From Micavibrio sp. (GTDB taxonomy: Bacteria; Pseudomonadota; Alphaproteobacteria; Micavibrionales; Micavibrionaceae), in contig NZNU01000018.1 in the NCBI GenBank assembly GCA_002695035.1, positions 1 through 39,153 of the forward strand: a stretch of 39,153 nucleotides of DNA. Direction: 5' to 3'. The notes under the pieces are model-generated. The model was given only the letters and a program-made list of their open reading frames with translations, was not told the origin of the DNA and did no database searches. Below are positions 1 through 39,153 of the stretch, piece after piece. How positions within the stretch are numbered: position 1 is the stretch's first letter; each line of letters begins with the position of its first letter. Position numbers and translations under genes: made by a program.

Positions 1-335
1 TATGTAACAAAGAGCGCAGTTTATGCACGTCCTTGCATCAGACATGGACAGCGGTTCAGTCAGAAAACAGACCCCGGCGTCTTTTAAGTCCGACTTCAGA
101 AGATAATTATATTTCTAATGGCTGCGTTAATATTGATCCTCAAACCTGGCAAACTGTACTTAATTTGGCGCGTGATAACCGCAGTGGTGGATCACCAAAT
201 ATCCATATGACTGATATGGCGTTATTCATTCTTCCCGAAGATGAAACCAGAACCATGGAATATTTAGGGTTTAGCCAGTCAGCCGGGCTAGAGAGAGAAA
301 ACCAAGCACAAAGCCAAACATCCTCTCCATCCTAA
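1..335 (+). CDS. L,D-transpeptidase-like (YkuD family) protein, C-terminal part only
   Basis: The reading frame is open from base 3 to the stop at 333-335, so the start lies outside the window; 110 residues are visible. The stretch SPTSEDNYISNGCVNI resembles the active-site region of L,D-transpeptidases of the YkuD fold, which have a serine-x-glycine-cysteine motif in which the cysteine attacks the donor peptide. These enzymes make 3-3 cross-links in peptidoglycan or attach proteins to it, in the periplasm. The last 25 residues are rich in Q, S and E and look like a disordered tail. A TTG at base 33 would give a 100-residue protein, but it would lack most of the catalytic domain, so I prefer an edge-truncated longer gene. 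The family is inferred from the motif only; substrate is unknown. Confidence 0.55.
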   Translation, partial: CNKERSLCTSLHQTWTAVQSENRPRRLLSPTSEDNYISNGCVNIDPQTWQTVLNLARDNRSGGSPNIHMTDMALFILPEDETRTMEYLGFSQSAGLERENQAQSQTSSPS

Positions 336-368
336 GCCATTAATCCCAATAGATAAATTTCTATTTTA

Positions 369-397
369 TTGACATAAGTCCATATAACCACTATAAT
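369..397 (+). promoter_or_regulatory. Perfect-consensus sigma70 promoter for the lipoprotein at 423
   Basis: TTGACA at 369-374 and TATAAT at 392-397 are separated by exactly 17 bases, matching the housekeeping sigma70 consensus at all twelve positions. Transcription would start near 404, leaving a leader of about 19 bases that carries AGGAG at 411-415, seven bases before the ATG at 423. The predicted result is strong constitutive expression. Confidence 0.8.
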
Positions 398-422
398 CTT
401 CAACTATAAAAGGAGAATATCA

Positions 423-941
423 ATGGCAGTATCTAATTTTCAAAAAGCAACATTAGCCGGATTATTGACTGGCGCAGCTGTTTTGGGTGGCTGTGCTTCT
501 ACGCCTAAGGTTTTTAATGAAGCATCCTGCCAAACCACAAAAGGCACAGAACATATCTCTTGGGATTTTTCCTGCCTTGAAGTTAATCGCGCTATGGCTT
601 TGGTGGATCAAGCAATTTATGAAGATCGTACCAATCCTTTGCCAGCTGGACAAATACCACGCACCGAAAGAATGATGCATCTGGCCACGGGAGGTGTTGT
701 ACGCTTTAAAATGCAATATGGCGATGAAGGAAAAGAAATGGCCAGACAGGTTCGGAATTTCTTTGAAAGAAAAGCGCCTCATTTATTAGAAGAATATGAT
801 AATTCCATAAATAATTGGGAAGTCTTACTTCAGAGCAATCAATGTTACCGTGCTCAGACCAATGAAGGCGACTATATTGTGTCCTGCTCTAATCAACAAA
901 GCCTTAAAGTCCCGGATAAAAATATAACCTTTAATATATAA
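423..941 (+). CDS. Small secreted lipoprotein of unknown function
   Basis: 172 residues. A short signal peptide ends in the lipobox LGGC, with the lipidated cysteine at residue 24, so the mature protein should be anchored to a membrane facing the periplasm. The mature part has four further cysteines (in SCQTT, SCLEV, NQCYR and SCSNQ), which could form two disulfides. I recognise no domain. The start is well supported: AGGAG lies seven bases upstream of the ATG and a perfect sigma70 promoter lies just before it. The gene stands alone, 87 bases after the L,D-transpeptidase-like gene and 96 bases before the DJ-1 gene. The strong promoter suggests an abundant envelope protein, possibly structural like other small major lipoproteins; that role is inference. 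Confidence 0.75.
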   Translation: MAVSNFQKATLAGLLTGAAVLGGCASTPKVFNEASCQTTKGTEHISWDFSCLEVNRAMALVDQAIYEDRTNPLPAGQIPRTERMMHLATGGVVRFKMQYGDEGKEMARQVRNFFERKAPHLLEEYDNSINNWEVLLQSNQCYRAQTNEGDYIVSCSNQQSLKVPDKNITFNI

Positions 942-1037
942 AGTTCTTTTGCAGGAGTTTCTTCAAGGAACACATCCGTCTTTTTTTCGTTTACCTAATA
1001 GGTTAGGTTTATACCTGACAGAAAGGTTGTAAACGAT

Positions 1038-1727
1038 ATGGCACGGTTGTTATTTATCCTGACAAAGACAACTGAAATGGGAGAAGCGGGCCGCCCGACC
1101 GGTTTCCATTATCAGGAAATGGCAGATGTTTACTATGGCCTATCTGATAGTGGTATAGATATTGATATCGCAACAGTTGAGGGAAAAGAGGCTCACCCCG
1201 CGCCCGATAGTTTCGACAAAGACACAATTTCAAAGAATGAAAAGTCTGTCCAACGCTTTATGAAAGATGAAGCCGCTTTGGAAAAAATAAAAAAGCCTCT
1301 TAATTTATCCAGTTTGAAACCCGACGCTTATGAAGGCGTTTATTTTCCCGGCGGCTATGGTGCGATGTGGGATCTTCCATGCGACAAACACGTCATCAAA
1401 TTTGTAGAGGAAATGAACAATACCGGCAAAATTATTGCTGCGGTTTGCCACGGTCCTGCCGCATTGGTGAATGCCAAAAATAGTGATGGTTTACCCTTGG
1501 TGAAAAACAGGCGCATAAACTGCTTTACGGATGAAGAAGAGCGGGAAATGAATATGCACGATGTCATGCCTTTTCTGTTGGAAAGTAAATTACGCGCATG
1601 TGGCGGCCTGTTTGAAAATGCACCGCCAATGAAATGTCATGTAGCAGAAGACAAAAATTTGATAACAGGCCAAAATCCGGCCTCTGCTGCAAAATTGGCA
1701 AAAATTCTTCTAAGCAAGCTTTCATGA
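1038..1727 (+). CDS. DJ-1/PfpI family class I glutamine amidotransferase-like protein (Hsp31-like)
   Basis: 229 residues. The nucleophile elbow AAVCHGPAAL places the catalytic cysteine at 137 and its histidine at 138, and GRPTGFHYQE supplies the conserved acid near Glu27, as in the Hsp31/glyoxalase III-type branch. FPGGYGAMWD (103-112) is the usual oxyanion-region motif. Family members convert methylglyoxal to D-lactate without cofactor, act as holding chaperones, or have protease or deglycase activity. The length fits the Hsp31-like subgroup, not the short PfpI proteins of about 180 residues. It is cytosolic: no signal peptide is seen. AAAGG lies 11 bases before the ATG. The gene appears monocistronic and converges on the gene at 1778-2113. 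The exact reaction cannot be told from sequence. Confidence 0.85.
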   Translation: MARLLFILTKTTEMGEAGRPTGFHYQEMADVYYGLSDSGIDIDIATVEGKEAHPAPDSFDKDTISKNEKSVQRFMKDEAALEKIKKPLNLSSLKPDAYEGVYFPGGYGAMWDLPCDKHVIKFVEEMNNTGKIIAAVCHGPAALVNAKNSDGLPLVKNRRINCFTDEEEREMNMHDVMPFLLESKLRACGGLFENAPPMKCHVAEDKNLITGQNPASAAKLAKILLSKLS

Positions 1728-1743
1728 AAAAGCTCTAGAAATA

Positions 1744-1769
1744 ACGGGCAGCTTTATCTGGCCGCCCGT
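1744..1769. terminator. Inverted repeat between convergent genes, possible bidirectional terminator
   Basis: ACGGGC at 1744-1749 pairs with GCCCGT at 1764-1769, and the inner bases can add up to three more pairs. The hairpin lies 17 bases after the DJ-1 stop and just before the stop of the opposing gene. The plus-strand downstream sequence is only moderately T-rich, so termination is plausible but not certain. Confidence 0.45.
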
Positions 1770-1777
1770 GACTGTTC

Positions 1778-2113
1778 TTATCTCTTTTCTGATATATATA
1801 CTGTGCCGTTCTCTTCTGCCGCCATTACCGCAACATAAGGTGTGTGATCACTGCCGTTACCCCCTATTGAAAAATCGTAATAAACATTGGCAGGAAAATA
1901 ATGATCGGAAGAGCCGGCTTCTACATTCGCCTCTCCGAATCTGATGTAAACCGGAACATCCGCATAAAGGCTCAAAACCCGTGTAGCACTATCGAAGGGG
2001 GTTGCGTTTCTCGTTGATATTGAGGTCATTGCCGAAACCGTTTTTGCTCCGTCAGGCTTGAGTGCCAATGCAGGTATTACATTGTCATTTGAATCTACTG
2101 GTAAAAGTGTCAT
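1778..2113 (-). CDS. Small hypothetical protein
   Basis: 111 residues, no signal peptide or membrane segment. The N-terminal half is polar and the C-terminal half is rich in beta-prone and aromatic residues. It contains VPVYIRFG and VYYDFSIGG and could be a small beta-sandwich, somewhat like phage decoration or tail proteins, but I do not recognise the family and see no phage genes nearby. AGGAG in the leader, about 7 bases before the ATG, supports the start. It converges on the DJ-1 gene and lies downstream of the wza-wzc unit, separated from it by an intrinsic terminator, so it is probably expressed from its own promoter. Confidence 0.6.
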   Translation of the reverse strand: MTLLPVDSNDNVIPALALKPDGAKTVSAMTSISTRNATPFDSATRVLSLYADVPVYIRFGEANVEAGSSDHYFPANVYYDFSIGGNGSDHTPYVAVMAAEENGTVYISEKR

Positions 2114-2141
2114 TTGGTGTCTCCTTTAAAGTTATAGAAAT

Positions 2142-2168
2142 AAAAAAAACCGCCCAGATGGACGGTTT
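2142..2168 (-). terminator. Rho-independent terminator of the polysaccharide export operon
   Basis: Read on the minus strand, AAACCG and CGGTTT (2163-2168 and 2147-2152) form a six-pair stem, with two more GC pairs inside after one mismatch and a four-base loop. Eight Ts follow directly (A run at 2142-2149 on the plus strand). It lies about 70 bases after the stop of the wzc-like gene and before the start of the next minus-strand gene, as expected for an operon end. Confidence 0.8.
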
Positions 2169-2236
2169 CATTTAAATACAAATATGGCGTTGTTAACCAA
2201 ACAATGTTCTATAATTGTTCTTTTGTCAAGTTTTCT

Positions 2237-4474
2237 TTATTCCTGATAATATTCCCTATAGCGCCCGTAGTAATAAGCCGTGTCCCCATAGCCATATCGC
2301 GCATGTCGTCTCACATCGACTCCGGACAACACAAAAGCCAGGTTTTCGTAGCCAAAGTCAGAAAATTGCTTAACACCGGTCGTCACAACTTCGCGCGGTG
2401 TCTTATCCCACTCAACAATATAAAGAGTGAAATCGGATTCGCTCGCCAGAATTCTGGCATCAGACACGGCCAGCGCTGCGGGTGTATCCAGAATAACAAG
2501 ATCATAAGTTTCCTTGAGGGACTTTATCAATTTGCGCATTTTTTCTGATGAGATAAGATCCAGCGCTGAATTCGCAACCGCGCGCGCACAGATAATATGG
2601 GCGCCGGACGGATCGTCCTTATTGACCACTTGATTTAACTTCATATCGCCTGTCAAATAATCGACAAGGGTTTTTTCGTTAGACATTTTCATGACACGGT
2701 GCAGATTCGGACGCCTTAGGTCACAGTCTATAACAATAACTTTCTCGCCGGATTTTGCGGCAACGCGGCCAAGCCAGGCCGAAATAGTCGTCTTACCCTC
2801 TGCGGGTAATGACGATGTAACTGTCACAACACGCGGGCGACTTGCCTCATCATTACCGGATCTGAGATTTAAAACCATTCGGAGTGTTCTGATGGATTCC
2901 GCAACAGCAGAAGACGGCTTTTTAATAATATAATCCGCGATGCCGTGTTTGGTAACCGACGAATCTGCGGCAGGGATCAGGCCAAAACATGGGTAACCGG
3001 TTCTTTGCTCCAGCTGTGACGCGCTCCTGAAGGCGTTATCAAGTTTTTCCAAAATCAAAACAAAAGCGATTCCAAGGAAAAGAGAAATGGCCGCCGCCAG
3101 GGAAATGATCAAAGGCTTGTTGGGATAGGATGGGTCCTCCGGCACACTCGCATAGGAGAGAACGCGTGCCTCAGGCTCTTCAAGCTGTTCTCTCTGATCG
3201 GAACGCTTGTATGTTTCCAGAAAATTATCAAAGATAAGACGGTTTGATTCTGCCTCGCGCGTCAGTTCACGCAAGTCGATCATAGCCTTGTTTTCGACAC
3301 GTTTTTGTCCCTGCATTTCTGCCAATGCTTTTTGCAGCTCTTCCACGCGCGCATCGGCGACTTCATACTCGGCGCGCACCGCATCGGCAACCTGCTGTGT
3401 TTCACGCCGCAGGGTTGAGCGCAAATCCGCTAACTCGGCATTTATTTTGATAATTGTCGGGTGCTTTGGACCATAACGAGACGATAAATCAGCTTTTTGC
3501 TGTAGCAGCTCCGTTTCTGATCTTTTGAGATCCTGAATATAGCGTGCATTTAAAACATCCGGGCTGGCATCGGCAACACCGGAATTGGCAACATATCCTT
3601 CAGTATCATTTAATCTTGCAAGTGCCTCAGCCCTTTTTGACTTAGCCAGTACAAGCTGTGTGTTCAGTTCTGAAAGTTGCTGTGCGGTCATCTCGAATCG
3701 CGCACCTTCAATCAGGTTATTGCGCGACCTGTAATCTTCGACAGCCTTTTCAGACTGGCGCACCTGCTCCCTTAACGCAGTTAAGCGGTTATCCAGCCAG
3801 TTCGTGACCTTTTGCGTCGCAAGGAATTTCTCCTCGAGGCGCTGCTCCATGTAGACATCCATAACAATATTGGCGACCAGCGCTGCTCTTTGTGGGTCAC
3901 CTGACGTATAGGAAATTTGGATGACATAGGATCCGGGAACCGGCTTTACAGCAAGATTGTTTTGGAAAACGGCAATAGCACGGTTCATTTTATCCGATAA
4001 AACGGGGTTTTCATCCGACGTCATTTCGGTTCTGTAAACTGAAAGGCTTTTAAATTCAGTTTCATTTTCCGCAGGTGTGGTCATAAGGGATTGTGAAGAA
4101 GTCTCATCCTCTGCCATCATGTTGAGGCGCATGATTACACGGCGCGCTGTTTCACGCGACTTCAAAACCTCCACTTCACTTAAAACCAAGGCCGTATCAA
4201 GGCGCATTTCCGACATAAAGTTTTGTAACTCTATGCCTTTCGGATTAATGCTCTCACTCTCGATCATCACAAGAGACTGGGCAGTATACCGTGTCGGAAG
4301 AAGAGACGATATGATGGCTGCAACAGCTACAGTCACCACAACAATACCCATAACAACCCACTTCCTGCGCCATAACAGCATCAAAAGGCGGCGAAGATCG
4401 ACATCCAGCTCATCAAAATGATGCAACATCTTCGGGGAATTATTCGGGTTTTCATTCATTATACGATTATCCAT
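2237..4474 (-). CDS. Wzc-like polysaccharide copolymerase and tyrosine autokinase (BY-kinase)
   Basis: 745 residues. Order of parts: cytosolic N-terminus, membrane helix at about 39-59, Wzz-type domain, long periplasmic coiled coil (about 210-430) with a GNVR-type region, second helix at about 453-474, then a cytosolic P-loop kinase. The kinase has the BY-kinase Walker A (SSLPAEGKTT, Lys561), Walker A' (IVIDCD, 580-585) and Walker B (LVILDT, 659-664) motifs. The C-terminus carries eight tyrosines between 727 and 743, the usual autophosphorylation cluster. Such proteins control chain length and export of capsule or exopolysaccharide together with Wza; cycles of phosphorylation and dephosphorylation drive the process. 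No Wzb-type phosphatase gene is in the window. The gene lies 12 bases after the Wza-like gene and is followed by a terminator. Kinase and transport parts are fused, as in proteobacterial Wzc. Confidence 0.92.
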   Translation of the reverse strand: MDNRIMNENPNNSPKMLHHFDELDVDLRRLLMLLWRRKWVVMGIVVVTVAVAAIISSLLPTRYTAQSLVMIESESINPKGIELQNFMSEMRLDTALVLSEVEVLKSRETARRVIMRLNMMAEDETSSQSLMTTPAENETEFKSLSVYRTEMTSDENPVLSDKMNRAIAVFQNNLAVKPVPGSYVIQISYTSGDPQRAALVANIVMDVYMEQRLEEKFLATQKVTNWLDNRLTALREQVRQSEKAVEDYRSRNNLIEGARFEMTAQQLSELNTQLVLAKSKRAEALARLNDTEGYVANSGVADASPDVLNARYIQDLKRSETELLQQKADLSSRYGPKHPTIIKINAELADLRSTLRRETQQVADAVRAEYEVADARVEELQKALAEMQGQKRVENKAMIDLRELTREAESNRLIFDNFLETYKRSDQREQLEEPEARVLSYASVPEDPSYPNKPLIISLAAAISLFLGIAFVLILEKLDNAFRSASQLEQRTGYPCFGLIPAADSSVTKHGIADYIIKKPSSAVAESIRTLRMVLNLRSGNDEASRPRVVTVTSSLPAEGKTTISAWLGRVAAKSGEKVIVIDCDLRRPNLHRVMKMSNEKTLVDYLTGDMKLNQVVNKDDPSGAHIICARAVANSALDLISSEKMRKLIKSLKETYDLVILDTPAALAVSDARILASESDFTLYIVEWDKTPREVVTTGVKQFSDFGYENLAFVLSGVDVRRHARYGYGDTAYYYGRYREYYQE

Positions 4475-4486
4475 AAAATCAGCCTA

Positions 4487-5242
4487 TCAAAAGAAACGCT
4501 CCTTGATGCGAATTATATCGCCCGGCATAATCTGGTCTTCAGGCTTGAGCATCACGGTAATGTTATCATCTCCCGCAGAACGCACAACCTCAATTTCTTT
4601 GGTCTTGGCGCGATAAGTAAATCCACCACCGACCGCAACAGCGTTTAAAACATTCATCCCATCTATATAGTTATAGCTCCCCGGGCGTCTGACCTCACCC
4701 ATAATGTAAAACGGGCGATATTCTGTGATTTCGATAGACACGCTGGGATCCACCAGATAACCATCGCGTAAACGCTCGGCAATCAGGTCTTCAATTTCAA
4801 TCGGCGTCAATCCCTCAACAGGTATAACGCCAATAAGGGGTACAGAAATATTTCCCTGGCCATCCACCTGATATTGTTTTGACAAAGCCTCCTCCCCATA
4901 AACCGTCATTTCCAAACGGTCACCGGGTCCCACACGATAGGCATTGCGCACAGTCATAGTATCTGGGTCATCCACAAGCAAAACGGTTTCGGCGGGCAAA
5001 ACGTCTTGCACTTCTTCTGAGGACCCTTCAGTTACGATTACCTCTTTCTCAACGATCACTGTCGTGTTTTCGGATTTGGCATTCCTGACAGGCAAAAGAG
5101 GCTCCGCATCCTCGATCACCATCAAGGCGTCCTGATTACCATTGGCATAAACATACTGTCCGGAAACAGCTATAATAACTGCCGAAATTAAAATGCTTAT
5201 ATATAATAGTCGTTTTTTAATAATCATAACCATGAGAACCAT
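4487..5242 (-). CDS. Wza-like polysaccharide export protein (Poly_export plus SLBB domains)
   Basis: 251 residues. An N-terminal hydrophobic stretch (about 11-28) serves as a signal peptide or anchor; a variable acidic linker follows. The Poly_export domain is at about 101-177, starting with the typical YRVGPGDRLEM motif, and one SLBB domain at about 178-228 (FYIMGEVRRPGSY). It should form the periplasmic and outer-membrane channel part of an exopolysaccharide exporter. Unlike E. coli Wza it has no lipobox cysteine and only one SLBB domain, and it lacks the long C-terminal helix that makes the outer-membrane pore, so the pore may come from the beta-barrel protein encoded upstream. Start uncertain: Met1, Met4 and Met6 are all possible and none has a clear Shine-Dalgarno sequence. 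Co-directional with wzc, 12 bases apart. Confidence 0.9.
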   Translation of the reverse strand: MVLMVMIIKKRLLYISILISAVIIAVSGQYVYANGNQDALMVIEDAEPLLPVRNAKSENTTVIVEKEVIVTEGSSEEVQDVLPAETVLLVDDPDTMTVRNAYRVGPGDRLEMTVYGEEALSKQYQVDGQGNISVPLIGVIPVEGLTPIEIEDLIAERLRDGYLVDPSVSIEITEYRPFYIMGEVRRPGSYNYIDGMNVLNAVAVGGGFTYRAKTKEIEVVRSAGDDNITVMLKPEDQIMPGDIIRIKERFF

Positions 5243-5287
5243 GGAGCAAAGAGAATCACTGGAGAATCAAGCTCCTATACATTATTA

Positions 5288-5317
5288 ATAATAATATTGT
5301 TTTGCCCTAATTGACAA
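5288..5317 (-). promoter_or_regulatory. Candidate promoter for the wza-wzc unit
   Basis: On the minus strand TTGTCA (5317-5312) is followed after 18 bases by TATTAT (5293-5288), each five of six to consensus. It lies in the 155-base gap after the beta-barrel gene and would give a leader of about 40 bases. It suggests that wza-wzc can be transcribed separately from the upstream gene. Confidence 0.4.
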
Positions 5318-5397
5318 CACCCCTTTTAAATTTTCTCTAAGCTCGCGACATACTCCTTTTAAATAACTGATATAATTTGTTTTTTCTTCAAAATATT

Positions 5398-6780
5398 TTA
5401 ATATTGGCCCGTCAGCCTCACCATAAAAATGTTTTGATCAAACTCGCTTCCATCGAAAGTACTGTCTTGATTCGTATGGATATATTCGCCTTTTATATTG
5501 AAATACGGACTTGGTCTGTACAAAACGCCCAGACCCAACCTGTATAAGTCATCTTCGCGTGTTATGTTTTCAAAATCACGGTTCAGATATGTTATATACC
5601 CATTAAGAAGCAAATTCCTTTGCAATTCATGATCAACGGTAAAGGTTCCGGCGGTCTGGACAATACCTTGAACGATTTCATTATCCTGCACGATGCTCCG
5701 CGTTACGTTCAGTCCAAGCGTCGTTAACTTAGTAATGTTCCATTCTATATCCGCATCCACCGCAAAGCTTCCCACATCATCAATGCTCTCATCATCGTAA
5801 TTTGTTGCGGCATATCCGACACCGATATCACTCAGCAGAATTCCTTTATAATTTGTTACAATCCCCGCCAATATGCGGCCATTGACACTATCTCTGAACG
5901 TACCCGTATATGTGTTACTGCCATCATCATATATGCTGTCTTCAAATTCTGTTTTTCCGGCTGTCCCGCGAATGAAGGCTGTGTGATTTACAGGAAACTC
6001 GTATGAGGCCTCCAGTTCCAATTCGTTTGTATTAAAATCCGCATCGCTTTTAACCACCCTTACCGATGGATCCCGCAAAGACACCCCGTCATCATATCTT
6101 TTGCGAATGTGTCGCCCTGTTGCCGATAGCCCTATGCGATTTGGCCTGTAGGCAACACCCGCCTCTGCGACCAGCTCGGAAATTTCCAAAGGGTCGCGGG
6201 TGAATACCTGTGATAAATTATCCGCCCTGCTCTGGTGGTCAACAGTATATGTCAGGTTGTAGGGAAGCAGAAGGTCGTGACGCGCCTCAAAATAACCACC
6301 TGCGTTCACGTAATAATTTTCACGATTTTCTGAAGTTTGCTCCAGCTGACGTATAATTTCCGCATTTGCTTGAAGACCAAAAAAATGTCTGTCCTGTAAA
6401 GTTTTGACCGTTATGGCCGGTATAACATGTTCGGCTATATCCGAAGTTTCATTCTCACTGGTCGCATAAAGATTGTCGTTATAAAGTGTTTGAAATGAGA
6501 GTTGGGGCAAAACATTAAGTTTGCCAATAATGACGCCTTTCGGAGCCAGATCAGGAAATTGCCTGTCTTTTACCGGCAGGAAAGTTTCTTCATCAGGTTC
6601 ACGCGCAACCGAGCGTACATCATAGACCTCTCCGAAATTAGCATCTTCTTCGGTGGGTTGATCTATGGATTCAGATGCAGCGGCACTTTTTATACATAAG
6701 GGCATTGCCTGTGCCGCCGCAAAAACAAATAGCAGCAGGCACAGCTTTAAATAGCCGGAATAAGTGTGTTTTACAAACAT
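5398..6780 (-). CDS. Outer-membrane beta-barrel protein of an exopolysaccharide locus
   Basis: 460 residues. A signal peptide is followed by a linker of about 65 residues, then a long series of alternating amphipathic beta strands from about 95 to the end. The last residues (MVRLTGQY) end in an aromatic residue, as in proteins inserted by the Bam complex. It resembles the OMP_b-brl_2 type barrels found in exopolysaccharide and capsule clusters of proteobacteria. Its position directly upstream of wza-wzc, on the same strand, suggests it forms or supports the outer-membrane exit pore for the polymer. Signal peptidase cleavage is probably near AAASES (residues 33-38). The family is judged from strand pattern and context, with no single diagnostic motif; a function as general porin is the main alternative. 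Confidence 0.75.
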   Translation of the reverse strand: MFVKHTYSGYLKLCLLLFVFAAAQAMPLCIKSAAASESIDQPTEEDANFGEVYDVRSVAREPDEETFLPVKDRQFPDLAPKGVIIGKLNVLPQLSFQTLYNDNLYATSENETSDIAEHVIPAITVKTLQDRHFFGLQANAEIIRQLEQTSENRENYYVNAGGYFEARHDLLLPYNLTYTVDHQSRADNLSQVFTRDPLEISELVAEAGVAYRPNRIGLSATGRHIRKRYDDGVSLRDPSVRVVKSDADFNTNELELEASYEFPVNHTAFIRGTAGKTEFEDSIYDDGSNTYTGTFRDSVNGRILAGIVTNYKGILLSDIGVGYAATNYDDESIDDVGSFAVDADIEWNITKLTTLGLNVTRSIVQDNEIVQGIVQTAGTFTVDHELQRNLLLNGYITYLNRDFENITREDDLYRLGLGVLYRPSPYFNIKGEYIHTNQDSTFDGSEFDQNIFMVRLTGQY

Positions 6781-6859
6781 GTTGAGTGCTTTAGAAAAGT
6801 TAAAAGCGTGAATAATAGTGGTGAGAGCACCCCTGAAGAGAGCGCTGGCGAATCACCTA

Positions 6860-6887
6860 ATTATAGCATTCCGAAACATTATGACCA
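6860..6887 (-). promoter_or_regulatory. Candidate promoter for the beta-barrel gene
   Basis: On the minus strand TGGTCA (6887-6882, four of six) is followed after 16 bases by a perfect TATAAT (6865-6860). A leader of about 75 bases would precede the ATG at 6780. It lies just upstream of the export genes and just downstream of the response-regulator gene. Confidence 0.45.
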
Positions 6888-6911
6888 GAGTTTTCCAAAG
6901 AATGTGGATTA

Positions 6912-7721
6912 TTAATTGGCCGAAAAGCTTTTGTTTAAAAGCGTCGCGCCGGACGGAAGCTCAACAAGTCTTAAATTTATAATAACGTCCAGTTCCGGCC
7001 TGTCCTTAAATCCTTTTGCAGCAGACAGATTGTCCACAAAGCGCAAGGTTGCCTCGCGCGGCTCACCTTCAGACGATATCAACAAGAAGAGTACGGCATA
7101 TTCAGCCTCATCCAGCTGGCCCAATATGTCACTTTGTCGCCTTGTGGCCGATAGCTGATGGGCCAGCTTTGCCGTTGCCAGCTTTGCCGCATCGGGGCTA
7201 TCCGCACTTAGCTGCCTGTGATTTTCAACCCTGATAAACAGGCAATATGTTGGCTCTCCATGTCTATCAGCCCTCTCAACACAAGACAGGAAAATCTGGT
7301 TAAAGGCAGATTTTGAAATAATCCCCCTCTCACTCGGATAGTCCGTTTTGAGATCAGACAGCTTCCCCCGAAGCTGTAAAAGATCCGTAGCTTCCAGAAT
7401 AGTTTTTTCCAAAACAGTTGGGTCTGCTGGTTTATTTAAAAATTTATTTGCACCCGCTTTAAGAATATTTTCCGGCTCATCATGGTTGAGCATAATTATG
7501 TAAGGATAGGATTTTGAAGCATTCCGCAGGGCCGTAAAAAACTGGCGCGGCTCTCTTAAAGGCGCAGGGTCGGCGATAACAATCTTGAAATCCTGCTTGC
7601 CTACCATTTGTAGCGCCGCCTCTCGTGAGGTCTCCACCATAACTTCATATCCCATAGATTGCAGTCTTAAGGCAATCTGGTTGCTTGAAGCTTCGTCTCT
7701 GTCAATAAGTAGTATTTTCAC
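6912..7721 (-). CDS. Response regulator with receiver domain and degenerate GGDEF-like domain
   Basis: 269 residues, GTG start. Residues 1-115 form a receiver domain: acidic residues Asp7 and Asp9, phospho-acceptor Asp51 (IVIADP) and conserved Lys97 (NKPAD). Residues about 133-260 have the pattern of a diguanylate cyclase domain (RQSDILGQLDEAEYAVLF matches the usual R-x-D-x-x-x-R-x-GGDEF-x-x-L region), but the signature GGDEF is replaced by LDEAE at 203-207, so c-di-GMP synthesis is unlikely. It may bind a nucleotide or a partner, or act as an output-only scaffold. It lies on the same strand directly upstream of the exopolysaccharide export genes and may control them; that link is inferred from position. 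No histidine kinase gene is nearby, so it depends on a kinase elsewhere. Confidence 0.8.
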   Translation of the reverse strand: MKILLIDRDEASSNQIALRLQSMGYEVMVETSREAALQMVGKQDFKIVIADPAPLREPRQFFTALRNASKSYPYIIMLNHDEPENILKAGANKFLNKPADPTVLEKTILEATDLLQLRGKLSDLKTDYPSERGIISKSAFNQIFLSCVERADRHGEPTYCLFIRVENHRQLSADSPDAAKLATAKLAHQLSATRRQSDILGQLDEAEYAVLFLLISSEGEPREATLRFVDNLSAAKGFKDRPELDVIINLRLVELPSGATLLNKSFSAN

Positions 7722-7804
7722 AATTTGAATCCGTTGAAACAGTTTGGCCTTTTTCTATATTTTCACGAAAGCAGCAATTTGGAAAGGGTCAAAATACCAA
7801 GGCA

Positions 7805-9247
7805 TTAATTTTTCCATAAGGCGGGAATAAAAAGAACCAGCATGGTTAAAATCTCCAATCGCCCGGCCAGCATACCCGCCGAGAGATACCATTTCGCAGC
7901 ATCGGTCAGCGTGCTGAAATTTCCAACCGGGCCTATGACCTCTCCAAGTCCGGGCCCAACATTTGCAATCGCCGTTGCTGACCCGGATACAGCCGTTATA
8001 AAATCGACCCCGGTTGTACTGAGCAGCATGGCAAGAACCAGATTGGTAAAGAGATAAATAAAGAAAAATCCGACAATCGAAAGTATGGTCTCAGTCTTGA
8101 CCGCCTTGCCGTTATATTCTGTTGCAAATACACCGCTTGGGTACACAAGTCTTTGCAACTGATGCTTAATAACGCGCATTAAAATAACAATACGGAATAT
8201 TTTTAATCCCCCCGAAGTCGATCCTGCACAAGATCCCAGATATGTCAGAAAGAAAAAGATACCAACCGCGAAGCCACCCCAAAGCTGGTAATCTTCTGAG
8301 ACATATCCTGTTGTCGTGATGACCGATACGACATTAAACAGGGCGGGTATAACCTCTCTGAAAAAGGACTGCTCGCCAGTCAGAGTTTCACCGATAAGGA
8401 GGAAAAACGAGGTTAACAAAATAATTTTCAAAAGTGCGACAACCTGCTCATCACGAAAAAAATTCCATTTTTTTTGAAAAATCATATTGGTGTAAAGGAC
8501 AAAAGGGATGGCCCCGGACAGCATAAAAATCGTAGCGGCAAACATAAGTGCCTGACTGTCAAAAAAGGCGAACGACGTATCATGCGTTGAGAATCCACCC
8601 GTTGAGACTGTCGTTAAAGCATGGTTGAAGGCATCAAACGGGTTCATATCCAAAAGCGAATAGGTGATATAGCACATAAACGTCAGAAAAACATAAGCGC
8701 TCATCAGAGAGTAAATGTAATGGGCCGTAAGCGGAATTGATTTGCTGGAGCGGTCTGAGGATTCTGCGTGAAAAAGATGCATACCCCCGACACGCAAAAC
8801 CGGCAAAAGAATAATGGCAAAAGCTATAATTCCAAAACCGCCGAACCACTGACTTATTGAGCGCCAGACGAGAACACCTCGTGAAGTATGCTCAAGATCG
8901 GTCAGAACTGTTGCCCCGGTTGTTGTCAAGCCCGACATTGCCTCGAAAAACGCATCGGTAAATGTCAAATCAAGCGTACTCATGTAGAGCGGCAGCGTGC
9001 ATAAAAGCGCCATCCATATCCAGCTCATTGTCGTCAGCAAAAAAGCCTGTGCGGCCGTCATACTTTTCTGGTCGTTGTTACTGACAAAGAAAAGCAAGCC
9101 GCCGAGAAAAAGGGCAAGAATAGAAGCAATCAGGAATGCCGGCATATCCACTCCGGATTCGGCGAACTCGAACCCAAGAGGGACAAGCATTGCAGCCCCG
9201 TATATGATCGATAAAATACCGAGTGTGTATGAAACAAGCGATAACAT
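7805..9247 (-). CDS. trkH: TrkH-type potassium uptake protein
   Basis: 480 residues from the ATG at 9247; a TTG at 9274 would add nine. It is the membrane pore subunit of the Trk potassium uptake system, with four membrane-loop-membrane repeats. The four selectivity-filter loops are visible: LTTTGAT (filter glycine 111), VSTGGFS (217), TTTGY (314) and IANVGPG (431). The conserved basic residue in GSTSGGLK lies in the third repeat. TrkH needs the cytosolic NAD/ATP-binding subunit TrkA for regulation; trkA is not in the window. AAGGA lies just before the ATG at 9247 and the length from there fits the family, which is why I chose it. The gene is divergent from rnd and is followed after 83 bases by the response-regulator gene. 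Confidence 0.93.
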   Translation of the reverse strand: MLSLVSYTLGILSIIYGAAMLVPLGFEFAESGVDMPAFLIASILALFLGGLLFFVSNNDQKSMTAAQAFLLTTMSWIWMALLCTLPLYMSTLDLTFTDAFFEAMSGLTTTGATVLTDLEHTSRGVLVWRSISQWFGGFGIIAFAIILLPVLRVGGMHLFHAESSDRSSKSIPLTAHYIYSLMSAYVFLTFMCYITYSLLDMNPFDAFNHALTTVSTGGFSTHDTSFAFFDSQALMFAATIFMLSGAIPFVLYTNMIFQKKWNFFRDEQVVALLKIILLTSFFLLIGETLTGEQSFFREVIPALFNVVSVITTTGYVSEDYQLWGGFAVGIFFFLTYLGSCAGSTSGGLKIFRIVILMRVIKHQLQRLVYPSGVFATEYNGKAVKTETILSIVGFFFIYLFTNLVLAMLLSTTGVDFITAVSGSATAIANVGPGLGEVIGPVGNFSTLTDAAKWYLSAGMLAGRLEILTMLVLFIPALWKN

Positions 9248-9425
9248 GGTCCTTATCTTGCGTAAGCCCGACAAAAAAAGCCACAGGTTTTTATATTTAT
9301 TTGGTTATTCAGGCTATCAACCCCTACACAGGAACAGCAAAATCTTGCATTTTGTTTGTGAGAAGGATAAACCCTTAGGGGTAAATATAAGATGAAACAT
9401 ACATTCACATACAGCCTTTGATATT

Positions 9426-10040
9426 ATGACAGTCCAAATACATAAAAACGATCTGCCCGACGGCACGGATTTCGGCAAAAGCGTTGCCATTGATACCGAA
9501 ACATTAGGATTAAACCCCTTGCGCGACAGGTTATGCCTTGTGCAGCTTTCTGCCGGTGACGGCACGGCCCATATTGTGCAAATGGACGGACATGATTATT
9601 CGGCTCCGAATTTGAAAAAATTACTGGAAGATGAATCAGTTGAAAAAATCTTTCATTTTGCGCGTTTTGATGTGGCTGTTATGAAACATTATCTCGGCGT
9701 TGAGTGTGCTCCCGTATTTTGCACGAAAATTGCCTCGAAACTGACGCGCACCTATACGGATCGTCACGGCCTTAAGGATGTCGTTCGCGAATTCTGTAAT
9801 ACGGAACTGGACAAGCAGCAACAAAGCTCCGATTGGGCCGCCGAGGAATTGACCGATCAGCAGATAAAATACGCTGCCAGTGACGTTTTGTATCTGCATG
9901 AAGTGCGTGATGGTTTGAGATCCCGCCTTGAGCGCGAGGGACGTACAGCCCTTGCACAGGCCTGCTTTGAGTTTTTACCGACCAGGGCCGCACTGGACCT
10001 GCAAGGCTGGGCCGAGACTGATATATTTTCACATTCCTGA
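9426..10040 (+). CDS. rnd: Ribonuclease D-type 3'-5' exonuclease
   Basis: 204 residues, DEDDy exonuclease family. Exo I is AIDTETLGL (Asp23, Glu25), Exo II is FHFARFDVAVM (Asp82), and Exo III is QIKYAASDVLYL (Tyr149, Asp153); together these bind two metal ions and remove nucleotides from RNA 3' ends. It lacks the C-terminal HRDC domains of the E. coli enzyme (about 375 residues); this short form is the usual one in alphaproteobacteria. Expected role is 3' trimming of tRNA and other stable RNAs in the cytosol. It is divergent from trkH, and kdsD follows 23 bases downstream on the same strand, as seen in many alphaproteobacteria where rnd precedes the kdsD-lpt block. Confidence 0.9.
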   Translation: MTVQIHKNDLPDGTDFGKSVAIDTETLGLNPLRDRLCLVQLSAGDGTAHIVQMDGHDYSAPNLKKLLEDESVEKIFHFARFDVAVMKHYLGVECAPVFCTKIASKLTRTYTDRHGLKDVVREFCNTELDKQQQSSDWAAEELTDQQIKYAASDVLYLHEVRDGLRSRLEREGRTALAQACFEFLPTRAALDLQGWAETDIFSHS

Positions 10041-10063
10041 TACATTTAAAACGAGATATTAAT

Positions 10064-11065
10064 ATGACATTGCCCATGAAAACACCTTCTCAAATTGACA
10101 CACTGGAGAGCGCGCGCCGCATACTCGACATTGAAGCAGAAGGGTTGAAGGCTCTGTCTGAAAGCATTGATGTCAGCTTTGACAAGGCCATCTCGCTTAT
10201 TTCGAAAATGAAGTCCCGCAAGAACGGGCGACTTATTCTGTCCGGGATTGGTAAATCTGGGCATATTGCCACAAAAATCGCAGCCACTATGGCCTCTACC
10301 GGGACGCCGTCCTTTTTTGTGCATCCCAATGAAGCCTCTCACGGTGATCTGGGTATGATTACCGAAGAAGATATTGTCTTACTTCTTTCCAATTCAGGAG
10401 AAAATTCAGAACTTTCCGATATTATTGCCTATACGCGCCGCTTTAATATTACTTTGATCGCTATGACCAGCAACCCAAATAGCGCCCTAGCCAAGCACAG
10501 CGATCTTGCTCTTTTGATACCAAAAGCAAAAGAGGCATGCTCCATTGGTATGGCGCCCACGACATCAACCACCATGATGCTTGCGCTGGGTGATGCGCTG
10601 GCGGTAACCCTGTTGGAAATGATGGGCTTAACGAAAGAGGATTTTTCACAATTCCATCCCGGCGGAAAACTTGGCCAAAAGCTGAAAAAAGTCGAAGACC
10701 TTATGCTGCCCGTGGGCGAGTTACCATGCGTTTCCCCGACAATGACAATGGATGAAGTCATCGTGGTTATGGCCGAAAAAAACATAGGGTCGGCCATTAT
10801 TACTGCCGAAGATAAAACGGTATTGGGAATTATAACCGATGGTGACCTTAAACGATTCATGGGGCCTGATTTCCTGACACTGACCGCAGAAAACGTCATG
10901 AGCACCAACCCGAAATCAATTAAGCCGGATGCACTGGCGGCTGAGGGGCTGGATATTATGATGAATCACTTCAAAACACCAATCACCTCACTGATTGTTA
11001 CAGAGGAAGGCAAGCTTTGCGGTTTGCTTCGTATTCAGCAATGCCTTCAGGCAGGTATAGCTTAA
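10064..11065 (+). CDS. kdsD: Arabinose-5-phosphate isomerase (KpsF/GutQ/KdsD family)
   Basis: 333 residues. Interconverts D-ribulose 5-phosphate and D-arabinose 5-phosphate, the first committed step to Kdo, the inner-core sugar of LPS. A SIS sugar-isomerase domain covers about 35-195 with LSGIGKSGHIA (59-69), the SNSGEN substrate-binding loop at 109-114 and the family motif HPGGKLG (198-204). Two CBS domains follow (about 209-263 and 274-331), probably regulatory. Length and order match the family exactly. It lies between rnd and lptC, and the stop is followed after nine bases by lptC, so precursor supply for LPS and LPS transport are linked in one unit. Cytosolic. Confidence 0.93.
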   Translation: MTLPMKTPSQIDTLESARRILDIEAEGLKALSESIDVSFDKAISLISKMKSRKNGRLILSGIGKSGHIATKIAATMASTGTPSFFVHPNEASHGDLGMITEEDIVLLLSNSGENSELSDIIAYTRRFNITLIAMTSNPNSALAKHSDLALLIPKAKEACSIGMAPTTSTTMMLALGDALAVTLLEMMGLTKEDFSQFHPGGKLGQKLKKVEDLMLPVGELPCVSPTMTMDEVIVVMAEKNIGSAIITAEDKTVLGIITDGDLKRFMGPDFLTLTAENVMSTNPKSIKPDALAAEGLDIMMNHFKTPITSLIVTEEGKLCGLLRIQQCLQAGIA

Positions 11066-11074
11066 AGGTTATCA

Positions 11075-11764
11075 ATGGCAAGCGTTCAAGACACAGATCA
11101 GCCGCCCAAGCGTAAATCCCTGGAGCAACTTGATATACCGGGTTCAAATCAGCATCAGGTAGAGCGCAATCGCAAACGAACAAAATATGTGCGCTTCCTT
11201 CGCGTTTTCCTGCCGATCCTTGGCGCTCTGGTTGTGTTGGCAATTTTTATAATGCAAGACAGGAATGAATTTGCGGATATTCGCCCGATTGAAGAGGTGG
11301 CACCACAGCAAATGGGTGAAAATGAATTGCTATCACCCCGTTTTGAAGCCGTTGATCAAAATTCGCAACCCTATACTTTAACAGCGGAGCGCGCCTTCCA
11401 GTCGCCGGATAATATGGACCTCATAACCCTGGAACAACCAACCGCCGATATGCGGATGAGTGACGGCGCCAATTTTTCCCTGAAATCTGTCGGCGGGCTT
11501 TACAATCAAAACGACCAGATATTGGACCTTTCAGGCGATGTTATGCTCGATCACGATGCGGGCTACACCTTAAGGACGAATACCCTTAAACTGAACGTGA
11601 GGGACAATACTGCAAGCACAAGCGATGCTGTGGAGGCGGATGGGCCTGATGCGCATATACAGGCAAACGGGCTGGATGCGGACGGTAAATCCTCCGTGCT
11701 TATTTTTAAAGGACCTGCAAAACTTACCCTCGACAATTTAAATAATGAAGATGAAGGCGAATAA
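11075..11764 (+). CDS. lptC: LPS export protein LptC
   Basis: 229 residues. One N-terminal membrane helix at about 42-60 follows a basic cytosolic segment, and a periplasmic domain of the LptC/OstA-like jellyroll type follows (about 85-225), with repeated beta patterns such as LDLSGDVMLDHDAGYTL. LptC joins the inner-membrane LptBFG transporter to the periplasmic LptA bridge and hands over LPS. AAAGG lies six bases before the ATG. The gene sits between kdsD and lptA, the standard order in this class; lptB and rpoN, which often follow, are absent here. Sequence identity in LptC is generally low, so the call rests on topology and gene order as well as sequence. Confidence 0.88.
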   Translation: MASVQDTDQPPKRKSLEQLDIPGSNQHQVERNRKRTKYVRFLRVFLPILGALVVLAIFIMQDRNEFADIRPIEEVAPQQMGENELLSPRFEAVDQNSQPYTLTAERAFQSPDNMDLITLEQPTADMRMSDGANFSLKSVGGLYNQNDQILDLSGDVMLDHDAGYTLRTNTLKLNVRDNTASTSDAVEADGPDAHIQANGLDADGKSSVLIFKGPAKLTLDNLNNEDEGE

Positions 11765-11768
11765 ACGA

Positions 11769-12563
11769 ATGTCCCGCATGGCTTATAAACTATTTCTAAC
11801 CGCTTTTACTTTGTTGTTATTTGGTGCTTGCGCAAATGCGCAGGGCTTATCAGGCACAGAGAGCGGAAAAAGCAGCCCTATCGAAATTACCGCCGATGAT
11901 GCGCTTGAATGGCGTCGCGCCGAAAACATATATGTAGCGCGCGGAAATGCACAGGCACAACAAGGCGAAACCAGGATTAATGCCGCTGTTTTAAAGGCGC
12001 ATTACCGGGATGATGCAAACGGCAATACATCCATCTGGAAGGTTGAGGCCGAAAACAACGTCACCATCACCTCACCCGATGGGGTTGTAAAGGGCGCGCG
12101 CGGTGTTTATCTGGTAAGCGAAGGCCGCGCAGAGCTGACGGGCGGCAATCTTTCCGCCACAGGAGAAAACATGTCGGTTACAGCCGAAGAAAGCCTGCAA
12201 TATTTCACAAATGAAAATAAATTCATGGCGGTTGGAAACGCTGTTGCCAGCGAACCCGGCCGCAGCATAACGGGCGACACCCTGACCGCATGGACAAAAG
12301 CGGATGGCGGCGGGCTTGACCGCGCGGAGGCTGACGGAAATGTCGTTATAAAGACGGAAACCGAAACGGCCACAGGCAACCGCGCCACATATGATGCCGA
12401 TACCTCCATTGCCGAGCTAACCGGCGATGTCAAAGTGGTTCAGGGCAAAAACGAGCTTGAAGGCGTGCGCGCCACAGTCAATCTGGAAACAGGCGTTTCC
12501 CAGATGTTCGGCGAACAGGGCGGCGGCCGCGTCAAAGGCCTTTTCTTCCCGTCTTCTGAGTGA
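11769..12563 (+). CDS. lptA: LPS transport periplasmic protein LptA
   Basis: 264 residues from the ATG at 11769. The signal peptide ends at ANA-Q (residues 22-25); a cysteine at 21 is not in a good lipobox, so ordinary signal peptidase processing is expected. The mature protein is an OstA/LptA domain, repeating beta strands such as ITADDALEWRRAENIYVARGNA and LTGDVKVVQGKN, which stack head to tail to form the periplasmic bridge carrying LPS from LptC to LptD. At 264 residues it is longer than E. coli LptA (185), with extra strands typical of alphaproteobacteria. Starts at 11745 or 11751 would overlap lptC by up to 20 bases; 11769 was chosen because GAAGGCG lies before it and the signal peptide then has normal length. 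Confidence 0.9.
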   Translation: MSRMAYKLFLTAFTLLLFGACANAQGLSGTESGKSSPIEITADDALEWRRAENIYVARGNAQAQQGETRINAAVLKAHYRDDANGNTSIWKVEAENNVTITSPDGVVKGARGVYLVSEGRAELTGGNLSATGENMSVTAEESLQYFTNENKFMAVGNAVASEPGRSITGDTLTAWTKADGGGLDRAEADGNVVIKTETETATGNRATYDADTSIAELTGDVKVVQGKNELEGVRATVNLETGVSQMFGEQGGGRVKGLFFPSSE

Positions 12564-12583
12564 AAAATTTACGAGGGACCATC

Positions 12584-13099
12584 ATGACCAAATCTGAATT
12601 ATGCGCAATTATATTCAAGTCTTTTGCGGTATACCATTTCTATAAAGCCGTCTGGTTTTTCCTTTCGGCTCTCCTCCCTATATTTTTGGGACAAATAGGA
12701 GCCGATCAGTTTTTCCGGTTTCATCTTGTAATCAATATATTTTTGTATGCGGTTTTTGGTATTGCTTTGTGGCTTAGCGCAGGAAAGCTGGGTAGTTTTA
12801 TGGCCGCCGAGAATAAAGAAATCCCCGTATCCATTTTTCCACCACAGGATTTCATGAGTGCCGTTTTCGTAGGTGCCGGGTGCATTATCCTGAGTCAGGC
12901 GATACCACATCTGTCCGAAATGGGTGCTATTTATTTTAGCGAGGAACCAAAACGCTCCATACTGATAAAAAATTATAGTGCCTTAGAAAAATCCATTATG
13001 ATCGGACTTTATTTTCTGGTGGGATTCTACCTTGTGATGGGTGCAAAAGGGCTACAACGTATGATTTTCAAAATTAGAAACATGGGGACTGAAAAATAA
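12584..13099 (+). CDS. Integral membrane protein of unknown function
   Basis: 171 residues. Hydrophobicity suggests four membrane helices: about 18-35, 45-66, 85-105 and 138-158. I recognise no family motif. The start at 12584 was chosen because GAGGG (12573-12577) lies six bases before that ATG; a GTG at 12560 overlapping the lptA stop would add eight residues but has no ribosome site. It follows lptA by 20 bases, so it is probably co-transcribed with the LPS transport genes, in the place where lptB is usually found. A link to LPS transport is only positional. Confidence 0.6.
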   Translation: MTKSELCAIIFKSFAVYHFYKAVWFFLSALLPIFLGQIGADQFFRFHLVINIFLYAVFGIALWLSAGKLGSFMAAENKEIPVSIFPPQDFMSAVFVGAGCIILSQAIPHLSEMGAIYFSEEPKRSILIKNYSALEKSIMIGLYFLVGFYLVMGAKGLQRMIFKIRNMGTEK

Positions 13100-13107
13100 A
13101 ATTTTTC

Positions 13108-13578
13108 ATGGAAGTCCGCCTTTTGATAATTTTCTTTATTTTGTTATTAACGGCATGTGATGACGACTTTTCTCAGCCCAATATGGCTTATTACGTCCCT
13201 GATTATATCCCTATAAAAAATTTATTGTATACAAAAGCTGAGCTGATCACTTGCGCAGTAAATATTTTTGATATTGGCGAAAGCTTTAAAAAACAATATT
13301 CTCATTATATTGAGAATTCAAATTTACCTAAATCACAAAACAATTCATATCTTCCTTGGGAAAGAACCCCTATAGATGGAGATTATGAAAAAGGTGGGTT
13401 GGTTCATATAACAATTATGTCGGCACAATATTGTTTTGATGATGACAAAGAAATCCAGACCTATTTCAACCAAAGCGTTGCATCTAAGAATAATTTTTTC
13501 ACATACAGTGAACCAGGAGATATGGTTTTAATTTATGTACAAAAAGACAACAGGCTAATAGTTTTAGAAACTAATTAG
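13108..13578 (+). CDS. Small lipoprotein of unknown function, AT-rich
   Basis: 156 residues. A very short signal peptide ends in the lipobox LTAC with Cys17, followed by DDD. Acid residues at positions +2 and +3 after the cysteine act as an inner-membrane retention signal in enterobacteria, but whether that rule holds here is unknown. Two further cysteines (LITCAV and AQYCFD) may form a disulfide. The gene is clearly more AT-rich than its neighbours, with many AAT, ATA and TTA codons, which may mark recent acquisition or relaxed selection. No good Shine-Dalgarno sequence is seen. It begins nine bases after the membrane protein at 12584, so the two probably form a pair. Confidence 0.6.
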   Translation: MEVRLLIIFFILLLTACDDDFSQPNMAYYVPDYIPIKNLLYTKAELITCAVNIFDIGESFKKQYSHYIENSNLPKSQNNSYLPWERTPIDGDYEKGGLVHITIMSAQYCFDDDKEIQTYFNQSVASKNNFFTYSEPGDMVLIYVQKDNRLIVLETN

Positions 13579-13591
13579 TATAGGTTTTTTC

Positions 13592-13620
13592 TTGACTTGG
13601 AAGTCTTTAGCTTTTCTATT
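13592..13620 (+). promoter_or_regulatory. Candidate promoter for the fab operon
   Basis: TTGACT (13592-13597, five of six) and TCTATT (13615-13620, four of six) are 17 bases apart, in the gap before fabD. A perfect TATAAT at 13639-13644 also exists, but it lies directly against the GAGGAG ribosome site (13645-13650), so a transcript from it would begin at or after that site; it has no matching -35 box. Confidence 0.4.
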
Positions 13621-13658
13621 CATCACATGAAACAAACATATAATGAGGAGCAATTTTA

Positions 13659-14615
13659 ATGCGCGCATTTATATTCCCCGGACAAGGGTCACAATATATC
13701 GGAATGGGTAAAGAGCTGCATGACACATATGCAGAGGCCCGCGAAATTTTCGAAGAAGTTGATGAGGCGCTGAGCCAGAACCTGTCCAAGCTTATGATGG
13801 AAGGCGAGGCAGACGACCTGAACCTGACAGAAAATACACAGCCCGCATTAATGGCCGTATCTTTAGCCGTAATGCGCGTTTTGGAACGTCAAGGCGGGAT
13901 TGTTTTAAGAGACGCGGTTGATTTCGCAGCCGGCCACTCTTTAGGTGAATATTCTGCCCTGACCGCCGCAAGATCATTCAATGTGCCTCAGGCCGCAAGC
14001 CTTTTAAGACTGCGTGGGCAGGCCATGCAACGTGCCGTGCCTGTAGGCCAAGGGTCAATGGCCGCTATTTTGGGTCTTGAAATTGATGATGTGCGTGAAA
14101 TCGCCCTGAATGCGTCCAGCCGCGCAGGGCCCGGTGAAACATGCGAATCCGCCAATGATAACTCCCCCGGTCAGATTGTGGTCAGTGGCCATAAAGGCGC
14201 GGTAGCCAAGGCTATCGAGCTTGCCACCGAGAAGGGCGCAAAGCGCGCAATCGAGCTTCCGGTCAGTGCACCGTTTCATTCAAAACTGATGAAGCCCGCA
14301 GAAGAAGAAATGCGCGAAAGACTTGATGCGGAACAAATTGATATTCCTTCCGTGCCGATTGTTGCCAATGTAACAGCCGAGGCGGTTGAGGATCCGGAAG
14401 AGATAAGAAAACTTCTGGTTCAACAGGTGACCGGCACAGTGCGCTGGCGCGAATCTGTTCTTTGGATGAAAGAGCAAGGGGTGACTGAAATGGTAGAGCT
14501 GGGCGCCGGTAAAGTGCTGACAGGCCTTGTTCGCCGCATCGACCGTGATATTGCAACATTTAACGCGGAAACACCTGCACAAATTGACGAATTACTTACT
14601 AAACTCAAAGGATAA
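13659..14615 (+). CDS. fabD: Malonyl-CoA:ACP transacylase
   Basis: 318 residues. Moves the malonyl group from CoA to acyl carrier protein for fatty acid elongation. The GQGSQ motif is at 9-13, the nucleophile Ser94 in GHSLGEYSAL, the malonyl-binding Arg119 in RLRGQAMQ and the catalytic His207 in APFHSKLM. Length matches the family. GAGGAG at 13645-13650 lies eight bases before the ATG. First gene of the fabD-fabG-x-acpP-fabF run, all on the plus strand. Cytosolic. Confidence 0.96.
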   Translation: MRAFIFPGQGSQYIGMGKELHDTYAEAREIFEEVDEALSQNLSKLMMEGEADDLNLTENTQPALMAVSLAVMRVLERQGGIVLRDAVDFAAGHSLGEYSALTAARSFNVPQAASLLRLRGQAMQRAVPVGQGSMAAILGLEIDDVREIALNASSRAGPGETCESANDNSPGQIVVSGHKGAVAKAIELATEKGAKRAIELPVSAPFHSKLMKPAEEEMRERLDAEQIDIPSVPIVANVTAEAVEDPEEIRKLLVQQVTGTVRWRESVLWMKEQGVTEMVELGAGKVLTGLVRRIDRDIATFNAETPAQIDELLTKLKG

Positions 14616-14620
14616 ACCTC

Positions 14621-15358
14621 ATGTTTAATTTAGATGGAAAAACAGCTTTGGTCACAGGCGCAACAGGCGGTATTGGCGGGGCAATTGCAAAATCACTTCA
14701 CGCCCAAGGTGCCACAGTGGGAATCTCGGGCCGGAATGAAGGCAAATTAAAGGCTTTGGCTGATGAGCTGGGCGACCGCGTTCATGTTTTGCCTGCGGAT
14801 TTATCTGCAGAGGGCGCGGTTGATGCGCTGGTCAAGGCAGCCGAAGAAGCAATGGGCCAGATTGATATTCTGGTTAATAACGCAGGGCTGACCCGCGATA
14901 ATTTGTCTATGCGCATGAAGGATGAAGAATGGCAGGAAGTTTTAGACGTTAACCTGACGGCCACATTCAAACTGGCCAAGGCCGTCCAGCGCGGTATGAT
15001 GAAACGCCGCTGGGGCCGCATCATAAATATTGCCTCTGTTGTTGGTGTAACCGGAAACCCGGGACAGGCCAATTACGTGGCTTCAAAAGCCGGGATGATC
15101 GGCTGGTCAAAGGCGATGGCGCAGGAAGTGGCCTCACGCGGGATTACCATTAATTGTGTCGCACCCGGCTTTATTGCAACCGCCATGACAGATGCGCTGA
15201 CCGATGATCAAAAATCAAAAATCAATACAACAATCCCGATGGCCAAAATGGGTACATCCGAGGATATTGCAGGGGCTTGCGCCTATCTTGCAAGTGATGA
15301 GGCCGGATACGTGACAGGCATGACGCTGCATGTTAATGGCGGCATGGCAATGATATAA
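14621..15358 (+). CDS. fabG: 3-oxoacyl-ACP reductase
   Basis: 245 residues, classical short-chain dehydrogenase. NADPH-dependent reduction of 3-oxoacyl-ACP to 3-hydroxyacyl-ACP. The nucleotide motif TGATGGIG is at 12-19, NNAG at 86-89, and the catalytic tetrad is Asn111, Ser139, Tyr152 and Lys156. The C-terminus GYVTGMTLHVNGGMAM is typical of FabG. AAAGGA precedes the ATG, five bases after the fabD stop, so the two are co-transcribed. Confidence 0.96.
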   Translation: MFNLDGKTALVTGATGGIGGAIAKSLHAQGATVGISGRNEGKLKALADELGDRVHVLPADLSAEGAVDALVKAAEEAMGQIDILVNNAGLTRDNLSMRMKDEEWQEVLDVNLTATFKLAKAVQRGMMKRRWGRIINIASVVGVTGNPGQANYVASKAGMIGWSKAMAQEVASRGITINCVAPGFIATAMTDALTDDQKSKINTTIPMAKMGTSEDIAGACAYLASDEAGYVTGMTLHVNGGMAMI

Positions 15359-15369
15359 GGGCAGGGTCC

Positions 15370-15702
15370 ATGAAGGCTTTAAAAGAAGAGTGGGAGCGAT
15401 TTGTTGATGAGGTTGATTTGCGCTTCCAGCAGGGGCGCCCCCTCAACGCTTCTGACGTTCAGGTTGTTAATTTACTAGCTGCCATAGGCACACCTGATGA
15501 TGTGAGCCTGCAGGACACAAGGCTAAGCTACCACTACCAAAAAGCTGCTGGCTCGCAAAACCATGACGATATTTTAATGCTGGATGTCGATAATCCTTAT
15601 TTTCGATACACGCTTGACCGGGCGAGGGAAACATTGGACGGCCTGAATGGCACAATAAAGTCAGTCGGGCGCTTCCTTGTGATCGATGGCGGGCGGCCCT
15701 GA
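15370..15702 (+). CDS. Small hypothetical protein between fabG and acpP
   Basis: 110 residues, no signal peptide, membrane segment or motif I recognise. The N-terminus is a charged helix (EEWERFVDEVDLRF) and the C-terminus is mixed alpha/beta. It starts 11 bases after the fabG stop, with GGCAGGG just upstream, so it is translated from the fab transcript. acpP usually follows fabG directly, so this is an extra gene in an otherwise standard operon. It could modulate fatty acid synthesis, but nothing in the sequence shows that. Confidence 0.6.
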   Translation: MKALKEEWERFVDEVDLRFQQGRPLNASDVQVVNLLAAIGTPDDVSLQDTRLSYHYQKAAGSQNHDDILMLDVDNPYFRYTLDRARETLDGLNGTIKSVGRFLVIDGGRP

Positions 15703-15787
15703 TGGGTTTATCCACATCACGACGTCCTTTAATCATGTAAATATTTTCACTTTGGGGCACGGTTCGTGATATTAAACATGAAATCGC

Positions 15788-15816
15788 TTGCAATTGGAGC
15801 AAGGCATGATTATGTT
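15788..15816 (+). promoter_or_regulatory. Candidate internal promoter for acpP
   Basis: TTGCAA (15788-15793) and TATGTT (15811-15816), each four of six, are 17 bases apart in the 161-base gap before acpP. An extra promoter would fit the large demand for acyl carrier protein. Confidence 0.35.
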
Positions 15817-15863
15817 CTGCTCCGATTACTTTTCAAAAAGTTTAACCAAAAAGAGGAAAAATT

Positions 15864-16103
15864 ATGAGTGATGTTGCTGAGCGCGTAAAAAAGATTGTTG
15901 TAGAACATCTTGGCGTAGAAGAAGACAAAGTAACTGAGAGCGCAAGCTTTATCGATGACCTGGGCGCTGACTCTCTGGACACAGTTGAGCTGGTTATGGC
16001 ATTTGAAGAAGAATTCAATGTTGAAATTCCTGATGATGCTGCTGAAAAAATCCAGACTGTTGGTGACGCCGTTCAGTTCATCAAGGACAACTCAGCCGAG
16101 TAA
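15864..16103 (+). CDS. acpP: Acyl carrier protein
   Basis: 79 residues, very acidic. Ser37 in [15 protein letters not shown] is the site for the 4'-phosphopantetheine arm that carries growing acyl chains. Length and helix pattern match bacterial ACP closely. AGAGGA before the ATG gives strong initiation. It is preceded by its own gap with a candidate promoter and followed by a hairpin before fabF, so its expression may exceed that of its neighbours. Confidence 0.97.
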
Positions 16104-16113
16104 TCGTCTGTTT

Positions 16114-16133
16114 TTGGTGTTATTTTACACCAA
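16114..16133 (+). terminator. Hairpin between acpP and fabF, possible attenuator
   Basis: TTGGTGT (16114-16120) and ACACCAA (16127-16133) form a perfect seven-pair stem with a six-base loop, ten bases after the acpP stop. The following sequence is only partly T-rich, so partial termination or transcript stabilisation is more likely than full termination. Confidence 0.45.
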
Positions 16134-16148
16134 TTCGCTTTATATCAC

Positions 16149-17423
16149 ATGAAACGTGTTGTTATCACAGGTTTAGGTATGGTTTCACCCCTCGGAGCAG
16201 GGGTGTCTCACAATTGGGATAAAATCACATCCGGCACAAGCGGTATCCAGAAAATAAACCGTTTTGATGTGTCTGATATCACATCCCAGGTCGCGGGACT
16301 CGTCCCCTACGCCGATAATGCCGGCGAAAATTCTTACAAATTCCACCCTGATGATGTGGCCTCCCCCAAAGAGCAGAAAAAAGTAGATACTTTTATTCTT
16401 TATGCTTTGGCCGCGGCTGAAGAGGCCGTACAAGATGCAGAGTGGACACCGCAAGACGCGGAAAGTCTTGAGCGCACTGGCGTTATGATCGGCTCGGGCA
16501 TCGGCGGCCTCCAAACAGTTTACGATACATCCATGACCCTGAACGAAAAGGGTCCGCGCCGCGTATCGCCCTTTTCAATCCCTGCGATGCTTATCAATCT
16601 GGCATCCGGTCATGTCTCTATTAAGTATGGCTTTAAAGGCCCAAACCACTCTGTTGTAACAGCCTGCGCAACCGGCACACACGCTATTGGGGATGCAGCG
16701 CGCCTCATTATGCTTGGTGATGCGGATGTAATGGTAGCAGGCGGCGCAGAGGCCGCTGTCAATCGCTTAGGTGTTGCCTGTTTTGCGGCCGCACGAGCGC
16801 TGTCCACATCATATAACGACAGCCCTGAACAAGCCTCCCGCCCGTTTGATGAGGGCCGCGACGGGTTTGTGATCGCTGAAGGTGCTGGTGTAGTTGTTTT
16901 AGAAGAATATGAACACGCCAAAAAGCGTGGTGCGAAAATTTACGGTGAAGTCACAGGTTACGGCCTTTCAGGGGACGCGTACCACATTACATCTCCCGCC
17001 GAAAACGGTGATGGCGGATATCGCGCGATGAAGGCCGCATTGAAAAATGCAGGACTTAATCCGGAAGATATTGATTATATTAACGCACATGGCACATCCA
17101 CACCGCTTGGTGATGGAATTGAATGTACAGCCGTTAAGCGCCTATTCGAGCCCGCACTTGATACGGTCTCCATGTCTTCAACAAAATCTGCTATCGGGCA
17201 TTTGCTTGGTGCGGCAGGGGCCGTTGAGGCCATATACGCGGTAAAGGCAATGGAGACAGGTATTTTGCCGCCGACACTCAATCTTGAAAACATCTCCGAG
17301 CCATGCAAGGGGATTGATCTTGTGCCTTTACAGGCAAAAGAGAAAAAGGTTGATGCCGTATTATCCAACTCCTTTGGTTTTGGCGGCACAAATGCCAGCA
17401 TCGCCATAAAGTCAGTTTCGTAA
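16149..17423 (+). CDS. fabF: 3-oxoacyl-ACP synthase II
   Basis: 424 residues. Condensing enzyme that extends acyl-ACP with malonyl-ACP. The catalytic triad is Cys173 (TACATGTHAIGD), His314 (NAHGTSTPLGD) and His351 (KSAIGHLLGAAG), and the C-terminal GFGGTNAS is also present. Length fits FabF. No clear Shine-Dalgarno sequence is seen; the gene starts 45 bases after acpP, beyond the hairpin. In many related genomes mltG follows directly; here about 3.2 kb of polysaccharide-related genes intervene. Confidence 0.96.
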   Translation: MKRVVITGLGMVSPLGAGVSHNWDKITSGTSGIQKINRFDVSDITSQVAGLVPYADNAGENSYKFHPDDVASPKEQKKVDTFILYALAAAEEAVQDAEWTPQDAESLERTGVMIGSGIGGLQTVYDTSMTLNEKGPRRVSPFSIPAMLINLASGHVSIKYGFKGPNHSVVTACATGTHAIGDAARLIMLGDADVMVAGGAEAAVNRLGVACFAAARALSTSYNDSPEQASRPFDEGRDGFVIAEGAGVVVLEEYEHAKKRGAKIYGEVTGYGLSGDAYHITSPAENGDGGYRAMKAALKNAGLNPEDIDYINAHGTSTPLGDGIECTAVKRLFEPALDTVSMSSTKSAIGHLLGAAGAVEAIYAVKAMETGILPPTLNLENISEPCKGIDLVPLQAKEKKVDAVLSNSFGFGGTNASIAIKSVS

Positions 17424-17434
17424 ATTTACCTAAA

Positions 17435-18667
17435 CTATCCCTTGTTAATGAAGAAATCCAATCGGTGATCAAGCTCGCGGTTTTGGCTCTCGCGTTGCGC
17501 TGGCTTAAAGAAAGCATAGGAATAGCTGAGTGCCAGAAACACCCAAAAACCTGTATTTCTGAAATTCTGGTGCGTCAGCCCATATAGTATAATCGGGATC
17601 AGCAATGCGCCGTAATATATAGGTAGCCTTCTAAACACCATGGCAAGAAACGTAAAGAACAGCGTGAAGCCTATAATGCCATACGAAAACAAAATTGTAG
17701 CGATACCGGAGTGCAGTTCTTGACGCGCATTAAAGCGGTAATGCGCGCCTTCACCTGCACCTGCTATCAGATATTGGGGGTAGTCGATAAGGCGGGAATA
17801 GCCGCGGACACGCGCACTGTCATCTCTATCATCGCCGATTTTAGAAAGCCTGTTGCTAACCGCCTCGATACTGTCTGCATTGGTAATCAGTATGCTGATC
17901 TCGCCCGGGGCAGTAACCTTGGTAATGATTAGTGCCGCAAGCCCAAGCATAAACAAGGCCTTAAGACGTTTATTTGCCACAGGTGAAAATGCCATAAAGA
18001 CAACCACAAGGCCGAACGTAATGAGGCCGGCCTTGGAAAGGGCTTCAGCCTGAACAAACGCCAACATTGAGAACAGAGCCATATCAAAAAGATTTAACGA
18101 GCTGGATCTTTTAAGAACGATCAGAATGCACGCCATCAGAAGCGACCAGTAAGCCAGCTGGTTCGGATTATTGAATGTACCGGTATGGCGGGGCCCGCTC
18201 GAATCCAGAAAGAGAACATACAAAAACTGCATAACCGTAATTATGGCCACACAAATGTACGTGGCCTGGTTCATCGTATATGGGGCCCGCCGAAACAGAA
18301 AAATGACAAAGCAAAATGCAAGGAAGTTAAAAATATAAAATGCGCTACTCAGAAGAAAGAGCGTGTCCAGCGTAAATGCATAATATGTCAGGTTAACCAC
18401 AAATGTCAGTATAGCAAACGCCCCGCCTAATAAATAAGCAGAGTCGAGTTTCGGTTCAGGCAATAAGGCCGACAGAATGACCATAGGGAACAAGCCCAAG
18501 ACCAGCACCATATCTGCCGGCTGTGGCATGCCGCTATAAAAGACGTAAAACGGGGACAGCAAAAGGTAAGAAATCCATACAACAAGCAAGTAGCCGGGCA
18601 ACGCGCGGGAGATGCCTCGCGTATCACGTGCATCTTTATAGGCATTATACAACTTGATTTGCTTCAT
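17435..18667 (-). CDS. O-antigen polymerase/ligase-like membrane protein (paralog 1)
   Basis: 410 residues, about ten to eleven membrane helices, of the Wzy/WaaL type. The family joins undecaprenyl-linked repeat units to each other (polymerase) or to lipid A core or another acceptor (ligase) on the periplasmic face. Characteristic segments are GTFNNPNQLAYW (163-174), the GAGEG loop at 303-307 and ELHSGIATILFSYGIIG from 317, where Wzy_C-type proteins have their second large periplasmic loop. It is a close paralog of the next gene upstream; the upstream stop (TAA) abuts this ATG, so they are translationally coupled. It converges on fabF with 11 bases between stops. Sequence cannot decide polymerase versus ligase. 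Confidence 0.8.
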   Translation of the reverse strand: MKQIKLYNAYKDARDTRGISRALPGYLLVVWISYLLLSPFYVFYSGMPQPADMVLVLGLFPMVILSALLPEPKLDSAYLLGGAFAILTFVVNLTYYAFTLDTLFLLSSAFYIFNFLAFCFVIFLFRRAPYTMNQATYICVAIITVMQFLYVLFLDSSGPRHTGTFNNPNQLAYWSLLMACILIVLKRSSSLNLFDMALFSMLAFVQAEALSKAGLITFGLVVVFMAFSPVANKRLKALFMLGLAALIITKVTAPGEISILITNADSIEAVSNRLSKIGDDRDDSARVRGYSRLIDYPQYLIAGAGEGAHYRFNARQELHSGIATILFSYGIIGFTLFFTFLAMVFRRLPIYYGALLIPIILYGLTHQNFRNTGFWVFLALSYSYAFFKPAQRESQNRELDHRLDFFINKG

Positions 18668-19867
18668 TTATTCCCTCGCCTTATTTGCGAGTTTACCTTT
18701 TTTCACAGTTTCCGTATAGACCCCTTTGTCTTTAAAAAAATGTCCCGCATAGGCCACAGCCAAGAAAATCCAGAAAAAGCTGAACCTTATATTCTGGTGT
18801 GTCAGGCCAAACAGGAATATAGGGACCAGCAGCGCTGTGTAGAAGAATGATAACCTGTAAAAAGCAGAGGCAAGAAACGCGATAAAAAATCCGAATCCGA
18901 AAATGCCGTAGCTGAAAAGCAGTGTAGCTATGCCCGAATGTAATTCCTGCCGGCCAAAGCGATAATATGCGCCTTCCCCCGCACCAATTAAAAGGTAACC
19001 CGGATATTCCACAAGTCTCATATACCCGCGCGCCTCAGGCGTATCATCGCTCTGTTTTCCAAATGTTCCCAGTCTTTTTGAGACAGCATCTACCGCATCA
19101 AAGCCCATAAAAAAATCATATATTTTGGGGGCATTTCCCACGTAAGAAATGGAAAAAAGGGCTGCAAAAAGCAAAACAAAATACCTGTAGCGTCGGGGCA
19201 TGTTTGGCGAGAACACGAACATGAAGAAAAGAAGAAAAAACACAACTATTCCTGCTTTGGAAAGAGCCAGCATCTGCATGTATGTCAAAATCGCAAAGGC
19301 CGCCAAGTCAATAATCGTAAATCTCATTCGCCTTTTTAAAACCAGGAGCATGGCCGCAGTCAGAACGCACCAATACGCAAGTTGGTTGGATCTGTTAAAA
19401 GTACCGCTGGCGCGCACATCATCGTTATCAGGGAAAAGCAAAAGCACAAACAACTGGAACACAATCATGACCAGCAGGGTTTTATAGGTTGTTAGATTCA
19501 TGCGCTCAGGATCGCGATCAAATAACATCACCACAAACATGAAAATAAAGAAATTAAAAAGGTAGATAAAAGAGTGCAGGGCAAATTTTATGTCGGGTAT
19601 AAAAAAATAATGGATAAAGTTAATTGTAAACGTCAACCCGACAAACATCGCTCCAAAGACATAAACTGAGCGAATTTCCTTTTGAAAATTTAATAATGTC
19701 AGCGCAAAATACAGACAAATCGCAAAAAATATGAGAATATCTGCTGGTTGCGGATATCCGCTTTTGAATAAATAAAATGGTGAAAGAAATAAATATATGG
19801 CCCAAACCCATATGAAAGAGGTAGGCGCTTTATGCGACGAATGTAAAAAAGGTGACTCCGGAAGCAT
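18668..19867 (-). CDS. O-antigen polymerase/ligase-like membrane protein (paralog 2)
   Basis: 399 residues, about ten to eleven membrane helices. Matches paralog 1 over its full length, most strongly in the blocks GTFNRSNQLAYW, LALSKAG, LIGAGEGAYYRF, QELHSGIATLLFSYGI and GLTHQN. The pair must come from a local duplication or have been acquired together. The start at 19867 makes its 5' end overlap that of the divergent transglutaminase-like gene by 71 bases. There is no other Met before the first helix and no strong ribosome site, so the true start of one or both genes may be a non-ATG codon. One copy may polymerise and the other ligate; this is inference. Confidence 0.8.
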   Translation of the reverse strand: MLPESPFLHSSHKAPTSFIWVWAIYLFLSPFYLFKSGYPQPADILIFFAICLYFALTLLNFQKEIRSVYVFGAMFVGLTFTINFIHYFFIPDIKFALHSFIYLFNFFIFMFVVMLFDRDPERMNLTTYKTLLVMIVFQLFVLLLFPDNDDVRASGTFNRSNQLAYWCVLTAAMLLVLKRRMRFTIIDLAAFAILTYMQMLALSKAGIVVFFLLFFMFVFSPNMPRRYRYFVLLFAALFSISYVGNAPKIYDFFMGFDAVDAVSKRLGTFGKQSDDTPEARGYMRLVEYPGYLLIGAGEGAYYRFGRQELHSGIATLLFSYGIFGFGFFIAFLASAFYRLSFFYTALLVPIFLFGLTHQNIRFSFFWIFLAVAYAGHFFKDKGVYTETVKKGKLANKARE

Positions 19868-20597
19868 CAGGTTGGTCTTGCTCTTTCTGGCGTTGTCATG
19901 CGTCGGGCTGCTGGTTTTGTTTATTCATAAGGTTGACACAAACATAACTTCGGCGGACAGGGCTGCCCTGCAATCGATGTTTGATAAAGGTGATTATACT
20001 ATATCAGACCTTTCCGATACAGGTCTTTTCGAAGAACAAGTTAAGGCCATACGCGCTGTCCAGGATTCTGTTCTGAACGCCTCACCGACATTAAAAAAAA
20101 TCCCTGTTAAACAGGAGCGGGAGCCCGCCGACTTGCTTGAAGAGGGTCATGGCCAGTGCAGCGACCGCGCACGGGCAATTGAAAAAGCCCTTTTGATGCT
20201 GGACTATAATGTAAGATACGCCTCTCTTTTCAGCCGTGATAAAACTTTCATACCACCAGAAACAATGGCGATTGACAGCGGCAATGATCTTCGTTCGCAT
20301 GCAGTGGTCGAGGTCGAAACAGAAAAAGGATGGCTTATAGTCGACACAAATACCCGGTGGATATCACTTACCTCTTCCGGTCAGCCTGTAAGTCTGGCCG
20401 AGCTTCATGACCGTGCCGGCAACACCAGCTATAATTGGGACAGCGGGAATAAGGGCGAGATCTACTGGCTGATGAAGCGACCTTTTTCTTATGTTTATGG
20501 ACTTTATTCACGTCATGGTATGTTTTATCCCCCCTACACACCCTATATACCTGACATAAATTATAAACAGTTTATCTTTGACAACATTACGGATTGA
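19797..20597 (+). CDS. Membrane-anchored transglutaminase-like (papain-fold) protein
   Basis: 266 residues. A cytosolic N-terminus is followed by one membrane helix at about 24-43 and a periplasmic domain. The spacing of GHGQCSDRARA (Cys121), LRSHAVVEVE (His168) and GWLIVDTN (Asp183) matches the Cys-His-Asp triad of the transglutaminase-like superfamily, whose bacterial members are mostly cysteine peptidases, amidases or peptide cross-linkers. The C-terminal 60 residues are rich in Tyr and Pro. It lies directly before mltG (six bases apart), so both are probably co-transcribed, and it diverges from two Wzy-like genes. It may process an envelope protein or peptide linked to polysaccharide. The start is uncertain: ATGs at 19797 and 19812 lie inside the opposing gene. 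Confidence 0.65.
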   Translation: MAQTHMKEVGALCDECKKGDSGSIRLVLLFLALSCVGLLVLFIHKVDTNITSADRAALQSMFDKGDYTISDLSDTGLFEEQVKAIRAVQDSVLNASPTLKKIPVKQEREPADLLEEGHGQCSDRARAIEKALLMLDYNVRYASLFSRDKTFIPPETMAIDSGNDLRSHAVVEVETEKGWLIVDTNTRWISLTSSGQPVSLAELHDRAGNTSYNWDSGNKGEIYWLMKRPFSYVYGLYSRHGMFYPPYTPYIPDINYKQFIFDNITD

Positions 20598-20603
20598 ATA
20601 AAT

Positions 20604-21605
20604 ATGCGCGGCTTTCTAGGTTTTATATCTCTGCTTTTTCTAACCGCCTTTCTGGCGGCGGCCGGCGTCTTGTTTGGTCTTCACCTCTATTCGGATACAG
20701 GTCCGCTCAGTCAGGAAAAATTTGTGATTATAGCCCCGGGCTCAGGCGTTAGCACGATTGCAGCCACGCTGGATTCGGAAAATGTCATTTCTTCTCCCCT
20801 GCTGTTCAAAATAGCTGTACGCCTGTCAGAGAAGCAGTCAAAACTGCAAGCTGGTGAATATAAATTTGAGCGGGGCATATCTATGGACCGCGTTATCGAT
20901 AAAATCGCCAGCGGTGATATTTTTGTCCGGCAGGTGACAATACCCGAGGGTAAAACCAGCTATGAAACCGTGCAGATTTTAAAGGCGCATGATGGCTTGA
21001 AAAAATCCGAAACCAAAGAATTGAGTATACCTGATGAAGGCAGCTTATTGCCCGGAACATACAGATATCAATCTGGTGACACAGCACGGGCCATAATTGA
21101 AAAAATGCGCAGCGGCATGGAAACTGCCTTAAATACAGCTTGGGAAAAGCGCGCAGGCAATTTGCCACTGAACAACAAACAAGAAGCATTGATACTTGCC
21201 TCCATTATTGAAAAAGAAACGGGCGCGCCGGAAGAGCGGCGACGCGTTGCCGGCGTCTTTATTAACCGTCTTGAGAAAGGCATGCTATTGCAGACCGATC
21301 CAACAGTTATATACGGGTTAACTGAGGGCAGGCACGCACAAGACGGTGAAGGGCCCCTAAACAGGCGTTTACTGACCAGAGATTTAAGAAAAGATACGCC
21401 TTATAATACCTATATGAATGAGGGGCTTCCTCCCGGGCCGATTTGCAATCCCGGCAAAGAATCGATCGAAGCGGCTCTTAACCCTGAACGACATGACTAT
21501 TTTTATTTCGTCGCAGACGGCACCGGCGGTCATGCCTTTTCAAAGACGCTGGATGAACATAACAGGAATGTTGCCAAGTGGCGTAAAATCAGGTCAGGAC
21601 AATAA
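20604..21605 (+). CDS. mltG: Endolytic murein transglycosylase MltG
   Basis: 333 residues. An N-terminal membrane helix (about 7-27) is followed by a LysM-like region and the YceG catalytic domain. The diagnostic block runs from LASIIEKETG (about 198-207, catalytic glutamate in EKE, 203-205) to QTDPTVIYGL (230-239). MltG cuts nascent glycan strands inside the chain at the inner membrane and so sets strand length with the class A synthases. Length fits the family. It follows the transglutaminase-like gene by six bases and converges on the HYTS-motif gene. In related genomes mltG often lies directly after fabF. Confidence 0.94.
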   Translation: MRGFLGFISLLFLTAFLAAAGVLFGLHLYSDTGPLSQEKFVIIAPGSGVSTIAATLDSENVISSPLLFKIAVRLSEKQSKLQAGEYKFERGISMDRVIDKIASGDIFVRQVTIPEGKTSYETVQILKAHDGLKKSETKELSIPDEGSLLPGTYRYQSGDTARAIIEKMRSGMETALNTAWEKRAGNLPLNNKQEALILASIIEKETGAPEERRRVAGVFINRLEKGMLLQTDPTVIYGLTEGRHAQDGEGPLNRRLLTRDLRKDTPYNTYMNEGLPPGPICNPGKESIEAALNPERHDYFYFVADGTGGHAFSKTLDEHNRNVAKWRKIRSGQ

Positions 21606-21618
21606 GGCCTTCTAAACC

Positions 21619-22155
21619 TTAGGGCTGCGGCGGGTTTATATCCTCAGATTGCATCTTGGCAAGAGCGCGTGCAGGAACAGGAATTTCACGAATGCGCGAT
21701 ACAGGCATATCGTTAAAGCAGATGATTTCAGGATATTTGATCCCTTTTAAATCACTCTTGGATTTGTAACGGCGCATAGAGCTTTCATAATTGGTCATAT
21801 CAGGAAAGCGTTTTCCCTCAATATCTTTCAAAAAACCTGCCCAGTCAGCAACCCAGACATCGTCAGCATCGTCCAGTTCTATTTCGAGTAAAACCAGCTC
21901 GTCCCCATCCGCGCAGCGATTGAAGAGATAACCCAGACCATAGCGGTCTGCTTTATAAGCATCCCATTCTTTCGGTAATTTATCAGGCATGGCCCAGAAA
22001 GCTTTTTTTAAGACCTTGGTCATGTCATCAGAATGATCCGGGTGAAAGGCATTAATGCCATAGCTGGTACTTATGCCGCCATCCGGATGCTTATCCGTTG
22101 GCTGCATATTTTCCCACTTGCCCCTGCTCGTGTAGTGATATACTTTCATTGCCAT
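21619..22155 (-). CDS. Hypothetical protein with N-terminal HYTS motif, possibly ADP-ribosyltransferase-like
   Basis: 178 residues, soluble, no signal peptide. The N-terminus KVYHYTSRGKW (His7, Tyr8, Thr9, Ser10) and the later PEIICFNDMPVSRI recall small ADP-ribosyltransferase-fold proteins, which often begin with a Y-H-x-T-S strand holding the NAD-binding histidine and often end with a strand of the form E-x-x-V-x-x-x-I-P. A catalytic glutamate cannot be assigned with certainty. This is an inference from pattern; no family is recognised. Starts at Met1 (22155) and Met3 (22149) are both possible. It is divergent from the 83-residue gene at 22217, 61 bases away, and converges on mltG. Confidence 0.5.
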   Translation of the reverse strand: MAMKVYHYTSRGKWENMQPTDKHPDGGISTSYGINAFHPDHSDDMTKVLKKAFWAMPDKLPKEWDAYKADRYGLGYLFNRCADGDELVLLEIELDDADDVWVADWAGFLKDIEGKRFPDMTNYESSMRRYKSKSDLKGIKYPEIICFNDMPVSRIREIPVPARALAKMQSEDINPPQP

Positions 22156-22216
22156 AATCTTGTACTAAAATATAAGAAAAAACTCAAGTAACATTTACAA
22201 AGCAGGAGCCGCGGTT

Positions 22217-22468
22217 ATGGGCAGAGCCTACCTTTCGACAGAGAAACAATTAAATGGCAATCACATAAAGGATTTGGGGGCCCTGGTAGGTACGCTGCCC
22301 CTTGAAGGCGGTATCCATGAAGGCAGGGAATATTTCAATAAAATAGCCCGCGCTGCGCGCGAGCTACATCCCGACAGTATCGGTATACACAGCGTGAAAG
22401 TTATTTTCAATCCATCCGCCGGGGGAGAACCGATACAGTTTCACGCAGTGCCTTTTAAGTTTGGTTAG
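22217..22468 (+). CDS. Small hypothetical protein
   Basis: 83 residues, soluble. AGGAG lies in a good position before the ATG. No motif is recognised; the second half (SIGIHSVKVIFNP, then PIQFHAVPFKFG) looks like a small beta sheet. It is divergent from the HYTS-motif gene and converges on dps with 13 bases between stops. The ribosome site and normal codon use make it likely to be real. Confidence 0.5.
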   Translation: MGRAYLSTEKQLNGNHIKDLGALVGTLPLEGGIHEGREYFNKIARAARELHPDSIGIHSVKVIFNPSAGGEPIQFHAVPFKFG

Positions 22469-22481
22469 CCATTCCCCGAAG

Positions 22482-22949
22482 TTACTTGGCGGTAGATTTA
22501 AGCATCCATGCAGCCATTTCATGCGCATTTATTAACTCAATCAACATATCAACTGTTGCCTCATCGCCCGCATCTTCTGCATCACGCAGCACAGGGTAAG
22601 TGGCTTTTACAATTTTTTCACGGTCATCAGCCAGAGACTTCACCATAGCCTCTGCCTTTAGAACCTTGGCTTCTTCCTTCAAGTCAGCCTGATCGATCAG
22701 CCCGGCAAAAGTTGTTGGCGCGTAAGCATCAAGCGCACGAATACGCTCGGCAATCTCGTCGGTTGACTCCCAAAGAGCTGTATATTGCTCTTCAAACATT
22801 TCGTGCAGCGCCTTGAACTGCATCCCTTCCACATTCCAGTGATAGCTGTGCGTTTTAAAATACAACACAAAAGTATTGGCCAATACCTTGGTAAGGCCCT
22901 CGACAATCTTCTTATTTGCTTGGCCGCTCATGTAATTTTCTTTAGACAT
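22482..22949 (-). CDS. dps: Dps-family ferritin-like DNA-protection protein
   Basis: 155 residues from the ATG at 22949. Forms twelve-subunit shells that oxidise Fe(II) with peroxide and store iron, protecting DNA during stress. His37, His49, Asp64 and Glu68 have exactly the spacing of the inter-subunit ferroxidase centre of E. coli Dps (H51, H63, D78, E82), inside YHWNVEGMQFKALHEMFE and STDEIAERI. The N-terminus is short (about 18 residues) and has few lysines, so DNA binding may be weak. AAAGGA lies before the 22949 start; the open frame upstream to 23120 overlaps the next gene and is not part of the protein. A perfect dyad lies 39-55 bases upstream. Confidence 0.93.
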   Translation of the reverse strand: MSKENYMSGQANKKIVEGLTKVLANTFVLYFKTHSYHWNVEGMQFKALHEMFEEQYTALWESTDEIAERIRALDAYAPTTFAGLIDQADLKEEAKVLKAEAMVKSLADDREKIVKATYPVLRDAEDAGDEATVDMLIELINAHEMAAWMLKSTAK

Positions 22950-22987
22950 CTTAATATCCTTTCCCAAAAAATCTAATAATGTGTTCG

Positions 22988-23004
22988 AATCCTTAACTAG
23001 GATT
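22988..23004. promoter_or_regulatory. Perfect 17-base dyad upstream of dps, possible operator
   Basis: AATCCT (22988-22993) and AGGATT (22999-23004) form a perfect inverted repeat around five bases, 39-55 bases before the dps start. It is not followed by a T run, so it is not a terminator. It may bind a redox or iron regulator; which one is unknown. Confidence 0.4.
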
Positions 23005-23061
23005 TGTCTGTGTGATTTCAAGCTAAAAACGCATAAATTCCGTTTAAGTTCAAAAACTTGA

Positions 23062-23628
23062 TTATTTTTTAGGCTGTGGCACTGGCGGCGCCACACGGTT
23101 GGCTGGAGAGGTTGGGGCATTGCGCGCTTCTTGTCTTAAACCGCGCTCTGCCGTTTTGGTGAGGGTGATTTCCTTCAAATCCTGCTTTTCGGTAACGGGC
23201 TTAATAGCGCCACCTTGAGAAATATGTTCGCGGTGAACCGGCTGGCCTTTTTCGGCATCTTTTAAGAAAAAAATCATTTCTCTTAATCCGTCACGCGCAG
23301 GATTCATGCGGATTGTATCAATGGCATAAGCAAAATCACCATCATCCTCCAGAACGCCTATCGGTAAAACCCAGGCTTTTGACAATTCCTGCTTGTCCAT
23401 GATGCCCAGCAATATCATTTCCGTCTCGGCCAGAACCGGGGCAAAATCGTCAGATACGGCAACATTCATCTCGAAAGCCTCTGCGAAATCCTTGCCTTTT
23501 GGCGCAAATTCCAGAGTAAGGCTGCTTAACCGCATGTCAAATATGATACCGCTTGGAACATAGTCAAAACCCTCATCACAGACGAGGCCGGGAAAATTTT
23601 TACTGGAAAAGAAAAGATCTATATTCAT
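23062..23628 (-). CDS. Hypothetical protein divergent from the asparagine synthetase gene
   Basis: 188 residues from the ATG at 23628 (MNIDLFFSS). No signal peptide or membrane helix. The first 130 residues are mixed alpha/beta; the last 60 are polar and rich in Pro, Lys and Gln, probably disordered. No family is recognised. An ATG at 23700 would add 24 residues, but a promoter-like TTGGTA-N18-TAAAAT lies within that stretch, so I prefer 23628. It lies upstream of dps on the same strand and is divergent from asnB. Confidence 0.55.
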   Translation of the reverse strand: MNIDLFFSSKNFPGLVCDEGFDYVPSGIIFDMRLSSLTLEFAPKGKDFAEAFEMNVAVSDDFAPVLAETEMILLGIMDKQELSKAWVLPIGVLEDDGDFAYAIDTIRMNPARDGLREMIFFLKDAEKGQPVHREHISQGGAIKPVTEKQDLKEITLTKTAERGLRQEARNAPTSPANRVAPPVPQPKK

Positions 23629-23657
23629 ATCTTTGATATATTTTCTGCTTAGGCTAC

Positions 23658-23687
23658 ATTTTAACATGAGCAGTCCGGTTTTACCAA
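23658..23687 (-). promoter_or_regulatory. Candidate promoter for the gene at 23062-23628
   Basis: On the minus strand TTGGTA (23687-23682, four of six) and TAAAAT (23663-23658, five of six) are 18 bases apart. The predicted transcript starts near 23651, just before the ATG at 23628. It overlaps sequence that would also serve the divergent asnB gene, where a weak TTTACC-N17-TATATA is found at 23680-23708. Confidence 0.35.
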
Positions 23688-23729
23688 AGACTACATGCAA
23701 TATATATAACAGATAAAGGCATTTTGCTT

Positions 23730-25664
23730 ATGTGCGGCATTACAGGCATATTATCCCTATCCCCAAAAGATGACCTTACCAAGCCCATACGGGCCATGAC
23801 CCGCACCATTAATTACCGGGGGCCAGATGGTGACGGATTCTGGAAAGATGATAAAATGGGCATTGCCCTTGGTCACCGCAGGCTCGCTATACTTGATTTG
23901 TCACCTGCGGGACACCAGCCGATGCAATCCGCCTCTGGCCGCTTTGTTATGAGCTATAACGGTGAAATTTATAATTATCTTTATCTTCAAGCCGCCCTTG
24001 AGGAGAAGGGGCACAAATTCAGGGGTCACTCTGATACCGAAGTTTTGCTAACGGCATTCGAGGAATATGGGGTTCAGAAGACACTTGAAAAAATCTCAGG
24101 GATGTTCGCCATTATTCTATGGGACAGACTTGAGGGCACGATTACATTACTGCGCGATCCACTCGGTAAAAAGCCCCTTTATATTGGCTGGGCGGGCGAT
24201 TCTCTACTTATGGCCTCGGAGCTGAAGGCTCTGAAAGCTGCCCCTGATTTCAAACCTGAGGTCAACCCGGATGTGCAGGCTCTCTATTTAAAATATGCCT
24301 GCGTACCCGCTCCCTACTCTATATATAAGAATACGTGGCAGCTATTGCCGGGACACAGCCTGACACTTAACCCTGAAAAACTGGAGGAGAGGCAGAACCT
24401 GACAGAAATGATGGTTCCTTTCTGGTCGCCCTCAGATATTATTGAAAAAGGACACATTTCCCGGCAGCAACCCCACAATGATGAAACGGTAATAGGGGAT
24501 TTTTCCAAACTTCTATCACAATGCGTCCGTGAAAGAATGATTTCCGATGTGCCGCTGGGCGCATTCCTGTCAGGCGGCATTGATTCCAGTACCATTGTTG
24601 CTCTCATGCAAAAACAAAGCAGCCGGCCCGTTAAGACTTTTTCGATCGGGTTTGAGGCAGAAGGGTTTAATGAAGCCGAATTTGCTAAGGAAGTTGCCAA
24701 CCATCTGGGCACAGAGCACCATGAAATGTATCTCACGCCAAAAGATGCTTTGGATGTTATTCCCGATCTGCCGCGCATTTATGACGAGCCTTTTGCTGAT
24801 ATTTCCCAAATCCCGACCTATCTGGTTTCCAAATTTGCACGAGAGCATGTGACGGTTGCCTTATCAGGAGATGGCGGGGACGAGCTGCTTGGTGGTTATC
24901 GCAGGCATTTCCTAATTCCTCCGATATGGGGCAAGCTGAACAAAATGCCCCACTCTGTGCGGAAAGCGTTGGGGCGGATGCTCTCAACTCTTAACGCGGG
25001 CGGGTTAAATGCTCTTTGGCCAAAGCGTGACGTTCTTCTGTCTGATTCAATAGCAAAGCTTTCCGGTTTGATGCGCCAGGATGATTGGGTAGGTGTGCAT
25101 GACTTTCTCCTCGGATTCTGGGAGGACCCCTATAAAATTGTGCCCGACGCTCAATATTTGCCTCTGCCCTTCAATGACAGGAAAAAACTGCCGGACAACC
25201 TTTCCTTTGCCGAGGAGCTAATGTGGCGTGACAGCATATCCTATCTGCCCAACGACATTCTGACCAAAGTGGATCGCGCTTCAATGGCCGTATCGCTGGA
25301 GGCGCGCGCACCTCTTCTTGATAAAAGGCTTTATGAGCATGTCTGGGGACTACCTGAGCACATGAAAATAAGGGGGGGTAAAGGAAAATGGCTTTTAAGG
25401 CAGGTTCTTGCGCGCCACATACCTGAGGAGATGTTTGATCGTCCAAAGAAAGGATTTTCCCCACCTCTTGCCGAGTGGTTGCTTGGCGATTTAAGAGGTT
25501 GGGCAGAAGAGCTTTTGAGGCCCGAGCGACTTGAAGCAAACGGCTTTAACCCGAAACCGGTCACACAGGCCTGGGATCTGCACCAGTCAGGCCAGCGCAA
25601 TATTCCAGCACAGCTTTGGGCTATCCTTATGTATCAGGCCTGGAAGGAAAAAGAAAAAAGTTAA
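23730..25664 (+). CDS. asnB: Asparagine synthetase (glutamine-hydrolysing) type amidotransferase
   Basis: 644 residues. The N-terminal class II glutaminase domain begins MCGITGI, so Cys2 becomes the nucleophile after Met removal; this fixes the start at 23730 and not at the TTG six bases upstream. RGPDGDG (about 30-36), HRRLAI and SYNGEIYN are glutaminase motifs. The C-terminal ATP pyrophosphatase domain has the PP-loop LSGGIDSS (280-287). The reaction is amidation of aspartate with glutamine and ATP; several relatives in polysaccharide clusters instead amidate sugar acids. Length is in the range of the AsnB/WbpS branch. With many surface-polysaccharide genes in the window, either role is possible. 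Its stop shares four bases with the stop of the convergent gene. Confidence 0.93.
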   Translation: MCGITGILSLSPKDDLTKPIRAMTRTINYRGPDGDGFWKDDKMGIALGHRRLAILDLSPAGHQPMQSASGRFVMSYNGEIYNYLYLQAALEEKGHKFRGHSDTEVLLTAFEEYGVQKTLEKISGMFAIILWDRLEGTITLLRDPLGKKPLYIGWAGDSLLMASELKALKAAPDFKPEVNPDVQALYLKYACVPAPYSIYKNTWQLLPGHSLTLNPEKLEERQNLTEMMVPFWSPSDIIEKGHISRQQPHNDETVIGDFSKLLSQCVRERMISDVPLGAFLSGGIDSSTIVALMQKQSSRPVKTFSIGFEAEGFNEAEFAKEVANHLGTEHHEMYLTPKDALDVIPDLPRIYDEPFADISQIPTYLVSKFAREHVTVALSGDGGDELLGGYRRHFLIPPIWGKLNKMPHSVRKALGRMLSTLNAGGLNALWPKRDVLLSDSIAKLSGLMRQDDWVGVHDFLLGFWEDPYKIVPDAQYLPLPFNDRKKLPDNLSFAEELMWRDSISYLPNDILTKVDRASMAVSLEARAPLLDKRLYEHVWGLPEHMKIRGGKGKWLLRQVLARHIPEEMFDRPKKGFSPPLAEWLLGDLRGWAEELLRPERLEANGFNPKPVTQAWDLHQSGQRNIPAQLWAILMYQAWKEKEKS

Positions 25665-26248
25665 ACCCGCCATTTCATGGCAATGTTATTAGCCTTCAGA
25701 GCATCGATTAAAGCGTTAATGCCATTTTTTTCAGTTGGGCTGACCTTTGGACCGCGGCCAAGCCTCAACAGGCTCGATAATAAGGGGTAAAGTCCGAACC
25801 AGCCTGATTCAGGGCCGCCATGTAAATTATGAGCGCCAAACTCACGGTCAGGGGCGGCCTTGGCTACTGCCTCGGCAACATCCAGGCAAATAAGCTTGAA
25901 GCAGTTCACGTCTATTTTTTCGACATTTGCCTGCAACATATTTAAAACCTTAGGCGCGTCCTGAAGAACATTCTGGTCATTTGCCGCCTGTATATCACAG
26001 GAGGTCTCTTCGGTTTCTTTGATAAGCTCTTTGATAAAGGCGCGGTTTTCATATTTTTCCTGGGCGCGGATAATAATATTTTCAAGCGCCCTGCGCTCCG
26101 CAATCTCGGCTCCATCACCACCACCCATTTCAAGATCGGACATCCAAAGCCCGACTCGACAAGGATATTGCACCAAAAACGACCAGTCTTTTTCTGAAAA
26201 TTTTGATTTATACACGCTGTTCTCCCTCACGGTTAAATTTATTCTCAC
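25661..26248 (-). CDS. Hypothetical soluble protein
   Basis: 195 residues, no signal peptide or membrane helix. The centre is a long helical region (about 45-130), and the C-terminal third contains GAHNLHGGPESGWFGLYPLLSSLLRLGRGP split by short loops, a glycine-rich stretch that may be a ligand site. I recognise no family. The start may be a little downstream, because the first 15 residues lack a clear ribosome site. Its stop codon overlaps the asnB stop in the sequence TTAA. It is divergent from the tandem pair that starts at 26437. Confidence 0.55.
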   Translation of the reverse strand: MRINLTVRENSVYKSKFSEKDWSFLVQYPCRVGLWMSDLEMGGGDGAEIAERRALENIIIRAQEKYENRAFIKELIKETEETSCDIQAANDQNVLQDAPKVLNMLQANVEKIDVNCFKLICLDVAEAVAKAAPDREFGAHNLHGGPESGWFGLYPLLSSLLRLGRGPKVSPTEKNGINALIDALKANNIAMKWRV

Positions 26249-26436
26249 TAAAAAATAGCATCAAATCAATATCTTTTTGGTTTTTTATGTAAACAATTGG
26301 TTCACAAGGAAATTTTTTCCTAGTTGGTAGTAATTGATTAATATTTGCGCGCGATAATAGGGAAGGTAAGGGGAAAGCACTGAAAAAATTTATTCCCCGC
26401 TAAAAGAATAACAACAAAGGAAAATGGGTCGGACAA

Positions 26437-27720
26437 ATGAAGGGACCAAGAGACAACAATCAGGAAATTCAAATCAGCCCCAATCCGGGATGTAAAGTAT
26501 CTTATACTTTGAATAATTATCAGCCGGTGCGTTGCAGCTTCATTGGCGACGAGCCCCTGTTTTTCCTTGATACAGAAGATGCAACCGAAGAAGCCGGCTT
26601 GTTTGATGCCGCCTTCATCGATGACCTTAGCCTGGAAATTGATGCTATGGAGCATAAACTGAATGCCTATGACAAAATTTCACAGCAATTCCGGGTAAGC
26701 GATACGCATGTTGCAGATTTATTTGCAGAAAGTTGCGACGAAATTTGTGGGGGGTCCGCCGCATCTGTGCCGGACATGGCTTCATTTATCCGCAGATGCT
26801 CGGAAAGCCGCTACCTTAAAACACTCCTTGATTTTGCCGAACAGCACGGTGTTGCCCTTGAATGGTCGCCACTGGCCGAGACAGCCGATTACGACCGCAA
26901 CGCTAATAAAGTATTGATTAACCCCGGCCTTGACAAAGCACTACAGGTTTTATCCGCAGCGCGCGAATTAAGGCGTGTCTGGCAGCATAAAAATGGGGTC
27001 CTCATTGACCCAACTGCTTTTTATCCGGATCAGGGTATCCTTATAAACCGTATTCAGGAAGCCGATCTTTCTGTCTCTATGGTACGCACAGCATGGGAAA
27101 TGCAGCTAGCCGGTGACAAAGATGCATGGGTATGTGTTGAAAATTCCTCACTTTCAGATTTGGGCCGCGCCTTTGCGCGTGAAGCCTGCAACGACTTCAG
27201 GTCAATAAATAACGGACAAGCGGCTTTGGGTGTGATCGAGGCCTGGTTTTTATCCGAGCGTTGCAGAAAAATGGACCGCAAATATATCCAGCGCATGCTG
27301 GCCGGCCCCACTGAAAAAAGCTTTGACCAGTCAGAGTCTATCTCCAGACAGGCAGCAGCAAACCTGATTTATGCCCTTGGTGAAACCCCATACGGAAAAA
27401 ATTACCTGGCATCTCACGTTCAATACATTCTGGATGACCCTATATTTTGCGAAATCAGGGACCGCGCCAACGCGAATTTCCTATGGTTTATCAAATTTGA
27501 GAACTCATATTCAGAAGCGGAACAATCCTTGCAAAAGAAAGAGGCCGTGACTCAGGGGTCACAAAATGATACAACAGCCCCCGGCGAGAAAAGTTATACA
27601 CAAGAAAATGAAACTGAAATTATTGCCTTCCCCCGCGCTGAGAGCGGATCTCGAGAGCCTTCCAGAAAAGCTGCATCAGGCAGCGGCAAAGATGGCGGAA
27701 CGATACTCCCTTTCGGTTAG
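26437..27720 (+). CDS. Large hypothetical protein, tandem paralog 1 (possible inactive metallopeptidase-like)
   Basis: 427 residues, soluble. Predicted mostly helical from about 50 to 350, with a polar low-complexity tail (about 365-420) that ends in ILPFG. The central block has a strand-turn (NKVLINPGLDK) followed by LSAARELRRVWQH, which resembles the active-site helix of putative metallopeptidase families with an E-L-R-x-x-x-Q pattern (for example DUF6782), but zinc-binding histidines are not in place. The same layout recurs in the next gene: a helix with LR-x-x-W, then an R-x-x-EAD-like segment, an A-rich helix with GD, and an EWFS-like segment with a later R and D. No role is known. It is divergent from 25661-26248 and leads to the second paralog and then ppsR. 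Confidence 0.6.
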   Translation: MKGPRDNNQEIQISPNPGCKVSYTLNNYQPVRCSFIGDEPLFFLDTEDATEEAGLFDAAFIDDLSLEIDAMEHKLNAYDKISQQFRVSDTHVADLFAESCDEICGGSAASVPDMASFIRRCSESRYLKTLLDFAEQHGVALEWSPLAETADYDRNANKVLINPGLDKALQVLSAARELRRVWQHKNGVLIDPTAFYPDQGILINRIQEADLSVSMVRTAWEMQLAGDKDAWVCVENSSLSDLGRAFAREACNDFRSINNGQAALGVIEAWFLSERCRKMDRKYIQRMLAGPTEKSFDQSESISRQAAANLIYALGETPYGKNYLASHVQYILDDPIFCEIRDRANANFLWFIKFENSYSEAEQSLQKKEAVTQGSQNDTTAPGEKSYTQENETEIIAFPRAESGSREPSRKAASGSGKDGGTILPFG

Positions 27721-27777
27721 TTTTAAAGATAGCACGACCTTTCAAACCGGTGCAATGCCGGCAGGAGCGAGAGATTA

Positions 27778-28827
27778 ATGACCGAATTTTATGATGGAAG
27801 GCATTCGCCTTTAAAAGAATACGATTTAACTGCCGATTATGATTATGGCGAGCCCTTGCGCGCTCAGCCCTGTACCGAAGACCTAACACAAGAAGGGCGC
27901 TTTTCCGTATCAGAACTTATTGAGCGTATTGATGAGTCTGAAAGCAATTCACGCAGATTTTTGTCTCATATAGATAATGAATATACGGCCCTTTTATGGA
28001 TTTTTTCCACCATTCTTGAGAGCCGCCCTGCCGCCGGCGTTCTTTTCTCCCTGACAATTGAGGATTGGGAGGTTTCTCTGCGCGAAGATCTTGAGGGCTA
28101 CTCGTATGATCTGGAAGAGCAGTGCATCTACATCGGAACAGACGGACAGCCCGCCGCAAATATTAAAACAAGCCTGTATTTAAGAAACAGTGTTCTACTG
28201 GATGCCATACAGGGTCTAAGGGATATCTGGCACGACACATACACCTCATCTTATGCTAAAAGCCTAAGATTGGAGGAGCTTTTGAAATGGGAGCGTCTGC
28301 GCCGGGCCGACACCACTGTCTTTACACTTTCATGCGCACGGGACTTGTCGCATAGTGATGATCACCAGCATCTTTGGAATCATATACTCTCGCATGGCGA
28401 GGGTGACGTCGCGCTCAGTTTTGAAACGTGCGAACACACACATCTTGGCAACCCGGATTTTGAAGAAAAATGCCTGGCATTGGCCTTTATTGAGTGGTTC
28501 TCCGATGCCAGCCGCGTGACAGAAAGCGATAAATTTGCGCTCGACGAAATGGATGCCATATTGAAATCGGATACGGACATGGATTTGCGTAACGAGCGCA
28601 TAACAGCCAACCTTATATCCACGGCCTTCACATTATCCGAGCACGGACAATATTTGGAAAATCTATCTCAGGAACTTGCAATAAACCCCGATTATAGCCG
28701 GATCCATGACGATATTTGCATGATGCACTTTATGCAGATCGCTGATGAGATGGAAACCGCATCTGTTGAAGCAATTCCCTTCCGCGATCAAGAGCTTGCC
28801 CGCAAAATTTTTCCCGATAGTTTCTAA
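27778..28827 (+). CDS. Large hypothetical protein, tandem paralog 2
   Basis: 349 residues, soluble, acidic. It aligns with the upstream protein in layout, not in fine detail: DAIQGLRDIWHD corresponds to SAARELRRVWQH, RLRRADTTVFTLSCARDL to RIQEADLSVSMVRTAWEM, and AFIEWFSDASRV to GVIEAWFLSERC. It lacks the low-complexity C-terminal tail of paralog 1 and has a different N-terminus. No catalytic residues can be assigned. The start ATG at 27778 lies 57 bases after the first gene's stop. ppsR begins shortly after its stop, so all three may be on one transcript. Confidence 0.6.
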   Translation: MTEFYDGRHSPLKEYDLTADYDYGEPLRAQPCTEDLTQEGRFSVSELIERIDESESNSRRFLSHIDNEYTALLWIFSTILESRPAAGVLFSLTIEDWEVSLREDLEGYSYDLEEQCIYIGTDGQPAANIKTSLYLRNSVLLDAIQGLRDIWHDTYTSSYAKSLRLEELLKWERLRRADTTVFTLSCARDLSHSDDHQHLWNHILSHGEGDVALSFETCEHTHLGNPDFEEKCLALAFIEWFSDASRVTESDKFALDEMDAILKSDTDMDLRNERITANLISTAFTLSEHGQYLENLSQELAINPDYSRIHDDICMMHFMQIADEMETASVEAIPFRDQELARKIFPDSF

Positions 28828-28871
28828 TTTCTTTTTCCACTGGGTCGCCCAAGGTGCTAAGCTTTGCATCT

Positions 28872-29744
28872 ATGGTAGCCAAGCGGGAAAAGAGACACGA
28901 GTTTTATGTTCATCTGATTTCAGATGCGACAGGCACAACCCTGCAAGGCCTTGCTCGGGCAGCGCTTGCTCAATTTGAAAACATAACACCCACAGAACGC
29001 TATTGGCCCTTAATACGCACGCATAAACAATTAAGACGCGCGCTGGACGATGTTGAGAAAAACCCAGGGCTTGTTTTTTACACATTTGTAGATTCACAAT
29101 TACGCCGCGAACTAAAGGCGCATTGTAATAAATTGAACATACCCTGCGTTGCGGTTCTTGATCCTATTTTAAAGGCCGTATCTTCTTATACCGGCCTGAT
29201 TGCACAAGGCGTTCCGGGCGCGCAACACGCCCTTGATGAGAGCTATTTTAAAAGGGTGGACGCGATTGATTTTGCGCTCGGCTTCGATGACGGGCAAAAC
29301 CTGACGGGGATTGAAGAGGCCGATGTTATTCTTGTCGGTGTATCGCGTACGTCTAAAACGCCTACATGTGTATATCTTGCAAGAAGAGGGATACGCGCTG
29401 CCAATATCCCGCTTGTCCCACGCGTACCTTTTCCTGATAAGGTGCTTGAATTAAAAACGCCTTTATTTGTCGGGTTGACCGAGTCCCCCGACCGGCTGAT
29501 CCAGTTACGCTCAAGCCGTCTAAAAATGGATTCGCCCCAAGCCTCGCTTTTTGGAAACTCTTATCTTGACCCAGAGGCAGTGGATGAGGAAATCCGCGAT
29601 GCGACAAAATTTTTCCGTAAAAACGGCTGGCCTATTATTGATGTCACCAAAAAATCGGTTGAGGAAACCGCGGCAGAAATCATGTTTCTTCTTCAGCGGC
29701 GCAAAGGCAAAAACCCACCAGATAAAAAGGATATACTCTCGTGA
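28872..29744 (+). CDS. ppsR: Pyruvate phosphate dikinase / PEP synthase regulatory protein
   Basis: 290 residues (PSRP/DUF299 family). A bifunctional enzyme that inactivates pyruvate phosphate dikinase or PEP synthase by ADP-dependent phosphorylation of a threonine and reactivates it by phosphorolysis. HLISDATGTT (14-23) is the N-terminal family motif and the P-loop GVSRTSKT is at 156-163. Length fits. Start chosen at the ATG at 28872; a GTG at 28854 would add six residues, and neither has a clear Shine-Dalgarno sequence. The gene overlaps the aroE start by four bases. In alphaproteobacteria it stands near maf-aroE-coaE-dnaQ; maf is missing here. The target dikinase is not in the window. Confidence 0.93.
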   Translation: MVAKREKRHEFYVHLISDATGTTLQGLARAALAQFENITPTERYWPLIRTHKQLRRALDDVEKNPGLVFYTFVDSQLRRELKAHCNKLNIPCVAVLDPILKAVSSYTGLIAQGVPGAQHALDESYFKRVDAIDFALGFDDGQNLTGIEEADVILVGVSRTSKTPTCVYLARRGIRAANIPLVPRVPFPDKVLELKTPLFVGLTESPDRLIQLRSSRLKMDSPQASLFGNSYLDPEAVDEEIRDATKFFRKNGWPIIDVTKKSVEETAAEIMFLLQRRKGKNPPDKKDILS

Positions 29745-30547
29745 AACTGGCTGTACTTGGCTCACCTATATCGCACAGCAAATCCCCGGCACTTCACGGG
29801 CACTGGCTTGCGGAAAATAATATCCAGGGGACTTATGAGGCCATTGAGATAAAACCGGAAAATCTGGAACATGATTTTGGAAAATTACTGGAAGCTGGAT
29901 ATGAAGGGTTCAATGTCACGGTACCTTTAAAAGAAAAAATAGGTGTTTTTTGCGATTTTTTCGATGGTGGTGCGCAGGCCACAGGGGCGGTTAACACCAT
30001 TCATTTGAAGGACCACAAACTCTATGCTTACAATACCGATATCTACGGATTTCAGCGCAATATTGAGATTAACGCCCCGACGTTTAATTGGAGTGATGGG
30101 CCTGCCGTAATTTTAGGCGCAGGCGGCGCAGCCCGTGCCGCAGCATATGTTTTACGGCAGAATAATGCGCCGGAAATTCGTATCGTAAACCGCACTGCAC
30201 TCAAAGGCGTTAATTTAGCGGAGGATTTCGGCGGGCATTTTATGGAATGGGAAGACCGCGAAAAGGCATTGAAGGGCGCAAATATCCTGATAAATGCAAC
30301 CAGTCTGGGAATGCAGGGTGGAAAACCCCTCAATATTAATCTGGAAAACCTGCCGGAACGCGCATTGGTCACCGACATCGTCTACACTCCTCTTATGACA
30401 CCCCTTCTGACGCAGGCCCTGGAACGGGGTAATACAGTGGTGACGGGCGCGGATATGTTTTTTTATCAGGCACAAAAAAGTTTTGAAATCTGGACAGGCC
30501 TCTCCCCGCGTGTTGACGACAGCTCAAAGGAAGCGATCGCAAAATGA
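29741..30547 (+). CDS. aroE: Shikimate dehydrogenase
   Basis: 268 residues, GTG start overlapping the ppsR stop. NADPH-dependent reduction of 3-dehydroshikimate to shikimate in the aromatic amino acid pathway. The substrate-binding motif SPISHSKSP is at 8-16, catalytic Lys64 in NVTVPLKEK and Asp100 in NTDIYGF, and the NADP-binding GAGGAARA at 126-133. AAGGA lies before the GTG. Its stop overlaps the coaE ATG, so translation is coupled across ppsR, aroE, coaE and dnaQ. Confidence 0.95.
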   Translation: MKLAVLGSPISHSKSPALHGHWLAENNIQGTYEAIEIKPENLEHDFGKLLEAGYEGFNVTVPLKEKIGVFCDFFDGGAQATGAVNTIHLKDHKLYAYNTDIYGFQRNIEINAPTFNWSDGPAVILGAGGAARAAAYVLRQNNAPEIRIVNRTALKGVNLAEDFGGHFMEWEDREKALKGANILINATSLGMQGGKPLNINLENLPERALVTDIVYTPLMTPLLTQALERGNTVVTGADMFFYQAQKSFEIWTGLSPRVDDSSKEAIAK

Positions 30548-31149
30548 TTAAACTTGGCCTTACCGGATCCATTGCCATGGGTAAGTCAACAGTTGCGGCG
30601 ATGTTTGCCGCAAATGGCGTGCCTGTTCACGATTCCGATAAAGCCGTACACAAAGCCTTCTTGCCGGTGTCGCCTGTTTTTTCAGAAATTGCCCGCACCT
30701 TCCCTAAAAGCTGGGATAGAAAAAGCCAGACCATTGACCGTCAAAAGCTGGGACAGATTGTTTTTTCTGATGCTGAAAAGCGCACCCAGCTGGAAAACAT
30801 ACTTCACCCCTTTGTGTGGGAGGAGCAAGCCGCTTTCACAGCTCTCCATCAGAAAATGGGGGCGCCCGTTATTTTGTTTGATATACCGCTTCTATATGAG
30901 ACTGGTGCAGATAAACGTCTTGATTATGTGGTTGTTGTAACTGCGCCGGAATTTATTCAAAAACAGCGCGCTATGAAGCGTCCCGGAATGACACATGATA
31001 AGCTTGCAGGGATACTGAACAGCCAAATGCCGGACAGTGAAAAATGTGCGCTGGCGGATTTTATTGTCCACACAGGTGCAGGAAAGGCCTTTTCAATGCG
31101 GGAAGTCAAATCTATACTGGCCACACTCAAGGATAGACATCATGCGTGA
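30544..31149 (+). CDS. coaE: Dephospho-CoA kinase
   Basis: 201 residues. Last step of coenzyme A synthesis, phosphorylating the 3' hydroxyl of dephospho-CoA. P-loop GSIAMGKST at 8-16, and the substrate motif DSDKAVH follows. The P-loop has SIAMGKS where most family members have SIGMGKS. Length fits the family. It starts inside the aroE stop (ATGA) and overlaps dnaQ by eight bases. Confidence 0.95.
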   Translation: MIKLGLTGSIAMGKSTVAAMFAANGVPVHDSDKAVHKAFLPVSPVFSEIARTFPKSWDRKSQTIDRQKLGQIVFSDAEKRTQLENILHPFVWEEQAAFTALHQKMGAPVILFDIPLLYETGADKRLDYVVVVTAPEFIQKQRAMKRPGMTHDKLAGILNSQMPDSEKCALADFIVHTGAGKAFSMREVKSILATLKDRHHA

Positions 31150-31837
31150 AATTATACTCGATACCGAAACAACCGGATTTGACCCTGATAATGGTGACCG
31201 CATCATTGAAATCGGGTGTGTAGAGGTTGAGAATTTTATACCAACAGGCCGTACGTACTGGCAGTACATAAACCCGGAGCGCGATGTTCCCGCAGACGCG
31301 GTTGCTGTTCACGGCATAACCACAGAATTTTTAAAGGACAAACCGACCTTTGGCGAAGTTGTCGGCGATTTCATGGATTTCATCGGCAATAACCGCATGG
31401 TCATTCACAACGCTGAATTTGATATAAAATTTTTAAACGCAGAGCTTAAAGCTTTTGGTTATCCTTCACTGCGTTTAAAAGACCACATTGATACATTACA
31501 AATTGCCCGCCAAAAGTTTCCGGGCTCCCCGGCTAATTTGGATGCGCTTTGCCGCCGCTTCGGGATAGATAACACCAACCGCGAACTGCACGGCGCGCTT
31601 CTTGACTCCCAGCTTCTTGCAGAAGTGTATCTGGAGCTCATGGGGGGGCGCCAGCACGGGCTATCTTTGGCGCGAGAGAATATGGCGGCCGCGAAAACCA
31701 TGTCTTCTGACACCAACTCTTCAGGAAAACCTTTCCGTGAGCCCCGGCAGTTCTTGTTGAATGATAATGAAAAACAGGCTCACGCCGAATTTCTCGCGCA
31801 ACTCAGCGACCCGCTCTGGGAAAAATACGATTCCTGA
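31142..31837 (+). CDS. dnaQ: DNA polymerase III epsilon subunit (proofreading exonuclease)
   Basis: 231 residues from the ATG at 31142. DEDDh 3'-5' exonuclease: Asp7 and Glu9 in ILDTETTG, Asp94 in HNAEFDIKFL, His150 and Asp155 in ELHGALLDSQLLA. This is the editing subunit of the replicative polymerase core, next to the alpha and theta subunits. The C-terminal 50 residues carry the part that binds the alpha subunit. The open frame extends upstream to 31037 inside coaE, but homologs start at MREIILDTET. The ATG overlaps the coaE stop, so the genes are coupled. Its stop lies one base from the stop of the convergent secB. Confidence 0.95.
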   Translation: MREIILDTETTGFDPDNGDRIIEIGCVEVENFIPTGRTYWQYINPERDVPADAVAVHGITTEFLKDKPTFGEVVGDFMDFIGNNRMVIHNAEFDIKFLNAELKAFGYPSLRLKDHIDTLQIARQKFPGSPANLDALCRRFGIDNTNRELHGALLDSQLLAEVYLELMGGRQHGLSLARENMAAAKTMSSDTNSSGKPFREPRQFLLNDNEKQAHAEFLAQLSDPLWEKYDS

Positions 31838-31838
31838 T

Positions 31839-32369
31839 TTATTTGGTTTTCTTAGACGCCTTGGCCTTATCCGAACCCTTTTTGTAAAGTGATGTAAAAT
31901 CAACAGGGTTAAGCAGAAGTGGTGGAAACCCACCTTCTTGAGTTAAGTCGGCAATAACCTTACGCACAAAAGGAAATGTCAGGCGCGGTACTTCGATAAG
32001 AAGAAGCGGACCGATTTTTTCGGCTGGCACACCTTTCATGGAAACAAGCGTTCCGTAATCAACCTCTGTGATAAAGACAACGTCTTTGCCGCGCATTGCT
32101 TTTGCGGTTACTTTGATAGCCACTTCATAAAGATCGCTGCCTTTTTCTTTATCGATTTCGCGCGTTTCAAGGTTAAACGACAATTCCGTTTTCGGGTTTT
32201 CCTGACCGGCGCGCAGCGAGTAAGGTGAATTGGGGCTTTCAAAAGAGACGTCCTTCAAATACTGCGCCAGAATTTGCAGTTGCAGAGATTCGGCATTGCG
32301 CTCTTCAACTTTATTTGAAGTTTCTACTTTTTTTGATGAGGATTCTGTGGTCTTTTTGTCTTTGGTCAT
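31839..32369 (-). CDS. secB: Protein-export chaperone SecB
   Basis: 176 residues. Cytosolic tetramer that holds preproteins unfolded and passes them to SecA. The core (about 27-160) has the family patterns LQILAQYLKDVSFESP and LLLIEVPRLTFPFVRKVIADLTQEGGFPPLLLNPVDF. A lysine- and serine-rich N-terminal extension (about 25 residues) and a lysine-rich C-terminal tail flank it; both are longer than in E. coli SecB. AAAGGAAA lies before the ATG. Divergent from the Tim44-like gene and convergent with dnaQ, the arrangement known from alphaproteobacteria. Confidence 0.95.
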   Translation of the reverse strand: MTKDKKTTESSSKKVETSNKVEERNAESLQLQILAQYLKDVSFESPNSPYSLRAGQENPKTELSFNLETREIDKEKGSDLYEVAIKVTAKAMRGKDVVFITEVDYGTLVSMKGVPAEKIGPLLLIEVPRLTFPFVRKVIADLTQEGGFPPLLLNPVDFTSLYKKGSDKAKASKKTK

Positions 32370-32415
32370 TTAAAGTTTCCTTTGTCTTTCCTTGTATTTA
32401 GTATTAAGGCAAGGC

Positions 32416-32445
32416 TTGAAGTTAATCAAGAACAACCGATATAAG
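32416..32445 (+). promoter_or_regulatory. Candidate promoter for the Tim44-like operon
   Basis: TTGAAG (32416-32421, four of six) and TATAAG (32440-32445, five of six) are 18 bases apart, in the divergent gap between secB and the Tim44-like gene. The predicted leader is about 18 bases. Confidence 0.4.
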
Positions 32446-32469
32446 AAGTAACGGAAAAGTTTATAAATT

Positions 32470-33201
32470 ATGGGCGGAATACCGGCAGATCTTTTAATTT
32501 ACATTATCATAGCAGGCGCGCTTGTTGTGTGGCTGCGCAATACGCTTGGCACAAGAAGTGGGGATGAGCACCAAAGGCCCAATCCCTTTGAAAATCAACC
32601 GCCCGCATCTAACCAGACCGTAGAGCCTATTCCGGCAAATTCCGAAGAAGGCGCGATCCCCCTTTCCGACTTATCTGATAATGCTCTTAAAAATATCGCA
32701 TTCGAAAGCGAAGACGCCAAAGACGGCTTCATGGAAATCGCGCGCGCTGACCGCATGTTCCACCCGCAAGATTTTATCAAAAACGCAAAAGAGGCATTTG
32801 TTATCGTTGTTGAGGCATTTGCCGACGGCGACAAGGAAATGCTTTCCGAGTTGCTCGCCCCTCAGGTTTACGAGGGTTTTGAGGCGGCAATTGATGAGCG
32901 CAGCAGGACTGGCGAATCCGTGGATACCGAAATCCATGCCGTACAGGCCGCCGATGTTAACGAGGCCGGCATACGCGATGGCTTTGCCTTTGTTACGCTG
33001 CGTATTCGCGCAGAAGAAACGGCTGTCATCAGGGATCGCGATGGTAAAATCATAAGCGGCGACCCCGACCGCATCACCGAAATGGCCGATTTGTGGACAT
33101 TCGGACGCAAACTTAAATCAAAAGATCCAACCTGGCTTATTTACGAGACTCAGGATGGCGAACCAGAAGATCATAAAACCCCCCTTCCCGATGCCTCGTA
33201 A
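32470..33201 (+). CDS. Tim44/TimA-like inner-membrane protein
   Basis: 243 residues. One N-terminal membrane helix (about 7-24), a proline-rich linker, and a C-terminal Tim44-like domain (about 90-235) with the family patterns FIKNAKEAFVIVVEAFADGD, ending in DLWTFGRKLKSKDPTWLIYET. Bacterial homologs of the mitochondrial import-motor subunit are found in alphaproteobacteria; the role is unclear, perhaps as a membrane-assembly factor for outer-membrane or secreted proteins. It lies next to secB (divergent) and mltA (overlapping), the common order in this class. Translation start at 32470 has no strong ribosome site. Confidence 0.9.
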   Translation: MGGIPADLLIYIIIAGALVVWLRNTLGTRSGDEHQRPNPFENQPPASNQTVEPIPANSEEGAIPLSDLSDNALKNIAFESEDAKDGFMEIARADRMFHPQDFIKNAKEAFVIVVEAFADGDKEMLSELLAPQVYEGFEAAIDERSRTGESVDTEIHAVQAADVNEAGIRDGFAFVTLRIRAEETAVIRDRDGKIISGDPDRITEMADLWTFGRKLKSKDPTWLIYETQDGEPEDHKTPLPDAS

Positions 33202-34390
33202 TTTTTTCTGGGCTTGCGCCTTTTTTGCCTGTATTCTTGGTTTCGGACTTACCGGGTGTAATTCCTCACCCCCACCCGATATCGCACAACCCGAAATGCA
33301 GCAGCTTGCACTGACACAAACAGAGTTTTCATCCCTTCCCGGCTGGCCTGAAAAAAGACCCGCCGGTTTCATCGATGCCTTTTCAAAAACATGTGCCCGC
33401 CTTTCCAAAAAAGATAAAAATGCGCCTATCGGCGATAACGGAAGGTTTGGTTATGTGCAGGATTGGCTCGATATTTGTGAAAAAATGCCTGAAGATGAAG
33501 GCCTGATTACCTCATGGCTGGTTGAAAACTTCAATGTATTTGAGGTCAGCGATGGCATTTCTTCCGAGGGTCTGTTTACTGGTTATTATGAAGCTTATCT
33601 GAGCGGGTCATATGAAAAAACAGACAGGTATAATGTGCCATTACGGGCCAGACCTGATGATCTGATTATGGTCAATCTTGGTGAATTCCGCGATGAGTTG
33701 AAAGGCCAGCGCATCGCAGGGCGAAACATTGATGGTCGTCTCAAACCTTACGAAAACCGTGAGCAAATTACTTCAGGGGCTTTGCCTCAGGAACAGGATA
33801 AGGCTCTGCTATGGGTTGATAGCCCGATTGATGCTTTTTTTCTGGAAATCCAAGGATCGGGCATAGTTAAACTTGAAAATGGTGAGACCGTGCGGGTCGG
33901 ATATGCAGGTCAGAACGGGCACCTATATAAAGCAATCGGCAAGACGCTGGTGGAACAAAATGAGCTGCAAAAAGAAAAAGTATCCATGCAAAGTATACGT
34001 GCGTGGCTTGAAAACAATCCTGCTCGTGCCACCGAAATCATGAACACCAATCCGTCTTATGTTTTCTTCGAAGAAAGCAAAGATACTGAGGGGCCAAAAG
34101 GCGGGGAGGGCATTGCCCTGACGGCTGAGAGATCGCTTGCAATAGACCACGGCATTTGGCCTTATGGTTTGCCATTCTGGGTTAGCACGCAACACCCGGA
34201 TGAAACCAAAGCTGTTTTCCAAAAGCTTATGGTGGGGCAGGATACAGGCGGTGCTATTAAAGGCGCTGTGCGCGGTGATATCTTCTGGGGATCGGGCAAG
34301 CGCGCCGAACTATTAGCTGGCAAAATGAAATCCCGCGGCACATATTATGTGTTTCTTCCTAAGGATATGAACAGATTGGTTATGCAATAA
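33155..34390 (+). CDS. mltA: Membrane-bound lytic murein transglycosylase A
   Basis: 411 residues. Lipoprotein signal peptide with lipobox LTGC (Cys35 from this start). It cuts glycan strands, leaving 1,6-anhydro ends, on the inside of the outer membrane. The MltA domain covers about 120-300 (LFTGYYEAYLSGS, ALLWVDSPIDAFFLEIQGSG), and the C-terminal 3D domain has QDTGGAIKG (Asp363) and RGDIFWG (Asp374), where the family has its catalytic aspartate. Two starts are possible: the ATG at 33155 overlaps the Tim44-like gene by 47 bases, and the ATG at 33191 gives a signal peptide of more usual length; I keep the longer form. The stop overlaps the yihY start. Confidence 0.93.
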   Translation: MANQKIIKPPFPMPRNFFWACAFFACILGFGLTGCNSSPPPDIAQPEMQQLALTQTEFSSLPGWPEKRPAGFIDAFSKTCARLSKKDKNAPIGDNGRFGYVQDWLDICEKMPEDEGLITSWLVENFNVFEVSDGISSEGLFTGYYEAYLSGSYEKTDRYNVPLRARPDDLIMVNLGEFRDELKGQRIAGRNIDGRLKPYENREQITSGALPQEQDKALLWVDSPIDAFFLEIQGSGIVKLENGETVRVGYAGQNGHLYKAIGKTLVEQNELQKEKVSMQSIRAWLENNPARATEIMNTNPSYVFFEESKDTEGPKGGEGIALTAERSLAIDHGIWPYGLPFWVSTQHPDETKAVFQKLMVGQDTGGAIKGAVRGDIFWGSGKRAELLAGKMKSRGTYYVFLPKDMNRLVMQ

Positions 34391-35733
34391 TGTCCAAAAG
34401 CTCTGTAATGCAAGAAAAAGTCGATGCTTTTTTAAAGGCCGACCTCTCCGATAAGCCTTTTCTTGTTCGTGAGGGACACATGATCGCCCGCTTTCTTTTT
34501 GCGCTTGTTCGTGACGGCACAGACACTCAGTTTTCCCTGCGCGCGATGAGTCTTGTCTACACCACGCTCATCACCATCGTGCCCCTTCTTGCCGTTTCGT
34601 TTTCAGTGTTAAAAGGATTTGGCGTGCAAAATCAGCTTGAGCCGTTTCTGGGTCAGCTTTTAAGCGGTTTAGGCAGTGCACAGGCACAGGAAATTACAGA
34701 AAAAATTGTCGACTTCGTAGATAATATTAAGGTCGGCGTGCTTGGTGCGATCGGTCTGGCCTTCCTGATTTATTCTGTCGTCTCTTTGATGCAAAAAATT
34801 GAATGGTCATTTAACTATATCTGGCGTGTTGGTCAGGGTCGGTCAGTGGCTAAGCGTTTTAGCGACTATCTAACGGTTTTATTTATCGGGCCTCTGGCTA
34901 TATTCCTTTCTACCAGCGCCACGACCATACTGCGCCATTCCGATTTTTACCTGACACTGCAGGATATGGCCTTCGTTGGCTCAATATTGTCGTTTTTCGG
35001 GCTTCTTGTGCCTTGGCTGGTTCTGGCAATTGGTTTTGCGGCACTCTATATATTCATGCCCAATACAAAAGTCCAGATTATGCCCGCTTTTGTCGGGGGT
35101 CTTTTTGCGGCATTTATCTGGAAGGTCATGGGATATGTTTTCTCCCTATTTGTGACAAGCTCGACCACGTATGTTGCGATATATGCCGCCTTCGCAACGC
35201 TGATTTTATTTATGGTCTGGATTTATATCGGATGGCTGGTGGTTCTGCTGGGCTGCAATATTGCTTTCTACGCACAGCATCCGCGCTTTCTTAGAATAAG
35301 TCGCCAGCCGCTTCTTTTGTCCACCCGCCTGATGCACAATTACGGGCTGAGTATTGTTTATTATATCGGAAAATCACACCATGATCGCAATCTCAAATGG
35401 ACAACGGAAGGCTTGGCCAAAAGTGTCAATGCGCCCCCGATTGCAGTTGAAAGAATTCTGGACGCCTTGACCGAAAAGGGTCTTGTTCTGGCCACAGGGG
35501 ATAATGAACCGACCTGGCACCCGGCTGTGTCCTTTGCGACGACGCCCATGCAGGATGTCTTTGATGCGCTGGAAAGCTATGGGCGCGCCGGAAAATTGAG
35601 CCTTGCTGCGCCCGCCTCACCTGCGCCTGTGGCAAAATTGCTGGATACCATGCTTGAAGACAGGCATGAAACACTCGGAAAGCTTTCTATTGAGAAAGCC
35701 CTCGGCATTGGGGAACATGCTGAAGAAAAATAA
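34390..35733 (+). CDS. YihY/BrkB family membrane protein
   Basis: 447 residues. Six membrane helices, at about 52-75, 114-134, 160-181, 197-223, 230-254 and 264-292, with the family block KIEWSFNYIWRV between the second and third. The C-terminal 150 residues are cytosolic and include a predicted winged-helix-like segment (about 335-385) with TTEGLAKSVNAPPIAVERILDALTEKGLV, which looks like a small DNA-binding or protein-interaction fold and is seen in some family members. The family was once called ribonuclease BN in error; its real role is unknown, perhaps in transport. It starts at the base where mltA stops (TAATG), so translation is coupled. It converges on the methyltransferase gene. Confidence 0.85.
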   Translation: MSKSSVMQEKVDAFLKADLSDKPFLVREGHMIARFLFALVRDGTDTQFSLRAMSLVYTTLITIVPLLAVSFSVLKGFGVQNQLEPFLGQLLSGLGSAQAQEITEKIVDFVDNIKVGVLGAIGLAFLIYSVVSLMQKIEWSFNYIWRVGQGRSVAKRFSDYLTVLFIGPLAIFLSTSATTILRHSDFYLTLQDMAFVGSILSFFGLLVPWLVLAIGFAALYIFMPNTKVQIMPAFVGGLFAAFIWKVMGYVFSLFVTSSTTYVAIYAAFATLILFMVWIYIGWLVVLLGCNIAFYAQHPRFLRISRQPLLLSTRLMHNYGLSIVYYIGKSHHDRNLKWTTEGLAKSVNAPPIAVERILDALTEKGLVLATGDNEPTWHPAVSFATTPMQDVFDALESYGRAGKLSLAAPASPAPVAKLLDTMLEDRHETLGKLSIEKALGIGEHAEEK

Positions 35734-35745
35734 AATGGACTGAAA

Positions 35746-36489
35746 TCAGGTTTTTGGTCTGACCACTATTACCTGATTATATTTCCACTTGCGCGGCTCG
35801 CCTTTGAAAATCTTTGAGATAATTTTACGCACCAGCGCTTTTGAGGGCACAAGCCTCAGCGGCCATTGGTGGAAATGTTCAACCACCTCAAATCCACGCG
35901 ATACAAAATAGTCTTCCAGCTCCCGATAAGTCCACTCACGAATGTGGTGTGGGTTGTCGGGCGTCTTTTGGTCTTCATGCGTCATTCGGGCACGGTCAGG
36001 CGTGGAAAATAATATGACCCCGTCATCTGCCAGCTTTAAACGCGCGTAATCCAGTAATTTATCAGGGTTCATAAGATGCTCGATAACATCTGAACTGATA
36101 ATTAAATCCGCCTTGGGAAGATCCATATCCTCTTTTGGGTTTTCGAAATCATCAACAACCCATGTTCCGTAATTATATGTGCTCTGGCAATATTCAATCG
36201 CAGAGGGCTGGTCAACACCTATAATATGCGCTTTTGGATTCTTGTTATGCACCAGTCTCAGCTTGGGCGCCGGCCCACAACCTACATCCATAATGGTTTT
36301 GATATCGCGCTTTTCCGCAAGTTCTGCCGCATAAACATACACATAATACTGGTACAGAAAAGCCTGGCGCGTTCTGTTGGCGTCCCAATAGTCTTTGCCA
36401 CTAACCGCATCCATAGTTTCAAGCGTTTCATTAGGCTCATAATCCGCGGGAAGTCCGTAGGTTTCCTTAGTTTGAGTATCTTTTCGCAT
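35746..36489 (-). CDS. SAM-dependent methyltransferase in the surface polysaccharide cluster
   Basis: 247 residues. Class I methyltransferase: motif I MDVGCGPAP (67-75), acid-loop GVDQ (91-94) and ISSDVIEHL (131-139) at the position of motif IV. The DVIEHL pattern is shared with UbiG/Coq3-type and sugar O-methyltransferases. AAGGAA lies just before the ATG at 36489; a TTG at 36516 would overlap the upstream gene and was rejected. It is the last gene of the minus-strand set flippase-sulfotransferase-methyltransferase, so methylation of a surface glycan is likely, but the substrate cannot be read from the sequence. Confidence 0.85.
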   Translation of the reverse strand: MRKDTQTKETYGLPADYEPNETLETMDAVSGKDYWDANRTRQAFLYQYYVYVYAAELAEKRDIKTIMDVGCGPAPKLRLVHNKNPKAHIIGVDQPSAIEYCQSTYNYGTWVVDDFENPKEDMDLPKADLIISSDVIEHLMNPDKLLDYARLKLADDGVILFSTPDRARMTHEDQKTPDNPHHIREWTYRELEDYFVSRGFEVVEHFHQWPLRLVPSKALVRKIISKIFKGEPRKWKYNQVIVVRPKT

Positions 36490-36500
36490 GAGTTTCCTTT

Positions 36501-37352
36501 TTAAGCTGATTTCCAAGCGGACAAATCTATATCCAGTAATTTTTCAAGATTTTCTATGTCTTCAATGACATAGGCGCGAAGCTCTTCACGAAGTTCAGGG
36601 TCAATGCCTGACCGATATTCCTGTTTGCCTGAGAACAGATTTTGCACCCTGTTGCCACTTGTATTTCCCTCCATGGTTTCCCGACCAAAGAGGAGCTTCC
36701 CAAATCTGTTTTTCATGTAGCTTGCTTTTGTCTTCTTTGGTCCGGCAACGTTTATTTTGCGATTGACGACCCCCGGCGTGGTGCCCGCCTCAATGCCTGC
36801 AAATGCACATATATCCCTGTACGTATCTTCGCCGCGGCCTTCCATTTCCTCCATCATCAAAGGCTTTATATTCTCGCGGGGGAAGTTCTCCAGCATATAT
36901 TTCACCGGCTTTGATAAAAGCCCGTGCTCCATCCATGTCGCATAGCTGTTGTAGTGAACAAGGATATCACCAAAAGAAAAATTAGCACCAATTCCCTGTT
37001 TTTTTATGTGCCAGTAATGCGAGAAGGCCCGGTCAATCGGGTTTCTAAGTCCAAATATCAGCTTTGCATCCGGGTTATATCCCGCTATCCGCTCCAACGC
37101 ATAGGGGCTGCATATATAGGAATAAGTCGGATCAAACCTGATTTTATTTTCATCTTCGCCTTTTGCGTTGTGCGTAAATTGTAGATCGTACCAGTCTTCA
37201 CCTTTTGAATAATGCAGATCAAAATAATGAATCCGGTCTTCGGCACTGGTCACGATCTGCGGATTCTCACATAAGGCCCGATACACCCAGGTTGTGGCCG
37301 TTTTTGGGGGCCCGAGATGAAAAAGCTCGACAGGTTTTTTGAAGTCATTCAT
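36501..37352 (-). CDS. Sulfotransferase (PAPS-dependent)
   Basis: 283 residues. GPPKTATTWVYRAL (14-27) matches the 5' phosphosulfate-binding loop (PKTGTTW) and LRNPIDRAFSHYW (102-114) the 3' phosphate-binding motif (R-x-P-x-x-R-x-x-S) of PAPS-dependent sulfotransferases. These transfer sulfate to hydroxyl or amino groups of carbohydrates, lipids or proteins. No signal peptide is seen, so it acts in the cytosol. It lies 12 bases after the flippase gene and 11 bases before the methyltransferase gene, all on the minus strand, so a sulfated and methylated exported polysaccharide or lipid-linked glycan is likely. PAPS synthesis genes are not in the window. Confidence 0.88.
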   Translation of the reverse strand: MNDFKKPVELFHLGPPKTATTWVYRALCENPQIVTSAEDRIHYFDLHYSKGEDWYDLQFTHNAKGEDENKIRFDPTYSYICSPYALERIAGYNPDAKLIFGLRNPIDRAFSHYWHIKKQGIGANFSFGDILVHYNSYATWMEHGLLSKPVKYMLENFPRENIKPLMMEEMEGRGEDTYRDICAFAGIEAGTTPGVVNRKINVAGPKKTKASYMKNRFGKLLFGRETMEGNTSGNRVQNLFSGKQEYRSGIDPELREELRAYVIEDIENLEKLLDIDLSAWKSA

Positions 37353-37364
37353 AAAAAATATACC

Positions 37365-38786
37365 TCACCGAAGCGTGCGGCCACGGCGTGAGATTAGTTT
37401 TTTATAGTCTAGCGGTAAAATAGTAATTAATACAATAAGGAAAAAGGCAAGTCCGGTTCCAATCTGGTCATAGGCTGCTCCAACCAGAACCCCTGCCGCT
37501 GCAAATGCGGTCGTCATATTGGCCGTTGTAACCAGCATAACCCCATCCAGCCTGCGCACGGCCAATGTCATTGCAATGCCTCGCACAGCAAAGGCTGCCA
37601 GAACCGCAAAGGCTGCCCCACTGCCACCCAGATAAGGGATAAGAATGATGCTCATCAAAACCATAACTGTTGTGGAGACTATACTTAGACCCAGATTCCA
37701 TCCGGCATGGCCCGCCATAGTCATGTAATCCTCTAATGACCCGAAGCTTGTGTTTACGACAAAGGCTGCCGAGAGAATAAGCAAAACGGGATAGGCGTTA
37801 TCACAAGTGTCGCAGAAGAGCGATGTTCCCCATTCCCCCAGTACAAGCATTGCCAACGCCCCGAGCGTTGCGATCGCAAAACCGATAAAACGCATGATTT
37901 TGAATTCGAATGCGGCCATATCAGTTGCCTCGCTGCCGAAATGCGCCCCAAGTCGCGGCGCAAGGAGCTGGGAAAGGCCTTGCTTGCCAACCAGTAAAAG
38001 CCGGCCAAAACGCGAGGCGATCGCGTAATCTGCGGCGGTAATGGCACTGGATAACGCCCCGACCAAAATAAGGTCAAACCCTCTCGATTGCTGGTTCAGG
38101 CCATAGGTAAAAAGATTTTTTAAACCGTATTTTATGTCCCATTCGGTAAAAACTTTGCGCCCCAGATTTGGATAAACCGGATCCTTCATAAAAATCGCAA
38201 TAACTGGCACAAGCAATGACAAATTAAGCGCGAATGCCATACCGTAAATATGGGGAGAAAAAAGATAGGCGCCGATTAAAAATCCAGCCTTCAAAACATT
38301 GGGCCATATTTCGTTATATGTGATTGAGATTTGCACTTCCTGACGCGCTCTGTGCCAGGCCGCCATTACGCGCCTGAGCGCTTCCAGTATAACCATCGGG
38401 CTTAACACATAAAGCCAGGCGTCCAGATTTGGCATATCAAATATATCGGACCAGAGGCTGGCTGATACAGTCATCAGGCCCGTTACAAGCAAGGCAAAAA
38501 TTATTACCCAACTCATAACCCTTCCGGTCAGTTCGTGGCCCAATTCATTTTGGTCGGGCTCGTTTTTTAGGCGTGATCCGTGAAACAGGATAATGCTGCA
38601 AAAAGGGCCTGCCAACACCATCCCCAGCAGACTGACTACGGCCAGCGCAACCATAAAAACACCGAATTCGCTCTTATCGAGTATACGGGCGGCCAACCAG
38701 AGTAAGGCAATATTTGCAAATATTGCGATGAATTTTGACGACAGACTAACCGTTGCCGCGTGGAAATAGGCTTTTAAAAAATTCAT
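37365..38786 (-). CDS. Wzx-type polysaccharide flippase (MOP superfamily)
   Basis: 473 residues, about twelve to fourteen membrane helices over the whole length. It starts with an FLKAYFHAATVSLSSKFIAIFANIALLWLAARIL-like segment that resembles the N-terminus of Wzx proteins (residues about 2-35), and a long internal loop (about 210-240) precedes the second half. Such proteins flip undecaprenyl-linked sugar units across the inner membrane. It lies directly before the sulfotransferase and methyltransferase genes, so these may modify the same unit before transport. It begins 14 bases after the stop of the CorA-like gene on the same strand, but a link to that gene is not expected. Confidence 0.82.
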   Translation of the reverse strand: MNFLKAYFHAATVSLSSKFIAIFANIALLWLAARILDKSEFGVFMVALAVVSLLGMVLAGPFCSIILFHGSRLKNEPDQNELGHELTGRVMSWVIIFALLVTGLMTVSASLWSDIFDMPNLDAWLYVLSPMVILEALRRVMAAWHRARQEVQISITYNEIWPNVLKAGFLIGAYLFSPHIYGMAFALNLSLLVPVIAIFMKDPVYPNLGRKVFTEWDIKYGLKNLFTYGLNQQSRGFDLILVGALSSAITAADYAIASRFGRLLLVGKQGLSQLLAPRLGAHFGSEATDMAAFEFKIMRFIGFAIATLGALAMLVLGEWGTSLFCDTCDNAYPVLLILSAAFVVNTSFGSLEDYMTMAGHAGWNLGLSIVSTTVMVLMSIILIPYLGGSGAAFAVLAAFAVRGIAMTLAVRRLDGVMLVTTANMTTAFAAAGVLVGAAYDQIGTGLAFFLIVLITILPLDYKKLISRRGRTLR

Positions 38787-38800
38787 AAAATAATGACTCG

Positions 38801-39153
38801 CTAAAACCAGCGCATGATTTTGAAGATGATGATTTGTATAAGTGTAACTGCGGTAAGGAAGCCACAGAAAATCCAGAAGGCAAGATCGTTTTCAACGCCC
38901 GGCATTCCGCCAATGTTAATGCCAAACAAGCCTGTCAGGAACCCGAGAGGTAGAAAGATAGCCGCAATGACCGAAAGAATATAAAGATTTTTGTTCAACT
39001 GATCCGATAAGACTGTGTTCAGCTCTTCCTTCACAATCTGGGCGCGCTCGCGCACTGTATCCAGATCCTCAACATAACGCACAAGATGGTTGTAGCTTTC
39101 CTGCAAGCTTCTTTTGTCATGGGCACTGGGCCAGGACATCTCGCTGGCGCGAA
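38801..39153 (-). CDS. CorA/ZntB-like divalent cation transporter, C-terminal part only
   Basis: The frame is open to the right window edge; 116 residues at the C-terminus are visible. It shows the end of the long cytosolic helix (about 1-50 of the visible part), first membrane helix (LSVIAAIFLPLGFLTGLFGIN), the loop GINIGGMPGVEN, and the second membrane helix ending in IMRWF. The GIN-x-GG-x-P loop replaces the GMN motif of CorA and is typical of the ZntB branch, which moves zinc, so a zinc transporter is more likely than a magnesium channel. The N-terminal ligand-sensing domain lies outside the window. Confidence 0.85.
   Translation of the reverse strand, partial: RASEMSWPSAHDKRSLQESYNHLVRYVEDLDTVRERAQIVKEELNTVLSDQLNKNLYILSVIAAIFLPLGFLTGLFGINIGGMPGVENDLAFWIFCGFLTAVTLIQIIIFKIMRWF

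Follow-up and report, generated by a model that had tools for sequence, protein, structure and literature searches.

The window, the whole stretch of DNA analysed here, is a contig of 39,153 nucleotides from a 2.1 Mb Micavibrio genome (G000). Between fabF and mltG it holds three further genes (Table 1), namely two tandem genes on the minus strand, which we named W1 and W2, and a plus-strand gene directly 5' of mltG, which we named TG. The first-pass annotation had described the former as abutting Wzy/WaaL-like paralogs and the latter as transglutaminase-like. Both descriptions held: the W1 stop abuts the W2 start with a gap of 0, the two proteins are 46% identical across 370 aa (E 2e-98), and TG carries a Transglut_core domain.

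W1 and TG share 71 bp at their 5' ends in a head-to-head arrangement, with the starts as called. The sister genome G002 shows an overlap of equal length, 71 bp, when W1 is started from its conserved Met. The called start of TG is uncertain; an alternative TTG start near 19872 would retain the membrane anchor. W2, W1, TG and mltG are all open, with dN of 0.06-0.14 against G002 and dN/dS of about 0.06 for W1 and TG, so that, compared at the sequence level, they look to be under constraint. A scan for promoters and terminators gave little exceeding shuffled sequence.

Table 1. Genes at the fabF-mltG junction and candidate partner genes elsewhere in the window.
Feature	Position	Strand	Remarks
Wzc/EpsF-like chain-length determinant + kinase domain	2237-4474	-	PF02706 4e-13; TIGR01005 2e-104, below its cut-off; probable partner
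Wza/EpsE-like export protein	4487-5242	-	PF02563 3.5e-25; probable partner
EpsL-like outer-membrane beta-barrel (BBP2_2)	5398-6780	-	PF10082 3e-62; probable partner
fabF	16149-17423	+	Ketoacyl-synthase E 1.8e-61; in relatives usually adjoins mltG directly
W2	17435-18667	-	410 aa; Wzy/WaaL-fold (GT-C_B) integral membrane glycan transferase, probable exopolysaccharide polymerase
W1	18668-19867	-	399 aa; W2 paralog with identical invariant residues; transcribed upstream of W2
TG	19797-20597	+	266 aa; N-terminal membrane anchor (predicted) and transglutaminase-fold domain; Transglut_core E 5.2e-7, above cut-off
mltG	20604-21605	+	YceG E 5.5e-91; start 6 bp past TG end
Asn-synthase-like amidotransferase	23724-25664		XrtA/PEP-CTERM amidotransferase among best NCBIfam matches, below cut-off; homologues adjoin W elsewhere
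Methyltransferase	35746-36516	-	Adjoins flippase gene; possible partner
Sulfotransferase	36501-37352	-	Homologues near W at other loci
Wzx-like flippase	37365-38786	-	PF13440 1.9e-11; probable partner

In fold comparison, the AlphaFold model of W2 (pLDDT 90) matched the O-antigen ligase WaaL (7tpg) with Z 23.3 and rmsd 4.7 over 340 residues, followed by RodA/FtsW (SEDS) at Z 7.5-10.9 and then by unrelated chains at 5.2 or below. WaaL was also the sole significant Foldseek match of the model (E 2.5e-5). The Pfam family PF04932 (Wzy_C) was matched by W2 below threshold (E 0.0042, 17.3 bits vs the gathering cut-off of 31.7), while W1 had no Pfam match at all, and Wzy_C was detected at E<=0.01 in 21 of 69 W relatives. 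When the W profile was compared with eleven Wzy_C proteins of the same order, they matched with a probability of 95% (E 2e-8), and H319 of W2 fell on the second His of HPHN. Searched against PDB sequences, the W profile gave a chance match only, and a PHROGs search returned no match.

The 69 W homologues span Alphaproteobacteria to Lachnospiraceae, and R160, N169, Q170, S211, R288, G303, E306, G307, R311, E317, H319, Y329 and R370 are invariant in all of them. The histidine motif, H319-S-x9-G-x2-G in W2, is carried by both paralogs, and the pattern H[NSQ]x9Gxx[GTY], which we take to be the WaaL-type histidine pattern, is kept in 57 of the 69. The W proteins thus combine a WaaL/SEDS-like fold with conserved periplasmic Args and a His/acidic residue of the acceptor-activating type, the features of the Wzy/WaaL GT-C_B superfamily. 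Within the GT-C_B class, clan GT-C1 comprises inverting Und-PP-sugar transferases (PMC10920833). The model and the motifs support placing W1 and W2 as Wzy/WaaL-fold enzymes in this class and clan, and W forms an uncurated Wzy-like subfamily, spread across phyla, with a clear signature.

We then considered the gene neighbourhoods of W in relatives. Members of the family from other phyla are encoded in polysaccharide operons, including those of the Gram-positives Halobacillus and Lachnospiraceae; these organisms have no LPS, so their W proteins cannot be LPS ligases. Recurrent neighbours are a flippase/GT fusion, an initiating sugar transferase, nucleotide-sugar dehydrogenases and epimerases, and DegT aminotransferases. 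In Micavibrio-like genomes, W adjoins genes for an EpsL-like porin, Wzx and a sulfotransferase, in several of them, and for an Asn-synthase-like amidotransferase. Homologues of the Wzx-like flippase neighbour W at four loci (L090, L093, L097, L099), and other loci have sulfotransferase homologues no more than 10 kb from W. Further, the EpsL-like porin (BBP2_2) is present in 13/13 genomes with W vs 30/58 overall (P 4e-5, ignoring phylogeny). The earlier proposal that the paralogs are related to surface polymers agrees with both the operon contexts and this co-occurrence.

A third recurrent location of W adjoins Tim44/SecB genes (L092, L096, L153), and in one genome (G049, L067/L153) the W homologue there is a pseudogene interrupted by several stops. 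A family of 350-770 aa without clear Pfam assignment was also seen near W in eight loci (L086, at 6043-8364, L088, L090, L093, L095, L097, L099 and L100), and is possibly a further part of the exopolysaccharide system.

The context of a Wzx/Wzy-dependent polymerase, that is, flippase, glycosyltransferases and export genes, is found close to W in relatives and 10-19 kb off in the window, where the Wzx-like and Wzc/Wza-like genes lie on either side of W and form no single operon with it. The genome yielded no BBP2_2 other than the EpsL-like gene of the window. A search of G000 for a PF02397 initiating transferase gave no match, and two stronger Wzy_C proteins, which are ligase candidates, are encoded elsewhere in the genome (contigs C16 and C29).

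In the tree, W1 and W2 each form their own clade of the same six lineages (support 100/99 and 100/100), which indicates that the duplication is old and that both copies were retained. The best tree groups W1 with single-copy Ws, and forcing W1 and W2 together was not rejected (AU P 0.175). Nine differences between the paralogs are fixed, and five of them (H161A, P168S, A314G, N371F and T372S) lie within three residues of invariant positions, a clustering with a hypergeometric P of 0.007 under an approximate background. Some specialisation is therefore plausible, and the sequences leave room for W1 and W2 to differ in repeat-unit or acceptor preference.

TG scored 30.4 bits against PF01841, for which the cut-off is 23, in line with membership of the superfamily. 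The domain is present in 10/10 TG homologues, and C121, H168 and D183 are invariant in all 10. The TG model (pLDDT 82) matched factor XIII (Z 10.4), and also arylamine N-acetyltransferases and LapG; these fold matches go no further than identifying the superfamily. Near the N terminus, a hydrophobic helix (model residues 20-43) is the predicted membrane anchor. The TG sequence had no match in the PDB, and PF06035 (BTLCP/HvyA/LapG) was detected in one of the 10 members, at E 0.028, and not in the window TG at E<=0.1.

Among 58 relatives, TG occurs in six, all with W (P 4e-5, ignoring relatedness). Head-to-head pairs of TG and W stand at fabF-mltG and likewise at L099 and L100, where neither fabF nor mltG is among the neighbours listed; in L086, L095 and L103 TG lies in the same cluster as W without adjoining it. 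The search of relatives for the three-gene set, suggested by the first-pass annotation, thus found TG solely in W genomes and the pair recurring both at fabF-mltG and in exopolysaccharide clusters. That TG pairs with W repeatedly, and in two types of location, argues more strongly than any other observation for a functional connection between them, independent of mltG. A TG profile run across 385 genomes of the class gave no further clear member and one marginal match (E 9e-4), so TG appears restricted to Micavibrio-like genomes at the search sensitivity used.

As expected from the annotation, fabF and mltG are usual neighbours. By hand count among the 49 relatives with both genes found, they are directly adjacent in 33, separated by W in four (G000, G001, G002 and G036), separated by other genes in three, and apart or on different contigs in nine. 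The species-genome scan adds one junction locus with W1, W2 and TG (L080) and five with a single W and without TG (L081, L082, L083, L089 and L105); L089 and L105 are two of the loci where fabF and mltG flank the insert. The other inserts, judged by eye from ORF translations, resemble a methyl-accepting chemotaxis receptor (G047/L172), an M48-type peptidase (G014/L171), and an ATP-grasp protein with a nicotianamine-synthase-like protein (G034/L170). Such unrelated inserts in three genomes indicate that genes have landed at the junction repeatedly. In the tree, the W genes located here cluster together (17 rows, support 94/87, unstarred), and judging from this grouping W probably inserted there once. 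The insertion broke the direct fabF-mltG order and left mltG behind TG, divergent from W. A second MltG, 29% identical, is encoded in the window's genome (L159:4537-5571, on the 7 kb contig C24) and is possibly contamination or a true paralog.

The polysaccharide contexts, the Gram-positive members, the BBP2_2 co-occurrence and the export genes of the window make polymerase the best reading for both W copies. We consider it reasonably probable that both W1 and W2 serve as Wzy-type polymerases in a Wzx/Wzy-dependent exopolysaccharide pathway, that TG is a periplasmic processor or crosslinker, and that fabF-mltG served as the landing site. We counted against this reading the sub-threshold Wzy_C match, the lack of PF02397 in G000, the dispersed partners, and the separation of TG from W at three loci. 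The annotation had instead suggested polymerisation by one paralog and ligation by the other. A Wzy polymerase paired with a WaaL-type ligase would fit the WaaL fold class, the histidine pattern, and the clustering of fixed differences near invariant positions, but every invariant residue is kept by both paralogs, the family extends to Halobacillus, Lachnospiraceae and exopolysaccharide operons, and the stronger Wzy_C proteins on C16 and C29 are available as ligase candidates. We therefore regard this split as unlikely.

The annotation also tied the locus to peptidoglycan synthesis through MltG; in a reading of this kind, TG would act together with MltG on cell-wall peptides. TG and mltG are indeed a few bases apart or overlapping in G000, G001, G002 and G018, and the close spacing makes their co-transcription probable, as had been proposed; the functional meaning given to it found no support. 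Five TG loci (L086, L095, L099, L100 and L103) are part of exopolysaccharide clusters that have no mltG, the junction can hold W in the absence of TG, most relatives have fabF and mltG adjacent, and unrelated genes fill the same gap. Nothing supporting a functional link to peptidoglycan was found in the gene contexts of relatives, and the link of TG and W to mltG is probably positional; a peptidoglycan module is, in our judgement, very unlikely. Another reading takes TG as a LapG-like protease that processes RTX/cadherin surface proteins encoded nearby. An RTX/cadherin-type protein is encoded in the same locus at all five exopolysaccharide-cluster TG loci, and the TG model resembles the LapG fold (Z 8.7). 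Such proteins are found in 52/58 genomes regardless of TG, however, which weakens a specific link; none turned up close to TG where it lies at fabF-mltG, and PF06035 is nearly absent from TGs. We hold a LapG-like role to be improbable. More speculatively, TG and W could be a dedicated pair in which TG, as a membrane-anchored protease or transamidase, exerts direct control by cleaving, deamidating or crosslinking the partner polymerase or the protein acceptor of the nascent chain. We rate this idea as rather improbable; if true, the pair would be a post-translational switch on exopolysaccharide synthesis, transcriptionally tied to mltG by the insertion.

Returning to the exopolysaccharide reading, the analysis shows the fold and motifs, how the genes are linked and co-occur, and that the duplication is old with both copies retained. 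The type of polymer, the catalysis and a TG substrate are putative, and TG might either activate or inhibit the system. W1 and W2 would polymerise the exopolysaccharide repeat unit, and the Wzc-, Wza-, EpsL- and Wzx-like products would supply the rest of the pathway. W would work on the periplasmic side of the inner membrane, transferring the undecaprenyl-PP-linked glycan to the next repeat unit; by analogy with WaaL, its conserved Args may bind the diphosphate and His319 may activate the acceptor. TG, anchored in the membrane, would be a periplasmic Cys-His-Asp enzyme whose target, to be processed or crosslinked, is a protein or peptide belonging to the exopolysaccharide machinery, comparable to the action of HvyA on the Caulobacter capsule. 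Of the polymer assembly module first proposed for this locus, the surface-polymer link of W and TG is retained, and the peptidoglycan link and the polymerise/ligate split found no support.

Compared with known systems, W resembles the O-antigen ligase WaaL (CAZy GT121) and the GT-C1 polymerases (PMC10920833) in its fold, periplasmic His motif and conserved Args. Unlike them, it has an invariant GxGEGxxxRF-like plus ExHS signature and NQL and SK motifs, W1 and W2 have no PF04932 above cut-off, and the family has an exopolysaccharide context and Gram-positive members; as read from sequence, this context and these members argue against a WaaL ligase (GT121) role. As a polymerase pair, W1 and W2 have their closest precedent, by description, in HfsC and HfsI, two paralogous Wzy polymerases that serve one exopolysaccharide, the Caulobacter holdfast (PMC6707917), although W1 and W2 are an exact tandem. 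The export genes of the window resemble EpsE, EpsF and EpsL (NCBIfam), with all scores below the NCBIfam cut-offs. W would be a phylum-crossing, uncurated, putative polysaccharide polymerase subfamily with a clear signature.

For TG, a full-text literature search for transglutaminase together with Wzy, exopolysaccharide and polymerase returned the HvyA paper only. HvyA is a BTLCP of transglutaminase-like fold that regulates the Caulobacter capsule (PMC4241560), and is the closest precedent for such a fold controlling a capsule in an alphaproteobacterium. Like HvyA, TG is a periplasmic Cys/His/Asp transglutaminase-like protein of an alphaproteobacterium tied to Wzc/Wza/Wzy-type genes. HvyA carries a signal sequence but lacks a membrane anchor, whereas TG belongs to PF01841 rather than PF06035 and has a predicted anchor and a C-terminal YxRHGxxYPP motif. 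TG would therefore be a second alphaproteobacterial transglutaminase-fold enzyme linked to surface polysaccharide genes, outside the HvyA family.
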